NCBI RefSeq assembly: GCF_003344865.1
Contig: NZ_CP031165.1
Coordinates: 310,001 to 374,000 of the forward strand
Length of the DNA stretch: 64,000 bases
Source of the DNA: Euzebya pacifica
GTDB taxonomy: Bacteria; Actinomycetota; Nitriliruptoria; Euzebyales; Euzebyaceae
Reading direction: 5' to 3'
Part shown: positions 1 to 64,000 of the stretch, in pieces
How the letters are laid out: each line of letters begins with the position of its first letter
How positions within the stretch are numbered: the stretch's first letter is position 1
Made by a program: the position numbers and the translations under genes
The notes under the pieces: model-generated
Database searches by the model: none
Seen by the model: the letters and a program-made list of their open reading frames with translations, nothing else
Told to the model about the DNA's origin: nothing

Positions 1-1053
1 GATCCCCAAGGTTCGGGCCGGCAACTTCTACCCGTCGCTGCTGGAGCCGCGCCGCCGGGTGGACCAGGCCCTGTGGGCGGTGATCATGACCGCCTACGTC
101 AAGGGCACCTCCACCCGCAAGGTCGACGACCTCGTCAAGGCACTCGGCGTGGACTCGGGCGTGTCGAAATCGACGGTGTCGCGGATCTGCAAGGAGATCG
201 ACGGGCACGTCGAGGCGTTCCGAGCCCGCACCCTGGCCCACACCGACTTCCCCTACGTGTTCTGCGACGCCACCTACGTCAAGGGCCGCGTCGGCCGCCA
301 CGTCGTGTCGCGCGCCATCGTCGTGGCGTTCGGCGTCGCCGCTGACGGCACCCGCGAAGTCCTCGGGCTGGACGTGGGCGACAGCGAGGACGAAGCGTTC
401 TGGGGTGCCTTCCTCAAGAGCTTGAAGACCCGCGGACTCGGTGGTGTGCAGCTGGTCATCTCCGACGCCCACGAAGGGTTGAAGGCCGCCATCCGCCGGC
501 ACCTGCAGGGCGCGGCGTGGCAGCGTTGTCGGGTCCACTTCAACCGCAACGTCCTGGCCCGGGTCGGCAAGGCCCACGGCGAGATGGTCACCGCCATGAT
601 CCGCACCATCTACGCCCAGCCCGACCAGGCCGCCGTCACCGCCCAGCTCCGCGCCGTCGCCGACATGCTCACCGACCGGTTCCCCGCCGCGGCCCAGATG
701 CTGCTTGACGCCGAACCCGATCTCACCGCGTTCGCGGCGTTCCCCAGGACCCACTGGCGCAGGGTGTGGTCAACCAATCCGCTGGAACGGGTCAACAAGG
801 AGATCAAGCGCCGGTCCAACGTGGTGGGCATCTTCCCCGACGACAACTCCATCATCCGCCTCATCGGCGCCGTCCTGCTCGAGCAGCACGACGAATGGCA
901 AGTCGCCGAACGCAGCTACTTCTCCGAGGAATCCATGAAGACCATCGCCGCCGACACCACCATCGAGGTGACAGCCACCACCACCGCGGCATAGCCTGCC
1001 AACAACTTCACGAACGGTGACCTTCTACTTCCACCACCTCACGGGACTCAGCC
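1..1053 (+). mobile_element. IS256-family insertion sequence, right part only
   Basis: The window begins inside an IS256-family element; only the 3' portion of its transposase and the right flank are present. After the transposase stop, a short tail around 1024-1053 (ctacttccaccacctcacgg) resembles the terminal inverted repeats of actinobacterial IS256 elements. The left terminus lies outside the window, so neither the inverted repeat pairing nor a target duplication can be checked and the right boundary is approximate. The element sits about 160 bp beyond the stop of the STAND NTPase gene, at the edge of a defence island. Confidence 0.6.
2..994 (+). CDS. IS256-family transposase, 5' truncated by window edge
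   Basis: DDE/D transposase of the mutator/IS256 type, which cuts and pastes its own element. The frame is open from base 2, so the gene starts upstream of the window; the first in-frame GTG at 59 is internal. Visible family motifs are the IPKVRAGNFYPS-like segment at the left edge, the first catalytic Asp in FCDATYVKGR, the second in VISDAHEGLKAA, and the catalytic Glu in STNPLERVNKEIKRR near the C terminus. Between them is the CRVHFNRN segment typical of the family. About 330 residues are present of the usual 400 or so. The visible part has no internal stop or frameshift, so the copy may be intact. Confidence 0.93.
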   Translation: MPKVRAGNFYPSLLEPRRRVDQALWAVIMTAYVKGTSTRKVDDLVKALGVDSGVSKSTVSRICKEIDGHVEAFRARTLAHTDFPYVFCDATYVKGRVGRHVVSRAIVVAFGVAADGTREVLGLDVGDSEDEAFWGAFLKSLKTRGLGGVQLVISDAHEGLKAAIRRHLQGAAWQRCRVHFNRNVLARVGKAHGEMVTAMIRTIYAQPDQAAVTAQLRAVADMLTDRFPAAAQMLLDAEPDLTAFAAFPRTHWRRVWSTNPLERVNKEIKRRSNVVGIFPDDNSIIRLIGAVLLEQHDEWQVAERSYFSEESMKTIAADTTIEVTATTTAA

Positions 1054-1215
1054 TTGGCCGAGGAAGACGGGTGACAGCAACCGACGTCGTTGGGGGCACC
1101 TAGCGGGCAAGCAACCCCTGGGCATCCACGGACCGCACCGCAGGTGGGAAGTCGCAAAGAACAGGCCGCCCTGCCCCATGATGGCGAGGGGTCTGTGATC
1201 GGGGATCCAACCTGG

Positions 1216-3498
1216 TCACCCGAGAGCGCGTACTCCGGCCCAGAAAGCAACTTGGGACGGCAGGCCCTTGCCGTCTTCGGCTTTGAGCAAGTCCTCTACC
1301 GAGGTCGCCATCCGCCAAAGCCGTCCGGAACCTTTGCCTCTCCATCTTTGTGGGATGAGAAGTTCATTGTCTTCAAGAAGACTGAGAACCGAGTCCAAGT
1401 GATCAAGATTGCCGTACTTCCGCTCTATGTCCATAGAAGATAGGATCGTAGAGCGATGGAAGTGGCGCAAGAGCTTGTGGGCGTCCTTTAGTGCGCGGGA
1501 GTCTTCGTGCGGTTCCTCCTCGTCGACCCTCGCGGTGCCCTCCTTGTCTACCCACTGGATTCCCTGTTGGTGGAGAAGGGACACCATGTGCTCGGGCGAG
1601 TATGCTCGCTTCTCTTGGCCATCGTGATCTACGACGATCAAACCATCAATATGACAATTGACCATGGAAACGGATTCCAAAATGCATTCGGCGAGGATGG
1701 TCAATTCACCAAGATTGCAGTCCGAGAGGGTGACGTCATGCCAGGTGGCGCGTTCTAGGCGTACATTAACGAAATTAGCATGACGCAGGGCGACGGCGCG
1801 CAAGTGTTTGCCAGCGAACGCAAGGCTGCTGAAGAGTGCGGGGCATTCGATCTCCTTGTTTCCCAAACTCAAGCCGTCGATCAGTGCGGGCAGCAGCGTT
1901 CCGATGTTGCTCTCTATCAGGGTTGGTCGTGTCTGCCCTCGGATAATCGCTGAGAGGGAATCAATCAACTGGAGGGTGTCCTCCTTCGAAAGCTCGGCCA
2001 ACGAGGCGACGTAACTCGCAGTGGACTCAGAAATCTGGTCAATGCGCAGATGGTTGCGCAGCGGCCGTATGCTTTCCCCTCTGGCTGCGTTCAGCAGATG
2101 ATCCTTCAATGCGACGGCAAGGAAGAACGACTGGAACTCGGGGTGATCGAAGGAACGAGTTCGACCTCCGTCGCTCGAATGCAGTAGAACGTGGACCCGC
2201 ATCATGTCGATGATAGCTGGGTGCAGGGTTCGGTCTATCCCCCAGTCGTCCACACGAACAGAAGCCAGGGTCTCGATGATATCCAGAGGGATTCGGTCGG
2301 TTCCTGCCCGATGCATCTCCTCGGCGACATCGCCCAAGATCGCCATGTGCTGCTCATCACTCAAATAGGGAAGGCCCGTCTCACGTACCTTCCATTTTTG
2401 GGTGACTTCACGCTCAACGAAGGCCTCGACGACGTTCTGCACCCCCTTCAAAGGATCATTTCGGCCGTTTAAAAAGCGGTGGGCACTCAGGTCTGTCATG
2501 AGCATTCCCTTCGCGACCTGGGAGAGCAGGAAGGGACGTTGGAGCATGGGATGATCGGCGCCGCCCAATTCGCTGCGCAGATCATCGTATGCGACTGAAG
2601 GGTCTGAGAAACCGCTTCCCTCGAATTCGACGGCTGTTAGGAACTCGAGAGCATGACTTGGCCCCCAGGGATGCAGGTGAAGCTCCGAGAACTCGCAAGC
2701 AGTCGCCATGTTCCTTGTAAGAAGGCCGGAGCGATGGGCAAAACGGTCGGAATCGAAGAAGGCTCGCCGTGATGCTGCGACCAACGACCCTCCTCCGTCA
2801 AGTTGATGAATCAGGGTCGATAGTGCGCCGAAGGCATCGTTCGATCCCTGCTCAGCAGCCAACTCATCGAATCCGTCAACAGCTAGGACAAGCAGTCGGT
2901 GCCGCATTAGGGCGAGGATCCCCGACATCCAGAGGCCGGCCACCCGAAGGTCGCCCAGGTCCCCCATTAGTGCCTCGCTTAGCCGAAGGAGTTGTCGACC
3001 CTGGAGGTCAACGTGCCAGAAGAGATAGGGAGATGTGCCGCGCAGGAATGAGTTTGCATTCCTGTGCATATATTCGCGAAGCAGTACGCTCTTGCCATGC
3101 CCGCCATCAGCTGTTATGAATGTCAATCTCGTGGCGAACGCCGGCGGGTCGCTGCATTGGTCGCTCAACAGGTTCAGACTTGAGCCGAGTTCCCCGTGGG
3201 ACTCAGAGTCCTCCAAGGATGCGGGCCCATCGACAAAAAAGGGGTCACGTTCCTTTCGCTGCAGCAGTCGTTCCGCAAGGATGTCGAGTCTGCCAAGGTG
3301 TCTGCCTAGAAAGGTCGAGTAGGATACCGTGGTTGTGTCATCCATCTCCACCCGGAGACCATCGGCCGTGGGCCGGAGTCGAACCTCTTCCTCACGGCCT
3401 TGGACGACGTAGATGAGTGTGCCCCTGGCATCGATTAGCACGTCCTCATCGTTGTCAGCGAAGGCCGCAACATCTTCCTGAATGGCACTCTCGTCCAT
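1216..3498 (-). CDS. NACHT-like STAND NTPase with pentapeptide-like C-terminal region
   Basis: Predicted 760-residue STAND-type P-loop NTPase. The Walker A motif is TADGGHGKSVLL at about residues 129-140. Walker B is LLVLAVDGFDEL at about 202-213, with the acidic pair typical of NACHT modules. A helical middle region follows, then a stretch around residues 600-660 of leucine- and aspartate-spaced pentapeptide-like units (ALRHANFVNVRLERATWHD). The N-terminal 120 residues match no effector domain I know. The ATG at 3498 is chosen because GGAGG lies 7 bases upstream and it follows the NYN gene stop by 2 bp; a longer open frame reaches 3657 but overlaps that gene. The GC content looks lower than in neighbouring pgl genes, suggesting separate acquisition. 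A sensor/effector ATPase role in phage defence is inferred from family and context. Confidence 0.75.
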   Translation of the reverse strand: MDESAIQEDVAAFADNDEDVLIDARGTLIYVVQGREEEVRLRPTADGLRVEMDDTTTVSYSTFLGRHLGRLDILAERLLQRKERDPFFVDGPASLEDSESHGELGSSLNLLSDQCSDPPAFATRLTFITADGGHGKSVLLREYMHRNANSFLRGTSPYLFWHVDLQGRQLLRLSEALMGDLGDLRVAGLWMSGILALMRHRLLVLAVDGFDELAAEQGSNDAFGALSTLIHQLDGGGSLVAASRRAFFDSDRFAHRSGLLTRNMATACEFSELHLHPWGPSHALEFLTAVEFEGSGFSDPSVAYDDLRSELGGADHPMLQRPFLLSQVAKGMLMTDLSAHRFLNGRNDPLKGVQNVVEAFVEREVTQKWKVRETGLPYLSDEQHMAILGDVAEEMHRAGTDRIPLDIIETLASVRVDDWGIDRTLHPAIIDMMRVHVLLHSSDGGRTRSFDHPEFQSFFLAVALKDHLLNAARGESIRPLRNHLRIDQISESTASYVASLAELSKEDTLQLIDSLSAIIRGQTRPTLIESNIGTLLPALIDGLSLGNKEIECPALFSSLAFAGKHLRAVALRHANFVNVRLERATWHDVTLSDCNLGELTILAECILESVSMVNCHIDGLIVVDHDGQEKRAYSPEHMVSLLHQQGIQWVDKEGTARVDEEEPHEDSRALKDAHKLLRHFHRSTILSSMDIERKYGNLDHLDSVLSLLEDNELLIPQRWRGKGSGRLWRMATSVEDLLKAEDGKGLPSQVAFWAGVRALG

Positions 3499-3500
3499 CT

Positions 3501-4271
3501 CTAGACCTCCGTCCAGACTTCGACCCCATGATCGCGGAGTCTGTCCCCGTAGTAGTCCTGCCGACAGTTGTCGGGATCTAATAAGGCCAAAGCGCTGTGC
3601 TCCGACCGAGGAAGCATGGCGGCGGCCAACGCGGGTGGAATAAGGTCGAGATCGCATGAGGCAAGCACAACCGTGTATCCGGCAGCTGCGGCCGATATCA
3701 GATCGGATGCCAGCATGGTGTCGACCATTTTTTGCCTTGTCTGTTTGAATACTTGGGCATTGCTGGCGCTACATCCATCCGAAGAGCAAGTGGTGGTGGG
3801 GCGACGAGTGAATCGCGAGGCGAGGTGGGCAGGGCAACTACTGGAGTCCTTCGCTCCGCAAACCGCTGCCAACCCGTCCACGTCCTTTCGGATTCTGGGC
3901 GAACCGCGGAGTTCGCGGACTGTGTCTGGCCACCGAATGCCTGCTTGGCCGATGGGGCCTGATGCCAATTCAATTACGCCGCCGATGACCGTTCGGGAAT
4001 CCGGTCTAAGAAATGGAAAGAGGGTTCTATTGGTCAGCGTTGCGGCAACTTCTGAGCCGGCTCGAGAAAGGACGCCTCCCGAGAACCATCCCCCGTAGAG
4101 CCTGACGGTCAAATGGGCCAGATCTGTTACCTCTCGAACGACGCAGTCGATAAGATCTGTGATTTCTATGCCAGCTTTGGCCCGGCTTGCGGCGTCCAAG
4201 TCGTAGTTGTCGTAGTCAACTAGGAGAACGGCCTGCCCTGGGTCACTCAGGTGCAGGGCCATGGCGCTCAT
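3501..4271 (-). CDS. NYN-domain (PIN-like) putative nuclease
   Basis: 256-residue protein of the NYN/DUF88 group, PIN-like folds usually predicted to cut RNA. Visible signatures are the N-terminal VLLVDYDNYDLD (residues 15-26, metal-binding Asp and Asn) and the central KMVDTMLASDLI segment followed by VVLASCDLDLIPPALA, the C-terminal acidic motif of the fold. Between them lies a cysteine-rich insert with pairs spaced CSSDGC, which could bind zinc as in some related proteins. The start at 4271 overlaps the end of pglX by 29 bp; an internal ATG at 4262 is an alternative. The STAND gene begins 2 bp after its stop, so the two are almost certainly co-translated. Coupling of a nuclease effector with the STAND ATPase is inference. 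Confidence 0.75.
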   Translation of the reverse strand: MSAMALHLSDPGQAVLLVDYDNYDLDAASRAKAGIEITDLIDCVVREVTDLAHLTVRLYGGWFSGGVLSRAGSEVAATLTNRTLFPFLRPDSRTVIGGVIELASGPIGQAGIRWPDTVRELRGSPRIRKDVDGLAAVCGAKDSSSCPAHLASRFTRRPTTTCSSDGCSASNAQVFKQTRQKMVDTMLASDLISAAAAGYTVVLASCDLDLIPPALAAAMLPRSEHSALALLDPDNCRQDYYGDRLRDHGVEVWTEV

Positions 4272-7200
4272 GTTCTGAGTTGAAGAAGGACTCGTAGAAG
4301 TCGCCGAGGCGTTGGCCGTAGGTTTCGTCTAGGTCGTTGTGCCACTGCTTGAGCCAGGGGACGAGTTCGGCGAGGCCGGCGAGGAGGGGGCGGAGTTCGT
4401 CTGACTCGGCGGCTTCGGACTGGCGTTGGGTGTAGTGGGCTGCTAAGGCTTGGGCTTGTTCGAGGTGGTTCCAGCCGGCCCAGCCGATGACGGGGCTGGA
4501 GTCCTCGCCGATCCTGGTGTCGGGGTAGAGGATGAAGCGTTCCTTGGGGACGTCGAGCTTGCCTCTCAGCTTCCAGTAGTTGGTCTTGGCGAAGTCGCTG
4601 GACTTGTACTTGGGGGGCACGGGGATGGCGTCGAGGCCCTGGTGCTTCTTCTCCAGCGCCTTCTCGTCATCTGACAGGTCGTCGCGGGCGTCGATGACGT
4701 CCTCGGCGCGTTGGAGGTCCCACGTCTCCTCCCAGGCCTTGCGCTTCTTCAGCCCCGTTGCCTTGTAGCGCAGCTCGGACAGGTAGGGGACGGCTTCGTC
4801 GAGCACGAGCTTGCGGACCAGCTCGGCCAAGTCCACATCGACGGCGTCGGTGTAGAGCTGGGCGGCCTCCAGAAACTCGGCGTTTCCGCGGAAACGTTCG
4901 GCGAGGCGAGCCGTGGTTGTCAGCTCGGCGTCCCAGACGTCAGGCGATTCCAGCCGGTCGAGCAGCCACGAACGGAGGGCGTCCTTGGCGAGGTCCTCCC
5001 AAGAGTCCCAGTTCCAGCGGCGCTTGTACTCCGGCCGCTCCATGAGGTTGATCGCCCGGTCGGACTCGATCAGCGCGATCCGCCGCTCGACCAGCTCGCG
5101 GTACTCGGCTGGCCAGTGGGACGGGAGCTCGGTGATGGGCGTGGATCCGTGGCGCTCGAACCACGTCGGCTCCTTCTCGCCCGCCGCCACCTGGCGGGCG
5201 AGGATGATCTCGAACGCGCGCTCGCCCCTGTTGAGATCGGGGATGGAGTCGGGGTCGGCGGTTAGTGGGGCCTCGGTGATGCCGTAGTGGGCGTAGGTGG
5301 ACCAGTCGAGCTCCTCCTGAAGCGCCACCATGCGGCGCCGAAGGTGTGCGACCCGCTGCTCGGACTGGTTGAGGGCCACCCGGGTTGGGGCTGCCTGCTG
5401 GATGAGGGTTTCGGGAAGGGCTGCGGCTAGCTGTTGGGACAGGATGTCGAGCTGTGTGGCCAGATCGGTCGGTGCGGTTCGCGGGATGGGGAACTGCTGG
5501 AGCTTGGTGCCGTCGAACTCGTACCGGTCGCCCCAAACGGTCTTGCTCAGCCGGGCGCCCTCTTGGCCAACCTTGTCGCCCCCCTTGGGGTAGAAGACCT
5601 GCTTCATCCAGAAGCAGGCGGTGGAGCTGTTGAGGAGGCCGAGAAGGCGGAGGTGGTCGGCCTCCGTGGCGGTCTCGGGGAGCTTGATGACCGGCGCCGA
5701 GTGCCGACAGATCGTCCCCGAGGGCAACAGCACAAAGTGATTGTGCGTTGCGACGAGGGGAAACGCGATGGTGTGGTCGCCGTTCCAGAGCTTGTCGCGT
5801 CGAAACTCACGCCACTCATACCAAGCGACGTCTGTTTCGGGAAGCGGGACGCCGAAGAGCTTGCGCGAAAGCAGTCGGTGCTTGAGGGGCCACAGTTGGC
5901 ATTGAGACGTCCAGGGCAACTCGTTGAAGGGCACAAGCGCGGAGGGTCGAGATTCTTCGTACGGCCAGATCTGAGGGCTGGTCTCTGCAACGGCCCAGTC
6001 TCGGACGGCATCGCCAAGCAGGGTGGGTACGCCGGTGCTGGTCCGTGTGGCGAAGGCTGCGTCTTCACCGGTAATTCCGACAGACCCCACTTGTGCGCGC
6101 TGACCAAGCCGACTTGTGACGCCTTGGTTGATAGCCGCTAACACCGCGGGGGCCGCGCCACCTTGCAGGCTCCAAGGGTGTGTGCCATAGCTCTCCCGAT
6201 TGGCATCTTCGCTGCTCGTGTACTCGTCCTCCCTGCCGGCGACCTCGATACTTCCGAGGATGGAGGTCCAGACCTCGCCGCGGGCCGGATCAGTGGGCTT
6301 GCCGGGCTCGCCGCGAATGCCCAAGACGGCGCGGACGGTGTTCAGCACGGGCGCCTGACGGCGGCCGAACAGGATCACCGTGGGGGTCCCGTGGCCAGGG
6401 ATGTAGGCCCCTGACGTGTCGATGACGTGGGTGAGGTCCCGTTGGGGGAGCCACTCCTGGATCAGCTTCTTGCCGAACTCGCGCTTCATGAACGAGTTGG
6501 CGGTGATCATCCCTACGTAACCAGCCGGGCCATCCGACGAGGCGGCCGCGGCCAAGTCCCAGAAGCGCTCGGTGAAGGGGACGCCCAGGGAGTACTGGCG
6601 GTGACAGGTCTCATACATCCCGCGGTACGCCTTGTTGAGCGCCTTGTCCTTGACCGTGATGTACGGCGGGTTGCCGACGACCGCGTGATACCGGCCGGCT
6701 TCGAGGATGCGATCGGCCTCGTCGGCGTCCTCGGTGGCGTAGTGGTGTTGCTTCAGCCGGTCGATGACGTCGTCGCCGCCGAACAGCCTCTGCTCGGTCG
6801 TGCCGTGCAGCAGTGAGTCGCCCGTCGCGAGGTTGATCCGGAACGCGGGCGAGTCCGCGAGCCGGCCGATCCCGCTCGCCTTCAGCGCGGCAACCAGCAG
6901 GCGGAACCGCGCCACCGCCACCGCAAACGGGTTGAGGTCGACGCCGTGCACGCCGTCCAGGGCTCGCTGCGCCAGCTCACGGGCGTGGGTACCGGGCTCG
7001 CGCTGCTGCCACAGGTTGAACAACCGGTGGAAGGAACCGAGGAGGAAGTGGCCGGACCCGCAGGTGGGGTCGATCATCTTCAGCTCGTCCAGCCCGAACT
7101 CCTCGATCGCCGGGTCGAGGGTGCGGTCGAGGATGAAGGACTCGACGAACTCGGGGGTCTGCAGCAGCGCGTAGGTCTTCTTCGCGTGGTCCGACAGGTC

Positions 7201-7764
7201 CTGGTACAGGTCACCGAGGAAGCGGCTGTCCATCTCCGGGTCGGTGAAGTCGAAGGCCAGCTCGCCGGTGGACTCGTCCAGGTCCCACCAGACGTCCAGC
7301 AGCGACCTCGCCCCATCCGCCGACGGACCGACCTGCCAAAGCGGGTTTGTGTCGGCGAACAGCCCCGCCGTCGCCGGGAGGGCCTGGTAGCGGCGGAACA
7401 CCTCCTCCAGCCACTCGCGGTCGCCCGCTTCGGGTCGGTCGGTCAGCCAGGCCAGCCGGAAGTCCTGGGCGATACGCCTGCGCTCGCCCGGGCCGGACAG
7501 CAGGGGGTCGTCGACCAGGCCGTTGTCCTCGCAGAACCGGACGAACACGCACCCCAGCACCCAGGCGACGGCGACCTGGTTGAGCAGGTCTTCCCGCCAC
7601 TCCACGTAGGACCGGTCGGTGCGGCCGGCCGACTGGGCGCGGGCGTACTCACCGCGCACGTGATCGTGCACCTCCTCCACCTCATCAGTGCGGGTGGTCA
7701 GGTCCTCGACCAGCGTCGAGGTCAGCGCCTTCAGACGGGTGAGCAGGGCGGAACGGTCGATCAT
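4243..7764 (-). CDS. pglX: BREX type 2 (Pgl) adenine-specific DNA methyltransferase PglX
   Basis: 1,173-residue N6-adenine methyltransferase that in BREX/Pgl systems marks host DNA as self. The SAM-binding motif I reads DPTCGSGHF (about residues 232-240) and the catalytic motif IV is NPPY (about 365-368), followed by [16 protein letters not shown], a stretch characteristic of type 2 PglX. The length and the N-terminal segment ([11 protein letters not shown]) agree with the family. The start ATG lies directly against the pglW stop at 7765, so the two genes form an operon. Downstream are the NYN and STAND genes instead of pglY and pglZ. The rest of a BREX type 2 set may lie left of the window or may have been lost. 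Confidence 0.92.
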
Positions 7765-10700
7765 CTAGGCAGCGGCTCCTGTGCGGTCGAGCCAGGCGGT
7801 GGGCAGGTGGGTCCAGTGGGCGGGGGTGATGACGGGGACGGGGACGCCGTCGACGACCGGCTTGGCGGTCGGGTCGGCGCCGGGCACCACCAGCGCCAAA
7901 CCGCGCAGCGCGTGGTCGCCGTCCTCGCGGGTCAGGCGCTCGCGCAGCCGGTCGACCAGGCCCATCTGCTCATACCGGCCAAGCAGGCCGATCCCGTCGG
8001 CGACCACGATCCCGTCGGTCGCCAGCAGGTCGGCCTCGACCCGGGCGGTCGCGTCCTCGGCCAGGCGGAGGAGGTACCTCCAGCCCTTGGAGGTCGGGTC
8101 GTTGTCGGCGTTCTCGAAGGCCGACCACTTGGCGCCCTTCTCCTGAGCCATCGCCCGCATGGTCGCCAGCAGCATGGCGTCAAGCCGGACGTGGGTGCCG
8201 CCGGTCGCGGTGGTCAGCCGGCGGATGGCGTCGTCCAGCGAGCGGTCCTTGACGGTGACGGTGACGAACCCGCCCTGGCGGACCAGCCGGTCGATGCGCT
8301 GGTCGAACACCTCGGTCGCGGCGTCCTTCGCCTCGACGCTGGCGTAGCTGGTGGACGGCCGGTGGCTGGTCATCGTCGACGGGTTCGTGCCGGCGGGGCA
8401 GTAGCGTCCCTCACCCCGATCATTGACCACCCAGGTCAGGCCGGCGTCGGCCGCGGCCAGCAGGGCATCGAGCTTCGGCCTCTCGGGCAGCGATGGGACG
8501 TCGGGGAAGCGGGTGGCGACGCGGCTTCGGAGCGCCTGCTCGGTCAGCCCGTTCCGGACCTGCAGCGAGACCCGCAGCAGCCGGACGGCGTCCACGGTCG
8601 AGAGGTCCCGCGGGTACAGCTCCAGCCGGCTGGACAGCGCGGCGGTGGCGGAGGCCTCGGCGGCCAGTCGGAGCAGGCGGGCGTCGGTGAGGGCGGCCGT
8701 CCCCTCCTCCACCTCGATCTCGCGGAGCCGGGTCACGGCCTGCTCGCGGGTGGGCAGGGGCGGCAGGTCGCCGGTCCCGCTCTTTTCGGTTTCGCCCTCT
8801 ACGGCTGATGCCTCCAGCAGCGGGGCGACGATCGTGTCGGCCTCCTCGCCCAGCAGCTCGGCGTAGGCGAAGCGGGTGTCGGCGCTGACGCCCTCTCCGC
8901 CCTCACCCGCTTGCTCCAGGGCGACCAGCAGGCCGTCGCCGGCGCGGCGGAACCGCATGCGGGGGGACTCCAGCTGCTGCTCGGCTTCCAGCGCCGCCCG
9001 GACGACGGCGCGGGCCCGGACCGAGCGGAGCGGCTCGTCGGCGGTCGAGCCGCGCAGGGTCAGCAGGGCGGCGGCAAGCTCGTTGCCGCTGGCCACCCCG
9101 CCGCGGCTGTCCAGCGCCTCTACCAGGGCGGTGCGGACGGCGGTCAGCTCGGGCACTCGCTTGACCCAGCGGGCGCGGGAGGACACCAGCGCCGCGGCGA
9201 CGGCGGCACGGTCCAGGCCGGTCCGCTCGGCCACGACGGCCTGCGAGGGCCAGCGATCGGTGTCGTGCCCCTCCCCCGGGGTTTGGGTACTGAGCGCCAG
9301 CAGCTCGCGGATGACCGTCTGAACGTCGGCGTCGGTGCGGGCCGACGGCAGGATCGCCTCGACCACGCGGTCGACACGAGCGGTCTGGGCGGACTCATCG
9401 CCCCTTACGGTGTGATCGGCGAGGGCGCTGGAGGGGGAGGCGGCGGCGTCCAGGTGGGCCGACAGCCGCTTGGCCAGCTTGACGATCTCCTTGCGGACCG
9501 TCGCGCCGACGCTGGACATGCGGGTCAGCTCGGCGGGGGGGATGACCGCCAGGTCGGTGACGGTCTCCACGCCCTGCCGGTCCAGGGCGCTGGTGACCCG
9601 CGGGGACAGGCCGAGCTCGGCGATGGTGGTGGTCTCGGTGACGGCGGACAGGTCGACCTCGGCGGCGGGCAGGCCAGGGCGGGTCGTGGCGGTGTCGTCG
9701 TCGGTGGTGCGGGTGGCGGGGGCGTCGAGGGCGGCGAAGACCCGCTGCCAGGCGGCCAGCATGTCGGCGGCGGTGTCGAACCGGCTGTCGGCGTCGCGGT
9801 GCAGGGCGGTGGACAGGAAGGCGGCGAGGGGCTGGCGGACGGCGGCGTCCATCACCTCGGTGGCCAGGGTCGGGGTGCGGACGTCTTCGCCGAGTAAGGA
9901 AGGGTCTGTGGTGCCGTCGCCCCAGGCGGGCCTCGTGCCCGTGGCCAGCTCGTGGAGGGTGACGGCGGCGGCGTACCGCTCGGCCTGGGCGTCCCACCGC
10001 TTGGTCGGCCGCTCGGGCAGGAACGGGTCGACGTAGCCGGGGGTGCCGGCGCGCAGGTCCTCCGGGTTGGCTCGCGAGAGGGAGAAATCGAAGAGGATCA
10101 GGTGCTTCTCGTGGTTGCGGCCGCGCTCGGTGAGCCCGGCATTGTCGGGCTTGATGTCGCGGTGGGCCAGCCCGTCGTCCTCCAGTGCCGTGACGGCCTC
10201 GAGCAGGTCGGTGCCCCAGCGCTGCAGGAGGTCAAGGCCCGGGGTGCCCTCCTTGGCGAGGAAAGCGGCGAGGGTCTGCTCGGCGGCCTCCATGCGCAGG
10301 ACGGTGCGGCCGGCGATCTCGGTGAGGCCGTGGACGGTGACGATGCGGCGGCGGTCCTTGACGGCGCTGGCAACCTCGAACTCGTCACGCAGGCGGTTGG
10401 CGGCGTCGGCGTCGCGGGCGACCTTGAGGACCTCGTGCCGGCCGTCGTCGGTGCGGGCGAGGAGGACCACGGCGGTGGAGCCGGCGCCGAAACGCTTGAC
10501 GACGGTCCAGGTGTCGTCCAGCAGGTCACCGGGCTTGGCGTCGAGGGGGTCGACGGTGTCGGCTGCGGTCAGCTGCTCCTCGGCGTGGGAGAGCTCGTCG
10601 AGGAACTCCGCGACCGTGACCAGCCGCATGGCGGGCTCGGCGTTGGTGGAGAACGGGATGAGGGTCTCGTCGAGGATCGCGGCCAGGCCGGGGTCGGCGA

Positions 10701-12081
10701 CGGCGGCGAGGGTCAGGTAGCCGGGGTCGCGCAGCTGGGCCTGCTTAGCGGCCAGGTCGGCGGCGGGGGGCTGGCCGGTGAGGATGAGGATGGCGAGGGC
10801 GCCGAGGGAGAAGATGTCGGCGGTGCGCGGGTCGGCGTCCGGGAGGGCCAGGACCTCGGGGGCGAGGTAGAGGTGCTCGTCACGGCTGACGTGCTCGCCG
10901 ACGTGGCGGGTGCCGGTTTGTTGTTGGTTGGTGGCCGTGGTGGTTGTGGCGGTGCCGGTGGCTGAGTGGAGGCGTGCGGCGGTCTGCCAGTCGCGGATCT
11001 TGAGGCGTGGTCGGTCGGGGGTGCCAGCGACGACGATCGAGCGGGGGGAGAGGGCGCGGTGGTACAGGCCGTGGCTGTGGGCGCTGCGGAGGCCCTCGGC
11101 GAGAAGGCGGACCAGGTCGAGCCGTTCGGCCAGCCCGAGGGAGTCGGCGTGCTCGGCCAGCCAGTGGTCCAGCCGGGTGGCGTTTGGGTCGTAGGGGAAG
11201 ACGACGGCCGGGCCGGACTGGGCGGCGACGAGGTCGCTGGGTCGGTCGATGGCGGGGTGGTCGACGCCCTGGAGGAGGGTGACCTCGCGCTTGGCGGAGG
11301 TGATGAAGGCGGCGCGCTCCTCATCGGACGTGGCCTTGGTCAGCGGGTAGAGGCGGATCCGCTGGTGGGTGTCGGGGAGGTTGGGGTGGGCGGCCTTGAA
11401 GTCCTGCCAGTCCTCCCCCTCGTCCAAGAGCTCGCCGAGGGTGAAGTGGCCGACCTTGCGGGCTTGGGCCGAGCGGCGGATGCCCGCCTGCTCCATGGCC
11501 TTGGCGACCATGGCCGAGGTGGGCCGGTCGACCTGCTTGCCGTAGCGGGGGTCGAGCTTGGTGAGGTGGGCCATGAGGCCGTCGAGGGTGCTGGGTCTGT
11601 GTGGGTAGTCAGCCTCGTCGAGGCCGAAGACGTGGTGGCGGCCGTCGGGGGAGAGCTTGCAGGTCAGGTTCTCGGCGTGGAGGAAGACCGCGGACTCGAG
11701 GTAGGGGAACCGGCCTTTGTGGGCCCTGGCGGCGCGGGTGTTCTCGAGCTGGGACTTGAGCTTCTTGGCCTTGAGGTTGGCCAGGTGGAGCGGGTTGTCC
11801 AGCGGCTTGGGGCGGGTGTGCTTCGGGCTGGTCCAGCGCCACTGGCCGGCGTCACCCTCGATCAGGCCTGGGTAGCCCTTGAGCTCGATCAGGACCATGC
11901 GTGCCGGGGTGATGACCAGCAGGTCGACCTCGTTGAGGCCCCCGCGGGAGTCGGTGAAGGTGAAGTTCGACCAGGCGCGGTAGGGCTCGGGCTCGGGCAG
12001 GCGCTTCTTGACGTAGTCGAGGCCCTGCCGCTCGTGCGGAAACTCCGATGGCGTCACCTCGACCCACACGAAAATGCCCAC
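7765..12081 (-). CDS. pglW: PglW: NERD domain plus tandem serine/threonine kinase-like domains
   Basis: 1,438-residue kinase of BREX type 2/Pgl phage-defence systems. An N-terminal NERD nuclease-like domain (about residues 15-110) contains VDLLVITPARMVLIELKGY. A first kinase-like domain has HRALSPRS near residue 340, where the catalytic HRD aspartate is absent, so it is probably a pseudokinase. A second kinase-like domain has an intact HRDIKPDN loop near residue 640 and DFS in place of DFG. A helix-hairpin-helix-like stretch follows near 820-865 (LGLSPRVTSALDRQGVETV), then a long helical C-terminal region. The start is a GTG; a second in-frame GTG at 12069 is possible. It ends directly before pglX. 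Phosphorylation of other Pgl proteins is known for the family, not shown here. Confidence 0.92.
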   Translation of the reverse strand: MGIFVWVEVTPSEFPHERQGLDYVKKRLPEPEPYRAWSNFTFTDSRGGLNEVDLLVITPARMVLIELKGYPGLIEGDAGQWRWTSPKHTRPKPLDNPLHLANLKAKKLKSQLENTRAARAHKGRFPYLESAVFLHAENLTCKLSPDGRHHVFGLDEADYPHRPSTLDGLMAHLTKLDPRYGKQVDRPTSAMVAKAMEQAGIRRSAQARKVGHFTLGELLDEGEDWQDFKAAHPNLPDTHQRIRLYPLTKATSDEERAAFITSAKREVTLLQGVDHPAIDRPSDLVAAQSGPAVVFPYDPNATRLDHWLAEHADSLGLAERLDLVRLLAEGLRSAHSHGLYHRALSPRSIVVAGTPDRPRLKIRDWQTAARLHSATGTATTTTATNQQQTGTRHVGEHVSRDEHLYLAPEVLALPDADPRTADIFSLGALAILILTGQPPAADLAAKQAQLRDPGYLTLAAVADPGLAAILDETLIPFSTNAEPAMRLVTVAEFLDELSHAEEQLTAADTVDPLDAKPGDLLDDTWTVVKRFGAGSTAVVLLARTDDGRHEVLKVARDADAANRLRDEFEVASAVKDRRRIVTVHGLTEIAGRTVLRMEAAEQTLAAFLAKEGTPGLDLLQRWGTDLLEAVTALEDDGLAHRDIKPDNAGLTERGRNHEKHLILFDFSLSRANPEDLRAGTPGYVDPFLPERPTKRWDAQAERYAAAVTLHELATGTRPAWGDGTTDPSLLGEDVRTPTLATEVMDAAVRQPLAAFLSTALHRDADSRFDTAADMLAAWQRVFAALDAPATRTTDDDTATTRPGLPAAEVDLSAVTETTTIAELGLSPRVTSALDRQGVETVTDLAVIPPAELTRMSSVGATVRKEIVKLAKRLSAHLDAAASPSSALADHTVRGDESAQTARVDRVVEAILPSARTDADVQTVIRELLALSTQTPGEGHDTDRWPSQAVVAERTGLDRAAVAAALVSSRARWVKRVPELTAVRTALVEALDSRGGVASGNELAAALLTLRGSTADEPLRSVRARAVVRAALEAEQQLESPRMRFRRAGDGLLVALEQAGEGGEGVSADTRFAYAELLGEEADTIVAPLLEASAVEGETEKSGTGDLPPLPTREQAVTRLREIEVEEGTAALTDARLLRLAAEASATAALSSRLELYPRDLSTVDAVRLLRVSLQVRNGLTEQALRSRVATRFPDVPSLPERPKLDALLAAADAGLTWVVNDRGEGRYCPAGTNPSTMTSHRPSTSYASVEAKDAATEVFDQRIDRLVRQGGFVTVTVKDRSLDDAIRRLTTATGGTHVRLDAMLLATMRAMAQEKGAKWSAFENADNDPTSKGWRYLLRLAEDATARVEADLLATDGIVVADGIGLLGRYEQMGLVDRLRERLTREDGDHALRGLALVVPGADPTAKPVVDGVPVPVITPAHWTHLPTAWLDRTGAAA

Positions 12082-12151
12082 CCTTCCTCGGTCTTCACAT
12101 TGCTCCCCGGCGCGGGATCCTAGCAGAGTGCGTCTGGCGCACGGAGCCCGG

Positions 12152-12559
12152 TCAGCGGTCGACGAGTTGCGCGTCTTCGGGCTGGTCGCCGTGCTCCTCG
12201 CTGGTCGCGAGCGTGGCGTCGTGCGTGCCGGTGTCCCGGTCGGGGGTCGGGACTGCAGCGACGGGAGTCGCGTGCGTGGGGTTGGTGCCTCGCAGGTTGG
12301 TCAGCGTGCCGAGGCCGAGGATGAGGACGGCGGCTGCGAGCAGGACCGTCGGGCGGTGGTCCACCGTCGAGGCCTCGATCGCCAGCAGGTCCCTCATCGT
12401 CCACGCGGCGACCACCGACTGCTGAGGTGCGCCCTCGGCACGGTCGTTGTTGAGCTCTCCCAAGAGCAGCGCCTCGGCGACGTCCTCTGCGGGCTGCGGG
12501 GTGAGCGTCAGCGTCAGCGCAACCGCCAGACCCATCACGGCAATGATCAGCGTCTTCAT
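12152..12559 (-). CDS. Small hypothetical membrane protein
   Basis: 135-residue protein with an N-terminal hydrophobic segment (TLIIAVMGLAVALTLTL) and a second one in the middle (TVLLAAAVLILGLGTL), separated by a short polar stretch and followed by a hydrophilic Thr/Asp-rich tail. I recognise no family. The ATG at 12559 is chosen because GGAGGA lies 9 bases upstream; a longer open frame reaches 12649 without such support. It lies upstream of pglW in the same direction with a 70-bp gap, so it could be co-transcribed with the pgl genes or be independent. Confidence 0.55.
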   Translation of the reverse strand: MKTLIIAVMGLAVALTLTLTPQPAEDVAEALLLGELNNDRAEGAPQQSVVAAWTMRDLLAIEASTVDHRPTVLLAAAVLILGLGTLTNLRGTNPTHATPVAAVPTPDRDTGTHDATLATSEEHGDQPEDAQLVDR

Positions 12560-12668
12560 CAGTACAGTTCCTCCATCGCGAAGTGGTTTCGCGAAACCGT
12601 ACGAACCGCCTCTCGTCGCATCTGACGGATCTCGGGCTGCGCGGGGCACATGGCGTGGAGGACTTGGG
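12560..12668. promoter_or_regulatory. Short divergent intergenic region
   Basis: 109 bp between the small membrane protein gene (minus) and the 69-codon gene (plus). Both flanking genes have their Shine-Dalgarno sequences here (GGAGGA for each), so promoters in both directions are expected. I could not fix -35/-10 boxes by eye. Confidence 0.35.
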
Positions 12669-12878
12669 ATGAGCGGAGCAGACCGGCGAGCCGAGGAGCA
12701 GGGCTACTACCAGGTGGATGCGGCCCCTGCGCGAACCAGGCCGGCGCAGGCGCTCGAAGTTCCCCTCTCGGAGGTCTGCGCGGGCAAGGGCCACAAGCCC
12801 TCGGCGACCGAAGGAATGAAGACGTGTGCGTGCGGCGAGCGGACCTACGAACCCGACCCGCCGACAGGTCTCTTCTAG
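12669..12878 (+). CDS. Short hypothetical protein with Cys/His residues
   Basis: 69-residue reading frame supported mainly by a strong ribosome site: GGAGGA at 12657-12662, six bases before the ATG. The N-terminal half is polar; the C-terminal half carries VCAGKGHKPS and KTCACGERTYEPD, giving Cys/His residues that could form a small zinc site. No family is recognised. It runs against the direction of both neighbouring clusters (pgl and TerY-P). A longer frame open from 12447 overlaps the small membrane gene and is not preferred. Its existence as a real gene is moderately supported only. Confidence 0.45.
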   Translation: MSGADRRAEEQGYYQVDAAPARTRPAQALEVPLSEVCAGKGHKPSATEGMKTCACGERTYEPDPPTGLF

Positions 12879-13025
12879 GACGCGTCGCTCGCGCGAGCCG
12901 TCAACAAGCCGACAGTTCAGCGGCGTCGTGAGCCTTATCGGCGGTTGCTCGCAGGACTCTGGGTCGTGGACAGAGCGCGACATGGCGATGGCAGCCCCAC
13001 ACACGGATAGGCGCAGCCGGGGGTT

Positions 13026-14930
13026 CTACGGGCGCATCCCGAGAGCGTTGAGAGCGGCCTCGGCTTGCTGCAGTTCCATCGCGGCTTCCTGCATACGCAT
13101 CGCGACCTCCGCTGCTTCGGCTTCTGCCAACTGTCGCTTTTGCGGCAAGGCGCCGGCCGCACGCTGCGCCTCGCCCATGATCCGTGTCCGTTCCTTTGCC
13201 AACTCTGCATCGATCCGTGCGACAGCTGTCGGATCGAGAGGGGCGTTGGGCCGGAAGACGAAGCGCCTTTCCACACTGTCTCTCCAGGCCAAGAGGTTGT
13301 CGGCAGTCTTGGGCCCGATCCCCGGGACCGCCATGACACGGTGTCGAGTGATGTCATACGCGCTCTCGATCCCGTAGCTGGCCAGGGCCGAAGTCCGACT
13401 GGAGCCGATGCCGCTGATCGAAGCACGCATGATGAGTGTCGACTTCAGGTGGTTGTCCCTTTGGGTCCGCTCCTCGTTCGTGCGCAGTGCTCGTAGCTTG
13501 GCGTCCCGCTCCGCAGGCAAGGCGTCGACGGCGTCCTTCAAGCCCTGCAGGTCACGGATCGCCTTGGCATAGACGTTGTCATGGCTGAACGACCGCGAGA
13601 GTGATTCGGCCTTCTCGAGCCCCTTCTTCGCAGATGCGTACGCGCGTCGAAGCTGGAATCTTCGGCCGCTCTTCGTGGTGGCCAACAAGAGGCAAACGAC
13701 CGCTCCCGCGAAGGGAACCGCCGCGAGCGTGGGGTCCACGACAAGGGCTGGAACGGTAGCCCCTATCAGGCACCAAAAGAGAACCCATACAGTCGACGCG
13801 GATGACGTTGGTGCCGCCGCGGGGAGGGCTGCTTGCGCGACAGGCATCGGAGGGGGGTGAATGGTCTGGACGTTGACCAAGGGCTGCCAAACATCGGGGG
13901 AGCTTGACCAAGACGCGGCGACGCGGGGAGGTGCTACGTCGCCGAACAACTGCAATCCGGACGCGGACTCGAAGGAACACCAAGGACAAGACTGGAGACT
14001 CGAGGCGAAGTGGTGACTCCGGTTGACGCCGCAATTGACGAGACTACGCTCAAGCGTTGCGAGAGCTGAGATCCACTGCGTACTGCTGGGTCGAGTACCA
14101 GATCGGCCGAAGGCGTTCTCGAAGAGCTGAGCGACAGGTGGCGAAAGCGAAGCGAGCGGAAGTGCACTGGGGGGAGGCTTCACGCCGAGCCGATGTGCCT
14201 GGTCTCCATAGGCGAAGCGGCCCTGCTTGATCGACTCCTCCAAGGACAGGTCCCTTTGGTCCAGTTGCACTCCGGCGTATGGATGGCGCCCCTGCATGAG
14301 TAGCTGGAAGAGCAGCACGGCAAGACCGAAATCGTCGTGTTGCGTGGTTCGTTCAGTCCGTGAAAGGTCGCGTCCCTGCAACTCCGGTGGGGTGAACATC
14401 GGGACGCCGACGCGGCAGTGCAGAAGCTGGCCGTTATGCCTCAGCTGGAAGCTGTCAGTGTCAATCAGCTGGACGGTAGCTTGCGGGGAAACAAGAACGG
14501 ACCCATGGTTAACGTCGCCCACGACAGCCCCGATGGCGTGCACGGCACTGAAGGCGCGGGCCATGTTCGTTCCGGCTCGGACAAGGAACCGCCAGTCCGC
14601 GCTCGGGAAGGCTTGCCTGCGGCTGCTGGGGCCGTAGAGATGGTGGATATCGTGGTAACCCTCGAGCAAGGGCATCAGGATCCCCACAGGAAGCCGCTCG
14701 CCGTTGTACAGGAGGGACTGAGGGAAGGCTGCCAACTTCCTGACGGACTCGTCGGTTACGCCAATCAGCGCGGTGACCTTCTGAACGCGCTGTGGGCTCA
14801 TCGGCTGATGGAAGACCTTGGCCGCTTGGTAGCTGCTTGCGGACAGTCGGTAGACAGTCCCCTCACCGCCCCGCCCGATACGGTCGCCCAATGGGACGAC
14901 CTGGCCGTTCGCGCCGTAAACGACAACCAT
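13026..14930 (-). CDS. TerY-P triad kinase with transmembrane segments and helix-hairpin-helix tail
   Basis: 634-residue protein-kinase-like protein, third member of a TerY-P triad. The kinase domain covers about residues 1-290: a glycine loop GRGGEGTVYRL, a catalytic loop GDVNHGSVLV and a metal-binding segment LIDTDSFQLR, in the diverged form seen in triad kinases. Next come a CSF/CPWC-type cysteine stretch, two hydrophobic segments near 375-415 (WVLFWCLIGATVPALVV, VPFAGAVVCLLLATT), a coiled coil, and a helix-hairpin-helix pair (ISGIGSSRTSALASYG, VMAVPGIGPKTADNLL) that in other proteins binds DNA. It starts 13 bp after the phosphatase stop. The triad is known from comparative genomics of Ter-linked stress systems; substrates are unknown. 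Confidence 0.85.
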   Translation of the reverse strand: MVVVYGANGQVVPLGDRIGRGGEGTVYRLSASSYQAAKVFHQPMSPQRVQKVTALIGVTDESVRKLAAFPQSLLYNGERLPVGILMPLLEGYHDIHHLYGPSSRRQAFPSADWRFLVRAGTNMARAFSAVHAIGAVVGDVNHGSVLVSPQATVQLIDTDSFQLRHNGQLLHCRVGVPMFTPPELQGRDLSRTERTTQHDDFGLAVLLFQLLMQGRHPYAGVQLDQRDLSLEESIKQGRFAYGDQAHRLGVKPPPSALPLASLSPPVAQLFENAFGRSGTRPSSTQWISALATLERSLVNCGVNRSHHFASSLQSCPWCSFESASGLQLFGDVAPPRVAASWSSSPDVWQPLVNVQTIHPPPMPVAQAALPAAAPTSSASTVWVLFWCLIGATVPALVVDPTLAAVPFAGAVVCLLLATTKSGRRFQLRRAYASAKKGLEKAESLSRSFSHDNVYAKAIRDLQGLKDAVDALPAERDAKLRALRTNEERTQRDNHLKSTLIMRASISGIGSSRTSALASYGIESAYDITRHRVMAVPGIGPKTADNLLAWRDSVERRFVFRPNAPLDPTAVARIDAELAKERTRIMGEAQRAAGALPQKRQLAEAEAAEVAMRMQEAAMELQQAEAALNALGMRP

Positions 14931-14943
14931 GATCCGAACGAGG

Positions 14944-15720
14944 TCAGCGCCTGCTGGCCAGAATGAGCGTGATGTCGTCCGATGTCCGGGCCGACACGAT
15001 TGATGACCCGAGGTAGGCGGCCAAGGAAGCCGACAGATCCTCGTACAGGCCCGCCTCGCTTCGATGTCGGATCGGCGGCATCATCTTCTCGAACCACACG
15101 TCTTGCACGGCTCGTTCGGCCATTCGTAAAACGAGGTGCTGGAGTCCATCGCTGAATACGGCGATCTCGTCGACCACATGATCGGTGGTATCGAACTGGA
15201 ACTCCTGTAGGTCCACCTGATGAGTGACGAACGTTGTGGTATTTGCATATTCGCCCTGATGCGGCCAGTGGATCCACGCCCAAATCCCCTCTTCGTCAGC
15301 AGGAGTGACCATTGCCCCATCCCCGACTTGGAAGAACGCGGCACCGGATGGACCGACTACCGTCGCGACGAGAGTGCTCGCTAGATCACGCACTCCAACT
15401 GCGAGCTCCTCGGCCAGCCTTACTGCAGCCTCGTGTACGGCTGTCGCGATCACCAAGCCGGTCTCTCGGGGCCACAACGCCGGGTCACTCTGGGACTGAA
15501 GGAGCTCCCGCGCTACTTTCGCGAAGCTTCGACAAGCCTCTTCGGCCCCGGCATCGCTGTGACTGGCGCTACCGGCCCCGTCAGCCACAGCGGCAATCAA
15601 GATTTCTCCATCAGCGCCCTCGTCGACCTCGCAAAGATGAGCGTCCTGGCACGGGAGATCATTGCGGACGTGGTCGCTCCCGATTGCCGACGCGACCGCA
15701 AACCCCCACCGATTAGACAA
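14944..15720 (-). CDS. PP2C-family protein phosphatase of TerY-P triad
   Basis: About 258-residue metal-dependent phosphatase. PP2C hallmarks are CQDAH near the N terminus, VADGAGS (metal-binding Asp-Gly), a central GDGAMV, VFSDGL, and the C-terminal SDDITLIL. It would reverse phosphorylation by the adjacent kinase, presumably on the vWA protein or an associated factor. The open frame extends to 15759 through a TTG codon; the TTG at 15720 is preferred because it overlaps the vWA stop (TTGTCTAA), giving translational coupling, and because family members start close to the WGFAVAS segment. The start is therefore uncertain by about 13 codons. Confidence 0.82.
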
Positions 15721-16387
15721 TAGCCCAGCCGTCCGGAGTGGCAGGATTGACCAAGGCAATCTCGTCTGTTGGCTGGGACCGTGAGACGCTGCTCATGGAG
15801 TTGGAGAGCCACGAGAACAACTCCTGGAACTGCAGTCCCTTCAACTTCAGCGGGGTTCGAGTGGCGATCTGGCCCAGTTTGCTCATGTCCGCACCCTCGA
15901 CCCCCACGGCGAAGAACGATAGGGAGCGGCTCTTCTCGGCTGCTTGGACCCGCGTCGCAGCGCTCTTCCAAGAGTCCGTCGGCGATCCATCGGTGATGAG
16001 GAAGACCCACGGTCGGTAGTAGGAGATCCCTTGGGATCGATATACGCTCTTGCGGGCATCGACCATGTCGAGCCCCCAAGTGATTGCTTCCCCCATCGGT
16101 GTGGCCCCTGAAGCCCGAAGACGTGGCGGGGTGAAGAAGTCCGGCGTGGTGAACTCAGACTCCACCATCACCGGACCGAATGACACGACGGCGACCTCGA
16201 CGCGCTTGGCAGCCATGGAGTCCGCCATCAACTCGCTCTTGAAGCCAAGAAGCCCTTCGTTGAGTTGGTTGATCGGATCGCCCTGCATCGAACCGGACGT
16301 GTCCAAGAGCAGGAGGCAGGGGCAGCGTGGTTCCGGATTCTCCGCGAACTCGGCTGCGTGGAATGGTTCCTGTTCGAACTCGTTCAT
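15713..16387 (-). CDS. TerY-like von Willebrand factor A domain protein
   Basis: 224-residue vWA protein. The MIDAS metal site is visible as [10 protein letters not shown] (DxSxS), with the supporting threonine in SGATPMGEA and the aspartate in [12 protein letters not shown]. These are the TerY hallmarks. The ATG at 16387 is chosen because AAGGAG lies 8 bases upstream; two earlier in-frame ATGs sit too close to or upstream of that site. First gene of the triad, followed by phosphatase and kinase with overlapping or near-touching junctions. In TerY-P triads the vWA protein is thought to scaffold metal-dependent complexes; the partner here could be the upstream DNA-processing operon (inference). 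Confidence 0.85.
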
Positions 16388-16565
16388 ACTCATCGCTCCT
16401 TGGACTCTGGCCCACGGCATCCCCATGCCTGTTGGCCGACGACGTGCTGCACACGATGTAAACCTGCCCCGACGGTGCAGGGAAGGCTAGCGTGTCTGCC
16501 TGATTCCAGTTCGAGAGCGGCCACTACCGACCTCCCATGGCAGAACCCCAGTGATGTCGGACCTG
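16388..16565 (-). promoter_or_regulatory. Intergenic region upstream of TerY-P triad
   Basis: 178 bp between the sbcC stop and the vWA start, all genes pointing leftward. It holds the AAGGAG ribosome site of the vWA gene near its left end and probably a promoter for the triad, but read-through from the nurA-herA-sbcDC operon cannot be excluded. No clear hairpin terminator was seen. Confidence 0.35.
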
Positions 16566-19500
16566 TCAGTCCAACAGACCCGCGACTGCGGCCATTGCGC
16601 CTGGCTCACCGGTGGCGTCCATCTCGGCGAGTGCCGCGCGTTCGTTGGGGGCCAGCCAGCGGGCTTGGCTTCCGCGGGAGCCGTGGGTGACGGCCAGGAC
16701 GTGGTTGACCTGCTCGGCGACTGCCCGGACGTGGGAGATGACGGCGACCATGCGGCCGCGGGCGGCGACTTGGGACAGTGCTTCCACGGCCGAGTCGAGG
16801 TTGCCCCGGTCAAGGGCGCCAAAGCCCTCGTCCAGCCACAGCGACTCCAAATGGCCGCCGGACCGGGCCATCATCTCGACCATCCCAAGCGCTAGGGACA
16901 GCGACGCCACGAAGGTCTCACCGCCAGAGAGGCTCGCCGGCGACCGGGGGAGCCCCGAGTCATTGTCGATGACCTTCCAAGGGTCGTCCGGGCTCACCAC
17001 CTCTGCGAAGCTGTAGCGACCGGCCGTCATCTCTTCCAGCAGCACCGAGGCGTGCAGCAACAGGTCGTGGGACCTGCGCATCGTCAGCCACTTCGGGAAC
17101 GCCCCCGGGTTCAGCGCGGCCGACAGATCTTCCAGGACCAACCGCTGCTCCTCCAGTCCAGCCGACGCCTCGCGGAGTTGCCGGATCGGCTCGACCCGGG
17201 CCTCGAACGCCTCGGCTTCGTGTTGGGCGATACCGGCCTTGACCTCCGCGTCCTTCTGACGTCGTTCCAGCTCGGCCACCAGTTCCACGTCCCCGCTGGT
17301 CCCGATGGCCTGGCCGACCTCGTCCAATACCGCTCGCGCCACGATCAGGGCCTCGGTCGACTCGTTCAGTCGTGTCACCGCCACCTCGGCCAACCGAGCA
17401 GTTCCGGAGTGGAACGCGGCCACCACCGCCGGCGCCGAATCGGCGGTCACGCCGACCAGGCTGGGCACCTCCACCCCATCCACGCCCAGCGACGCTTGCA
17501 GCCGCTCGAGCTGCTGCCGCTCGCCATCCAGCTTCCGGACGAGGCCCTCCAGCGGCTCCGTCAGCTCACGGCATCGCCGCTGGTCCAGAGCCGTCCGCTC
17601 CTTCTCCAGCTCAGCGAGCTTGGCCTGCAGCCGCAGCCGGGCCGCGGACCGCTCCGCCAGCACAGACTCGCGCTCGGTCAGCTGGGCGGCCGCCTCGTCC
17701 AGCCCGGCCATCTGGGTTGTCGCACCGGGGCTTCCGTGCTGGACGAGGATCTCGAGTGCTGGGGGAATCAGCCCGACCGCCTCCTCGCACTCCTTCCTCG
17801 CCCGAGTCAACGCGGCTGCCGCGCGGGCCTCCGCTGCCACGGCCGCCTGATTGTTCGCAGTAGCTATCGTGGCCGCGGTTCTGGCTGCCTGAGTTGCCTC
17901 CGCCAACTCGCGTCCGGCCGCGTCGTGGGACGTCAACGCCGCGCGAGCAACCTCGGCCTTCTCCCTCAGACCGGTGAGTAGCTCCTCGTCGGACCGGGTC
18001 ACGTCAACCGGCCCGAGAACCGCGACTAACGCCGACTCCGCCGTGCCGACGGCGGCGGTGCGTTGTTCCACCGCCTTGGTGGCCGACTCCAACTGGGCTT
18101 CACCCGACTCGAGAGTGGCGGTCGCCTTGGTCAGTGCGGCGTCGGCCTCCCGCTCCGCCGACACCGCCTTTCGCGCCGCTGCGGCGATCGCGTCATGAGC
18201 AGAGTCCCCCGGAGCTGACCAGCCGTCAGGCAACGGGCGGTGGCAGACGGTGCAGTCGTCGCCAACCGACAGGCCTGCCGCGGCGGCGATAGCGGCGTGT
18301 TCGCGGTCCGCCGACTCCTTGGCTGACTGGGCCCGTGTGGCTTCTTCGTGCGCGGCTTTGGCCGCCGCGTCCGCCGCGTCAACGGCGGACCGAAGCCCGG
18401 CAAGCCCATCCTGCAACCGGGCCGCCGAGGCTTCGGCCGACTCCTGCTCCGCCAGCGCGGAACGCCACGCGCCCAGCCGCTGCTCGGCGGCGTGCACGGA
18501 CGCTTGAGCTTCCTCCACCGCGGTGGTCAGTGCCGCGCGGCCAGCTTCGTGCTGCTCCTGCTGCTCCTTCGCCGCCGCGACTCGCTCGTCGGCATCCGCG
18601 GCCTCGTTGCCCAGCCGGTCGATCTCGGCGCGGGCCTCAACCAGCGCCGAGCCCGCCTCGTCCACGTCAGCTGCCAGCCTGGGCAGCCGGGCGAGAACCC
18701 CTTGGGCCGTCGTCACCTCGGCCACCGACATCCCGTCGTCATCGGCAGGGACCGCCGCGAGTTCTTCCCGAGCGGACGCGGTCACGGTCGCCTGTGCGGC
18801 CTCCGCCTCTGCCAGCTCCTTGGCAACCGCGGACAGTCCGTTGGCCGACGTGGCGAGGCTGTTATCAACGAGCAGCAGCCGCCGGGCGTTCTCAGCCGCC
18901 GTGTTCTTGGCCGACGCCTCCTCCACCGCGGCTACTGCGTCCTTGGCCCGTGCGGTCGTACTCGCGGCCGAGCCGGCGACACTCGTCAGCCGCTCGACGT
19001 CCTCGCGCAACGCGGTCAGGTGCGCGGCGGGGTCCTGCGGGGCGTCGGCCAGCGCCTGCTCGACCCGGCTAGCGGTCGGCACGATGTCCCGGAGCGTTTC
19101 GTCGGCGGCGGCCTTGATGTCGGCAAGCCCCTCGACGCCCCAGACCTGCTCGAGGATCGAAGCCCGAACCCGTGGGTCGTCGGCCACCAGCAGCTGGGCG
19201 AACTGGCCCTGCGGCAGGACCACGGTTCGTTTGAAGGCTTCGTAGTTGAGGCCGATGAGCTCTTGCACCCGGTCGTTGACCGCCCGAACCTTGTCGACGC
19301 CGTCGACCTCCTTGAGCGCCCCGTCCCCCTTCTCCTCCAACCGCACCAGCTCGGCCTGCGCGGCGCCGACCGTCCGGTCGTCGCGGCGGCGCAGGGTCCG
19401 GGTCGCCCGCCACGTCTGGCCGCGCACACTGAACGTCAACACAACCCGGGTCGCCGTCGACGTGTCGTGCATCAACTCCTGGTTGGGTTGACCGGACCAC

Positions 19501-19661
19501 GAGGTGTTGCCGTACAGGGCCCAGCCCATGGCCTCCAGCAGCGAGGACTTCCCCGCCCCGGTATCCCCGATGATCGCCAGATAGTCCCGGCCGGTGAAGT
19601 CGATCGTCTCCGACGCGCGGAAGGACCGCAGCCCCTCCACCGTCAACGTCAGCGGTCGCAT
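16566..19661 (-). CDS. sbcC: SbcC/Rad50-type SMC-like ATPase
   Basis: 1,031-residue Rad50/SbcC protein, ATPase partner of the SbcD/Mre11 nuclease in DNA end processing. Walker A is GDTGAGKSS near residue 35. Long alanine/glutamate-rich coiled-coil arms flank a CxxC zinc hook (DDCTVCHRPLP, near residue 468). The ABC signature SGGETFVASLSLALG lies near residue 911, followed by Walker B/D-loop LWLDEGFGALD. The ATG at 19661 lies 4 bp after the sbcD stop and begins MRPLTLTVEGLRSF, the standard family N terminus; a longer open frame reaching 20054 would run through sbcD. Fourth gene of the cassette nurA-herA-sbcD-sbcC. Confidence 0.95.
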   Translation of the reverse strand: MRPLTLTVEGLRSFRASETIDFTGRDYLAIIGDTGAGKSSLLEAMGWALYGNTSWSGQPNQELMHDTSTATRVVLTFSVRGQTWRATRTLRRRDDRTVGAAQAELVRLEEKGDGALKEVDGVDKVRAVNDRVQELIGLNYEAFKRTVVLPQGQFAQLLVADDPRVRASILEQVWGVEGLADIKAAADETLRDIVPTASRVEQALADAPQDPAAHLTALREDVERLTSVAGSAASTTARAKDAVAAVEEASAKNTAAENARRLLLVDNSLATSANGLSAVAKELAEAEAAQATVTASAREELAAVPADDDGMSVAEVTTAQGVLARLPRLAADVDEAGSALVEARAEIDRLGNEAADADERVAAAKEQQEQHEAGRAALTTAVEEAQASVHAAEQRLGAWRSALAEQESAEASAARLQDGLAGLRSAVDAADAAAKAAHEEATRAQSAKESADREHAAIAAAAGLSVGDDCTVCHRPLPDGWSAPGDSAHDAIAAAARKAVSAEREADAALTKATATLESGEAQLESATKAVEQRTAAVGTAESALVAVLGPVDVTRSDEELLTGLREKAEVARAALTSHDAAGRELAEATQAARTAATIATANNQAAVAAEARAAAALTRARKECEEAVGLIPPALEILVQHGSPGATTQMAGLDEAAAQLTERESVLAERSAARLRLQAKLAELEKERTALDQRRCRELTEPLEGLVRKLDGERQQLERLQASLGVDGVEVPSLVGVTADSAPAVVAAFHSGTARLAEVAVTRLNESTEALIVARAVLDEVGQAIGTSGDVELVAELERRQKDAEVKAGIAQHEAEAFEARVEPIRQLREASAGLEEQRLVLEDLSAALNPGAFPKWLTMRRSHDLLLHASVLLEEMTAGRYSFAEVVSPDDPWKVIDNDSGLPRSPASLSGGETFVASLSLALGMVEMMARSGGHLESLWLDEGFGALDRGNLDSAVEALSQVAARGRMVAVISHVRAVAEQVNHVLAVTHGSRGSQARWLAPNERAALAEMDATGEPGAMAAVAGLLD

Positions 19662-19665
19662 GCCC

Positions 19666-20913
19666 CTAGCCCTCTTCCCCGTCGGTGCTGAACGCCTTGA
19701 GCGCGGTGTCGGCGGCAGTGACCAACTCGGAAGTGCCGAACCCCGCGGTTCGCTCGACCCCGTCGCCCATCGCTCGGCTGAACGCGGCGACCACCGCGGC
19801 GTCGGGGGCGTTGCGCTTGCGGGCGTTGCCGGAGGACCGCCACTCGGCGAACAGGTCCTCGATCGGCGGCGCGTCCCCGGCCTCTTCTGTGGCGGTGATG
19901 GCCTTGACCGGCTGGTTGGCGACCACGTTGGCCAGGTCGAAGATGTCACAGTCGGGCGCCCAGGCGGCGACCAGGTCAGCCAGGTCGGCGATCGGGTCCG
20001 CTGACTGGACCCGGGCCTTGAGCAAGGTCCCGTCGAGCTTGCCGGCCGCGGCATCGGCCTCCAGTTGCTCCAGCGACCCCTCGAACTGGTGCAGCGGACG
20101 ACCGCCGGGCAGTGGCCGCTCCGTCACCCGCACGTCATCGCCCAGCTCGACGATCACGGCGTGCTTTCCCTGAGTCCGTTCACCGAAATCGATCGGCACC
20201 AGCGACCCTGCGTACCGGCCGGCCACAAGTCCTCCGGGTAGCAGCTGCGGGTCGTGGATGTGCCCGAACGCGGAGTACATGGCTGCGCCGAGCGACTCGA
20301 CGGTCGTGGTGTAGTCCTCGCCGACCGTGATGACCTTCTCCGACTTGCCGGGTCGCGCACCGGCGACGTGCAGGTGGGCGGTGTAGGTCACGATCCCCCT
20401 GTTGCCCGCGATCTGCTGGGCTTGTGCGAGCAGGTGAGTGTTGAGGCTGCGGACCCCATCGGCGTAGTTGCCCTCCAGCTTGGCCAGGTCGGCGATCGAC
20501 AGGCTGCTGATCAGGCTCGGCGGGATGAAGGGGACGGCGGTCAGGGCGAACCCGTCGCCGAGCTGCGGGATCTCCAGCACCTCCGGCGAATCGATGAACC
20601 ACAGGCGGCGGGGGTGGGCGATGCCGGCCATGTCGTGCAGCACGCGGAACAGCGCCAGCGAGTCGTGGTTTCCGGCGATCACGACGGTCGGGGCGACCGC
20701 CGACAGCCGGGCGAGGGCGCGAACGCCGAGGCGCATCGGCTCGTACGGCGGCCGGGACGAGTCGAAAAGGTCGCCGGAGTGGACGATCAGGTCTGGCTTC
20801 TCCTCCTGCGCGATATCGATCAGCGCCTTCATGGCGAGCGATTGGTCAGGGGTGCGGTCGTTGCGCCCGAGGCGAAGGCCCAGGTGCCAGTCGGAGGTGT
20901 GCAGCAGCTTCAC
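19666..20913 (-). CDS. sbcD: SbcD/Mre11-type nuclease
   Basis: 415-residue metallophosphoesterase of the Mre11/SbcD family, the nuclease subunit that works with SbcC/Rad50 on double-strand ends and hairpins. The full set of metal-binding motifs is visible: TSDWHLG, HSGDLFD, IAGNHDS, TAHLHVAG and FGHIHDP. The C-terminal third is a capping/Rad50-binding region. The start is a GTG that shares one base with the upstream herA stop (TAGTG), a mark of translational coupling. The link with HerA and NurA resembles archaeal Mre11-Rad50-HerA-NurA end-resection loci more than the usual two-gene bacterial sbcDC operon. Confidence 0.95.
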   Translation of the reverse strand: MKLLHTSDWHLGLRLGRNDRTPDQSLAMKALIDIAQEEKPDLIVHSGDLFDSSRPPYEPMRLGVRALARLSAVAPTVVIAGNHDSLALFRVLHDMAGIAHPRRLWFIDSPEVLEIPQLGDGFALTAVPFIPPSLISSLSIADLAKLEGNYADGVRSLNTHLLAQAQQIAGNRGIVTYTAHLHVAGARPGKSEKVITVGEDYTTTVESLGAAMYSAFGHIHDPQLLPGGLVAGRYAGSLVPIDFGERTQGKHAVIVELGDDVRVTERPLPGGRPLHQFEGSLEQLEADAAAGKLDGTLLKARVQSADPIADLADLVAAWAPDCDIFDLANVVANQPVKAITATEEAGDAPPIEDLFAEWRSSGNARKRNAPDAAVVAAFSRAMGDGVERTAGFGTSELVTAADTALKAFSTDGEEG

Positions 20914-22745
20914 TAGAACGGCATCCCGTCGTCGGAGTCGGGCTGGGCCTGCCCGGCGAGCTTCTCGATGATGTCGGTGGCCACCGTCGCGGTGCCGGCG
21001 TCCTTGGCCTCGTCAGGATTGGTGGCATACGGCGGCCACGGGAACCGGATGGGGACCGGCTCGGGCACGACCGGCTGGGCGACGACCATCGTCCCGGGCA
21101 TGAACCGGGTGGCGCGCTCACGCAGGGTCGGAGAGAGGAACTTGTAGGCGTCGGACTCGCCCGCGTCGAGGCGGCCCGCCACCTTCAGCGCGGCGTTGCG
21201 CGGCAGCGCCGGGTTGACCGCTGAGGCGGCCTGCTGGGCGCCGATCAGCAAGACGCCGAGGGAGCGACCACGCTCGGCGATATCCACCAGCAGCTCCTTC
21301 AGCGGGCTGAACCCCTGCCGTGGGGCGTACTTGTTGAGCTCGTCGAGGACGACGAACCGGAGAGGAAGCCGGCCGACGCCCTGCTTGTCGGCCCACACCT
21401 TGTCCAGCAGCGCACCGACGACGAACCGTTGGGCGTCGTCGTGGAGGCGGGAGATGTCAACGACGTGGATCCGCCCGTTCTCCAGGTCGACAGGGGTGAC
21501 ACCGGTGGAGACGAGCCGGCCGATCCGGCGTCGGAGCTTGGCCAACCGCCGGATGAACGCGCCCCGCGTGCCCATCGCCGAACGGCCGAACCACTCGTTC
21601 TGGGTTTCTTCGTCGGCGTCGGACATCGCGACCAGGTGGTCGATCAGGTGCTCGAAGCTGCGGATGATGGTGCCCGCGGACCCGGGTGCTTGGTCGGGTT
21701 CGCGGCCAGCCAGGCGGTCGGGGTTGTAGCCGGCGTCGGCGGGGGAGTGCTTGAGCAGGACGACGGCGCCCGTCGTGTCGTTCTGCAGTCGGCGCACTCG
21801 GCGAAGCAGTTCGATGCGGACGTGCTGTTCAACGAGGCCGACCTGGGTGTTGCGCTCGTCCTCGGCGGTGAAGCAGAACTGCAGCAGCTGCTGGCGGATG
21901 AAGTCCTCGGGCGTCCAGCCGTAGGGGTGGACCTCGTTGCGGTTGCGGCTGTGGATGTCGGCGATCACGCTGCCGGACTGCGACTCCAGTCGAGGTGCGT
22001 ACAGGCTGACGGACTGGAAGGGGGCGGGGTCGTCGGTACCGAGCGTGGCCCACTGGTCCGGGGCGTCCGGGTGCTCGTCCCAGCGGCTGTTGGCCCGGTC
22101 GATGTGGAGGAGGTCCTCGCCCTTGGTGTTGAACACCAGCGCCCGTGTGCGGTTCCGCTCCGTTCGTCCGCCGAGCAGGTCGATGCCGGCATCGGTTTCG
22201 AGCAGCTGGTAGAGGAGGAACAGGGCATAGGAGGTCTTCGTGGCGACGCCCGAGACCCCGGAGATGGAGACGTGACCGCCAGCGCGTCCGTCGACGAACC
22301 GCATGTCGGCGTGGACAGGCCGACCCCCCATGTCCAAGCCGATCGGCAGCTTGGCGTCCATCTGGTCCTCGAACAACGCGAGCGCGCGAAGGTCGCCGTC
22401 CGATCGGTGGACTGCAGAGCCGGCGTTGGGTGCGACGAAGGTCTCGGGGAAGACCCGAAGGAGCGTGACCTCGGCACGGCGAACGTGCTCGGCTGGGAGG
22501 ATCCGGTCCGCGACGCGGGCGGTGTCGGAGGGAAGGTCTGCGCCTTCCAGCCGGCTGAAGAGCTCGGTGACGATCCCGAAGTGGACGACCTCTTGTCCGC
22601 CCGGGAGGGTCGTCGGGATCGCGAGAAGTTCGTCGAGCTGAACCAACGCGTCGTCTTCGAGGACGACATGGATACGACGCGACGAGCTTTCTTGTGAGCC
22701 GTCGACGAGGCCGATGGGCGGGGTGGTGGGCTGCGGGATGTCCAT
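20913..22745 (-). CDS. herA: HerA-like hexameric DNA-translocase ATPase
   Basis: 610-residue FtsK/HerA-superfamily ATPase. The Walker B motif is FVVLDELNKYAPRQG near residue 463, followed by IAERGRSLGVLLIGAQQA, the sensor region typical of HerA/DUF87 proteins. The P-loop is unusual: SGVSGVATKTSY near residue 162, where the glycine before Lys-Thr is replaced. The N-terminal 140 residues would match the HAS-barrel position. The gene sits between nurA (5-bp gap) and sbcD (1-base overlap). In archaea HerA pumps DNA for the NurA nuclease next to Mre11-Rad50; the same teamwork is inferred here. Confidence 0.85.
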   Translation of the reverse strand: MDIPQPTTPPIGLVDGSQESSSRRIHVVLEDDALVQLDELLAIPTTLPGGQEVVHFGIVTELFSRLEGADLPSDTARVADRILPAEHVRRAEVTLLRVFPETFVAPNAGSAVHRSDGDLRALALFEDQMDAKLPIGLDMGGRPVHADMRFVDGRAGGHVSISGVSGVATKTSYALFLLYQLLETDAGIDLLGGRTERNRTRALVFNTKGEDLLHIDRANSRWDEHPDAPDQWATLGTDDPAPFQSVSLYAPRLESQSGSVIADIHSRNRNEVHPYGWTPEDFIRQQLLQFCFTAEDERNTQVGLVEQHVRIELLRRVRRLQNDTTGAVVLLKHSPADAGYNPDRLAGREPDQAPGSAGTIIRSFEHLIDHLVAMSDADEETQNEWFGRSAMGTRGAFIRRLAKLRRRIGRLVSTGVTPVDLENGRIHVVDISRLHDDAQRFVVGALLDKVWADKQGVGRLPLRFVVLDELNKYAPRQGFSPLKELLVDIAERGRSLGVLLIGAQQAASAVNPALPRNAALKVAGRLDAGESDAYKFLSPTLRERATRFMPGTMVVAQPVVPEPVPIRFPWPPYATNPDEAKDAGTATVATDIIEKLAGQAQPDSDDGMPF

Positions 22746-22750
22746 GAGTC

Positions 22751-23704
22751 CTAGGGGGTCTGAGCGTTGAGCTGGAGTACGGCCGCGCGAACGGCGCGAA
22801 GTGCGAGGGCCGGGTTGCCTCCGACGCGGTGGAGGTGACGCTCCAGCCCCGCGATCGGCGTCAGGTTCACCGGTGCGCGGGGGTCACGATGGGGTGTTGA
22901 GGCGTAGCCCGGAAGCCATGCGCTGGCCTGTTCGAGGGTCTGTTGCGCGGTGCTGAGGCCGGCGAGCGCGGGCACCTCGATCCGCACGATGCCTGCCCAG
23001 GGGGACGCCCACGGGCCGCTGTCGCCGATCCGGAGGTAGCAGGCGAACGTGTCGGCGCCGATGGCGAAGATGCTGGTGCGTTGTCCGGGCTTGAGTTCGG
23101 GCACGCGGGCCCAGTGCTCGGGTGCAAGCATGCGACGGTGATGCGTCTTCACGTAGCCGATGACCGGTGTGCTTCGACTCTTGCGGATGTTGCTCAGGGG
23201 ACCGTCGAGGACGGTGAGCCACCCGTTGTCACACAGCATTTCGCCGAGCTTGCCTTCGGCGTCGCGCATCGCCCGCTGGAGTCGGTTGCGGGCGTCGTTC
23301 ATGTCCCCCGACACGGCGAAACCTGTCCAGCTCCACCCCTGCGACTGGGAGGGCAGGTCGATGGGGTAGCCACCGCACATGATGCTGACGCGTTCATGGG
23401 TGACGTAGTCGATGCGCAGGGGTGCATCGACCATGCCCAGCACGGCTCCTGTCGCCCAGCACCCGGCCAAGCCGGGCGTGACGGTGCCATCCGACTCCAT
23501 ACGGGTGAGTCGGGCCTCGGTGAGCATGGTGCCGTCCACGAACGCGATGCCGTCGGGCGGCCCGCACGGGGGCGGAGTGGTTGCGGTGAAGCTCCCGTCG
23601 CCCTCCACGATGTCGCACTCGACGTCCGCGGGTCCTTCCTGACCTGCGTTGAACGCAGCCCCGTAACCCACGTCGAACGGTTCGACGCCGTACAACCCTG
23701 GCAA
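22751..23704 (-). CDS. nurA: NurA-like nuclease
   Basis: 317-residue protein identified as NurA-like from two acidic motifs, IAFVDGTMLTEARL (Asp near residue 57) and WLTVLDGPLSN (Asp near 167), followed by VIGYVKTHHRRML with the conserved lysine near 186. This is the RNase H-like arrangement of NurA 5'-3' nucleases. The start is a TTG with AAGGAG 8 bases upstream. It is the first gene of the operon and directly precedes herA, the usual partner order. Overall similarity to characterised NurA proteins could not be measured; the call rests on motifs plus neighbours. Confidence 0.78.
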   Translation of the reverse strand: MPGLYGVEPFDVGYGAAFNAGQEGPADVECDIVEGDGSFTATTPPPCGPPDGIAFVDGTMLTEARLTRMESDGTVTPGLAGCWATGAVLGMVDAPLRIDYVTHERVSIMCGGYPIDLPSQSQGWSWTGFAVSGDMNDARNRLQRAMRDAEGKLGEMLCDNGWLTVLDGPLSNIRKSRSTPVIGYVKTHHRRMLAPEHWARVPELKPGQRTSIFAIGADTFACYLRIGDSGPWASPWAGIVRIEVPALAGLSTAQQTLEQASAWLPGYASTPHRDPRAPVNLTPIAGLERHLHRVGGNPALALRAVRAAVLQLNAQTP

Positions 23705-23844
23705 TGCTCTCTCTCCTTCTGCTCATGTGGATACTGATGCGAGCATGCCGAGTCCATCTCGTCACATGTGACGCCACAACCCTATCGGGTTCGCAGGTCT
23801 TCCATTCGTGGCGCCGTGCGAATTCGCACGGCGCCTGGAGCGAT

Positions 23845-26157
23845 CTAGCCCCAGTGATCGCGTTGGTAGTCGATCATGTCGTCGCCGTGGAGCTGCTTCG
23901 TCGCGTTTCCCGTCCTGACCCAGAACTCGGTGGGTGATCCGCCTCCCTGATGGGGTTTGGCGAAGACGGGCTTGCCGGACGCCGCAACCGAAACGATGCA
24001 GACGTCGCGGCCCTCGGCCTCCTCGAAGTGGATTCGCACAGTGGCAGCCGTGTGCACCGACAGGTTCGCGTCGAGCACCTGTCGGAGGAACAGCTCGTAG
24101 CCGTCTCGGTTGGCCTTGCTGCCGAGCGTCTGCATGTCCAAGTCGAGGCCGATAACGTTTCCGTCGTCCTCGACCCCGACGAGCAGATTTCCACCCTCCG
24201 CGTTGAGGAACCCACAAACTGTCTTGACGATGACGTGCTCCATCTTCTTGTCGGCTTGACCAGCGCGAACGTTCCAGCGTGCGGTCGACTTGAACTCCTG
24301 CGTCTGCGACTCGCCGATGGTGATCATGTCGGCCAAAGTGGTGGAGGGGCTCGAGTGGGACCGCTCCTCCCACAGCCGCTCGAACCCGTCTCGGACTACC
24401 TCCGCGATAAGCGACCTCCGGCGCTCCAGGAACGTCATGTAGTCAAGTTGCTCCCAGCCCACGGGTAGGGCGTGCCAATAGGCCTGCCGCTTCACTCGCT
24501 CCGGTTCCATGGCCTCAGTCATCGCAGGCCAGTAGACGACCGGATCGTCGGCGCTGATGGTTGCGTTTTCGGGCCAGTCGAGGAACGCCATGTTGGCGAT
24601 GGCGTTCACGCGACGTGCGCCGCTGACACCTTCCTTCCCGAGGAAGGCCTTCGGGAACAGGTGGTGGCGTTCGATGGAACGTGGAGCGGTGACGTTCGGG
24701 TCCAGCAGCTCGCGGATCCGCAGGTCGCTGAACAGGGCCTCGGCGTCGAGGAGATTGAGCGAGGCCCAGTACGCGAAGAGGACTGGCGAGCGCGCAGAGG
24801 AAGTGTCCAGACGATTGGGTAGAGAGATCTCCCAGTAGTCCCGGGTGAAGTTCGCCCGAACGATGCGGTCGAGCTCGCCGCAGAAGGCGTCTGCGTCGCC
24901 TGGGTCCAGCGCCGCGACGCGCCCGAGGTCTGCCTCGATCTGGCTCTCCGGCGACGAGGTGTAGCGGCCAGTCGTGTGGGACATGAAGAACCACCTGGCG
25001 ATGACGCCGCGCAGTCGCTTGTGATCCAGCCCGAAGTCCCTCTTGCCGATCAGCCAGAGGATGTAGGTGAAGACGACCGCGTTCTCCGACGTGATCATTC
25101 GCCGGCTGCGAAATCCAGCGTGGGTCAGGCACTTGAGGAATTCGTGCCAGTTGGTCAGGTCGAGGACCTCGTCCTGTGCGTGTCGGAGTTCGTCGAACTG
25201 TTCGTCACGCCTCTCCTCAGACACATCGCCGGTCTCGAGATCCTTGCCTCGAAGGATGTTGTAGACGTGCTGCAGTCGGCCGCGCCGGAACGCAAGACCG
25301 ATTCCAGCGCGGAGAAGTTGGTCGGGACTCGGGTCGATGAATGGGTTCTTCGGTGAGGGCCCCTGAACGCCGGGGTCGACAGCATCGCGGCAGAACTGCT
25401 CGAGCTGACGACGACCCTTCTCCCAGTGCACCGACATCAAGGTGAGGATGAAGTCGGCTTGGTTCAGCTTGACGCCCTCGGAGTTGATGCGAACGAAGAT
25501 CTCTGCGACCTGCCCCTCGTCGGCCGCTGCGTTCAGCTCGATGACCTGAAAGCGAAAGTTCTGCAGGTCGTAGACGCGGTCGATCCTGTCCTCGAGTGCG
25601 TCCTCGTCTGCCTCGGTCAGATCGCCGTCCCGAGCCTCGGCGAGACGAGCGAGGAATCCCCGGACGGTGGGTCGATACCCGTTGTTCCACAGCGCAGTGA
25701 TGTCCGGTATGAACTCTGGGTCCTTCTCGATGGCCGCGTCCGTCACCTCGAAGGACTCGTCGCTCGGTCGGAAGGCGATACGAATGCGCTTCTCCTGGAA
25801 CGTCTTGGTCAGGACTGCCTGGCCGGTGAGGACCGCGTAGAGGGACGTGAGACGTTGCTGACCATCGACGATCAGCATCTTCGCCACACGTTCGCTGTCG
25901 CCCCCACCCACCTGTCGGGTACCGACATCGGCGCCGGTCTCCCAGAACATCAGCGTGCCGACTGGATAGCCGCGGTAGAGCGAGTCGAACAAGTCGCGGG
26001 TCTTTGCCGAGGACCAGACGAATGGCCGTTGGATGTCAGGAAGCGCGATGTTTCCGTGCTTGATGTCCTCGACCAAGTGGGTCAGGGAGTAGCCGGTGTC
26101 GCGGTAGAGCGTGGGGGTCAATGGGGGGCCTTCGGAGAAGCTGGGCGGGTACTGCAT
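23845..26157 (-). CDS. DUF262/DUF1524 (GmrSD-like) protein fused to AlbA_2 domain
   Basis: 770-residue multidomain protein. The N-terminal DUF262 module carries IALPDIQRPFVW and IVDGQQRLTSLY (near residue 97), the DGQQR signature of GmrS-type NTPases. A DUF1524-like His-Asn nuclease region follows near residue 494 (ERHHLFPKAFLG, then NAIANMAFLDW). The C-terminal 160 residues form an AlbA_2/Schlafen-type domain (ESQTQEFKSTARWN, NAEGGNLLVGVEDDG). GmrSD enzymes are type IV restriction systems that cut modified DNA; the AlbA_2 fusion may add nucleic-acid binding. It stands alone, 140 bp upstream of nurA and divergent from the radical SAM cassette. Function as a defence effector is inferred from family. 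Confidence 0.87.
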   Translation of the reverse strand: MQYPPSFSEGPPLTPTLYRDTGYSLTHLVEDIKHGNIALPDIQRPFVWSSAKTRDLFDSLYRGYPVGTLMFWETGADVGTRQVGGGDSERVAKMLIVDGQQRLTSLYAVLTGQAVLTKTFQEKRIRIAFRPSDESFEVTDAAIEKDPEFIPDITALWNNGYRPTVRGFLARLAEARDGDLTEADEDALEDRIDRVYDLQNFRFQVIELNAAADEGQVAEIFVRINSEGVKLNQADFILTLMSVHWEKGRRQLEQFCRDAVDPGVQGPSPKNPFIDPSPDQLLRAGIGLAFRRGRLQHVYNILRGKDLETGDVSEERRDEQFDELRHAQDEVLDLTNWHEFLKCLTHAGFRSRRMITSENAVVFTYILWLIGKRDFGLDHKRLRGVIARWFFMSHTTGRYTSSPESQIEADLGRVAALDPGDADAFCGELDRIVRANFTRDYWEISLPNRLDTSSARSPVLFAYWASLNLLDAEALFSDLRIRELLDPNVTAPRSIERHHLFPKAFLGKEGVSGARRVNAIANMAFLDWPENATISADDPVVYWPAMTEAMEPERVKRQAYWHALPVGWEQLDYMTFLERRRSLIAEVVRDGFERLWEERSHSSPSTTLADMITIGESQTQEFKSTARWNVRAGQADKKMEHVIVKTVCGFLNAEGGNLLVGVEDDGNVIGLDLDMQTLGSKANRDGYELFLRQVLDANLSVHTAATVRIHFEEAEGRDVCIVSVAASGKPVFAKPHQGGGSPTEFWVRTGNATKQLHGDDMIDYQRDHWG

Positions 26158-26308
26158 GGACTAGAACGACAGTTGGTCGCTTGCGTTGCGGTCCTGCTGC
26201 ACCGGTCCTCGCCCTTCCTGTAACCCATGTACAGCTAGCCGGATTGTCGCTAGGCTGTCTGGATGGCCCCTCCGCGGGTCGGAGTGTTCAGTCGCGAGGG
26301 GTGTTCAC
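26158..26308. promoter_or_regulatory. Divergent intergenic region between GmrSD-like gene and radical SAM cassette
   Basis: 151 bp between divergent start codons, expected to hold promoters for both. A GAGGGG ribosome site precedes the plus-strand start. An imperfect inverted repeat near 26232-26256 (agctagcc ... gctaggct) could be an operator, but this is weak. Confidence 0.35.
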
Positions 26309-26644
26309 ATGGGCGATCTGCATTTGGGTGGATCCAAGGTCTCGCTGCGGGCGCACGCGCAGAGGGACGGACGGATCCTGCTCATCGCTGAAGCCACCGG
26401 CGAGGTGGTCCACACGTTCGAGGACCACGCCGAGGGGATGCAGTGTCTGACGAGCTTGGCCACGGCGTTGACCAGCCCCGATGCACGGACTCGCACACGG
26501 GTTGAACGCACGAGTCGCGCCCAGACCCTTCAGGACGACGGGGACGGTCGGGCCTACCGCGTTGAGGACATCCGACGGGTCCCTGCTGAGCGATCCCAAG
26601 GGCCCCTCCGAACCGTTCCCGACGGGGCTGCCCATGACTGTTGA
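26309..26644 (+). CDS. Hypothetical protein, first gene of radical SAM cassette
   Basis: 111-residue protein with no recognised domain. The N-terminal half (VSLRAHAQRDGRILLIAEATGEVVHTF) looks like a short beta-rich fold; the C-terminal half is charged and Arg-rich. The ATG at 26309 is preferred over one at 26186 because GAGGGG lies upstream at a suitable distance and the longer version would extend into the divergent promoter region. Its last codons overlap the start of the radical SAM gene by 11 bp, suggesting an operon. Function unknown. Confidence 0.6.
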   Translation: MGDLHLGGSKVSLRAHAQRDGRILLIAEATGEVVHTFEDHAEGMQCLTSLATALTSPDARTRTRVERTSRAQTLQDDGDGRAYRVEDIRRVPAERSQGPLRTVPDGAAHDC

Positions 26645-27512
26645 GGGGACAAACCGCGCGGACGAGCAACTGTCGCTCTTGGGAATGGAACAAGGGTCGG
26701 AAGGCCCCGAAGAGCTTGGCGGCGCACGGATTGCCTACAAGGACACGTCGACAATCCTCACGCGGGCCAGCGGGTTCATGTCCGACTACGACTTCACGCT
26801 CAACCCCTACCGCGGATGTGCGTTCGGTTGCCCCTACTGCTACGCCGCCTTCTTCACGCGGGACACGGCGGAGCAGGACTCCTGGGGACGTTGGGTGGAG
26901 GTCAAGTCCAACGCACTCGCGAAGCTGCGTCGCATGCGCACGCCTCTGGAAGGTGCCCGCATCTACATGAGTAGCGTCACCGACCCCTACCAGCCCATCG
27001 AACGCCATCTCCAACTGGTCAGATCACTGCTCGAGGAGCTCGTCAATCTCCAGCCGCGACTGGTTGTCCAGACCAGGAGCCCGCTCGTCACGCGTGATGT
27101 CGACCTACTCGGTCAGCTGCGGACAGTCCGCGTCAACATGACGGTGACCACCGACGACGACGAGGTTCGGCAGGCCTTCGAACCTCGGTGCTCCCCCATC
27201 GATGCGCGGTTGCGTGCCATCGCAGAGGTTCACGAGGCGGGACTCCCCGCCTCGATCACCATGACTCCTCTGCTGCCAGTCGCCGATCCGACGAGCTTCG
27301 CGCAACGCCTCCTGGCGACTGGAGTCACACATTTCGTCGTGCAGCCGTTCCACACCGGTCGCAGTCGGTTCGTGGCGGGGACCGGCAAAGCGGCGCTGGC
27401 CATGGTCGAAGAACGGTCGTGGACCCAGGAGCGCTACCGAGAGACGGTCGAGGTCCTGCGGGCACTACTACCGACACTGGACGAGGGACGGGAGGGGTTC
27501 GCACCAGCATGA
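26634..27512 (+). CDS. Radical SAM protein (SPL/Rv2578c-like)
   Basis: 292-residue radical SAM enzyme. The 4Fe-4S cluster motif CxxxCxxC is visible as GCAFGCPYCYA near residues 61-71, preceded by FTLNPYRG, as in the spore-photoproduct-lyase/Rv2578c group. SSVTDPYQPIE and later TMTPLLPVADP fit the barrel of that group. The reaction is not predictable; relatives include DNA-photoproduct repair enzymes and uncharacterised proteins. The ATG at 26634 begins shortly before the preceding stop, and its own stop overlaps the next gene start (ATGA). Three consecutive coupled genes imply one transcript. A nucleic-acid modification role is inference. Confidence 0.85.
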   Translation: MTVEGTNRADEQLSLLGMEQGSEGPEELGGARIAYKDTSTILTRASGFMSDYDFTLNPYRGCAFGCPYCYAAFFTRDTAEQDSWGRWVEVKSNALAKLRRMRTPLEGARIYMSSVTDPYQPIERHLQLVRSLLEELVNLQPRLVVQTRSPLVTRDVDLLGQLRTVRVNMTVTTDDDEVRQAFEPRCSPIDARLRAIAEVHEAGLPASITMTPLLPVADPTSFAQRLLATGVTHFVVQPFHTGRSRFVAGTGKAALAMVEERSWTQERYRETVEVLRALLPTLDEGREGFAPA

Positions 27513-29896
27513 AGGACGACCGGATTGTCGAGCTTCGAGGCGCCCTCGCGCAGGCAATCGTCAGGGGATGCCGGGAGCTCTTCGGAGGACGCCGCTGGTC
27601 ACGATTCGATCTGGCCCGCAGCCTGGAGGAGCTCTGGCTGCTCAGCCGGGGTGAGGACTGCTGCTACGACCGGCCAAGCATCGGGCTGAACTACGCGCTC
27701 TGGTACCAAGGGCGACGAGTCCAGGACGTGCTCCGCACGGTGGGGCCGTCGTGGGGCGACCGCCCAGTCGACACCATTGTCGACCTCGGTGCCGGAACCG
27801 GGGCGACGGCATGGGCGCTGGCGGTGGCGATGACTGGTGGACTCTCGGTCGGCCACCCCCGTGTAGTTCTGGTAGACGGCAGCCCGCCCATGTTGCAGGC
27901 GGCAGAAGCCCTCTGGGAGAGCCTGCAGCGCGACACCACCTTCGGTCCGGCGGCGCGTCGAATAGAGATCACGTTCGAGTGCACGACCTGGACCCGGCCC
28001 CCGTTCAGCGCCCCTGGTGCGGAGTGCATCGCCTCGTACCTCTTCGACCACTCGAGCCGAGCACGTCTCGGCGAAGTCGCTTCCGCCTTCGACCGAGCAA
28101 CCTCGACACTCGGTGTCCGACGGGTTCACCTGCTCTCAGCCAACGGCAAGCGGCCTGTTCTGGACGCGGTCGTCACGCGGTTGGGCGGTCATGGATGGGT
28201 TCCCCGCCCGGCTTCGCAGCACCCGCCATGGTGGACAGGTGCTGTTGAGGGCCTGGGAGATGCGCGTGAAGCAGTGCTGGCTGGCGTGCCGACCGATCTT
28301 CCGTGGCGGAACAAGGCCCCATCCTTCGATGGGGATTCCGTCGTCGCCACCCGGTTGGATCGGGAGGAGTTGGCCGTCGCCCCCGACCATCCTGTTGCTC
28401 CCTTCCAACCCGATCCCGCACAGGAACGAGCCTGCATCCCGGACGGCCGGCTGACGCTCGTCGTGGGGGCCGCAGGTTCCGGCAAGAGTCGCGTGCTCGT
28501 CGAACGACTCCACCGGACGCTCGAGACCAGTCGTGATGCTGCAGAGGTTCTCGTCACCACGTTCAACATCGACCTGCTGCACCAGCTGGGTCGCTGGTTC
28601 GCCGAGACGATCGATCCGACCGAGTGGGAGCGCCGCAAGGCCTGTGATGGTGACTTCACCTTCAGTGCGCGACATGACCTGCTGTCCCGACACCGTGTGC
28701 GGTTCCTGAACTGGGACAAGGTTCCGACGAGGCTCTTCGGTCAGAAGGGAAACGTCAACATGGACAGCGAGCTGCCGCTCGAGCGGAGGGTCCAGCAGCT
28801 GGCCGCACAGAACGGGTGGTCGCTGGACGAACCGGGCAACCGGACCGCCCTGCAGCCACAGTTCCTCCTCGCCGAGTTGCACAGGGTCATCTGGGGGCTG
28901 GATGCCAGAACGCTCGACGACTACCTCCGAGTGAACCGCGTGGGACGGCTGCTCCCGCTGCACGGCTTCCTGCGTCGGCGAGTCTGGGACGTGGTGATGG
29001 GCCCGGGGCACCCAGAAACCTTCAGTCACCGACGTATTGCGATCTCGCCGCTCGCCCAGCCCAAGGACGTCTTCGACCACGTGTTCATCGACGAGTGCCA
29101 GGACTTCACGCCTGCCGACTTCACGCTCGCTGCTCGGATGGTCGCGGATACGAGGAACCTCGTCGCGGTAGGGGACTCCGCTCAGTCGATGCATCTTGGT
29201 CCCGCGTATCGCCGACCGGGCCAGATGCCAGGCGCGAACGGACAGCGGCGGCTCTGGAGTCGGCACGAGCTGGACGCAACCTACCGACTGCCGCTCCGGC
29301 TGTGCGAGGCGATCATTCCGGTCGCACGGAAACTCGGGCTCGCTCGCGGTCAGACGCTCGCCGACGAGGTGGACCTTCTCGACACGGTCGACTTGCGGGC
29401 CGTCAGCAGCGCGCTCCTCGGAATGCGGCCGGTCGTCCTGGCCGGAACGGACGACGAGATCGTCAGTCAGCTGGCCGAGGTTCTCGCGGAGTACGAGCCG
29501 CTGTTCCATCAACGCGACGGAGCCGGGATCATCACGTTCGCTGACGGACGGCCCGTGCCGGAGCGCCGAATGGTCGAGCAGGCGATCCCCTCGTCGTGCA
29601 CGGCAGAGTTCCGTTCGATGCGTGCGATCAAAGGGCTGGAACGCCCGGCGGTGGTCTGGACCACAGGACTCGAACTGCCTACTCACGAATCCGCAGAACA
29701 ATGGATCTACACCATCCTCACGCGTCCCACCGCGCTGCTCGTTGTCGTGCTGTCCGACTTCATGGACCAAGTCGCCACGGACGTCATTGCGTCCCTCGAC
29801 CCTCGGCGCCTCATCCCGTGGACACCTGACGCAGAAGCAGCGCTGCGAACGATCCGTGACACAACTACGACCCAACCAGTGCCAACGGCCGGTTGA
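27509..29896 (+). CDS. SAM-dependent methyltransferase fused to UvrD/Rep-like helicase
   Basis: 795-residue two-part protein. The N-terminal part has a Rossmann methyltransferase motif IVDLGAGTGATAWALA near residues 89-104 and a following acidic VVLVDGSPPML. From about residue 310 a superfamily 1 helicase core begins: Walker A VVGAAGSGKSRVL, a motif II HVFIDECQDFTPADF near 524-538, motif III-like VAVGDSAQSMHLG, and a C-terminal RAIKGLERPAVVW. The ATG overlaps the radical SAM stop by ATGA. A frame open back to 27188 overlaps the radical SAM gene and is rejected. I know of no characterised protein with this pairing; a linked modification and unwinding step on nucleic acid is inference. Confidence 0.85.
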   Translation: MKDDRIVELRGALAQAIVRGCRELFGGRRWSRFDLARSLEELWLLSRGEDCCYDRPSIGLNYALWYQGRRVQDVLRTVGPSWGDRPVDTIVDLGAGTGATAWALAVAMTGGLSVGHPRVVLVDGSPPMLQAAEALWESLQRDTTFGPAARRIEITFECTTWTRPPFSAPGAECIASYLFDHSSRARLGEVASAFDRATSTLGVRRVHLLSANGKRPVLDAVVTRLGGHGWVPRPASQHPPWWTGAVEGLGDAREAVLAGVPTDLPWRNKAPSFDGDSVVATRLDREELAVAPDHPVAPFQPDPAQERACIPDGRLTLVVGAAGSGKSRVLVERLHRTLETSRDAAEVLVTTFNIDLLHQLGRWFAETIDPTEWERRKACDGDFTFSARHDLLSRHRVRFLNWDKVPTRLFGQKGNVNMDSELPLERRVQQLAAQNGWSLDEPGNRTALQPQFLLAELHRVIWGLDARTLDDYLRVNRVGRLLPLHGFLRRRVWDVVMGPGHPETFSHRRIAISPLAQPKDVFDHVFIDECQDFTPADFTLAARMVADTRNLVAVGDSAQSMHLGPAYRRPGQMPGANGQRRLWSRHELDATYRLPLRLCEAIIPVARKLGLARGQTLADEVDLLDTVDLRAVSSALLGMRPVVLAGTDDEIVSQLAEVLAEYEPLFHQRDGAGIITFADGRPVPERRMVEQAIPSSCTAEFRSMRAIKGLERPAVVWTTGLELPTHESAEQWIYTILTRPTALLVVVLSDFMDQVATDVIASLDPRRLIPWTPDAEAALRTIRDTTTTQPVPTAG

Positions 29897-30028
29897 GCCA
29901 GCGAGCATCCCCGGATGCTCCCCGAGTCGAAGGACACCAACCACGTTCTAAAGAAATCGACGTTTCGGACCGACGGTCGTTGTATTGGTCGGTGGAAGGG
30001 GTCCGCCGGGTTGGGAACTGGAGGGAAC

Positions 30029-32206
30029 ATGTCGCAACTCATGGCATACCGAGGCTGCTCTCGGCTGGAGTACCGGAACCAGAACATCAAGCTGCTCCGA
30101 GGGCTGGAGGGGGAACGAACTCGGTCGAGCTACCGAACGGTTTGGCTCGGCGACAACGTTCGAGATCTCCTGCGCCAAGATCCCAACCCGGTTGTGATCG
30201 CGGGGCTTGTCGATCGAGCGCAGACCCAGGTGCTTCCACTTCGACAGATGATCGTCATCGATCACGAGTTCACCGGCGACGTCCTGCGTCTCACGTTCGA
30301 GCTGGCCTCATACATCTCTGTGGGGGACGGCGGTCCCGTGCCGTTGACATCGTGGGCCGCCGGCCGCCCCGCTCCTCCAAGGTGCTACCTGTCGACCTTG
30401 GAGAACCCCGCGTTGCCCGTCCGGGTGCTCCGGGATCCCGAGGTGAGCCAACGCTGGAGGCAGGCGGTCGATTTCCTGGCCGCGTCGTGGGACTTCTCGT
30501 CCACCGGGTTCTTCCGGCTACAGGCGCCCGGGGCCGGTCTAGTCGGGCACGCCCGCGGCCCCGTTCTGGAGGCTTCGGAAGGGTCTCGAAGCTCGGTCCG
30601 ACTCGAGTCCTACAACCCTCACCTCCCCGAGGAGACATGGAGCGCGATGCGACTTCGGGTGGCAGGGAGTGGGAGCTTGGTCGAAGTGGAGGGCGGGGAC
30701 GTCCATCTGGACCGCGATGGCTTCATCGATCTGTCGCTGCGGCCCATGGAAGAGGGTCCAGGACAGCTGCAGATCCGGGTCGACCCGGACCCGCAGTTCT
30801 CCACCTACATCCCACTGACGGTCAAGGCCAGCCGTGACGTGACACGCAGGCATCACAAGACCGTCATGCTCGGGCGCGAGTGGGAACGCTGCCTCGATGG
30901 TCTTCGAACGACCTTGGATGATCGCACCACACTTCTGTCGGTGCTGAACCAGCTGGCTCAGGTGTTCCCGGACAGCGCTCCTCTCCAGCAACACCGAGGT
31001 CGCGTTCTGTACGACCAAGAGCGTTTCGTCGAGGCGAGGGAGGCCCTTGATCGATCCTTGGCGCTGCGCGAGGACTCTGCAACGGTGGCCTACAACCTGT
31101 TCGCGGCGCTCAAGCGTGGTGAACGCGCCGCATCAGCAGAGCTGCTCGGACGGCTGAATCTGTCCGTGCACAGGTTCTTCGAGGAGCTCCTTCGGATTGT
31201 GAGTGAACTCGACGAGTCGATGGCGTTGCACGTCGTCGAGGTCGGGTTCGACCTGTTCGACGACGACAAGCGGCATCGGTTGATTCGCTCTGCGGCAGCG
31301 GTCGTCCGCACCGAGTCCGGAGTCGTTCGGTTGGGAGATCTTTGGGGCATGTCGGCTCCTCTGGACGCACTCCGGTACGTCCACGAAGTCGCCGCCGACC
31401 AGTCCGACTGGCACCGTGCTAGCTGCCTGGTCGTCGAGATGGCTGAACGGATCGGCGGACATTCTGTTGCGACGGGCCATGCTCGCCGCATCGTGCGTTG
31501 GCGAGGCGGTGCTCCCGCTGATGCGCTGGCGTGCTGGCACGCCTACGGACGGTCGATTCGCGATCCACGCGAGAGAACTGCCGTGCTGCTCGACAACGCC
31601 CGTGGCGTCGTTGCAGACCACCCAGGAGCACCCGAGGGGATCGAGTTCGCACTCCTCGCAGCAAGTCGAGCTCTCGACTTGGGGCAGATAGAAGTTGCCT
31701 CGCAGGCCCTCCCCATCGCCGCACACCACATCGCGGTCGGCGGCTTCACCGGAACCGAGGTTCAGGGTCGTCTCGACGCTCTCCGGGTCTCTCTGGAGGC
31801 CGCACTCGCGCAGTGGACTGTGGTGGAGGACGCGACCGAAGCCCGACGCCGTGACCTGTCGGTGCGACTGCGGCCGTTGCTGAGCGGTCGCACTCTGGCG
31901 ATCCTCGGCAGCCCGACCGCTCGAGCCGACGTGGACCAGATTGCGGCAGACCTCGGCGTTCGGGTTCTGTCCTTCCCCAGCACCGTGGAGAACCCGGTGG
32001 ATGAACGGCGTCTCCGTGCGCTCTCACCACAGGGGCTGATCGTGGTCGCACTCTGGGAGCACATGAATCACCTCAAGGCACCCACGAAGGAGTGGTTGAA
32101 GCAGTACGACGTCCCGTTCCTCCAGATTCGTGGCACTGGGGGGTTGTTGATCGAAGAGCTTTGGGAGCGATTGGGGCGCGATGGCGTCCCTCTGGCGGTT
32201 CGTTAA
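30029..32206 (+). CDS. TPR-like protein with DUF2325-like C-terminal domain
   Basis: 725-residue protein of unknown function. The N-terminal half shows no recognised domain (YRGCSRLEYRNQNIKLL). The middle is helical and TPR-like (DQERFVEAREALDRSLAL). The C-terminal 100 residues resemble DUF2325: RTLAILGSPTARADVDQ, later LIVVALWEHMNHLKAPTKEW and VPFLQIRGTGG, in which a conserved basic/aromatic pattern sits at the end of a Rossmann-like fold. The ATG at 30029 is chosen for the adjacent GGAGGG; an in-frame ATG at 29915 would add 38 residues without such a site. It lies 132 bp after the helicase gene, same strand, and is probably in the same operon or under a close second promoter. Confidence 0.65.
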   Translation: MSQLMAYRGCSRLEYRNQNIKLLRGLEGERTRSSYRTVWLGDNVRDLLRQDPNPVVIAGLVDRAQTQVLPLRQMIVIDHEFTGDVLRLTFELASYISVGDGGPVPLTSWAAGRPAPPRCYLSTLENPALPVRVLRDPEVSQRWRQAVDFLAASWDFSSTGFFRLQAPGAGLVGHARGPVLEASEGSRSSVRLESYNPHLPEETWSAMRLRVAGSGSLVEVEGGDVHLDRDGFIDLSLRPMEEGPGQLQIRVDPDPQFSTYIPLTVKASRDVTRRHHKTVMLGREWERCLDGLRTTLDDRTTLLSVLNQLAQVFPDSAPLQQHRGRVLYDQERFVEAREALDRSLALREDSATVAYNLFAALKRGERAASAELLGRLNLSVHRFFEELLRIVSELDESMALHVVEVGFDLFDDDKRHRLIRSAAAVVRTESGVVRLGDLWGMSAPLDALRYVHEVAADQSDWHRASCLVVEMAERIGGHSVATGHARRIVRWRGGAPADALACWHAYGRSIRDPRERTAVLLDNARGVVADHPGAPEGIEFALLAASRALDLGQIEVASQALPIAAHHIAVGGFTGTEVQGRLDALRVSLEAALAQWTVVEDATEARRRDLSVRLRPLLSGRTLAILGSPTARADVDQIAADLGVRVLSFPSTVENPVDERRLRALSPQGLIVVALWEHMNHLKAPTKEWLKQYDVPFLQIRGTGGLLIEELWERLGRDGVPLAVR

Positions 32207-32363
32207 CTCCCCAGACCTTGGTCCTGTCCGGAACCTCGCATCGGGTTGGCTGTCCCTAGCGGCGCGAGGACCTTGGCGAGGGTTGCCGAGTCACGGTCGC
32301 GGTGGCGGGCTTTGCCTGCCGCGGAGCACTCCATGATGGAGGCGCACCGGACGTGGTGAGCGC

Positions 32364-33026
32364 CTACGACGCGGCGAGGATCGCCGTCAGGTGATCCGGC
32401 TTGACGCCGTATGGCTCGGGGAAGTCGATGCTGGTGAAGTGCATCGCGTCGAGCACGTCGAGGTCGAGGTGGATGTGGACCGCCGACGCCCCGTCGAGGG
32501 CGGCCAGAACCTGGTCTACGGAGGCGTCGACGGGGAGGACGGGGATGGTGTGTTCGTCGATCCAGCGCTGCTCCTCCGGGTCGGTGGCGCGCACGCCCAG
32601 GTAGACCAGCCGGTTGGGGGCCTCGGCCATGGCGGTCCGTGCAACCATCCCGTGGACCGCGCCGGACGGTGAGCTCATCACCGTGTTGGCGTCGGCGTGG
32701 GCGTCCGGCCACAGCACTCGCACGCCCGGGTCGGCCACCGAACGCTGCAGCGCCGCGAGGTCGGCGGAGCAGTCCCCTCCCACGATCCGGATCGGCGCGT
32801 CCGGTGGCAGCTCCGCCAGGGTCGCGGCCAGCGCAACCCGGGTGGCCTCCACCGCCGCACCACCACGCGGCAGGTCGGGGACGGCCAGTGACTCGTGGTC
32901 ACCGCCCAGCGCCTCCAGCACCATCTGCGTCCCCGCCTCGATCCGCTCGGCGTCGGCGACGGACGAGCCCTGCCACAGCGGCACGGCGATGGTCAGGGGC
33001 GGCGCGGACTCCGGGGTGGTGGACAC
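32364..33026 (-). CDS. Arginase/agmatinase-family ureohydrolase
   Basis: 220-residue binuclear-metal hydrolase of the arginase fold. Metal-binding signatures are GGDCS (Cys in place of the usual His), WPDAHADAN and HIHLDLDVLD. The protein is shorter than classical arginases (about 300 residues). The start is a GTG. It follows the SDR gene stop by 9 bp on the same strand, so both are likely co-transcribed. The substrate is uncertain: the family includes arginase, agmatinase, formiminoglutamase and others. Confidence 0.85.
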   Translation of the reverse strand: MSTTPESAPPLTIAVPLWQGSSVADAERIEAGTQMVLEALGGDHESLAVPDLPRGGAAVEATRVALAATLAELPPDAPIRIVGGDCSADLAALQRSVADPGVRVLWPDAHADANTVMSSPSGAVHGMVARTAMAEAPNRLVYLGVRATDPEEQRWIDEHTIPVLPVDASVDQVLAALDGASAVHIHLDLDVLDAMHFTSIDFPEPYGVKPDHLTAILAAS

Positions 33027-33035
33027 GCCCCCACG

Positions 33036-33908
33036 CTAGTGCGAGCTGGCGAACCGACGCTGCAGCGCCCGGCCGGTGGTCAGCAGCGACGTGGGGGCGA
33101 CGATGCGGGCGGCGTCCAGCAGCAGCCCCGCCGGCGGCGCCAACCGCCGGGGACGGTCGACCATGGCGCTGGCCAGCATGTTGGCGGCCTGCTCGGCGGT
33201 CAGGGCCGGCGCCCCGTCGTAGCTGGCCGTCGGGGCGATCATCTCGGTCCGCACCAACGGCAGGTACGCCGACGTCACGCGGATCCCCTCCTCCACCAGC
33301 TCCGCTGCCACCGATCGGCTGTAGGCATCCAGCGCCGCCTTGCTGCCCAGGTACGCCGCGAACTTCGGCGGCGTCGCCAGCACGCCGAGGGTCAGGCAGT
33401 TGATGATGTGCCCGTCCCCGGCCTCCAACATCCCGGGCAGCACCCGGTGCATCAGCCGCACCGGCGCGAGGTAGTTCAGCTGCACGGTCCGCTCGACGTC
33501 GTGGAACCGGTCGAAGGAGTCCGTCACCCGACGACGGATCGACCGGGCAGCGTTGTTGACCAGCACGTCGACGTGGCCGTGCGCGGCCAGCACCTCCTCC
33601 GCCGTCGCGTCCAGCGCCTCGAGGTCCGACAGGTCACACGGGTGCACGCTCACCGTCCCGCCCTCGGCGCGGATCTCCTCCGCCAGCTCGGCCAGCGCGT
33701 CCTCCCGCCGGGCGACCAGGGCAACCGTGGCCCCCGCTCGGCCGCACTGCAGGGCCAGCGCCCGACCGATCCCCGCCGACGCCCCTGTGACGAGGACGGT
33801 CCGACCGCCGATGGCGCGCCGCAGCTCCTCCTCCTGCGGCTCCTTGATGCGGGGCCCGCCCATGGTGACGGAGTAGGCGGCGCTGGCGAGTCGACTGCGG
33901 GTGCTCAT
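33036..33908 (-). CDS. Short-chain dehydrogenase/reductase
   Basis: 290-residue SDR oxidoreductase. The NAD(P)-binding motif TGASAGIG and the NNAA motif are clear, and the catalytic Tyr-Lys pair occurs in FAAYLGSKAALDAY. An N-terminal extension of about 40 residues precedes the Rossmann fold. The ATG at 33908 is chosen; a frame open to 34355 overlaps the DUF5655 gene. The substrate is not predictable; the C-terminal region resembles lipid/acyl-type SDRs. It lies between the DUF5655 gene and the arginase-family gene on the same strand. Confidence 0.88.
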   Translation of the reverse strand: MSTRSRLASAAYSVTMGGPRIKEPQEEELRRAIGGRTVLVTGASAGIGRALALQCGRAGATVALVARREDALAELAEEIRAEGGTVSVHPCDLSDLEALDATAEEVLAAHGHVDVLVNNAARSIRRRVTDSFDRFHDVERTVQLNYLAPVRLMHRVLPGMLEAGDGHIINCLTLGVLATPPKFAAYLGSKAALDAYSRSVAAELVEEGIRVTSAYLPLVRTEMIAPTASYDGAPALTAEQAANMLASAMVDRPRRLAPPAGLLLDAARIVAPTSLLTTGRALQRRFASSH

Positions 33909-33946
33909 GTCGGCGAGTCTCGCAGCCGCCGCCCGGCCCACCGCGG

Positions 33947-34369
33947 TCAGCCGGCGTCGGCCTCGTAGGCCTCGGTGACCAGGTCCAGCAGCGCCGGGCT
34001 GATGTCGTCGGGCGTCCGCAGGTTGTAGGTGTGGAAGTGGGAGGACCCGTGGGACTGGACCTTCAGGTCCGGGCGCGGGCTGGTCACGACCCGGGGCAGC
34101 TTGACCATCAGCGCCACCCACCAGGTCTTCGTCCGCAGCTGCGCGAACGTGCTGGACCGCTTGACGAACAAGCCGACCTGGACGGGCTCGACAAGCGCCT
34201 CCGGCAGCTGGGCGAGGTGGGCCAGCACCGGCCGGACCACCGGCGGTTCGTGCGGCGGCGCGGTGGCCAGGTACTCCTCCAACGTCAGGCCGGGGGAGCA
34301 GGTGTGGCCCTGCCGGGGCTTGCCGAACTGCCGACCGCACTCGGGGCACGTCCATCGCACGAGCTGCAA
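33947..34369 (-). CDS. DUF5655-domain protein with N-terminal zinc-finger-like motif
   Basis: 140-residue protein. The N terminus has CPECGRQFGKPRQGHTC, a four-ligand Cys/His cluster likely to bind zinc. The rest matches my memory of DUF5655 proteins: VGLFVKRSSTFAQLRTKTWW and SSHFHTYNLRTPDDI. These resemble small nucleic-acid-related proteins, but no activity is known. It begins 10 bp after the stop of the upstream unknown gene on the same strand and ends 38 bp before the SDR gene. Confidence 0.75.
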   Translation of the reverse strand: MQLVRWTCPECGRQFGKPRQGHTCSPGLTLEEYLATAPPHEPPVVRPVLAHLAQLPEALVEPVQVGLFVKRSSTFAQLRTKTWWVALMVKLPRVVTSPRPDLKVQSHGSSHFHTYNLRTPDDISPALLDLVTEAYEADAG

Positions 34370-34379
34370 CCCCGCCCGG

Positions 34380-35666
34380 CTACGCGGGTGGCCAGCGGAG
34401 CGGTTCGCCCAGCTTCACGGTGACCGACCGGGCGGCGGTGTGCTCGCCGGAGGAGCGGAGCAGGCCGTCGGCGCCGATCAGCATCCAGCTGACGCCGAGG
34501 CCGCCGATGTGGGTTGCCTGGTCGCCCCGCCATTGCTCCTTCCACACGCTCTCCCCGATGGCGGTGGTGCAGTCGAGCACGAGGACGTCGGTGGTCGACC
34601 CTGCTCGGGTCAGCTCGTGGAGCAACGCGGCCACGGCGGTCGGGGTCAGGCCCGACGGGCCCGGCGTCTCGGCTGCTCGGAGGTACTCGTCGGCCCGCGT
34701 CACCAGCCGGGTGGCCACGTCGACCGCCGCGCGGGCGCGATCCACGTCGGGTTCGTGGGCGGCCAGCCACTCCTCCAGCTTGGCGATCCTGGCCTGCAGC
34801 TCGGCCCGGCCCTTCCCGCTGTCGAGCAGGTCGTCGTGGGTCTTGACCAGCCCCGCCAGGACTCCCCGCTGCCGCGTGACCTCCGCCGCACGGCCGCCCG
34901 TGACGTGCTGGGCGGTGAACGACGTCACCTCGTCGGCCAGGCGGTCGCGCGTGATGGCCAAGGTCGCCAGGGCCTGGGTGACCTCGTTGTCCGGGATCGT
35001 CGTGCACGCGGCGAGGCGCACCAGCACGTCCCGCTGGCGCAGGCTGCGGGCCACGGCCGCGACGACGACCTCGTCGGCGACCGACACGGTGCTGGGACGA
35101 ACCGTGATGTCGGTCTTCAGCAGCTCGAGCACCGCCGGCGCGGCAGCCGCCACGGCCCCGAGCGCCTTGAGTCCCGTGACCATGGCTCCCGGCGGGATAC
35201 CCATCAGGATCTCGCCCAGCCCGTCGATGCCCTTCCCCTCCTCCTCCCGCACGGGTTCGGGGAGCGGGACCGGCGTGGCGGCGTCAGGCGGGACGAGCGC
35301 GGCGCTGGCGGCTTCCAGCCGGTCGGTCAACGCCGCCACCTCGGCCATCATCTGCCGGGCTTGGCTGCTGGCGTGGGTGACGTCGAGGTCGGTGACGACC
35401 AGCACGGTCCGTCCGGCCATCGACGCGTCCTGCACGATGCGCTGCACCACCCCGTCGGCAAGCTCGTCGGCCGCGTCCTGGGCGATCAGCCGGGGCAGCT
35501 GGGACTCGCCGTCGCCGACGTCCAGCGACCGGTCGGGCACGTCGACCGACAGGTCCGGCATCGTCGCCGTCGCCCCCTCCGCGATCGTCTTGCGGTACCC
35601 GGCCATCCGCGCCTCGCGCTGGAGTGCAAGCTCCTCCGGGTCGAGCACGATCTCCTGGTCTGCCAT
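34380..35666 (-). CDS. Hypothetical protein, helical
   Basis: 428-residue protein with no recognised family. It is strongly helical with a hydrophobic patch in the middle (GLKALGAVAAAAPAVLELL) and repeated Asp/Arg/Ala-rich segments; the C terminus has a beta-rich part (STTDVLVLDCTTAIGES). The ATG at 35666 is chosen for the GGAGG upstream; the open frame back to 36365 would overlap the HepT and MntA genes and is not real. It lies between the HepT toxin gene and the DUF5655 gene on the same strand, with gaps of about 67 and 10 bp. Confidence 0.72.
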   Translation of the reverse strand: MADQEIVLDPEELALQREARMAGYRKTIAEGATATMPDLSVDVPDRSLDVGDGESQLPRLIAQDAADELADGVVQRIVQDASMAGRTVLVVTDLDVTHASSQARQMMAEVAALTDRLEAASAALVPPDAATPVPLPEPVREEEGKGIDGLGEILMGIPPGAMVTGLKALGAVAAAAPAVLELLKTDITVRPSTVSVADEVVVAAVARSLRQRDVLVRLAACTTIPDNEVTQALATLAITRDRLADEVTSFTAQHVTGGRAAEVTRQRGVLAGLVKTHDDLLDSGKGRAELQARIAKLEEWLAAHEPDVDRARAAVDVATRLVTRADEYLRAAETPGPSGLTPTAVAALLHELTRAGSTTDVLVLDCTTAIGESVWKEQWRGDQATHIGGLGVSWMLIGADGLLRSSGEHTAARSVTVKLGEPLRWPPA

Positions 35667-35733
35667 GGCGTGCACCTCCGGCACGTGACGAGCCTGTCCG
35701 TGGACTCTACGCCCGTGCGGGGCATGCGTGAGG

Positions 35734-36162
35734 TCAGGACTCGTCCTGCGCAGCGGCCCACCGACGAACCTGGTCGATGAACTGCTGCAGCTCGTGGAGG
35801 TCATCGAGGCTGTCGAGCACGATCTCGTCATCCACGTCGGCGTAACCGTGCACCAGGACGTTGCGGAAGCCCGTCGCCCGGGCCAGACGGTCGGCGAGGG
35901 CCGGTTCGATGACGTCATGCTGGCCCAGGAGTCGCACGGCGTGGCCCGAATCCTCCGCCGGCCCCCACAGCTCGGACGCCAGCAGATGGTGGGCGACGTC
36001 GAGCACCGCCTCGATCGCCGTGACGAACCGGTACTTGGTACCGGACAGGCGTGCTTCGTCCTCGCGAAGTGTCTGTCGGTCCTCGTCTGCGCGTGCCAGC
36101 AGGATCGACAGCTGTTCCCCGAGCCGCTGGAGGAGCCGGGCAAGCCGGACGGCGTCAACCAC
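35734..36162 (-). CDS. hepT: HepT-like toxin (HEPN ribonuclease)
   Basis: 142-residue HEPN/DUF86 protein, the RNase toxin of the HepT/MntA type VII system. The catalytic RX4HXY motif is visible as RNVLVHGY. The helical N terminus fits the family. The start GTG overlaps the end of the antitoxin gene by 8 bp. In characterised pairs, MntA adds AMP groups to the tyrosine of this motif to silence the toxin; the tyrosine is present. Confidence 0.92.
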   Translation of the reverse strand: MVDAVRLARLLQRLGEQLSILLARADEDRQTLREDEARLSGTKYRFVTAIEAVLDVAHHLLASELWGPAEDSGHAVRLLGQHDVIEPALADRLARATGFRNVLVHGYADVDDEIVLDSLDDLHELQQFIDQVRRWAAAQDES

Positions 36163-36538
36163 GATGCAGCACCGTCTCGACGAGCGCGCGGCGGCGGTGT
36201 GCCTCGTCGAGGTAGCGCTTGGAGGTCTCTGCCTGCCACGCCACGCGCGCCGGAGGGTCGTCGTCGAGGATCAGTATCCCGTGCTGCGCGACGCGCCCCG
36301 CCAGTTCGAGTCCGGCGTCGTCGAGGACGAGCAGGTCCACGGTGGCGGGCAGCTCGACGTTCCACGGGCGTGTGGGTTGGCCGAACCAGGCGGCGACGTC
36401 GACGTCGGATCCCGGTCGATGGGTTCCTGCCACCCGGCTGCCGTGGAGGTAGGCGAACACGGCTCCACCGGCTCGAAGGGCCGCGCTGACACTGTCGAGC
36501 GTCACGCCCGACGGCAGCTCCACCTCGTCACTGGCCAC
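36155..36538 (-). CDS. mntA: MntA-like nucleotidyltransferase antitoxin
   Basis: 127-residue minimal nucleotidyltransferase. The GSX10DXD signature is complete: GSRVAGTHRPGSDVD. A conserved third carboxylate lies in VDLLVLDDAG. It precedes and overlaps hepT, the standard gene order. The start is a GTG. The pair is located upstream of an unknown 428-residue gene and a DUF5655 gene on the same strand. Confidence 0.92.
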   Translation of the reverse strand: MASDEVELPSGVTLDSVSAALRAGGAVFAYLHGSRVAGTHRPGSDVDVAAWFGQPTRPWNVELPATVDLLVLDDAGLELAGRVAQHGILILDDDPPARVAWQAETSKRYLDEAHRRRALVETVLHRG

Positions 36539-36551
36539 GCCTCGAGTCTAC

Positions 36552-36586
36552 GGGCCGGTGGACTGGTTCGGCGGTCCACCGGGCCC
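36552..36586 (-). terminator. GC-rich hairpin between DDAH-like gene and MntA gene
   Basis: Two arms, gggccggtggac and gtccaccgggccc, pair over about 12 bp with one bulged base and a loop of about 10 bases. It is downstream of the DDAH-like gene on the minus strand and could end that transcript. No U-run follows, so the assignment is tentative. Confidence 0.4.
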
Positions 36587-36673
36587 CCACGACCATGCAG
36601 CGCCACGGCCCCAACCCGTCACGCTCGCCCCCGCCGACGGGGACCTGCTGATCTTCGCGGGCGACAACGTCCC

Positions 36674-37459
36674 TCACCAGCGGAGGGAGAGGCAGGTCAG
36701 GCCGCCGTCCATGCGTCCGATATGGGTGAGGGGGACCTCGATGACCCGGGTTCGTCGTCCGGCGATCCGGGCGGCGGCGCGGGCGCCCTCCGGGACGAGG
36801 GTCACCTCGCCGAGGGGGACCACGTTGGCATGGTTGACGTCGTCGACGAGGACCTCGTCGAGCCCGGCCAGGGCGAACACGTCGGCGGGTGGACGCATGG
36901 CGGCGGCACGCAGCACCGTGCCCGGCGTCACCTCGGTCAGGCCGGTCTTGAGGTGCAGCACCCCCTGGATGCGGATGATGGAGACGGGCCAGGCCGGGTG
37001 GTGTCGGGCGAGGATGCCGGCCAGCGCCCGGGCTCCAGCGATGTTGGTGCGCCTCGACAGCCCGACGAGGACCCGGTCGGCGGCGATGAGCACGTCGCCC
37101 CCGTCGAGGGTTGCGTCGGGCCCGCCGACGTCGGTCAGGCGGAGCTTCGTGGGATGGGGGAGCGCCTCGGCGACGGCGTCGACCTCGCCCCGTCGTTCGG
37201 GCGCCCCCGGGTTGGTCAGTACGACCAGCTCCGGGCCGAGGCAGACGGCGACGTCCTCCACGAAGTAGCCGTCGGGACGGTCGGGATCGGCGGGCAGCTC
37301 GATGACCTCCAGTCCCGCGTCGCGGAGGGCGGTCACGCTGGCGGCGTGCTCGGCGGCGATCGCCTCGGGGTCGGCGGGCTCGTGGACGTCGGTCAACCCC
37401 TCCGCGGCGTTCGGTCCGGGGTGGCGGACGAGCGCGTGGGTCGGGGGTTGCAGCAGCAC
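36674..37459 (-). CDS. Dimethylarginine dimethylaminohydrolase-like (DDAH) enzyme
   Basis: 261-residue amidinotransferase-superfamily enzyme. DDAH-type features are GYFVEDVAV, the LDGGDVLIA segment, LHLKTGLTEV with the catalytic His, and the C-terminal GGLTCLSLRW with the nucleophilic Cys. These enzymes hydrolyse methylated arginines to citrulline. The start is a GTG. It is divergent from the ACT-domain gene. The substrate is inferred from family only. Confidence 0.9.
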   Translation of the reverse strand: MLLQPPTHALVRHPGPNAAEGLTDVHEPADPEAIAAEHAASVTALRDAGLEVIELPADPDRPDGYFVEDVAVCLGPELVVLTNPGAPERRGEVDAVAEALPHPTKLRLTDVGGPDATLDGGDVLIAADRVLVGLSRRTNIAGARALAGILARHHPAWPVSIIRIQGVLHLKTGLTEVTPGTVLRAAAMRPPADVFALAGLDEVLVDDVNHANVVPLGEVTLVPEGARAAARIAGRRTRVIEVPLTHIGRMDGGLTCLSLRW

Positions 37460-37559
37460 CCGGGCAGCCTACTGCCCTCTGTCAGACGAGGAGGGGTGCC
37501 GGCCGGCCGCGACGCAGACCGGGACGCCTGGGGTCGACGTCGTGGGCTACGGTGCGCGG
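37460..37559. promoter_or_regulatory. Divergent promoter region, DDAH-like and ACT genes
   Basis: 100 bp between divergent starts; must carry promoters or 5' leaders for both genes. I saw no clear consensus boxes. Confidence 0.35.
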
Positions 37560-38075
37560 ATGGAGTCCTTCGTGCTGTCCATGATCGGTGCCGACCGGGC
37601 CGGGCTCGTCGAGGCGCTCGCCGAGGTCGTCGCCGACCACGGTGGCAGCTGGGAACGCAGCCAGGTCACGGAGATGGCCGGGGTGTTCGCCGGCGTGGTG
37701 CTGGTGCGCCTGCCGGCCGAGCGGTCCGAGGACTTCCGGGGTGCGCTCGAGCCGTTGCACGATCGAGGACTTCTCGACGTGACCGTCCGACCGGCGACCG
37801 TGGAGGACCCGCCCAGGAGCGCGCTGACGGTGCGGGTCGAGGTCGTCGGAGCCGACCGGCCCGGGATCGTCCACGACGTCTCCCGCCGCCTGGCCTCCCT
37901 CGGTGTCGGCATCGTGGACCTGCGCACGTGGACCGAGCCGGCCGCGATGGCCGAGACGCCGTTGTTCAAGGTCGCCGCGGTGGTGCGCCTGCCCGAGGGC
38001 ACCGACGGCCACGACGTCACCGCTGCGCTGGAGGACCTGTCCGGCGACCTCATGGTGGACGTCGTCGTCGACTGA
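37560..38075 (+). CDS. Tandem ACT-domain (GcvR-like) protein
   Basis: 171-residue protein made of two ACT domains: residues 1-75 (SMIGADRAGLVEALAEVV) and 85-171 (VEVVGADRPGIVHDVSRRL). This is the layout of GcvR-type regulators, which bind amino acids or partner proteins. The ATG at 37560 is chosen because the family starts right at the first strand (MESFVLSMIG); a longer frame from 37302 overlaps the divergent gene. No DNA-binding domain is present. Confidence 0.88.
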   Translation: MESFVLSMIGADRAGLVEALAEVVADHGGSWERSQVTEMAGVFAGVVLVRLPAERSEDFRGALEPLHDRGLLDVTVRPATVEDPPRSALTVRVEVVGADRPGIVHDVSRRLASLGVGIVDLRTWTEPAAMAETPLFKVAAVVRLPEGTDGHDVTAALEDLSGDLMVDVVVD

Positions 38076-38183
38076 CCCCGCTGGCGTCGCGGTCGAGTCG
38101 GCCTCACCGTTCGGACCGTTCGAGATGGGGTAGGCCTTGGGGCACGAGCCCGAGCCGCGGGCGACGATGCAGGAGACACAGCC

Positions 38184-38939
38184 ATGAGCACCGAATCCAC
38201 CGGAAACCGACTCGAGGGCAAGGTCGCCCTGATCAGCGGAGGGGCCAGGGGGATGGGGGCGAGTCACGCCCGGGCGATGGTGGCCGAGGGAGCCCGGGTC
38301 GTCATCGGCGACATCCTCGACGAGGAGGGCAACGCGCTTGCCGACGAGCTCGGTGATGCGGCTGTCTATGTCCACCTGGATGTGACCGACCGGGCGCAGT
38401 GGGCGGACGCGGTCGCCACCACGGTGAAGCGGTTCGGCAGCCTCAACGTGCTGGTCAACAACGCCGGTATCGCCAACTTCGCGCCGATCGGTGAGTACAC
38501 CGGTGAGCAGTGGGACACCCTCATCGGCATCAACCTGACGGGGGTGTTCAACGGGATGACCGCCAGCGTGGATGCCCTCAAGGCCGGGGCGCCCAGCTCG
38601 ATCATCAACATCTCCTCCACCGCGGGCCTGCAGGGCTTCGCCAGCCTGCCGGGGTACAGCGCGGCCAAGCACGGCCTCGTCGGCCTGTCCAAGTCCGCCG
38701 CCCTTGACCTCGGCGCCGACAACGTCCGGGTCAACACCGTCCACCCCGGTGTGATCGCCACCCCGATGACCGATGGCATGGAGACCCCGCAGACCCACGT
38801 GGCGATGAAGCGGGTCGGCCAGCCCGAGGAGGTGTCGGCGATGATCGTCTTCCTCGCCAGCGACGAGTCCAGCTTCTCCACAGGCGCGGAGTTCGTGGCC
38901 GACGGCGGCGAGACGGCAGGCCTGGCGCCTTCTGAGTAA
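38184..38939 (+). CDS. Short-chain dehydrogenase (hydroxysteroid dehydrogenase/FabG-like)
   Basis: 251-residue classical SDR. It has SGGARGMG for cofactor binding, VNNAGI, the catalytic serine in INISSTAG and the YSAAK active-site pair, followed by VNTVHPGVIATPM. The sequence resembles actinobacterial 3-alpha/20-beta hydroxysteroid dehydrogenases. GGAGA lies upstream of the ATG at a normal distance. It is followed by a small hairpin. Substrate not determined. Confidence 0.92.
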   Translation: MSTESTGNRLEGKVALISGGARGMGASHARAMVAEGARVVIGDILDEEGNALADELGDAAVYVHLDVTDRAQWADAVATTVKRFGSLNVLVNNAGIANFAPIGEYTGEQWDTLIGINLTGVFNGMTASVDALKAGAPSSIINISSTAGLQGFASLPGYSAAKHGLVGLSKSAALDLGADNVRVNTVHPGVIATPMTDGMETPQTHVAMKRVGQPEEVSAMIVFLASDESSFSTGAEFVADGGETAGLAPSE

Positions 38940-38948
38940 GCCGCTCTG

Positions 38949-38964
38949 CCGTCAGGGTTGACGG
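38949..38964 (+). terminator. Small hairpin after SDR gene
   Basis: A perfect 6-bp stem (ccgtca/tgacgg) with a 4-base loop lies 10 bases after the SDR stop. It is short and lacks a U-run; a weak terminator at best. Confidence 0.3.
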
Positions 38965-39078
38965 TGGGAGGCATGCACAGTGCGGTCGGACGTGGTGCGA
39001 ACCGAGCACTACGAGGGGGCAGCGGGCGACGCCATGCGTTGTTCCCCCCACCGCTCACTGATGCAGAGGACAGCCCTG

Positions 39079-40029
39079 ATGAACGCCGAACCCGTCACCC
39101 CGCCCAGCTCGTCGAGGAGGGACCGCCGCACCTTCCTCGTCATCACCGCCGTGATCGTCGCCGTCCTCGGCGGCGTGGCGGTCAACAACTACGCGACCAA
39201 CCAGCAGACGCTGGACAACCTGGCCGCCGCCCGGTCGGACGTGGCCGAGCTCGAGGAGGACAAGGAGGCGTTGTCCTCCGCCCTCGACGGCGTGACCACC
39301 GAACGCGACGAGCTCGTGGGCCTGCTCGACGACGCCGCCGGCCAGCTCGACGACACCACCACCCAGCTGGCGGACGCCCACGCCGACAACGCGGCCCTGG
39401 TCGAGGAACGCGACGACGCCCTGGCCGCCCAGGAAGCAGCCGTGGCCCAGACCCTCGCCCTCCGCGAGCAGTACGACCCGCAGATCGCCGCCGAACGGCA
39501 GGCCGCCTTCGACGCCGGCGTCGCCGCTGACTGTGCGTCCTCCATCGACGCCGGTGCCATCCGGCTCCCCTCCTGGGACGACGACTTCGCGTCCATCGAC
39601 GGGCTCGACCGCCAGACCTACGAGACCGCCGTCGACGCCTGCGCCACGCCGGTCATCGCCCAGGGTGTGCGCGGCCGTTGCCAGGATCCGGCGGACGTCG
39701 AGCAGGTCGTCCGCGACCCCGACGCCTTCACCGGCGACTGCGTCGAGCTGGTCGTCGACATCGTCCAGTTCGACCAGGCCACCGGCCCGTGCGGGTTCCG
39801 CGCCTACTTCGACACCACCGCCCACCGCTGGTCGCACGACTACAAGGGCGACAACGGCATCTTCGCCGCCGCCGACCCCTGCCCGTTCCTGACCGCCGTC
39901 GGCGTCGACGACGTCGTTCGGATCTGGGCCGAGGTCCGCGGCGAGCTGTCGTACTCCACCACCCTCGGCGGCACCAGCCACGCCGTCTCGTTCCACGTCG
40001 TGGATGCCGAGCTGATCACGGACAACTAG
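39079..40029 (+). CDS. Membrane-anchored coiled-coil protein
   Basis: 316-residue protein with a short cytoplasmic N terminus, one transmembrane segment (TFLVITAVIVAVLGGVAV, about residues 17-34), a long coiled coil rich in Asp/Ala/Leu (about 45-150), and an extracytoplasmic C-terminal domain with five or six cysteines that may form disulphides. No family is recognised. The ATG at 39079 is preferred because GAGGA lies 8 bases upstream; in-frame ATGs at 38980 and 39061 are less well placed. Confidence 0.75.
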   Translation: MNAEPVTPPSSSRRDRRTFLVITAVIVAVLGGVAVNNYATNQQTLDNLAAARSDVAELEEDKEALSSALDGVTTERDELVGLLDDAAGQLDDTTTQLADAHADNAALVEERDDALAAQEAAVAQTLALREQYDPQIAAERQAAFDAGVAADCASSIDAGAIRLPSWDDDFASIDGLDRQTYETAVDACATPVIAQGVRGRCQDPADVEQVVRDPDAFTGDCVELVVDIVQFDQATGPCGFRAYFDTTAHRWSHDYKGDNGIFAAADPCPFLTAVGVDDVVRIWAEVRGELSYSTTLGGTSHAVSFHVVDAELITDN

Positions 40030-40212
40030 GTGTTTGGGGGGAGGGTGGGGGCCGTCCATCCGCGCGGTGACAGGTCGCGGCGTCTTTCCGGGCCGGCGGC
40101 CTGCCCGCGGTCCACAACCCTCGGCCGAGGCGATGTCACACCCCCTGCGTATGGTGCGAAGTACATCGGATCAGGTACGTCGATCGGTTTCTCGGAGGAG
40201 GTGGCACGAGCG

Positions 40213-41895
40213 GTGGAACACGGGGTGGAGGTCGGGTGGGACGAGCTCGTCGACGTGCTGCGTGCCGAGGGTGTCGGCGACGTCCCGATCGGCGTCTGGA
40301 TGACCGCGGAGGAGCGGTCACGGGTCACGGGGGCGGACGCATCCAAGGACGGTGTGGAGGAGTCGGAGGGGCAGCCGGTGTCCGCGGTGACCCGTGCCCT
40401 CCGAGGACTGGGCGACCTCAACGCGTGGCTGGCCGGTGGGGAAGTGGCCGACGTGGCGGCGCTGCGGACGATGGTCGAGGGGTTGGCCGGACTGGACGCG
40501 GCGCTCTCGGCGGCCCGGTTGCGGGCCATGCTGGCCGCGCGGGAGGCGGGGCTGCCAGAGGCCGATGGGGCGGTGTCGTTGCAGGCGTGGGCGACCTCGA
40601 CCATGGCGCTGTCGACCGCCACCGCGACGAGGGAGGTGCGCCTGGCCGAGGGTTTGGCGGACCGACCCGACGTGGTGGACCTGTTGCAGTCGGGGTCGAT
40701 CTCCCACGACCACGCCGCGGGGATCGTCGCCGCCGCCGAACGGCAGCAGGCCGACCAGGAAGCCGCCACCCGGGCGCGCGCAGCAGCAGAGGACGAGGAA
40801 CGGGAACGACGGCGTCGGGCCGACCAGCTGGCGCAGGCGGAGGCCGAGTCGATGGCCGAGCGCACGAGGCTGGCCCGGGAGACGGCCGAACGCGAACGGA
40901 AGCTCGCGCAGGAACGGGCTGAGCGCGCAGCGGCTGAGGTCGCCGAGAAGGAGGCGGCACGGCGGGCTCGGCAGGATGCCCTGCTGCAGTCCGCGACGTC
41001 CGGTGCGTCGCCCGACCAGCTCAAGCGGAAGGCCGCGCAGCTGCGGACCCGTGACGCCGACGCGTTGGAGCGGGCGGTCGCCGCCCAGCGGTCCCGACGG
41101 TCGGTGCGGACGTGGACCGACCGCACGACCGGCCAGCGTGTCCTGCGGATCGACCTCGTCGACGACGACTACGAGATGCTCACCGCGGGCCTGCAGGCCT
41201 GCTCGACGATGGACCCGCCGGGCACCCCTGACGCGGAACGCCGGACCCCCGAGCAACGTCGCTACGACGCGTTCGTCGACCTGATCGGCGCGGGACTGAA
41301 GGCCGGTGAGCTGCCGACCATGCGGGGGGTCCGTCCGCACGTGACGGTGACCGTGCCGGTGGACACGCTGACCGGCGATGCCGACTACCCGGGTGTGGGT
41401 GTGTTCGGGGTGACGCTGTCCCCGGAGACCGTCCGGCGGTTGGCCTGCGACGCGCGGCTCACCCGAGCGGTGCTGTCGCCCACCGGGATGCCGCTGGACA
41501 TCGGCCGGGCGACGCGGGTCTGGACCGCCGCGCAGCACCGGGCGGCCGAGCTGTTGTTCGGTGGCTGCGCCTTCCCGTCCGCTGACGGGCAGCCATGCGG
41601 CCGGCCCATGGCCTGGACCGACCTGCACCACGTGACCTGGTGGCGCCACGGTGGCCGGACCGACCGTGCCAACGGCGTCCCGCTCTGCCGACATCACCAC
41701 ACCGCCGTGCACCACGACGGCTGGCGGCTCTCGTTCGACGTCGCCACGGGCACGGTCACGATCAAACGCGGGCGAGGCGGGACGGCGATCAGCCGGACGA
41801 CGGTGTTCCCGCGCGACAACCCGAGAAGCGGCCCGTTGATCGAAGGCGAGGACGACCCGCCGGCTGGCCACGGTGACGGCCGATTAGCCATCTGA
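40213..41895 (+). CDS. DUF222 / HNH endonuclease-domain protein
   Basis: About 560-residue protein of the DUF222-HNH type common in actinobacteria, where many copies occur per genome. The N-terminal two thirds is a helical DUF222 region with an unusually long charged coiled coil (about residues 180-260). The HNH nuclease motif is at the C terminus: TDLHHVTWWRHGG followed by PLCRHHHTAVH, with two cysteines (GGCAFPS, QPCGRP) likely holding zinc. The start is uncertain: GTG at 40213 sits 10 bases after GGAGGAGGT, GTG at 40201 is adjacent to it, and the frame is open from 40030. Some members are linked to mobile elements; no function is assigned here. Confidence 0.88.
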   Translation: MEHGVEVGWDELVDVLRAEGVGDVPIGVWMTAEERSRVTGADASKDGVEESEGQPVSAVTRALRGLGDLNAWLAGGEVADVAALRTMVEGLAGLDAALSAARLRAMLAAREAGLPEADGAVSLQAWATSTMALSTATATREVRLAEGLADRPDVVDLLQSGSISHDHAAGIVAAAERQQADQEAATRARAAAEDEERERRRRADQLAQAEAESMAERTRLARETAERERKLAQERAERAAAEVAEKEAARRARQDALLQSATSGASPDQLKRKAAQLRTRDADALERAVAAQRSRRSVRTWTDRTTGQRVLRIDLVDDDYEMLTAGLQACSTMDPPGTPDAERRTPEQRRYDAFVDLIGAGLKAGELPTMRGVRPHVTVTVPVDTLTGDADYPGVGVFGVTLSPETVRRLACDARLTRAVLSPTGMPLDIGRATRVWTAAQHRAAELLFGGCAFPSADGQPCGRPMAWTDLHHVTWWRHGGRTDRANGVPLCRHHHTAVHHDGWRLSFDVATGTVTIKRGRGGTAISRTTVFPRDNPRSGPLIEGEDDPPAGHGDGRLAI

Positions 41896-41901
41896 CCCGC
41901 A

Positions 41902-41918
41902 CCCCGCCGCCGGCGGGG
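41902..41918 (+). terminator. GC-rich palindrome after DUF222-HNH gene
   Basis: ccccgccgccggcgggg is a perfect 17-base palindrome six bases after the stop codon. It lies between convergent genes and may terminate transcription, although no T-run follows. Confidence 0.4.
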
Positions 41919-42101
41919 ACGTCGGGCTGCCCGGAGTCGTGATGCTGGTCAGCGGCGCCGTTGCCCAATTGGGGCCTTGCGTTGAGGTGGACACTTCTGT
42001 CATTGCCACGGTGGCCCGCACGACCCGATCGCCGTTGGGCGACGGTCGACGTCGACCAAGGCGATTCGCGCCCTCGGGTCCAAGCTGGCTGCGTGGACCC
42101 G

Positions 42102-44183
42102 CTACTTCTTGGGCTTGTGGATCTGCACGTTGCCTCGGAAACGGGGCACGTCGAACCCGCGGGAGTACCCATCGGCCAAGACGAGTTCGAAGCGGTCGTC
42201 ACGCCCGGGCTCGTCCATGTCGACCAAGTGCAGAACGAATCGCTGGTCGATGTCGTCGTGCAGCACGCGCCCCCAGACCCAGGCGTGGAGGCGGTCCTCG
42301 GAGACAAGGATCCCGTCGATGTCGTCGGTGTGCAGGTTCAGACCCATCTCGTGGTCCTGATACTGCAGGGTGCCGCGAACACCATGCGCCGGGTTGGTCT
42401 GGAACTCGAAGCCTGCCGTCGCGAAGCCATCCGGAACGGGCATCCGCATCCCGCCTGTGACCTTGCCGTCGGAGGCGGTGAACACGCGGAGAGTCACAGA
42501 CGTCGTCTCGCACGGATTAACCGTCACCTCCTTCACGATCGCGAAACGACCGTCCACCACGACCAGATCGGGGTCGTCGCTGAACACGTCATCGGGCAGG
42601 AATGCCGTCACCCTGTACGTGCCGGGCAGCAGTCCGTCCCATCCATCGAGATCGGCCCCCGACGCTAGTGCAAGGGGCTCGTTGTCCAGGATCCCCGGGA
42701 CGTCGACCTCCTCGAGGTGCATCTCCAGAGCCAGGGGATCCAGGTCTCCCTGCACGTTGACCACGTCGACGGCCACCTCGCCGAGACAGACGTTGCCGAA
42801 GTCGACGTCGGTCATGACGTCCCCGCTTCGCACAGTGACCTGCTGGTTCCCGGTGGAGGGAGCGGTCTGGCGCCACCCGTCCTGCAGGAGTTCGGCGAGG
42901 GTGTAGGTGCCCGGGACGAGGGCGTCGAAGGCGTAGCTGCCGTCGGACGCCGTCGTGGTGGTGGTGCTGGGAGCCAGCTCGATCGACCATCCTTCGAGGC
43001 CGACGTCGCCGTCCCCAGCCCCGTCGACGCCGACGTCGTGGAACTTGCGTCCCTCGATCCTCGCGGGCCGGAAGTTGCCGAAGTCCAGTCCGGTCACGAC
43101 CTGACCGGACACGACGTCGACCGTGTGGGAACCCGACGCGGGGACGGACTGAATCCAGCCGCCCTGCAGGACCTCGTGCACGGTGTAGTCGCCTGGGTCG
43201 ACCAGGACGGTGTAGCTCCCGTCTGCCGCCGTGATGGCATCCGCGATCACGGTCCCGCCACGGCGAACCTCGATGTCCCAGCCAGCGAGTCCTGGGTCGC
43301 CCGCGTCGACACCGTCGGCGTCGAGGTCCTCGACCTTGTGTCCTCGGAGCGTGGCGGGCCGGTAGTTGCCGAAGTCGCGATTCCCGTAGTGGGTGTCCTC
43401 GGCGCCGTACGGCACGACCACGGCGGCGGGTGCCTCACCGGCGATCCAGCCGCTCTGCTGGACCTCTCGCAACGTGTACCGCCCGCCCCCGATGGGTTGG
43501 CCGCCGGCCCGCAGGGTGTTGGCGTCCAGGCGGAAGGCGTATCGGCCGTGCGCGTCGGTGATGTCGTGGGTCACGTACTGGCCGTCGAGCAGCAGCTCAA
43601 TCCGCCAGCCGCCCAATCCGGGCTCGCCGGTGTCCCGGTCACCGTCGGCGTTCATGTCTTCGTACTTGGTACCGCTGATCGTCGGGGCTGGTCCATCGGG
43701 GGCGCCGCGGGAGTAGTTGCCGCACACCAGCGCGATGAACCCGCCTTCATCACCGATGACGGTCAGCCTGGTGTCGACGAGCGTGTTCTCGACCGGACCG
43801 AAGTTGGGCGTCACCCCAGGAGGGCAGATGCCCTGTGTGCCGCTCGGGCGGTTCAGGCAGCCGGACCAGAACAGGCCTCGCGCGTCGATCGTGGTGATCG
43901 AGGACCAAGTCATGAAGTTGTTGTCGAAGCCCTGACCGTTGTAATAGCTCCGCTCAGTGATGAGTTCGCTGTGGGTCACGTCCCGTCCGGGTGTGCCCGT
44001 GTGCGTGAACGTCTCGCGAGCCGTGCCATGAGGCAGGTTCCGCAACGCTGCTTCGTCTTGCGTGGCGGCGTTCGCCGAAGCCGGAAGGAGCGTAACTATC
44101 AGCGCCGTGATCGCGAGCACGATCGCAACCCTGTGCCGTCCCCCTGCGCGTCCACACGCAAGCATCGCAACAACGTTCCCCAT
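42102..44183 (-). CDS. Secreted SdrD B-like repeat protein
   Basis: 693-residue exported protein. A signal peptide covers about residues 1-39 (AIVLAITALIVTLLPASANA). Three or four SdrD B-type/Cna-like repeats follow, each beginning with a glycine-lysine strand and an Asp-rich loop (GTKYEDMNADGDRD, GHKVEDLDADGVD, GRKFHDVGVDGAGD) and ending in DFGN; the Asp loops probably bind calcium. The C-terminal 200 residues have no recognised domain and no LPXTG or transmembrane anchor was seen. It may act as a surface-associated stalk or matrix protein. It is convergent with the DUF222-HNH gene. Confidence 0.88.
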   Translation of the reverse strand: MGNVVAMLACGRAGGRHRVAIVLAITALIVTLLPASANAATQDEAALRNLPHGTARETFTHTGTPGRDVTHSELITERSYYNGQGFDNNFMTWSSITTIDARGLFWSGCLNRPSGTQGICPPGVTPNFGPVENTLVDTRLTVIGDEGGFIALVCGNYSRGAPDGPAPTISGTKYEDMNADGDRDTGEPGLGGWRIELLLDGQYVTHDITDAHGRYAFRLDANTLRAGGQPIGGGRYTLREVQQSGWIAGEAPAAVVVPYGAEDTHYGNRDFGNYRPATLRGHKVEDLDADGVDAGDPGLAGWDIEVRRGGTVIADAITAADGSYTVLVDPGDYTVHEVLQGGWIQSVPASGSHTVDVVSGQVVTGLDFGNFRPARIEGRKFHDVGVDGAGDGDVGLEGWSIELAPSTTTTTASDGSYAFDALVPGTYTLAELLQDGWRQTAPSTGNQQVTVRSGDVMTDVDFGNVCLGEVAVDVVNVQGDLDPLALEMHLEEVDVPGILDNEPLALASGADLDGWDGLLPGTYRVTAFLPDDVFSDDPDLVVVDGRFAIVKEVTVNPCETTSVTLRVFTASDGKVTGGMRMPVPDGFATAGFEFQTNPAHGVRGTLQYQDHEMGLNLHTDDIDGILVSEDRLHAWVWGRVLHDDIDQRFVLHLVDMDEPGRDDRFELVLADGYSRGFDVPRFRGNVQIHKPKK

Positions 44184-44366
44184 GACCCCACACCCCTCGT
44201 GTCGTTTCCCACCGTTGGTTGTCGCGCCACGCGCACCCCGGCCACGACGAAACGGAACCTAGCGTGTCCTTGGCGACGAGGGAAGGCCTGATCTCGATCG
44301 GAACACGTACCTCGGCGGAGCGGACGACCCGCGCCGTTGGTTGGCGACGCGGTAGAACGCGCGGTG
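44184..44366. promoter_or_regulatory. Divergent intergenic region, SdrD-repeat and SUKH/HEAT genes
   Basis: 183 bp between divergent starts, expected to carry both promoters. No consensus boxes were fixed by eye. Confidence 0.3.
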
Positions 44367-45374
44367 ATGGATACCGATCGGCTCGATGAGGCACTGCAGG
44401 GCCGCAGCCCGTTGACCAACTCGTTGCGGCCCGGACGCGACCGGGGAGGGCTGGTGGCGGTGCGGGTCGATGGGTACGGGCTGCCCGAGCCGGTCGTCGA
44501 GTGGTTCGCGTGGCACGACGGCGCGGACGGCGCGGACGAGCTGGTGCCCGGCGGCCGGCCGCTGGCGCTGGACCACGCGGTCGCGATCGCGGCGGCCCGT
44601 CGCGGGGCAGCCGACCGGGTGGCGCGGGACGCGGGGATCGACGCGCCGATCGGCTGGCAGGACGGGTGGTTGCCGCTGCTCACCTCCCAGCAGGAGGAGC
44701 GATGCTGGGTCGTGGACTGCGGCCGAGCCGACCCCTCGGTGCTGCTGGTCGACGTCGAGGATCCCGACCCGGCGACAGCCCACGAGTCCGTGGCTGCCAT
44801 GGTCGAGGCCATCATCGTTGCGTGGACCTCGGGGGAGTGGACGGCCCGCGATGACGGACGGATACGAGTGGACCCGGACCAACGCGGTGAGCAGGCCGTG
44901 GACTCGACGCTCCTCGACGGCCTGTACGCCACCGACGAGGACGAGGTGTACGACACCACCCTCGCCATCGAGGCCAAGCTGAACCCGGGCCTCGTGTCCG
45001 GACTCCGGCGTGCGGTCGTCGAGGCACCGCTGCCCTGGACTCGCACAAGGGCGGTCGAGCTCCTCGCTCGCATCGGGGGACGCGACGCAGAGGCCGCCCT
45101 CCACGACGTGCTGGCCACGGCGCCCGACACGGGAGTCCGCGAGACGGCCGCCGCCTTCCTCGACCCGTACGACACACCGGCAACCGCCGACGCGCTGGTC
45201 GGTGCGCTGGACGACCCCGCCTCCGCCGTGCGGGCGAAGGCGGCCTACTCCCTCGCGGGCATGGCCAGCTCGATCACCGCCGTCCACCTCGAGGCGCTGG
45301 AGGCGCACCGTGCGTCCGCCGACCCGGAGGTCGCGAAGGCCATCGACTACACCCTCGGTGCGTTGCGCCGCTGA
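44367..45374 (+). CDS. SUKH-like plus HEAT-like repeat protein
   Basis: 335-residue protein. The N-terminal 150 residues resemble a SUKH/SMI1-KNR4 domain (VVEWFAWHDGADGADELVPGG, a typical Trp/His-Asp-Gly segment). The C-terminal 110 residues are HEAT-like helical repeats (LARIGGRDAEAALHDVL, ALDDPASAVRAKAAYSL). SUKH proteins often act as immunity proteins against contact-dependent toxins; that is suggestive given an Rhs protein 12 kb away, but unproven. The ATG at 44367 is chosen; an earlier non-ATG start at 44337 is possible. Confidence 0.7.
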   Translation: MDTDRLDEALQGRSPLTNSLRPGRDRGGLVAVRVDGYGLPEPVVEWFAWHDGADGADELVPGGRPLALDHAVAIAAARRGAADRVARDAGIDAPIGWQDGWLPLLTSQQEERCWVVDCGRADPSVLLVDVEDPDPATAHESVAAMVEAIIVAWTSGEWTARDDGRIRVDPDQRGEQAVDSTLLDGLYATDEDEVYDTTLAIEAKLNPGLVSGLRRAVVEAPLPWTRTRAVELLARIGGRDAEAALHDVLATAPDTGVRETAAAFLDPYDTPATADALVGALDDPASAVRAKAAYSLAGMASSITAVHLEALEAHRASADPEVAKAIDYTLGALRR

Positions 45375-45418
45375 CCGACGCGGTGACCGTCAGACAGTGC
45401 CCCTCAGGCGGTCATCCT

Positions 45419-46585
45419 CTACGCGGCGGAGACGGCGCGGAGACCCGCGCCCTGCCCGGCCATGCGCGAGTCCAGATGCCCGGCCAGGCGTGCGGCGTCG
45501 CGGCCGACGCCGTGGATCATCTCCGACGCCATCGAGTCGAGGAACAGCAGCCCGAGGAAGTACAGGCCGGGTTCGTCCTCGGCCACACCGCTGCGGTGGC
45601 GCGGCTCGAGCTCGCCATGCACGGGCAGGTCGATCCAGGGGAAGTTGTGGGCGTAGCCCGTCCCCCAGACGACGCTGGACACCTCGACCCGCTGACCATC
45701 GGCCAGCACCGGCATGCCGTCGCGGACGCCCTCCACACGCGACACCCGCTCGATGCCGGCCGAGGCGATCTCGCGTGGCTTCAGCCTGATCAGCGGACCA
45801 CCGCTGGAGAGGATCTTGGGCCGGGCCCGCCGACCGATCGGGGTCCGCACGGTCAGCACGTGGCTGAAGATTCCCCGCAGCACCGTCCGCACGCCGACCA
45901 GACGGCCGAACCAGCCCTCGATGCGGAACGGGATCTTGCCCGTCGCCCGTCCGGCAAGCAGCACACGGCGGCCGGTGCGGCCGACCCGCGCGTCCGCACG
46001 GGCCAAGTCCATGGCGATCTCCGCCCCGGAGTTGCCCGCCCCGACCACCAGCACGTCTCCCTCACCGACCTGCCCCGGCGCTCGATAGGCCGAGGAGTGC
46101 AGCTGCACCACCGACGGGTCCAGGTCGTCGGCGACCCCCGGGATGTGGGGCTGCTGGAAGCCCGCCATCGCCACGACGACGTTGTCGGCCGTCCAACGAC
46201 CCGTACCGGACTCGACCAGGAACCGATCGCCAGTCCGCGAGACCCGCTCGACTCGAACCCCGTGGCGGATCGGCAGCGCGAACCGTTCGGCGTAGGCCGC
46301 GAGGTAGTCCGCCATCTCGTCCTTGGTCGGGAAGTGCCACGGCTCGGCCGGGAACGCCATGCCGTCCAGGGCGTCGTACTTGGCCGGGGTGAACAGCCGC
46401 AGGGAGTCCCATCGCTGTCGCCACGCGTCGCCCACCCGGGCCCGGTCGTCGAGGATGAGGAACGGCCGGACCAGCCGCTGCAGGTGGTAGCCCATCGACA
46501 GGCCCGCCTGCCCGGCCCCGATGACGATCGTCTCGACGTACCCCTCGTCCACGAGGCGGTCGTCGTTGGAGGTGGAAGTGGTCAT
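45419..46585 (-). CDS. FAD-dependent flavoprotein monooxygenase
   Basis: 388-residue class B-type flavoprotein. The FAD-binding GxGxxG is VIGAGQAGLS, the NADPH-binding one VVGAGNSGAEIAMD, and an FPTKDEM stretch and VVWGTGYAHNF follow. It resembles the YUCCA/CzcO-like flavin monooxygenases of actinobacteria. The ATG at 46585 is chosen because GAGGAG lies 6 bases upstream. The gene is downstream of the LuxR gene on the same strand, so the regulator may control it. Confidence 0.9.
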   Translation of the reverse strand: MTTSTSNDDRLVDEGYVETIVIGAGQAGLSMGYHLQRLVRPFLILDDRARVGDAWRQRWDSLRLFTPAKYDALDGMAFPAEPWHFPTKDEMADYLAAYAERFALPIRHGVRVERVSRTGDRFLVESGTGRWTADNVVVAMAGFQQPHIPGVADDLDPSVVQLHSSAYRAPGQVGEGDVLVVGAGNSGAEIAMDLARADARVGRTGRRVLLAGRATGKIPFRIEGWFGRLVGVRTVLRGIFSHVLTVRTPIGRRARPKILSSGGPLIRLKPREIASAGIERVSRVEGVRDGMPVLADGQRVEVSSVVWGTGYAHNFPWIDLPVHGELEPRHRSGVAEDEPGLYFLGLLFLDSMASEMIHGVGRDAARLAGHLDSRMAGQGAGLRAVSAA

Positions 46586-46733
46586 GGTGGGCTCCTCGCC
46601 GAGGTCGCTCGAGCGGTGCCCCTCTGGCACCGCTCCTGATGACCTGATGCTGCGCCGGGACACGACGCCACCGCATCGCCGGCCCTGACCATTCCTGCCG
46701 ACCCACCGATGGTTGATCCTGACCATCGACCGG

Positions 46734-48485
46734 TCACAGGACCCCGTGCTGGAACCCCCACGACGCCGCCGCCGTCCGCGAGTCGACCCCCAGCTTGGCG
46801 AAGATGTTCTGCAGGTGGCGGGCGACGGTGTGTTCGCTGATCACCAGCGCCTCGGCGACCTCCCGGTTGGAGCGGCCGTCGGCCACGAGGCGCAGCACCT
46901 CAAGCTCACGGTCGCTCAGCCCGCCGGCATGGGCCATCCCCGCCCCAGCCCGACCGGTCCCAGCCCGACCGGTCCCAGCCCGACCGGTCCCAGACGGAGC
47001 GGACCCAGCCCGACCGGTCCCAGCCCGACCGGTCCCAGACGGAGCGGACCCCGACGGGCTCGACCGAGCCAGGAGCGACTCCACCGACCGCAGGTCCGTC
47101 ACCGCGCCGAGCTGCTGGAACACCGTGCGGGCGGCGTCGAGTTCGAGCAGAAAGCCGTCCTCGTCACCCATCGCCCGGCACGCCCGGCCGAGCAGCACCC
47201 GCACGCACGCCGTCTCGTAGGGAGCCCCCAGCTCCTCCCACTGGCGCCACGCCCCGCGCAACACAGGCAACGCCTCACCCGCCCGTCCCTCCTCCACCAG
47301 CACCGTCCCGAGCGCTTGGTCCGCGGTTGCCGCGAGCAGTGGCGAGCCCACCCCGCCGGCCAGCTCGACCGCCTCGCGCGCCGCCGCCCCCGCATCCTCC
47401 AGCCGATCCTCCGCCAGCAGCGCCACGACCGACGCCGCCAGCAGGTGCACTCGCTCGGGCGGGTCCTGCGGCTCCTCCAGGACCCGGCGCAACGACGCGC
47501 TGGCCGCATCCGGCCGCCCCTGCGCCAGCCGCAGCAACGCCAATCCCGGTTGCGGGGACCGGCCCCACCGGCTGGCCTCCTGGTACGCCTCCTCTGCCTG
47601 GCCGAGCGCGCCGCGCAACCGGTGCAGCTCGGCCTGCTGGTAGTGCGCAGCCCCCACTGCCGGGTCGATCGGCGGGTCGGCCAGCCGACGGCACGCATCG
47701 ACGGCCGCCGACATCGCCGCCGGCCAGCGGCCCTGCACCTGCAGCACCTGCGAACGGTGGATCAGGCACTGGCCGCGGAAGGGGACGAGGTCGGGATGTT
47801 CGTCGCACCACCGGCCCAGCGACGCGGTCCACTCCGCCGCCCGCTGCAGGTCGGCGATGCGCTGGCAGGTGTCGATCGCGCCGCAGTAGATGATCCCCGC
47901 CGGGATGGGCGAGACGGCGCCGGACCGCACGGCAAGGATGGCCTCGTCCAGCAGCGCCAGCCCCTCGTCGGGACGGCTGAGGTGGAGGAGCGCCTGCCCG
48001 AGTCCCAACCGGCCGATCGCATCCAGGTCGGGGTCGCCGGCCCGTTGGGCGTGGTCGAGGATCCGGCCGAACAGGCCGGCGGCGGTCTCGGGATCGGCGC
48101 TGTCGTTGGCGCCCAGGGCACGGGGGACCAGCAGGTAACCGTGCTCGACGGCGTCAGGCCGGTCGGCGACCAGCCGCTCGGCACGAGCCAGCCACCCACC
48201 GCCACGAGCGGGCTCGCCCCGCCGGGACAGCTGCATGCCCAGCCAGAACGCACATCGTGCCGCCCGCTCCGGCCGACCGGCGTCGACGTGGGCCTGGATC
48301 GCCCGTTCGCGTGCCGCGTGGCCGGCCTCGTTCCGGCCGGTCAGGTGGGCGACGACGGCCAACCGTTCGAGGTCGTCGGCGTCCAACCCCACGTCACGGT
48401 CAGCCGCCGAGAGGGTGCGGTACGCATCGCCCCACGCCTGGCGGTCGAACGCCAGGCGACCCTCCTCCACCAGCTGTGCCGACAT
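46734..48485 (-). CDS. LuxR-family transcriptional regulator with TPR-like sensor region
   Basis: 583-residue regulator. Residues 1-480 are TPR-like helical repeats. The C-terminal helix-turn-helix of the LuxR type is clear: LSDRELEVLRLVADGRSNREV, in parts, followed by EHTVARHLQNIFAKLGV. No receiver or ATPase domain is present. A Ser/Gly/Ala/Arg linker encoded by a 15-bp tandem repeat separates sensor and DNA-binding parts. GGAGG lies 4 bases before the ATG. It sits upstream of the flavin monooxygenase gene, a pairing seen in other actinobacteria as far as I recall. Confidence 0.9.
   Translation of the reverse strand: MSAQLVEEGRLAFDRQAWGDAYRTLSAADRDVGLDADDLERLAVVAHLTGRNEAGHAARERAIQAHVDAGRPERAARCAFWLGMQLSRRGEPARGGGWLARAERLVADRPDAVEHGYLLVPRALGANDSADPETAAGLFGRILDHAQRAGDPDLDAIGRLGLGQALLHLSRPDEGLALLDEAILAVRSGAVSPIPAGIIYCGAIDTCQRIADLQRAAEWTASLGRWCDEHPDLVPFRGQCLIHRSQVLQVQGRWPAAMSAAVDACRRLADPPIDPAVGAAHYQQAELHRLRGALGQAEEAYQEASRWGRSPQPGLALLRLAQGRPDAASASLRRVLEEPQDPPERVHLLAASVVALLAEDRLEDAGAAAREAVELAGGVGSPLLAATADQALGTVLVEEGRAGEALPVLRGAWRQWEELGAPYETACVRVLLGRACRAMGDEDGFLLELDAARTVFQQLGAVTDLRSVESLLARSSPSGSAPSGTGRAGTGRAGSAPSGTGRAGTGRAGTGRAGAGMAHAGGLSDRELEVLRLVADGRSNREVAEALVISEHTVARHLQNIFAKLGVDSRTAAASWGFQHGVL
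46945..47049 (-). repeat. 15-bp in-frame tandem repeat inside LuxR gene
   Basis: Seven consecutive 15-bp units. Five are ccagcccgaccggtc and two are the variant ccagacggagcggac, arranged A-A-A-B-A-A-B. On the coding strand they give pentapeptides of Gly/Thr/Arg/Ala and Ser/Ala/Pro/Gly type. The unit length keeps the frame, so copy-number change would lengthen or shorten the linker without breaking the gene. Confidence 0.93.
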
Positions 48486-48560
48486 GCAGCCTCCGAGTGG
48501 CCCGACCCCCGGTCGGGACTGCCCTCGAGCATGCGACCGACCCCTTCGGTGGTCAACCGT

Positions 48561-48935
48561 TCAGCCCGGTGGTTCCTCGATGGCGCGGGTGGCCAGCTCG
48601 ATCCCCACACCCGTCGGTACCCCCAGCTCGCGCAGCCGGGCCGCGTAGGCCTCCGCGGCGGCCTCGGCGGCCCGACGCCAGGGCTGGTCGGCGGTATCCA
48701 CGACGAAGGTGCCCTTTCGCCCGCGGGTCGCCACGATGCCAGCCTGCTCGAGCTCCCGGTAGGCGCGGGCGACGGTGTTGGCGGCGAGTCCGAGCTCGGT
48801 GGCCAGCCCCCGCACGGTGGGCAACCGCTCACCCGGGGCCAGCTCGCCGGTGTCGATCCGTTCGGCCATCTGGTTGCGGACCTGCTCGTAGGGCGGAAGG
48901 GCTCCGTCGGCATCGATCACCAGCACGCGCTGCAC
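48561..48935 (-). CDS. GntR-family (YtrA-like) transcriptional regulator
   Basis: About 124-residue GntR regulator. The winged helix-turn-helix is visible as PPYEQVRNQMAERI and GLAANTVARAYRELEQAGIV, then RGRKGTFV. The short C-terminal tail fits the YtrA subfamily, which controls ABC exporters; an ABC exporter pair lies 4 kb away. The start is uncertain: GTG at 48935 or 48926 fits the family N terminus, while the frame is open to 49184. It is divergent from the CWB2 gene. Confidence 0.85.
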   Translation of the reverse strand: MQRVLVIDADGALPPYEQVRNQMAERIDTGELAPGERLPTVRGLATELGLAANTVARAYRELEQAGIVATRGRKGTFVVDTADQPWRRAAEAAAEAYAARLRELGVPTGVGIELATRAIEEPPG

Positions 48936-49096
48936 GGTAGGCAAGGGGGTTGTCTGTCGCAACACCGCGACTTGCGTGATCGCCTCGCGCCAAGGAGGGA
49001 CACGGCGTAGGGTCCGGATCACGTTCAGTGCGGGAACGGGGAAGCGCCGTGATGGTGCGGCCTCGTTGCGTCGACAGTCACCACGAAGGAATGCGC

Positions 49097-52000
49097 ATGG
49101 CCACTCGTCCCACCCACCTCGCAGGACTGGTCGTGCTGGCCTTCCTGGCGCTGACGCTCCCCCTGAGTGGCTCGGCGTCCGCACAAGGGGGAATGACCTG
49201 GTACCTGGAGGACGTCGTGTTCGACTCCGGGGCCACCGCGCACGGATCCATCGACTACGACGAGACCACCGACACGTGGTCCAACCCGAACATCCAGGTC
49301 CTGGACAGCCCCGCCTACGGGCAGCCGGTCATGACGTTCCTCAGCCCTGACCACATCCAGCAGCCACGAGAAGTTGTCGTGGTGCCAGAGGTGCCAGCGG
49401 ACATGACAGGCGTCCCGCTCGTGGTGCTGCGGCCGGACGTCGCGCCAACGAACGCTGGCGGAACAGTGCCGCTCGAGACTGGGGTCGTGACCTACCTCGG
49501 CACCTGCAACGAGCCGTGCTCGACGTTCAGCGGTCCGTTCGAGGGTCTGGTCAGCGGCCGGTTGACGACCGAGCGGCGAACCTGGTTCGTGGAGGGCCTG
49601 GCGTTCCACACCGGCGCCACCGGCAGCGGGTCCTACACGTTCGACGCGGCGGCGAACACCGTGAGCGACATGGACGTCACAGTCGTCGGCAGCCCGGCCC
49701 TCGGTACCACGGTCTACGGGGACCCGAACCCCAACCATCCAAGCTGGTCCGGCTACCTCCATTCGGTCGAGCAGGCGTCAGCGGACATGACCAACGTCCC
49801 TGGTGTCCTGTTGCAGCTGGACGGCAACATGACCCACTCGGGCGGAGTCGTCGCGATCGTCCCCTTTCCCGCCGGAAGTTCGGGCCATGGCTGGTGTCAG
49901 GATGCGACCTGTTCGTCAGTCGGGGCCACGGACCTTGTCGACGCTGGTCGGGTGAGCACGTCGAGGACCCCTCCGGCCATCACGAGCGCCGGAACTGCCA
50001 GCGCCCCTGAGAACCAGACCGCGGTGATCGACGTCGAGGCCACCGATGACCTCGACGCCGAGGGCAACGGGCTGACCTACGCGATCACCGGCGGTGTCGA
50101 CCAGGCGTCGTTCGCCATCGATGTCGCCACTGGCGTGCTGACGTTCGACCCTGCCCCGGACTTCGAGGACCCCCAGGACGCGGGGACGGACAACGTCTAC
50201 GACGTCCAGGTGACCGCCAGCGACCTCGGCAGGCTGACCGACGTACAGGACATCGCCGTCACCGTCACAGGAGTCGAGGAAGCTCCCACGGCCGACGCCG
50301 GCTCCGACGCCACCATCGCGGAGGGCAGCGACGTCACGCTGGACGGCACGGCGTCCACCGACCCCGAGCAGAGCGCCGCATCCCTCACCTACCGCTGGGA
50401 CTTCGACGAGGACGGCATTCACACCGACGCCACCGGGGCCACACCGACGTTCACGGGACCGGACGGGCCCGACACGATCACCGTTGGCCTCGAGGTGGAG
50501 GACGCCACCGGACGCACCGACCGGGCCACCGTCGACATCACGATCACCAACGCCGACCCCGTCATCACCGCGGTCACCGACGACGGGCCCGTCGACGCCG
50601 GCAGTCCCGCCACGATCACCGTCACCGCCACCGACCCGGCCGCGGCCGACGACCCGCTCTCCTACGCCTTCGACTGCGACGGCGACGCCACGTTCGAGGT
50701 CGGCCCGCAGGCAGCCAACAGCACCACCTGCACCTTCGCAACGGCCGGCGGACATCCGGTCGACGTCCGCGTTGCCGACGACGACGGGGGCCTGGCCACC
50801 GGGTCCACGACGGTGACTGTCACCGACCCCTCAGCCCCGGTGGTCACCCCGGTCGTGCCGGCCCCCGGTGGCCTCGCCGGGTGGCACGTCGCCGACGTCG
50901 CCGTGACCTGGAACGTGTCCGACGCCGAGTCCGCGGTGACCACCACCACAGGCTGTGGACAGACCGACGTCACCAGCGACACCACCGGGCAGGTCGTCAC
51001 CTGCGAGGCGACCAGCAGCGGTGGCACCACCACGAGCTCGGTGACGATCACCCGTGACGCCACCGTCCCCGATGTGGTGGTCACGGGCGCCAACGACGGT
51101 GACACCTACGCCAACCGCAGTGCGCCGACCCCCGGCTGTGACACGACCGACACGACCTCCGGCGTGCAGACGGCAGCGGTCGTGACGACCACGGGCGCCA
51201 ACCCCGACGGCAGCGGGACGATCACCGCCACCTGCAGCGGGGCCGACGACGTCGCCGGCAACGCTGCCCCACCAACCTCCATCACCTACCGGGTCCTCCC
51301 GCGGCCCCCGTCGACGGCGCCAACCGTGGCCCCTGTGGTGGAGGGGTCGTCCACACCCGGACTGCTGACGGTGACGGTCACCAACCCCAACGACCGCGAG
51401 GTGACCGTCGAGCCGTTCGAGCTGACGGTGCACGGGGTGGCGGCGCTGACGCTGCCCGAGTCCTGCCAGGCCGACAACGTCGACAGCGACACGACCCTCC
51501 TCACCTGTGACGTGGGCCAGATGGACGCCGAGCAGGTGGTCGCGCTGGAGATCGGCGTCGACGGCACCGGGCTGCAGGCCGTGGACGTCACCGGCCCCGA
51601 CGGCCTGGCGCTGCAGGTCCAGCCCTCGATCCCCAAGGATCCGGCAGTCCTGGCCGAGCTGGTGTCGTCCACGAGGTTCGCCTCCGTGGGCACCCGCGGG
51701 GCCGACGAGCGTCGCCTGGCCGCCCACGTGGTGCTGTCACGCGATGACGTGTTCGCGGACTCCCTCGCCGGGTCGGTGCTGCTCGGTGACGGCCCCCTGC
51801 TGTTCAGCGCGTCCGGCGCGCTGGACGACGACACGCTCGCCGAGATCGACCGCGTGCTCGGCGGCAGCGGCACCGTCCACCTGCTGGGCGGACCCGCTGC
51901 GTTGTCCGCTGACGTGGCGGCGCGCCTGACCGACGCCGGGTACACCGTGAACCGCCTGGCCGGCCCGAGCCGTGTGGAGACGGCGATCGCGATCGCTGAC

Positions 52001-52579
52001 TTCGCGGTGGACGGGACGGGTGCACCGGCGCAGGTGGCCATCGCCCGTGCGGACGCACCCGCCGACAGCCCCTCGGCGGCATGGGTCGACGCGATCACCG
52101 CAGGTGCATGGGCTGCCGACAGCGGGCAGCCGGTGCTGCTGACGTCCACGGCCGCCCTGCACCCCGCCACCCGCGACTGGCTGGCCGGCGCCGGCCAGGG
52201 CGACGTCGTCGTCCTCGGTGGCCAGGCGGCGGTGTCGGAGGCGGTCGAGACGGCGCTGGTCGACGCGGGCCACGAGGTGACGCGGATCGACGGTGCCACC
52301 CGGTTCGAGACGGCGGTGGCGGTCGCTGATCGGTTGTGGGCGTCCCCCGCGGCCGGGCGGGTCCTCGCGGCAGGCGAGCTGGAGACCGACTGGGCCCATG
52401 CCCTGGCGCTGGCCGGGATGGCGGCCGATCGCGACCAGCCGCTCCTGCTGACCCTTCGTGACCAGCTGCCGGAGCCCACCGGTACGGCGCTGTGCAGCAC
52501 CGACGGACCCCGTCCGTACCTGCTGGGCGTCCCGGACCCGGCCGCCGGACTCCTGGCCGACCTGGCAGCCATCTGCTGA
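49097..52579 (+). CDS. Exported protein with cadherin/PKD-like and cell-wall-binding repeat 2 domains
   Basis: 1,160-residue surface protein. The signal peptide is about residues 1-29 (LVVLAFLALTLPLSGSASA). Two copies of a roughly 120-residue beta domain follow (WYLEDVVFDSGATAHGS and WFVEGLAFHTGATGSGS). Then come a cadherin-like domain (ITSAGTASAPENQTA), a PKD-like domain (DGTASTDPEQSAASLTYRWDF), further beta domains, and CWB2 repeats from about residue 848 to the end (LAGPSRVETAIAIA, IDGATRFETAVAVA). CWB2 modules bind cell-wall polymers and anchor the protein. The ATG at 49097 is chosen because AAGGA lies 6 bases upstream. A strong hairpin follows the stop. Confidence 0.92.
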   Translation: MATRPTHLAGLVVLAFLALTLPLSGSASAQGGMTWYLEDVVFDSGATAHGSIDYDETTDTWSNPNIQVLDSPAYGQPVMTFLSPDHIQQPREVVVVPEVPADMTGVPLVVLRPDVAPTNAGGTVPLETGVVTYLGTCNEPCSTFSGPFEGLVSGRLTTERRTWFVEGLAFHTGATGSGSYTFDAAANTVSDMDVTVVGSPALGTTVYGDPNPNHPSWSGYLHSVEQASADMTNVPGVLLQLDGNMTHSGGVVAIVPFPAGSSGHGWCQDATCSSVGATDLVDAGRVSTSRTPPAITSAGTASAPENQTAVIDVEATDDLDAEGNGLTYAITGGVDQASFAIDVATGVLTFDPAPDFEDPQDAGTDNVYDVQVTASDLGRLTDVQDIAVTVTGVEEAPTADAGSDATIAEGSDVTLDGTASTDPEQSAASLTYRWDFDEDGIHTDATGATPTFTGPDGPDTITVGLEVEDATGRTDRATVDITITNADPVITAVTDDGPVDAGSPATITVTATDPAAADDPLSYAFDCDGDATFEVGPQAANSTTCTFATAGGHPVDVRVADDDGGLATGSTTVTVTDPSAPVVTPVVPAPGGLAGWHVADVAVTWNVSDAESAVTTTTGCGQTDVTSDTTGQVVTCEATSSGGTTTSSVTITRDATVPDVVVTGANDGDTYANRSAPTPGCDTTDTTSGVQTAAVVTTTGANPDGSGTITATCSGADDVAGNAAPPTSITYRVLPRPPSTAPTVAPVVEGSSTPGLLTVTVTNPNDREVTVEPFELTVHGVAALTLPESCQADNVDSDTTLLTCDVGQMDAEQVVALEIGVDGTGLQAVDVTGPDGLALQVQPSIPKDPAVLAELVSSTRFASVGTRGADERRLAAHVVLSRDDVFADSLAGSVLLGDGPLLFSASGALDDDTLAEIDRVLGGSGTVHLLGGPAALSADVAARLTDAGYTVNRLAGPSRVETAIAIADFAVDGTGAPAQVAIARADAPADSPSAAWVDAITAGAWAADSGQPVLLTSTAALHPATRDWLAGAGQGDVVVLGGQAAVSEAVETALVDAGHEVTRIDGATRFETAVAVADRLWASPAAGRVLAAGELETDWAHALALAGMAADRDQPLLLTLRDQLPEPTGTALCSTDGPRPYLLGVPDPAAGLLADLAAIC

Positions 52580-52590
52580 GGCACGGAAAC

Positions 52591-52621
52591 GCCCCGGCCG
52601 ACGCGACACGTCGACCGGGGC
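52591..52621 (+). terminator. Intrinsic-type hairpin after CWB2 gene
   Basis: Twelve-base arms gccccggccgac and gtcgaccggggc pair with one mismatch around a 7-base loop, 12 bases after the stop codon. No T-run follows. Confidence 0.65.
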
Positions 52622-52831
52622 ACACGGCCTCGGCACACGGTGCAGCAGGGAGACGAGCGTCCCACGTCGAACCCAGTGCGTCGACGGGATCATGACCGAC
52701 CGTCCGAGCCTGCTGGAGTCCGTCATCCAGGACATGGGCGTGGCCTACTGATCCTGCGGTCCGCCGAAGGTCCCCGCCGGCGGGGGCACGACGGCCCTTC
52801 GTGACCGGACTGGCCGTCCCACCATGAGGGC

Positions 52832-53728
52832 ATGGGCACCGCCATCCGCACCGAGGGCCTGACCAAGGTCTACGGACGGCTGCGTGCCCTCGACGACCTG
52901 GACCTCGAGGTCCCCGAGGGTGTGGTGTTCGGCTACCTCGGCCCCAACGGGTCGGGCAAGTCGACCACCATCCGGATGCTCGTCGGCCTGCTCCGCCCCA
53001 CCGCCGGCCGTGCCACCGTGCTCGGCCACGACGTCGTCGACGACCGCCTGGCCGTGCAGTCGCTCGTCGGGTACCTGCCCGGCGACTTCACCGCCCCTCC
53101 CCGCCTGACCGGTAGCGAGTACCTCCGGTACCTGACCGGCCTGCGACGAACACACGCCATGCCCGAGGCCGAGCTCCTGGCAAAGCGGCTCGGCCTGGAC
53201 CTCGACCGGCGCATCGGTGAGCTGTCCCACGGCAATCGGCAGAAGGTCGGGTTGGTCCAGGCGTTCATGCACCATCCGCCGGTGCTCGTCCTCGACGAAC
53301 CAACCTCCGGCCTGGACCCACTCGTCCAGCGGGAGTTCCTCGCCATGGTCCGTGAGGCCCGCGACGCCGGCACGACCGTCCTCCTGTCCTCCCATGTCCT
53401 GTCGGAGGTCGAGGCCGTCGCCGACGTCGTCGCCATCCTCCGGGAGGGCTGCTTGGTCGCCGTGGAGTCCACCGAGGACCTGCGCCATCGGGCACGTCGA
53501 CACGTCGACCTCACCTTCGCCGACAGCCCACCGGCGACCGAGCTGGCCGCCGTCCCCGGCGTGCAGGCGGTGACGGTCCTCGGCCACACCGCATCGGTCC
53601 TCGTGGAGGGGTCGATGCGCGAGCTGTGGCAGGCCGCCGCGCCGCACGGCATCGAGGACGTCACCAGCCACGAGGCCGACCTCGAGGAGATCTTCCTCAC
53701 CTACTACTCGGGGGAGGGGCAGCCATGA
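52832..53728 (+). CDS. ABC transporter ATP-binding protein (ABC-2 exporter)
   Basis: 298-residue ABC ATPase. It has Walker A GPNGSGKSTT, a signature LSHGNRQKVGL (LSxGxxQ form), Walker B VLVLDEPTSGLDP and the SSHVLSEVEAVAD switch region. The C-terminal extension is typical of drug/antibiotic exporter ATPases (DrrA-like). Its stop overlaps the start of the permease gene (ATGA), so both are one operon. Substrate unknown. Confidence 0.95.
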   Translation: MGTAIRTEGLTKVYGRLRALDDLDLEVPEGVVFGYLGPNGSGKSTTIRMLVGLLRPTAGRATVLGHDVVDDRLAVQSLVGYLPGDFTAPPRLTGSEYLRYLTGLRRTHAMPEAELLAKRLGLDLDRRIGELSHGNRQKVGLVQAFMHHPPVLVLDEPTSGLDPLVQREFLAMVREARDAGTTVLLSSHVLSEVEAVADVVAILREGCLVAVESTEDLRHRARRHVDLTFADSPPATELAAVPGVQAVTVLGHTASVLVEGSMRELWQAAAPHGIEDVTSHEADLEEIFLTYYSGEGQP

Positions 53729-54516
53729 CCGTCGTCCTCCTCCGCACCCTCCGGGACCTCCGCCGAGGCCTGATCGGCTGGACCCTCGGCGTTGTCTCCC
53801 TCGTCGCCGTGATGGCGTGGGTGTGGCCATCGATGCAGGACATCCCCGACCTGGACGCCCTGCTGGCCAACTACCCCGAGCCGATGCGCGAGCTGTTCAA
53901 CATCGACGCGTTCTCCACCGGTGCGGGGTTCTTCAACGCCGAGCTGTTCAGCCTCGTGGTTCCCATCCTGTTCGCCATCTTCGGGATCTCCCGCGGCGCT
54001 CGGTTACTCGCCGGGCAGGAGGAGGCCGGCCACCTCGAGGTCACCCTCGCCCAGCCCGTCCCCCGCTGGCGGGTCCTCGCCGGCCACGCCCTGGCCCTCG
54101 CAGCAGCCATGACCGTCCTCGGCACGGCGTTGCTGGCAAGCCTGGCGGTGGCCAACGTCGTCGTCGACGTCGGCCTCGGGCTCGCCGACATGACCGCGGC
54201 CTCGGTCTCGATGGTGCTGTTCGGCATCGAGTTCGGCCTGATCGCCCTGGCGGTCGGTGCCGCCACGGGTCGGCGGGGCCTGGCCATGGCGGTCGCGTCG
54301 GTCGCGGCCATCGCGGCGTACCTGCTGTACGCGCTCAGCAAGCTGGTCGACCCCCTCGACGGCTGGGAGGTCATCTCCCCGGTCCAGCACGCCCTGCGCG
54401 ACGGCCCGCTCGGCACCGGCTGGTCGCCCGGCTCGCTGCTGGCCATGGCCGCCGTGGCCCTCTCGGTGACCCTGCTGGCCATGCCGATGCTCCACCGCCG
54501 GGACATCCACGGATGA
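53725..54516 (+). CDS. ABC-2 type permease
   Basis: 263-residue integral membrane protein with about six transmembrane segments (GWTLGVVSLVAVMAWVW, FSLVVPILFAIFGIS, LALAAAMTVLGTALLASL, GIEFGLIALAVGAA, MAVASVAAIAAYLLYAL, LLAMAAVALSVTLLAM). An ABC-2 EAGHLEVTLAQPVPRW segment, seen in exporter permeases, precedes the third. It is translationally coupled to the ATPase gene. A frame open from 53626 overlaps that gene and is not preferred. Confidence 0.93.
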   Translation: MTVVLLRTLRDLRRGLIGWTLGVVSLVAVMAWVWPSMQDIPDLDALLANYPEPMRELFNIDAFSTGAGFFNAELFSLVVPILFAIFGISRGARLLAGQEEAGHLEVTLAQPVPRWRVLAGHALALAAAMTVLGTALLASLAVANVVVDVGLGLADMTAASVSMVLFGIEFGLIALAVGAATGRRGLAMAVASVAAIAAYLLYALSKLVDPLDGWEVISPVQHALRDGPLGTGWSPGSLLAMAAVALSVTLLAMPMLHRRDIHG

Positions 54517-54598
54517 ATTTCGTCCAGTTGCCTCAGGTCGACAGGTCCCCTGCCGAGGAGGGCACGTGAGGGGACTCACCTGCAAGGAGACCGGTCTC

Positions 54599-55567
54599 GT
54601 GACGACGAACACCGCGACGCTGCCAGTACTCAGTCCGTTGATGGGTTTCGACGAGGCCTCGGCCATCGTCGTGGACTTCCTCAAGGAACACATCCCGCTG
54701 GGCTACTGGGCGGTCACCCGCTACGACGGGTACCGCCAGCTGTACCTCGAGGTGCGCGACGACGTGTACGGCGTCGGTCCGGGCGACTCCCACGCGTGGG
54801 ACGACTCGTTCTGCGTGCACATGCTCGCGGGAGACGGCCCCCAGATCGCGCCCGACGCCATGGCGGTGCCGGCCTACCGGGCTGCTCCCGTGGGGAAGGC
54901 CATCGATATCGGCGCTTACGTCGGCATCCCGATCGTGCACGGCAGCGGTGAGGTGTTCGGCACGCTCTGCGGTCTCGACCCCGCGGCCCAGCCGGACGAG
55001 CTGGAGGAAAACGCGGCGCTCCTCGCCCTCCTGTCCAACCTGCTGACGATGATCCTCGACGTCGACCTGGCCCGTAGCGAGGAGGCGCGCAAGCGCGAAC
55101 GGGCCGAGATCGCCGCGGACACCGACGTGCTGACCGGCCTGCTCAACCGACGTGGCTGGGAACGAGCCATGTCGCTGGAGGAGGACCGGTTCCGTCGCTT
55201 CGGCCACCCGGGATCGGTGATCGTGATCGACCTCGACCGGCTGAAGGTGATCAACGACACCCTGGGCCACCAGGCCGGCGACGACTACATACGTCGCGCC
55301 GGGCAGACACTGACGGGCTGCCTGTCACGCGAGGACTACATCGCCCGGCTCGGCGGCGACGAGTTCGCCATCATGGCGACCGACGCCACGCCCGAGGAGT
55401 CCGCGGCCATCGTCGACCGGATCTACGCCGAGTTCGCGGCGGCAGGGGTTGCGGGCTCGATCGGCTGTGCGCCCTACACCATCGTTGCGGGCTTCCCCGG
55501 GGCGTTCGACGCCGCGGACAAGGCCATGTACGAGGAGAAGCGGCGCCGCCGCGCATCCGAGGGCTGA
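54599..55567 (+). CDS. GAF-GGDEF diguanylate cyclase
   Basis: 322-residue signalling enzyme. Residues 15-160 form a GAF-like sensor (IPIVHGSGEVFGTLCGLDP). A short helix leads to a GGDEF domain (DVLTGLLNRRGWE, VIVIDLDRLKVINDTLGH) with an intact active site ARLGGDEFAI, so cyclic-di-GMP synthesis is expected. No allosteric RxxD is apparent just upstream of the active site. The GTG at 54599 is preferred because AAGGAG lies 9 bases upstream; an earlier GTG at 54566 is possible. Confidence 0.92.
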   Translation: MTTNTATLPVLSPLMGFDEASAIVVDFLKEHIPLGYWAVTRYDGYRQLYLEVRDDVYGVGPGDSHAWDDSFCVHMLAGDGPQIAPDAMAVPAYRAAPVGKAIDIGAYVGIPIVHGSGEVFGTLCGLDPAAQPDELEENAALLALLSNLLTMILDVDLARSEEARKRERAEIAADTDVLTGLLNRRGWERAMSLEEDRFRRFGHPGSVIVIDLDRLKVINDTLGHQAGDDYIRRAGQTLTGCLSREDYIARLGGDEFAIMATDATPEESAAIVDRIYAEFAAAGVAGSIGCAPYTIVAGFPGAFDAADKAMYEEKRRRRASEG

Positions 55568-55581
55568 CCCACCACGAACAC

Positions 55582-55616
55582 ACGACCGCCCGCCACGAGA
55601 AGTGGCGGGCGGTCGT
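55582..55616. terminator. Strong bidirectional hairpin terminator
   Basis: A perfect 15-bp stem (acgaccgcccgccac and its complement) with a 5-base GAGAA loop lies between convergent genes, 15 bp after the cyclase stop and 20 bp before the stop of the minus-strand gene. It is followed by cgtt on the plus strand. It probably ends both transcripts. Confidence 0.85.
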
Positions 55617-55636
55617 CGTTCGGGTCGGCCTGTGGC

Positions 55637-56236
55637 CTACGGCGTCTCGACCAGGTGGTCGAACTCGATGAAGGAGTCGCCGCTCATGGCGATGGTCTGG
55701 TTGGCCTGCACCCCGCGGATGATGACGCTGACCTTCAGGTTGCCGATTTCCGTGCCCGCGAGGGCGTCGTCGATGTCGGTCTCGAAGTCGAACTCGGGGT
55801 TGGCACCGGTCATGGGCACGTTCTCGTACACCTCGTCGACGAGCGTCGCGGTGTTGAAGCCGCTGTGGGAACCGGTCACCGTGACCTCGACCGTCAGCAG
55901 GCCAGCGGTGGCACCCAGGCCGAAGAAGTCGGTGGTGGCGATCGTGCCGCGGACGGTGCCGGCGGTGTCCAGCACGTAGGTCAGGCCGTCCTCCTGCGGG
56001 AAGTCGTAGGACAGCCCGAGGCCGGCCTCGTTGGCGACGCCCGCCACGTAGGCGCAGCCCTCGCTGTCCTGGCCTGACCTCGTTGCCAGGTGCAGGTGGT
56101 CGGCGTCACCACCGCAGTCGTCGCGGCGGAGGAAGTATCTCTCGTCCTCGCTGACCAGGTCGGCGGCGATGGCGAAGGTCGAGAACCCGACGGCCATCAG
56201 GGCGGCCAGGCAAAGGATGGCAAGGATGCGGCGCAT
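55637..56236 (-). CDS. Small exported hypothetical protein
   Basis: 199-residue protein with a clear signal peptide (ILAILCLAALMAVGFSTFAIA, in part; cleavage after about residue 24). The mature part is acidic and beta-rich with two cysteines in the first third (RDDCGGDAD, SEGCAYVAG). No family is recognised. It ends at the shared hairpin and is divergent from the giant surface protein gene. Confidence 0.8.
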   Translation of the reverse strand: MRRILAILCLAALMAVGFSTFAIAADLVSEDERYFLRRDDCGGDADHLHLATRSGQDSEGCAYVAGVANEAGLGLSYDFPQEDGLTYVLDTAGTVRGTIATTDFFGLGATAGLLTVEVTVTGSHSGFNTATLVDEVYENVPMTGANPEFDFETDIDDALAGTEIGNLKVSVIIRGVQANQTIAMSGDSFIEFDHLVETP

Positions 56237-56395
56237 GGGAAGTCTCCAGTTGTCGAAGGGTCGCGACGGTCAGTTCGACACCCAGCGGCGGATCTCCTGC
56301 CTCCGTCGTGGAGGGATGGGCCGGGCGGTCTGTTAGCGATCCGTTAGCGGGGTGTGGCCACCATGTCGTGCACCTCGCGCGACTGGAGTAGCGGA
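56237..56395. promoter_or_regulatory. Divergent intergenic region before giant surface protein gene
   Basis: 159 bp between divergent starts. It contains the GGAG ribosome site at 56385-56388 for the plus-strand gene and a short direct repeat of gttagcg near 56332-56350. Promoter boxes were not identified. Confidence 0.35.
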
Positions 56396-59300
56396 ATGAC
56401 GCCGGTTCGAACGACGAACACGATCGCCCTCGCGGCGGTGGTGGCAGTGGTCATGGCTCTGCTGCCAGCGATCGTGCCGCCTGCGTGGGCGCAGGCACCC
56501 GCGGGCGACCCCGTCGAACGGGTCGGGGGTACCGACCGGGTGGCCACCGCGGTCGCGGCCTCGCAGCGGTTCTACGACCGGACCGACACCGCCGTGCTGG
56601 CCACCGCCATCCGCTACCCCGACGCGCTGGCCGCAGGCCCCCTCGCCCGTGCCGTCCGCGGCCCGATCCTCCTTACGCCGAGCGAGGTGTTGCCGCAGTC
56701 CGTCAGGGACGAGCTCGTCCGCCTGGGGGTCGACACCGTCCTCGTCGTCGGTGGGGACGCGGCGGTCAGTGACACCGTCGTCGAGGGCATGCGCGCGGAC
56801 GGCCTGCAGGTCGAGCGCATCAGCGGACCCGAACGCTTCGCCACCGCCGAGGCGGTCGCGCGCTGGATGGCCGAGCGGTACTCGCTGGCCAGCGCGACCC
56901 TAGCGCGGGGACGGGGCGACACCCCCGACGACGGGTTTGCCGACGCGTTGACCGCGGCGACGCTCGGGATGCTGGCCGACCGCCGACCCACCGTCCTGAC
57001 CGAACGCGACGTCCTGCCGGCACCCACCGCGGCGGTCCTGGGGGAGGTGTCCGACACCGCCCTGCTCGTCGGCGGGACGGCGGCCATCTCCACCGACGTC
57101 GCCACCGCCGTCCACGGGCTGGTCGACGACCTCGATCGCGTCCAGGGGCGCAACCGAGCGGAGACCTCGGTCAACCTCGCCGAGATGGTCATCGAGCGGG
57201 TCGGTCCGCCCCGCCAGGTCCTCGTGGTCACCGGGTCGACGTTCCCCGACAGCCTCGTGGCCGGCGGACTGACCGAGCTGATCGGGGCGCCAGTGCTGCT
57301 GGTCCCGTCCAACCTCGTCGACGGGTTCCAGGGTGGCACGCCGACCCCGGCACGGTTCGAGCCGGCCGCGCCCGAGGTGACGGCGTTCCTGCAGCAGTAC
57401 TGCGAGGACATCGAGCGCGCCACCGTCCTCGGCCTCGAGGCGGCGGTCTCGCCGGTGGTGGAGGAAGCGGTCGCCCGCCTGATCAACTGCGCACCGCTGG
57501 GGGAGGAGCCCGAGCCCGAACCCACCCCGACCGAGACGCCAACGGTCGAGCCGACCGAGACCCCCACCGGCGGGCCAATACCGAACCCGACCGTCACACC
57601 GACGCCGACGCCCACCCCGACGCCCACCCCCACACCGACGCCGACCCCCACCCCCACCCCCACACCGACGCCGACGCCCACCGAGACCGAGCCACCGCCC
57701 GGTGGCGTCATCGTGCCTGCAGTGGTCGGCCTGCAGCAGGGCGAGGCCATGAGCCGCATCACCGCCACGTCGCTGACGCCCGCGTCGGGCGGATCACGCC
57801 ACGACGCCACACCCGCCGGGACCGTCCTGGAGCAGACCCCCCCGGCCGGCACCGAGGTCGAACGCGGCACGCCCGTGGAGATCCTCGTGTCGCTCGGCCC
57901 GGAGCTCGGCGTCATCCCCGACGTGGTCGGCCTGGACGAGGACGGCGCCCGCGCACGGATCACCGACGCCGGGTTCGACGTCGGGGACATCGGGCAGGGC
58001 CAGTCCGACGACTTCGCGGTCGGCGAGGTCAACCACCAGCTGCCACTCGCCGGCCGGCAGGCCCTGCCGGGCACACCGGTCGACGTCACCCTCACCACCG
58101 GCACCGTCAACGACCCGCCGACCATCACCTCCACCCCCACGACGACCCACACGACCGGCAGCCCCTGGACCTACGATGCTGCGGCGACCGACCCCGACGG
58201 CGACACGCTGACGTTCGTCCTGCAGGCCGGCCCGCTGGAACCAGACGGCAGCCCGGCTGCGACCATCTCGCCCAGCACCGGCCTGATCACCTGGGACCCC
58301 ACCGACGACGACGCCGGTCCGACCGACTTCGTGGTCCGCGTCGAGGACGGCCGCGGCGGCATCGACACCCAGTCCTTCACCCTCGACGTGACGGTGCCGA
58401 ACCGCCCACCGGAGGCGACCGACGACGTCCACGTCGTCGAGGTCGGCAGCGTGCTCGACGTCCCCGCGAGCGAGGGGGTGCTGACCAACGACAGCGACCC
58501 CGAGGACGACGACCTGACGGCCGCGCTGGTCACCGCGCCGCAGAACGGCACGGCAGAGGTGAACGCCGACGGGTCGTTCACCTACACCCCGGCCCCACCA
58601 CCGATGGGCGTCGACGTGATCGTCGACGACGTCGACCTGACACGGCTGACCAACCCCTCGGTCACCGCGAGTGGACAGCATCCCGCTGACAGCGCCGACC
58701 GGATCATCGACGGCTTCCTGGGCACGTCATGGCGGGTCCTCAACCAGTCGGAATCGGCCTGGGTCGAGATCAGCTTCCCGGAACCGGTCACCGTCCGGGA
58801 GATCCAGTACCGGGGAAGCCGTCAGCACGCCGCCAGCCACTACGACTTCGAGGCAGGCATCTTCACGCTGAAGGACGCCAGCAACACCGTTCTGTGGACC
58901 AGCGGTGAGGTCGAGCTGGACGCCGTGGGGGAGGTCTTCGACCTGGACCTCGATGTCGAGGGGCTCGCGGGTGCGCCCGTCGCCGACGTCAGGGTCGTCC
59001 GCTTCGACGCGACCCGAGGCGACAGCAACAACACGAGCAGCAACAAGTGGAACGGCTTGGGCGAGATGATCGTCCTGGGCGATGGGCCGGTCCTGGAGCT
59101 CGCGCCGACACTGGAGTGGGCGTGGACCGACGACGACCCGACGACCCCGTTCCCCCGGGTCGAGGGGGCGGCGGCGAACATGCCCGTCGTGGGGGACCTC
59201 GACGGTGACGGCGTGCCCGAGGTCGTCGCGCTGATCCGGGATCAAACGTTCCAGCCGCGGGAGCCCGCCCGCGTACTCGTGCTCGACGGCGCCGATGGCT

Positions 59301-62300
59301 CGACGGTCTGGACCACGCCAACGGACTACCGGACCTCCTCACCGCCGACGCTGGCGGACCTCGACGCCGACGGCACGTTGGAGGTCATCGTGGCCGGCGT
59401 CAGCGACCGCAACTACGCCGAGGTCGTGGTCCTGGACCACGCGGGCGACGTCGAAGCGCGCCTCGACATGTTCCCCGCGACCCAGTTGGGGAAGTTCTCC
59501 GTCGCCGACCTCCAAGCCGACGGTGTCCCGGAGGTCATCGTGCCGGCGGACAGCCAGATCGCGGCGCTGGAGCTGCGCGGCGGCGGCCTGTCGGAGCTCT
59601 GGAGGACCAACGACGTGCCGGCCAGGCACTGCTCGGTGGAGAACTCCAACCATGTCTACTGCGCACCCATCGTCGCCGACATCGACCTGGACGGCAGGCC
59701 GGAGATCGTCCACGGCGGCCGGGTGTACGGACCGACCGGAACCCTCGACGCCGTCAACGCCGGCGTCGAGGGCGGCTTCACCGCGGTGGGGAACCTCGAC
59801 GGCGACCCGTTCGCCGAGATCGTCCAGGTCCGCAACGGCCAGGTGTGGATCCTGGAGCACACCACCGACATCGCGGTCGGTCCGATCGACCTTCGCCGCC
59901 CCGCTGACTCCGGACCGACCCGCGGGGGCCCACCGACGATCGCGGACTTCGACGGCGACGGGTCGCCTGAGATCGGCATCGCCGGCAGCACCCGCTACGA
60001 GGTCTTCGAGGCCGACCTCACCTCCCGCTGGGATGCCCCGACCACGGACCCCAGCTCCAACTTCACCGGTTCGACGGTCTTCGACTTCCTCGACGACGGC
60101 TCTCCCGAGGTGGTCTACCGCGACGAGGACCACCTGTGGGTCTTCGATGGGCCGACCGGGGACGTGCTCGCCCAGGTGCCGATGGGCTCCTTCACCCTCA
60201 TGGAGTACCCGGTGGTGGCCGACATCGATGGCGACGGTCAAGCGGAGATCGTCGTCGGATCCGACAAGCCGGTGACGCTGGCCGACGGAAGCGTCCAACC
60301 CACCGGCCTCTACACCTTCGGTGGCCCCGCCGACAACTGGGTACGGGCCAGGCCGATCTGGAACCAACACACCTACCACGTCACCAACATCGAGGCGGAT
60401 GGGCGGATCCCGCGGGTCGAGGACGTCAACTGGCTGACACCGGGGCTGAACAACTTCCGCCAGAACGCCTTCCTGCCCCTCGAGGCCTCACGTCTGGACA
60501 GGTTCAGCTATGTGGCCGACGACGGCGCCGCCGGCGACACGGCCACGGTCTTCGTCGACATCGTCCCGCCGGAGAACGATCCCGTCTTCACCTGCACCCC
60601 CGCTCCGATCGCGGTGATCGGGTTCCCCTACGAGTCGCGGATCTGCGCCACCGACCCCGACCCCGACGACACGCTGACCTACGGCGTGGACGATGCCGGC
60701 GTGCAGGTGGTCGTGCCCGGACACTCCAACCCGTTCCTGTCCGCCCAACCCGACGGCACCACCGCCAGCGGCGGGGACGTCGCCCCCGACCAGTCGCCGG
60801 TGTGGGTGCAGGCGATCACTCCTGTGCCCGGAGAGGCGATCCGGTTCGACGCGTCCGGCTTCTCCAGCCACGCGGGCGGCGCGTCCGGCCCCGGCCCGGA
60901 CGGTGCCAGCAGCGTCTCGCGTGGTGAGGAGCTGGGGATCGCCGGCTACACCCTGCCGCTGAACTCGCTGGTCGGCGTGTTCCTCGGCAGCGACATCCCC
61001 GCCGACCCAGCCACCCCGCCTGCGGGCCTGGACTTCTCCACGCCCGAGTCGCGCAACCAGACGGTGATCGCCCCCGAGGTCGAGCAGATCTTCTTCATCG
61101 GCGACGGCCGAACCGATGACGGAACACCGCAGGACGTCATCGTGCCCGCCGGCGCCACCCGCCTGTACCTCGGGACCAGCGACGGATTCGGTTGGTACAA
61201 CAACACCGGGGCCTTCGAGGTCAGCGTCGTCAGCGGCGTCTACGACGGTCCGGCGGTCGACCCGGGGACGGGGCTGATCAGCTGGACACCCGACAGCGCC
61301 GACGAGGGCACCCACATCTACGTCTTCGAGGTGGTGGACTCCACCGGCCGGCGGACGTTCCGGTTCCACACCATCACCGTCGTTCGGCCGGTCGACGTGC
61401 CCGACGTCGTCGGCCAGGACCGGGCCGACGCCGAGGCGTCGATCACCGGGGCCGACCTGCGGGTCGGACAGGTCACCCAGGTGCACGATCGCGACGTCCC
61501 CGTTGGGCAGGTCATCACCCAGCAGCCGCCGGGCGGCAGCGTCGCCGCCCCCGACGACCGCATCGACCTGACCGTCAGCCTGGGCCCAGCTCCAGGTGAC
61601 GAGGACGACGACGGCGACGGCGTCACCCCCAACGAAGGTGACTGCGACGACACCGACGACACGGTGTACCCGGGTGCCACCGAGGTCGACGGCGACGGCA
61701 TCGACAGCGACTGCGACGGCTACGACGGGCAGCCACCGACCCTCGACGGGCTGGCCATCACCCCGGGCGATCCGGTGATCCGGGTCGGCGAGACCTTCCC
61801 GCTCCGGGGACGGGCCAGCTACAGCGACGGGACCTCCCGCGACGTGACGGTGATCGGCGCGTGGTCCAGCGGCACCCCCGCAGCGGCCACCGTCGACGCC
61901 GCCGGCGTCGTCCGCGGTCAGGCGGCCGGGACGTCCATCATCACCTTCGACCACGACGGCCAGCAGGCGACCGTCACCGTGACCGTCCGCGTCCCCGCGC
62001 CGGCTGATCGCACCCCACCGACCGCGGGTATCACCACCCCGACCGCGGGGGAGACGGTGACCGATCCGGTGGATGTGGTCGGGACCGCCAGCGATGCCGA
62101 GCTGCTGCGGTGGACCCTGGACCTGGTTGACGGCACGGAGGTGGTCAGCCAGCTGGCGACCGGCACCATCCCGGTCACCGACGACGTGCTGGCCACCCTC
62201 GACCCGACGATGCTGATCAACGGCAGCCACGAGCTGTTGCTGACCGTCGTCGACGTCACCGGCAACACCTCCACCGCCCGCCGGCCGATCACCATCGACG

Positions 62301-64000
62301 GACAGCTGAAGGTCGGCACGTTCAGCCTGTCCATCACCGACCTGACGGTGCCCATGGCCGGCCTTCCGCTGGAGGTCACCCGGCAGTACGACACCCGCGA
62401 CGACGGGCTCGGCGACTTCGGTCACGGCTGGCGGCTCGGGCTGTCCAACCTGCACGTGACCAGCACGGGCACCCAGGGGCTCGGGTGGGCGATCACCGGC
62501 GGCGGGTTCAGCTATCGCCTGCAGCCGACCAGGCCGCACACGATCACGATCGTGCTGCCCGACGGGCGTACCGAGCAGTTCGAGGCGACCACCACCCCGG
62601 CGGCCACCGCGTTCGTCCCCCCGACGTTCGTGACGATGGGGTACGTCCCGCTGCCGGGCACCCGCGGGCGGCTCGAGCCGCTCGGCAACCGCAACGTCAT
62701 CGTGCTCGGCAGTCTGGGACAGGAGGCGGAGCTCGCCGACGACACGACCCTGGCAACCTACGACCCGGCGGGCTTCCGCTACACCACCGGCGACGGGACC
62801 GTGTTCGTGATCGACGCCGTCGGCGAGATCCGCTCGATCACCGACCCCAACGGCAACCGCATCACCGTGGGGGCGGGTGGGATCACCCACTCCGGCGGCC
62901 GCTCGGTGGTGTTCGAGCGCGACGCGCTGGACCGCATCACCGCGATCGTCGACCCCGACGGCAACCGCCAGACCTACGCCTACGACGCCACCGGCGACCT
63001 GGTCGCCCACACCGACCCCGAGGGCAACCGCACCACCTACCGCTACACGGGCAGCCACGACCTTGTCGAGGTCATCGATCCGCTCGGCAGGACGATCGAC
63101 CGCCGTGAGTACGACGCCGATGGTCGGCTGACCGCCATCACCGACCGGGCCGGCAACCGCCTCGAGCTGTCCCGGGACATCGGCGCCAAGCGGGAAGTCG
63201 TCACTGACATCGACGGTGACTCGATCGTCTACGACTACGACGACCGAGGCAACATCCTGCAGGTGACCGACCCGCTGGGCGGCGTGACCACGAACACCTA
63301 CGACGCCGACGGCAACCAGACGTCGACGACCGATCCGCTGGGCAACACCACCACCCGTACCTTCGACGCGTCCGGCAACGTCCTGACCGAGACCGATCCG
63401 CTGGGCAACACGACCACTCACTCCTTCGATACCGCCGGCAATCCGCTGACCGAAACCGATCCGCTGGGCCGGACCACCACCTTCACCTACGACTCCGCGG
63501 GCAACCGGTTGGGCGTCACCCGCCCCGACGGGTCGACGGTTGCGCGCAGCTACAACTCCGCGGGTGAGCCGATCACCGAGACCATCGGCGGTGCCACGAC
63601 GGTGTTCAGTCGCAGCGATGCGGGGCTGATCACCCGGGAGGTCGACCCGATCGGGCGAACGCGGTCGTTGTCCTACAGCGACGGAGGTCGACTGGAGGAG
63701 ATGATCGATCCGGCGGGCAACGTCACGTCGTTGACCAGCGATGGGCGTGGACAGGTGTCGAGCATCACCGACCCCCTCGGCGCCACTACGCTGCTGGACG
63801 TCGGGCTGACCGACGAGGTCGACACGGTCACCGACGCCAACGGCGCAGTCGTTCACACCACCCGAGACGCGGCCGGCAACCCGATCAGCGTGGGCCTGCC
63901 GGACGGCTCCACCGTGGTCAACACCTTCGACCTCGACGGCAACCTGCGGTCGGTGACCCAGCCCGATGGCACGACGACCTCGATGACCTACGACAGCCTC
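56396..64000 (+). CDS. Giant surface protein: CWB2, PASTA, discoidin-like, FG-GAP and Rhs/YD repeats (3' end outside window)
   Basis: One uninterrupted frame of 2,535 codons that runs off the right edge. A signal peptide ends after residue 32 (PPAWA). CWB2 repeats fill about 40-368 (VERVGGTDRVATAVAAS, VERISGPERFATAEAVA). A Pro/Thr linker follows (368-435), then two PASTA domains (437-568), cadherin-like domains (572-735), a discoidin-like domain (739-895), and FG-GAP-like Asp-rich repeats (929-1288, GDLDGDGVPEVV). Next are Ig-like parts, a third PASTA (1665-1732), a MopE-like calcium motif (EGDCDDTDDTVYPGA), a Big2-like domain (1782-1865), and an Rhs region from about 1969 (VTRQYDTRD, then YD repeats). 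The ATG is supported by GGAG 7 bases upstream. Rhs proteins often carry a C-terminal toxin; that end is not visible. Confidence 0.92.
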   Translation, partial: MTPVRTTNTIALAAVVAVVMALLPAIVPPAWAQAPAGDPVERVGGTDRVATAVAASQRFYDRTDTAVLATAIRYPDALAAGPLARAVRGPILLTPSEVLPQSVRDELVRLGVDTVLVVGGDAAVSDTVVEGMRADGLQVERISGPERFATAEAVARWMAERYSLASATLARGRGDTPDDGFADALTAATLGMLADRRPTVLTERDVLPAPTAAVLGEVSDTALLVGGTAAISTDVATAVHGLVDDLDRVQGRNRAETSVNLAEMVIERVGPPRQVLVVTGSTFPDSLVAGGLTELIGAPVLLVPSNLVDGFQGGTPTPARFEPAAPEVTAFLQQYCEDIERATVLGLEAAVSPVVEEAVARLINCAPLGEEPEPEPTPTETPTVEPTETPTGGPIPNPTVTPTPTPTPTPTPTPTPTPTPTPTPTPTPTETEPPPGGVIVPAVVGLQQGEAMSRITATSLTPASGGSRHDATPAGTVLEQTPPAGTEVERGTPVEILVSLGPELGVIPDVVGLDEDGARARITDAGFDVGDIGQGQSDDFAVGEVNHQLPLAGRQALPGTPVDVTLTTGTVNDPPTITSTPTTTHTTGSPWTYDAAATDPDGDTLTFVLQAGPLEPDGSPAATISPSTGLITWDPTDDDAGPTDFVVRVEDGRGGIDTQSFTLDVTVPNRPPEATDDVHVVEVGSVLDVPASEGVLTNDSDPEDDDLTAALVTAPQNGTAEVNADGSFTYTPAPPPMGVDVIVDDVDLTRLTNPSVTASGQHPADSADRIIDGFLGTSWRVLNQSESAWVEISFPEPVTVREIQYRGSRQHAASHYDFEAGIFTLKDASNTVLWTSGEVELDAVGEVFDLDLDVEGLAGAPVADVRVVRFDATRGDSNNTSSNKWNGLGEMIVLGDGPVLELAPTLEWAWTDDDPTTPFPRVEGAAANMPVVGDLDGDGVPEVVALIRDQTFQPREPARVLVLDGADGSTVWTTPTDYRTSSPPTLADLDADGTLEVIVAGVSDRNYAEVVVLDHAGDVEARLDMFPATQLGKFSVADLQADGVPEVIVPADSQIAALELRGGGLSELWRTNDVPARHCSVENSNHVYCAPIVADIDLDGRPEIVHGGRVYGPTGTLDAVNAGVEGGFTAVGNLDGDPFAEIVQVRNGQVWILEHTTDIAVGPIDLRRPADSGPTRGGPPTIADFDGDGSPEIGIAGSTRYEVFEADLTSRWDAPTTDPSSNFTGSTVFDFLDDGSPEVVYRDEDHLWVFDGPTGDVLAQVPMGSFTLMEYPVVADIDGDGQAEIVVGSDKPVTLADGSVQPTGLYTFGGPADNWVRARPIWNQHTYHVTNIEADGRIPRVEDVNWLTPGLNNFRQNAFLPLEASRLDRFSYVADDGAAGDTATVFVDIVPPENDPVFTCTPAPIAVIGFPYESRICATDPDPDDTLTYGVDDAGVQVVVPGHSNPFLSAQPDGTTASGGDVAPDQSPVWVQAITPVPGEAIRFDASGFSSHAGGASGPGPDGASSVSRGEELGIAGYTLPLNSLVGVFLGSDIPADPATPPAGLDFSTPESRNQTVIAPEVEQIFFIGDGRTDDGTPQDVIVPAGATRLYLGTSDGFGWYNNTGAFEVSVVSGVYDGPAVDPGTGLISWTPDSADEGTHIYVFEVVDSTGRRTFRFHTITVVRPVDVPDVVGQDRADAEASITGADLRVGQVTQVHDRDVPVGQVITQQPPGGSVAAPDDRIDLTVSLGPAPGDEDDDGDGVTPNEGDCDDTDDTVYPGATEVDGDGIDSDCDGYDGQPPTLDGLAITPGDPVIRVGETFPLRGRASYSDGTSRDVTVIGAWSSGTPAAATVDAAGVVRGQAAGTSIITFDHDGQQATVTVTVRVPAPADRTPPTAGITTPTAGETVTDPVDVVGTASDAELLRWTLDLVDGTEVVSQLATGTIPVTDDVLATLDPTMLINGSHELLLTVVDVTGNTSTARRPITIDGQLKVGTFSLSITDLTVPMAGLPLEVTRQYDTRDDGLGDFGHGWRLGLSNLHVTSTGTQGLGWAITGGGFSYRLQPTRPHTITIVLPDGRTEQFEATTTPAATAFVPPTFVTMGYVPLPGTRGRLEPLGNRNVIVLGSLGQEAELADDTTLATYDPAGFRYTTGDGTVFVIDAVGEIRSITDPNGNRITVGAGGITHSGGRSVVFERDALDRITAIVDPDGNRQTYAYDATGDLVAHTDPEGNRTTYRYTGSHDLVEVIDPLGRTIDRREYDADGRLTAITDRAGNRLELSRDIGAKREVVTDIDGDSIVYDYDDRGNILQVTDPLGGVTTNTYDADGNQTSTTDPLGNTTTRTFDASGNVLTETDPLGNTTTHSFDTAGNPLTETDPLGRTTTFTYDSAGNRLGVTRPDGSTVARSYNSAGEPITETIGGATTVFSRSDAGLITREVDPIGRTRSLSYSDGGRLEEMIDPAGNVTSLTSDGRGQVSSITDPLGATTLLDVGLTDEVDTVTDANGAVVHTTRDAAGNPISVGLPDGSTVVNTFDLDGNLRSVTQPDGTTTSMTYDSL
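57596..57684 (+). repeat. Pro-Thr low-complexity linker repeat
   Basis: Degenerate 6-base units (ccgacg, cccacc, ccgacc) encode alternating Pro and Thr for about 29 residues between the CWB2 and PASTA modules. It resembles a wall-spanning linker and may vary in length between strains. Confidence 0.75.
62840..64000 (+). repeat. Rhs/YD-repeat region
   Basis: Tandem units of about 20-21 codons with the pattern DPLGNTTT, (F/Y)DxxGN, L/V T. At least 14 are visible before the window ends, the most similar neighbours lying near 63290-63490 where DPLGNTT recurs in successive units. These build the Rhs cocoon shell in known proteins. Confidence 0.88.

Follow-up and report, generated by a model that had tools for sequence, protein, structure and literature searches.

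Organisation of the locus

Four open reading frames lying on one strand near GmrSD and BREX genes in Euzebya pacifica raise the question of whether they form an undescribed defence or nucleic acid modification system, as proposed in an earlier note made from the letters of the sequence alone. The stretch of DNA analysed, referred to here as the window, is 64,000 nucleotides long and covers positions 310001–374000 of a 5.80 Mb contig; the genome is 6.37 Mb, and the G+C content is 69%. The relevant features of the window are listed below, with positions counted from its first nucleotide.

4243..12081, minus strand: BREX-2/Pgl genes, as context (NF033451, NF033442)
4243..7764, minus strand: PglX (NF033451, 1551 bits, above the cut-off)
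7765..12081, minus strand: PglW (NF033442, 1352 bits, above the cut-off)
23845..26157, minus strand: divergent neighbour, GmrSD_N fused to Schlafen AlbA_2 (PF03235, E 2e-34; PF04326, E 3e-16)
26309..26644, plus strand: gene 1, a small ORF outside the conserved core (coding signal in the 5' half)
26634..27512, plus strand: gene A (gene 2), a radical-SAM protein of 292 aa (PF04055, NF033668, predicted barrel)
27509..29896, plus strand: gene B (gene 3), a methyltransferase-like domain and SF1A UvrD-like helicase, 795 aa (PF00580)
27509..28369, plus strand: N-terminal SAM-binding domain of gene B, residues 1–287, Rsm22/METTL17-like fold (VIA-align, invariant columns)
28403..29830, plus strand: helicase domain of gene B, residues 299–774 (alignment motifs, VIA-align, profile search)
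30029..32206, plus strand: gene 4, a TPR protein outside the conserved core (TPR matches)

The coordinates agree with the arrangement first described. Gene 1 (26309–26644) and gene A (start 26634) share an 11 bp overlap, the stop codon of gene A and the start codon of gene B are contained in an ATGA at 27509–27512, and the end of gene B at 29896 is followed by a 132 bp gap before gene 4 starts at 30029. Genes A and B face the GmrSD-Schlafen fusion gene and are 14.5 kb from PglW and PglX in the window. The placement of the cassette beside GmrSD and BREX genes is accurate for GmrSD, whereas PglW and PglX are in the vicinity at this greater distance. PglY sits further to the left than either of these. 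Elsewhere, A and B lie inside or directly adjoin BREX genes. Synteny with a sister species starts again at approximately 32258, just past gene 4, which is the last gene ahead of the syntenic backbone; the cassette thus lies where a variable region ends on the right.

A conserved pair of genes

Relatives of gene B were found at 18 other loci. A single-sequence scan of genome contigs returned nothing, and the species-level genome collection yielded 17 loci to a three-sequence alignment (window, Runella and Euzebyaceae); with the window and a Runella plasmid these make a total of 19. Gene A is immediately upstream of gene B in every one of the 17, and the two adjoin in identical order at all 19. 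Because gene B, the helicase, was the only query, this pairing was not built into the search. It is nearly certain that A and B are a fixed pair, beyond chance. At loci with clear starts the two genes are separated by -4 to +27 bp, and ATGA coupling is seen in the window, in Runella and at locus L016. Pairwise protein distances of A and B are strongly correlated (Mantel r 0.92, reached by 0 of 2000 permutations), showing that the two have co-evolved.

The check proposed in the earlier note, a search for all four genes together in other genomes, shows A and B together and finds neither gene 1 nor gene 4 at any other module locus. Being mostly apart in other genomes, the outcome named in the earlier note as contrary to its proposal, is thus what was found for genes 1 and 4, and is not seen for A and B. 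The coding signature of gene 1 is normal in its 5' half only and weak in the 3' half, and it matches no family; the collections searched, plasmids and the other module loci among them, contain no relative of it, so that it may be a small or decayed ORF. Gene 4, previously read as a DUF2325-like TPR protein, does carry TPR matches, but the DUF2325 assignment has to be dropped, since PF10087 gives no match even at E 10. No relative of gene 4 was found in 296 actinobacterial genomes, plasmids, viral contigs or the other module loci. What appeared to be a four-gene cassette comprises two genes that are conserved together, flanked by two others that are private to this locus.

Loci are found in Bacteroidota, Actinomycetota and MAG contigs labelled as Planctomycetota and Gammaproteobacteria. 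As the last two labels are MAG-derived and may reflect misbinning, two phyla are counted as certain. The copy at L023 is nearly identical to that of Flaviaesturariibacter in the tree. In Actinomycetota the pair is rare, being present in 2 of approximately 430 genomes. One of the 17 loci is on a Euzebyaceae MAG contig, where the same pair is truncated by the contig end; the order to which the genome of the window belongs also includes a Euzebyaceae MAG. Searching plasmids with gene B identified one relative, on the conjugative plasmid pRUNSL02 of Runella slithyformis (Bacteroidota), directly 3' of a radical-SAM gene and again with an ATGA junction. No relative was found in the viral contigs searched. 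The pair is best read as a mobile two-gene module.

Gene A is 50–61% identical to its partners at other loci. There is one radical-SAM gene of the module type per genome in the genome of the window and in 11 further genomes, with the copy at L025 being broken. These score 360–540 bits, as against no more than 119 bits for other COG1533-type paralogues. Unpaired radical-SAM relatives occur on Paenibacillus plasmids (47% and 43%) and, more distantly, in Staphylococcus (36%), and these, together with a Priestia relative, score far under the paired group. The Staphylococcus relative lies on a plasmid, within an alkylation-repair cluster; the Priestia record is without annotation.

The radical-SAM protein and the helicase fusion

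The combination of a radical-SAM protein with a methyltransferase-helicase, recognised from the outset, is real and conserved (PF04055, PF00580 and a weak PF13649). Gene A matches Radical_SAM (PF04055, E 2e-16) and has a CxxxCxxC motif at residues 62–69, of which C62, C66 and C69 are invariant in 18 sequences. Its closest named families are PA0069, Rv2578c and SPL, of the COG1533 type. The best named match is to the PA0069 model NF033668 at 127 bits, where the cut-off of 360 is not reached, and the Pfam SPL model PF20903 scores 14.3 bits, under its cut-off of 27. Gene A shares the CxxxCxxC radical-SAM barrel of spore photoproduct lyase and PA0069, but is below both curated cut-offs and constitutes a separate group linked to a helicase gene.

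AlphaFold2 models were built from homologue alignments, which leave out plasmid sequence, and have a mean pLDDT of 77 for both A and B. That of gene A is a radical-SAM barrel for which the top Foldseek match is spore photoproduct lyase. In VIA-align, SPL, NifB, viperin and lipoyl synthase are tied at Z 12.3–12.8, so that the chemistry of gene A is not readable from the fold. RlmN is also among the radical-SAM fold matches.

The helicase half of gene B matches UvrD-helicase (PF00580) at E 2e-13, with 51.1 bits against a cut-off of 23, as do all 17 aligned members. All SF1A motifs are present, including the conserved Walker A GxAGxGKS, DExQD, YRLPxR, KG(L/M)E and YTIxTR; the domain aligns to UvrD (2is4) with a VIA-align Z of 23.3, and a profile search with gene B finds PcrA, UvrD and Rep at E 7e-18. 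It thus has the core motifs and fold (Z 23) of the UvrD/PcrA/Rep helicases, but it differs from these in its added SAM domain and its home in accessory islands, and it is not a PcrA/UvrD orthologue (TIGR01073, 29.7 bits against a cut-off of 911).

The N-terminal domain matches a methyltransferase model weakly (PF13649, E 5e-4) and contains the invariant residues D92-L-G-x-G-x-G98, D123, CYDR52-55 and D180. Both the radical-SAM site of A and the SAM-binding site of B look intact, judged from their conserved residues. The best structural match of residues 3–287 is human METTL17 (8csp chain 7; VIA-align Z 18.6, 246 residues, rmsd 4.2), an assembly factor of the mitoribosomal small subunit, and the next family is bacterial Hen1 at Z 15.7. 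In METTL17, four cysteines bind a [4Fe-4S] cluster (PMC11046306). This four-cysteine site is absent from the N-terminal domain of gene B, in which C52 is the only invariant cysteine. A search of the genome of the window with PF09243 (Rsm22) at E<=1e-3 matched another gene and not gene B, and comparison with bacterial Rsm22 by hhalign supports motif I alone, at a probability of 60%. Gene B therefore cannot be placed in the Rsm22 family by sequence. It has in common with Rsm22/METTL17 the fold over 246 residues and motif I (DxGxGTGAxxWA), and differs in the missing [4Fe-4S] site, the missing PF09243 match and the fusion to a helicase. Neither A nor B has a recognisable nuclease or killing domain.

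Defence genes in the flanks

Defence genes are next to the pair in 11 of the 17 loci with usable flanks, including the window, while the scanned flanks of the remaining 6 have none. Enrichment near known defence genes, which the earlier note had suggested as a check, is found: at E<=1e-20 the flanks matched 302 PADLOC families and the controls 29, an approximately tenfold contrast that is not a gene count, since PADLOC families overlap. The flank set consists of 116 proteins of at least 200 aa from 14 loci, omitting only one protein that looked secreted and those longer than 1500 aa; the control set is 110 proteins from ten 20 kb stretches elsewhere in the same genomes. The link of the pair to defence genes is well supported, and its location may be due to hitch-hiking on mobile islands.

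The neighbours themselves are varied. In Flavobacterium urumqiense (L019) the pair is within a BREX-1 gene run, all on one strand, in the order BrxC, PglX, GmrSD-like, small gene, A, B, HTH, PglZ, BrxL. At L024, McrC-like, PglZ, BrxL, kinase and JukA-like genes are upstream; the JukA link here is a resemblance to a gene at L017. The pair ends a MADS-like operon at L011, where it is preceded by MAD7, a 1831 aa protein ending in MAD8, and a PP2C phosphatase. Type I RM genes are beside it in four cases (L013, L017, L018 and L026), with LmuB at L014, a PLD-helicase at L012 and a GmrSD-like gene at L023. Neighbours are ordinary at L016, L020 and L025, and there are no defence genes in view on the Runella conjugative plasmid. 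BREX genes are present at 3 of the 19 loci (L019, L024 and the window), the others having different defence neighbours or none, and the pair is therefore rejected as a core component of BREX. It shares operons or islands with BREX types 1 and 2 (L019, L024, window) and MADS (L011), yet most copies have neither nearby.

Comparison with named systems

Gene A matches no PADLOC-DB 2.0.0 (2023) family at E<=0.01, and gene B has helicase-motif and short methyltransferase-motif matches only. PADLOC UvrD-type defence proteins, including GajB of Gabija, match gene B at E 1e-11 to 1e-5 through the helicase motifs only. Gene B has this UvrD-type motor in common with them, but Gabija has a GajA-type partner, in place of which gene B has a radical-SAM protein. 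With no radical-SAM family and no full-length helicase model matched, the pair is not a named PADLOC system. Nor does it appear to be a known BREX accessory, as the text of a 2026 BREX survey does not contain 'radical', 'photoproduct' or 'UvrD'. The view that no named defence system fits is upheld in that A and B together are not named in PADLOC (2023), Pfam, NCBIfam or the open-access papers searched; a later description elsewhere is possible. The novelty is in the gene and domain architecture of the pair, rather than in a proven activity.

Possible function of the pair

A and B are strong candidates for a defence-linked nucleic acid processing system that has not been described before. That the neighbours change while A and B stay constant suggests an add-on rather than a component bound to a single system. 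An add-on to larger defence systems that unwinds DNA and carries out radical-SAM chemistry on the exposed strand is an evenly balanced proposition. In such a system the helicase half of B would translocate on and unwind nucleic acid, most likely invader DNA or replication and repair intermediates, while the Rsm22-like domain would bind SAM and hold the exposed strand. Gene A would then perform a radical reaction on the exposed nucleobases, either modifying them or reversing a modification or lesion, and the altered DNA might be treated differently by the BREX, type I RM, MADS or GmrSD enzymes of the host. A complex of A and B would be expected from the DNA-unwinding class of the helicase, the intact-looking SAM sites of both proteins and the coupled reading frames. 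A preference for DNA is suggested by UvrD, PcrA and Rep being the nearest solved relatives, and by published links of SplB-like enzymes to SOS operons and repair (PMC3765255). The Rsm22/METTL17 kinship of the N-terminal domain fits RNA as easily as DNA. A more specific reading can be offered tentatively, in which this is a new kind of anti-phage system: the helicase, with its METTL17-like SAM domain, would pass unwound invader DNA on to the radical-SAM protein, which would add or remove a base modification, as an interchangeable add-on to BREX, type I RM and MADS.

The same features could belong to a module for DNA repair or damage tolerance in which the helicase opens damaged DNA for an SPL-like enzyme to reverse the lesion, with travel on islands resulting from mobility or from neighbouring defence enzymes that injure host DNA. 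The Foldseek result for A, the UvrD/PcrA affinity of B, the published SOS operon links (PMC3765255) and the distant unpaired relative in the Staphylococcus alkylation-repair cluster are all consistent with this. It is nevertheless somewhat unlikely: gene A is under the SPL Pfam cut-off (14.3 against 27 bits), the flanks are defence genes and not repair operons, and neither the patchy spread (2 of ~430 Actinomycetota genomes) nor the placement in BREX is predicted by a core repair role. Recruitment to rRNA or tRNA by the Rsm22/METTL17-like domain, with the radical-SAM protein modifying the RNA and thereby altering translation during infection, is more improbable again. RlmN and Cfr provide the comparison for radical-SAM modification of rRNA and tRNA, and RlmN is among the matches of A; the matches of the N-terminal domain to METTL17 (Z 18.6) and the Hen1 RNA methyltransferase (Z 15.7), along with the Rsm22-like motif I (hhalign probability 60%), point the same way. 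Against these are the absence of the Rsm22 cysteine cluster, with one invariant cysteine present, the lack of a PF09243 match, and a motor that is closest to DNA helicases.

It is very unlikely that the pair is a passenger of mobile islands with a function outside defence and nucleic acids, such as protein or small-molecule modification. This would account for the conjugative plasmid copy lacking defence genes in view and for the ordinary neighbours at three loci, but not for the recurrence of defence genes from several unrelated systems beside the pair, nor for the two copies inside defence operons. An arrangement in which genes 1 and 4 are essential in this lineage is scarcely to be expected. 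The single strand, the 11 bp and 4 bp overlaps and the 132 bp gap would fit one transcript, yet neither gene has relatives at other module loci or on plasmids, gene 4 has none in the 296 actinobacterial genomes, and in gene 1 the coding signal of the 3' half is weak.

To our knowledge there is no earlier case of SPL-class radical-SAM chemistry in phage defence. If the pair does act on nucleic acid in defence, such chemistry would join the known immune mechanisms, and a METTL17/Rsm22-type domain, the catalytic role of which is unclear in mitochondria, would be tied to a genetically tractable bacterial system. Since copies of the pair lie within BREX and next to MADS and type I RM genes, it could then reveal how these systems deal with phage DNA that is modified or damaged.

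Genes surrounding BREX-2 in the window

The PglY gene of BREX-2 lies to the left of the window on the minus strand, in a stretch of the same genome (L037:274–3918; about 300274–303918 in C1). It is separated from PglX and PglW by a transposase-like gene (window 59–994) and a gene for an 1827-aa SF1 helicase-like protein. Other genes near BREX-2 and the radical-SAM and helicase pair are:

1216–3657, minus strand: NACHT-type NTPase with a pentapeptide-repeat region, close to PglX (weak matches only)
13026–16426, minus strand: genes for a VWA protein, a PP2C phosphatase and a kinase with a helix-hairpin-helix
16566–23704, minus strand: consecutive genes for NurA, HerA-like, SbcD/Mre11-like and SbcC/Rad50-like proteins
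23845–26157, minus strand: single 770-aa protein joining a Schlafen AlbA_2 domain to a GmrSD N-terminal domain

The VWA, phosphatase and kinase genes look like a TerY-P-type triad. The row from NurA to SbcC/Rad50 is an archaeal-type end-resection set, adjoining BREX-2 in an actinobacterial host, and its HerA-like protein also has likeness to MAD8.

The pair and its neighbours at other loci

Copies of the pair on two MAG contigs labelled Phycisphaerales and Gammaproteobacteria (L016 and L023) are Bacteroidota-like, which may reflect misbinning or recent transfer. In Niabella ginsengisoli (L025:9018–12261) frame changes break both genes, reflecting either their joint decay or assembly errors. 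An unpaired relative of the radical-SAM gene is present on a Staphylococcus saprophyticus plasmid (L007:5281–8890), surrounded by genes for a DNA glycosylase, an Ada-type protein, a methylated-DNA cysteine methyltransferase and a 2OG-Fe(II) oxygenase, which together are an alkylation-repair set.

At L011:39–9019 the pair follows a 430-aa gene, MAD7, a gene for an 1831-aa protein with a MAD8 ATPase at its C-terminal end, and a PP2C phosphatase gene, in a MADS-like operon. Similar genes of 310–319 aa adjoin the radical-SAM gene on its upstream side at L017:8062–9021 and L024:8096–9028, the former having a JukA match in the C-terminal half of its product. These may be a third partner of the pair in one branch.

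Follow-up and report, generated by a model that had tools for sequence, protein, structure and literature searches.

An Rsm22-like methyltransferase-fold domain fused to a UvrD-type helicase, with an upstream radical-SAM partner, as a candidate two-gene defence module

The window analysed here, a stretch of 64,000 nucleotides from Euzebya pacifica, contains a frame in which a SAM-binding motif precedes the motifs of a UvrD-like helicase, which raises the question of whether this order of domains belongs to a real protein and what such a protein might do. The frame at 27509-29896 on the forward strand is free of stop codons and translates into 795 aa, with VDLGAGTG at residues 91-98, GAAGSGKS at 320-327 and FIDECQDF at 526-533, and its description as a methyltransferase-UvrD fusion is based on the translation, Pfam and the family alignment. 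The initial annotation had read it as one gene rather than two, coupled at its start, and both points hold: the start codon of the fusion lies on the stop codon of the gene at 26481-27512, in an ATGA overlap at 27509-27512 (+) that couples the two genes, and a survey for the same fusion recovered it at 18 further loci, at 16 of which it is full length in one frame. Full-length frames at 16 independent loci rule out two genes read as one, and an architecture found at 18 further loci cannot be put down to chance or to a false join in the assembly; the fusion of a methyltransferase-fold domain with a UvrD helicase is thus real. The two incomplete copies are one whose contig ends after the Walker A region (L021) and one from Niabella that is frameshifted in both genes (L044). 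In addition, dN/dS values of about 0.03-0.07 for each half of the fusion and for the radical-SAM partner described below, calculated where close relatives permit (L039/L036 and L038/L030) and rough because synonymous sites are near saturation, indicate purifying selection on both halves.

The 19 fusion loci comprise two from Actinomycetota, one from a Phycisphaerales metagenome-assembled genome (MAG) and one from a MAG labelled Gammaproteobacteria, the rest being from Bacteroidota. Of the relatives, 17 came from a scan of 84,980 species genomes that started from an alignment, and the DNA patterns used in it were drawn from the N-terminal domain only, so that the scan carried no bias toward fusions. 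A single-sequence genome scan with the window fusion found no relative, because identity within the family is no more than 25-38%; the protein encoded on a Runella plasmid, for instance, matches the window fusion over 98% of its length at 26% identity. Split versions, for which a survey among relatives had been proposed, were found neither in the 84,980-genome scan nor in 395 Bacteroidia genomes, and a profile of the N-terminal domain detected no stand-alone relative of that domain in the latter set; all 19 copies are fused over their readable length.

The N-terminal domain (residues 1-290; 27509-28378, +) is predicted to adopt a class I SAM-binding methyltransferase fold of the METTL17/Rsm22 type. 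An AlphaFold2 model made with 17 family members (pLDDT 91.1, pTM 0.91) has four helices followed by the strand and helix order of a class I methyltransferase, with its Rossmann-like core of seven strands, and its top structural matches in Foldseek and VIA-align are all class I SAM-dependent methyltransferases. The initial annotation had named this part a methyltransferase and proposed a fold prediction of residues 1-300 as a check; run on residues 1-290, the prediction returned this fold, which bears out the assignment as a predicted fold, catalysis being a separate matter. By sequence the likeness is faint, as Pfam Methyltransf_25 matches residues 90-196 at 5e-4, under its cut-off. Conserved features are a signature in the N-terminal helices (D50-x-C52-YDR55 ... 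Y62-x-LWY66-xx-RR70), motif I (DLGxGxG, 92-98), D123-x-SP and SYLFD (176-180). Within D92-L-G-x-G-x-G98, residues D92, G94, G96 and G98 are invariant in the 18 aligned members, as is D123, the acidic residue after strand 2, and the retention of motif I and D123 makes SAM binding plausible. The (D/N/S)PP(Y/F/W) motif of DNA amino-methyltransferases does not occur within residues 1-320 in any of the 18 members, which rules out a DNA N6/N4 methyltransferase. METTL17 keeps class I methyltransferase features, yet was found not to methylate the rRNA region with which it is in contact (PMC10790355). Given this precedent and the missing amino-methyltransferase motif, the N-terminal domain may serve for binding and not for catalysis, as has been reported for METTL17.

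The second half of the protein (residues ~300-780; 28406-29848, +) is a UvrD-type SF1 helicase according to Pfam, a PDB profile search, Foldseek and motif conservation. Pfam reports UvrD-helicase at 2e-13 and UvrD_C_2 at 706-747, and the family profile finds PcrA as its top PDB match (3e-18), with UvrD and Rep weaker. The model of the full-length fusion (pLDDT 77.5) matches UvrD, Rep and PcrA in Foldseek and, at a lower level, GajB of Gabija, so the UvrD-like SF1 helicase recognised at the outset is confirmed by sequence and fold alike. The SF1 motifs (Q motif, Walker A, DExQD, GDxxQ and motifs IV-VI) are all conserved across the family, and in the window protein the motifs are Q305, Walker A at 320-327, TTFN at 350-353, DECQD at 528-532, GDxAQ at 555-559, YRLPxR at 592-597, KGLE at 708-711 and YTxxTR at 734-739.

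Immediately upstream lies a radical-SAM gene (26481-27512, +) whose product, of 343 aa as listed, resembles SPL, PA0069 and Rv2578c and carries CX3CX2C at C113, C117 and C120; the alignment suggests that its true start is further downstream, at about 26634-26680. The initial annotation had missed this gene as a partner of the fusion. Pfam Radical_SAM matches the protein at 3.7e-16, and the three cysteines are invariant in 18 of 18 aligned partners. A radical-SAM gene stands directly upstream of the fusion on the same strand at all 19 loci, and at 17 loci other than the window the genes overlap or are separated by a gap within ~30 nt. When the flanking proteins were clustered, the partner and the fusion were the only families common to all loci, and gene order thus marks the radical-SAM gene as the obligate upstream partner of the fusion. 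Between the window partner and those of 17 other loci identity is 47-61%, the fusion being far less conserved.

A conserved third gene is ruled out by the same clustering. Four genes of ~310-324 aa located directly upstream of the pair are unrelated to one another except for those at L033 and L038, and the TPR gene at 29915-32206, 18 nt downstream of the fusion in the window, lacks homologues both at the remaining pair loci and in 40 related genomes and was rejected as a component.

Compared with PADLOC (2023), the pair matched no known anti-phage system at system level. The fusion is hit only through its helicase motifs or motif I, the nearest models being those of short UvrD-like defence helicases (C3a187, NERD+UvrD, 2.4e-11; GajB, 6e-11), and the radical-SAM protein only by GajA at 0.024. 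Unlike GajB and NERD+UvrD, the helicase of the fusion sits behind a methyltransferase-fold domain and has a radical-SAM partner, and it lacks a partner gene for GajA, NERD or a nuclease. The pair is also distinct from Gabija as a system, as no GajA-like (AAA + TOPRIM) gene is common to the 19 loci and the constant neighbour is the radical-SAM gene.

The surroundings of the pair point to defence. By Pfam annotation, recognisable defence genes flank it at at least 10 of the 19 loci, the flanks being unclear or short at L021, L023, L029, L030, L035, L039, L042, L043 and L044. At L037, in Flavobacterium urumqiense, the pair is situated inside a BREX operon, in the order PglX-like, GmrSD, pair, PglZ and BrxL, and elsewhere it is accompanied by BrxL and kinase/FHA (L038), McrBC (L031), AAA_21, AbiV and PD-(D/E)XK (L033), a type I restriction-modification system with HsdR, S and M (L034), GmrSD (L032 and L036), an N6 methylase with AAA_15 (L040) or a TOTE conflict system (L041). 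The window itself encodes NERD-kinase, kinase/PP2C/VWA, SbcC/SbcD, HerA-like, NurA and GmrSD-AlbA proteins, and its island has a G+C content of ~62-69% for most of 12-32 kb, as against ~70-73% after 32 kb. At 12 loci per group and E <= 1e-15, 222 PADLOC families were matched among 91 proteins flanking the pair and 9 among 94 proteins flanking housekeeping radical-SAM paralogues from the same class; the PADLOC models are redundant, so that 222 versus 9 is not a count of systems, and the loci of both groups, with one control group, were a non-random choice, while the direction of the difference is clear.

Taken together, the obligate pairing at 19 of 19 loci, the coupling of the genes, the defence neighbours, the excess over the control, the signs of mobility, the patchy distribution and the purifying selection lead us to propose, with a probability of roughly 0.6, that the two genes form a module which spreads horizontally and defends against phages or other invasive elements. 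The defence role as such, judged from gene context, is probable. In this reading the UvrD-type motor would load on invading nucleic acid and unwind it or travel along it, thereby carrying both its SAM-binding domain and the radical-SAM enzyme there. The latter, with or without the methyltransferase domain, would then alter a base or another target group, leaving the invader unable to replicate or laid open to neighbouring nucleases. That the helicase acts on the nucleic acid of the invader is reasonably likely; the least certain element, put forward tentatively, is an effector step that modifies nucleic acid covalently. More doubtful is the specific scheme whereby the motor with its Rsm22-like SAM domain and the radical-SAM enzyme jointly install an unprecedented, radical-made modification or cross-link on the invading nucleic acid, which would make the pair an undescribed class of defence system.

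An alternative starts from the affinities of the partner. Once the helicase has opened the DNA, an SPL-like radical-SAM enzyme would undo a lesion in it or a base modification made by a phage, with the SAM-binding domain acting as a scaffold; such a unit could unmask modified phage DNA for neighbouring restriction systems or repair the DNA of its own host. The partner is indeed one of a broad set of radical-SAM proteins related to SPL, helicases of the UvrD type are well known from repair, and the GmrSD and McrBC genes found near several pairs act on modified phage DNA. However, the SPL match itself is weak (Pfam SPL, 0.029; NCBIfam, 0.02 for photo_TT_lyase and 0.092), and as no SPL profile cut-off is reached the partner does not qualify as a spore photoproduct lyase. 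Its nearest named families in NCBIfam, with which it has the CX3CX2C motif in common, are PA0069 (1.2e-36), the rSAM mobile pair B family rSAM_mob_pairB (1.2e-31) and Rv2578c (4.7e-25), all far under the curated cut-offs, and PA0069 and rSAM_mob_pairB are of unknown function. Moreover, such rarity and such concentration in defence islands would be unexpected for a repair unit. We therefore regard reversal or repair as unlikely.

The fold of the N-terminal domain could instead hint at the ribosome. Human METTL17 and yeast Rsm22 rank first among the structural matches (Foldseek and VIA-align; Z 19.3-18.7 and 17.6-17.3, respectively), spanning residues ~1-290, and the next-ranked fold is ChlM at Z 15.1. 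METTL17 and Rsm22 (Pfam PF09243), a family with some bacterial members, are assembly factors of the mitoribosome small subunit, and the domain matches them in fold, also in the N-terminal helices (8csp_7, Z 19.3, rmsd 3.9 over 242 residues, model residues 6-290), and has the Rsm22-like motif I DLGxGxGAxxWA and an SY(L/V)-type motif that follows strand 4. When profiles are compared, the likeness to bacterial Rsm22 is weak (hhalign E 5.5e-6, probability 86%) and comes from one comparison and mostly from motif I, so that the fold is the stronger evidence. Conceivably, the Rsm22/METTL17-like domain would bind rRNA or tRNA, which the helicase and the radical-SAM enzyme would remodel or modify, in defence through translation arrest or as immunity to a neighbouring toxin, and several radical-SAM enzymes do modify rRNA or tRNA. 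Against this, it is DNA helicases (PcrA, UvrD and Rep) and GajB that the helicase half resembles, and the four-cysteine Fe-S region of Rsm22 and METTL17, seen in bacterial Rsm22 sequences as CPHxxxCP...WCHF, is absent from the 18 aligned domains, in which only C52 is conserved. The Rsm22 Pfam model likewise has no match at E <= 1 in the 16 members scanned. Lacking both, the domain is best described as Rsm22/METTL17-like in predicted fold and not as a member of the family, from which the fusion further differs by the attached helicase and by a defence rather than a ribosome context. A ribosome-directed module is hence decidedly unlikely.

Regarding mobility, the Runella copy is carried on the conjugative plasmid pRUNSL02, and a relaxase-like gene lies near the Dyadobacter copy (L034). 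Within the window's phylum the fusion occurs in 2 of 396 genomes, and within Bacteroidia in 1 of 395; three genomes from the genus of the window lack it, and phage records and IMG/VR contigs contain no family member. The pair from the MAG labelled Gammaproteobacteria and that of Flaviaesturariibacter share 91% identity, which would fit either a wrong label or a recent transfer. These plasmid and relaxase contexts and the sporadic distribution would suit a selfish or mobile-element pair that gathers in defence islands as insertion hot-spots without serving defence, but flank clustering found no integrase, transposase or replication gene common to the loci, the L037 pair is embedded in an operon-like BREX locus, and purifying selection on both halves is strong, all of which makes such a passenger quite improbable.

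As a defence module, the pair would combine known kinds of components in a new manner. Helicase-based defence systems are already known, as are pairs of a radical-SAM enzyme and a partner such as TcmP-DUF5131; the combination of a radical-SAM partner with a UvrD helicase that carries an Rsm22-like domain in front is new to us. None of the libraries used recognises the pair, and a search of the open-access literature, which is weak evidence of absence, found no published description of it. TcmP (three-Cys-motif partner, TIGR04474) and DUF5131 likewise form a two-gene unit, in which the partner looks methyltransferase-like and a DUF5131-like frame was nearby at 9 of 12 TcmP loci examined. TcmP itself has no helicase, however, and DUF5131 is another radical-SAM family, matched at only 0.065 in the radical-SAM protein of the pair. 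TIGR04474 was not among the NCBIfam matches at E <= 0.1, and membership of the N-terminal domain in TcmP is ruled out (hhalign probability 1%, E 0.054). Viperins are the main radical-SAM enzymes known from phage defence. If our reading is correct, a helicase-based type would be a second kind beside them, and bacterial Rsm22/METTL17-like domains would gain a role beyond ribosome assembly; joint modification, if true, would unite two kinds of SAM chemistry in one effector. An odd domain order has in this way led to a compact two-gene module that is sporadic and mobile and occurs in defence islands of several phyla.

Among radical-SAM proteins the paired group is set well apart from common paralogues, with E < 1e-120 as against 1e-43 at best in 395 Bacteroidia genomes. 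Three matches fall below 1e-120 in this set, one paired and two close solitary homologues, of which L090 adjoins the housekeeping gene metG and L091 lies on a contig that ends 110 bases downstream, so that a partner there is possible. The solitary homologues in two Bacteroidia genomes weigh against the proposed module, as they indicate that the radical-SAM enzyme also occurs, and can have a role, outside the pair.

Directly behind the methyltransferase-helicase fusion, about 19 nt past its end, begins a gene for a 763-residue TPR protein (window 29915-32206, plus strand), which gave only weak TPR matches and of which a homologue was not found among 40 related genomes. Directly upstream of the pair formed by the fusion and its radical-SAM neighbour, two other genomes encode homologous proteins of about 310 residues (loci L033, 8062-9021, and L038, 8096-9028; 39% identity), whose C-terminus is hydrophobic and which match DUF413 weakly. 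In Niabella ginsengisoli (locus L044, 9108-12351), both pair genes carry frameshifts, reflecting either decay or sequencing error. Close radical-SAM homologues also occur without the fusion at two Bacteroidia loci, both on the minus strand, one adjoining metG (L090, 9389-10246) and the other at a contig end (L091, 111-995).

The three-Cys-motif partner TcmP and a DUF5131-like protein constitute another radical-SAM pair, widespread and little studied. TcmP is common in the phylum of the window (21 of 149 genomes), and a DUF5131-like radical-SAM frame lies near it at 9 of 12 TcmP loci (L119-L130).

The window also holds a long minus-strand run of defence-like genes (7765-26157), which includes those for a 1438-residue NERD and kinase protein, HHH-kinase, PP2C and VWA proteins and, at 23845-26157, a single 770-residue protein joining the GmrSD N-terminal domain to a Schlafen AlbA_2 domain. 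SbcC/Rad50-like, SbcD/Mre11-like, HerA-like ATPase and NurA genes share this array, and together they seem to be a bacterial version of the Mre11-Rad50-HerA-NurA repair set of archaea.
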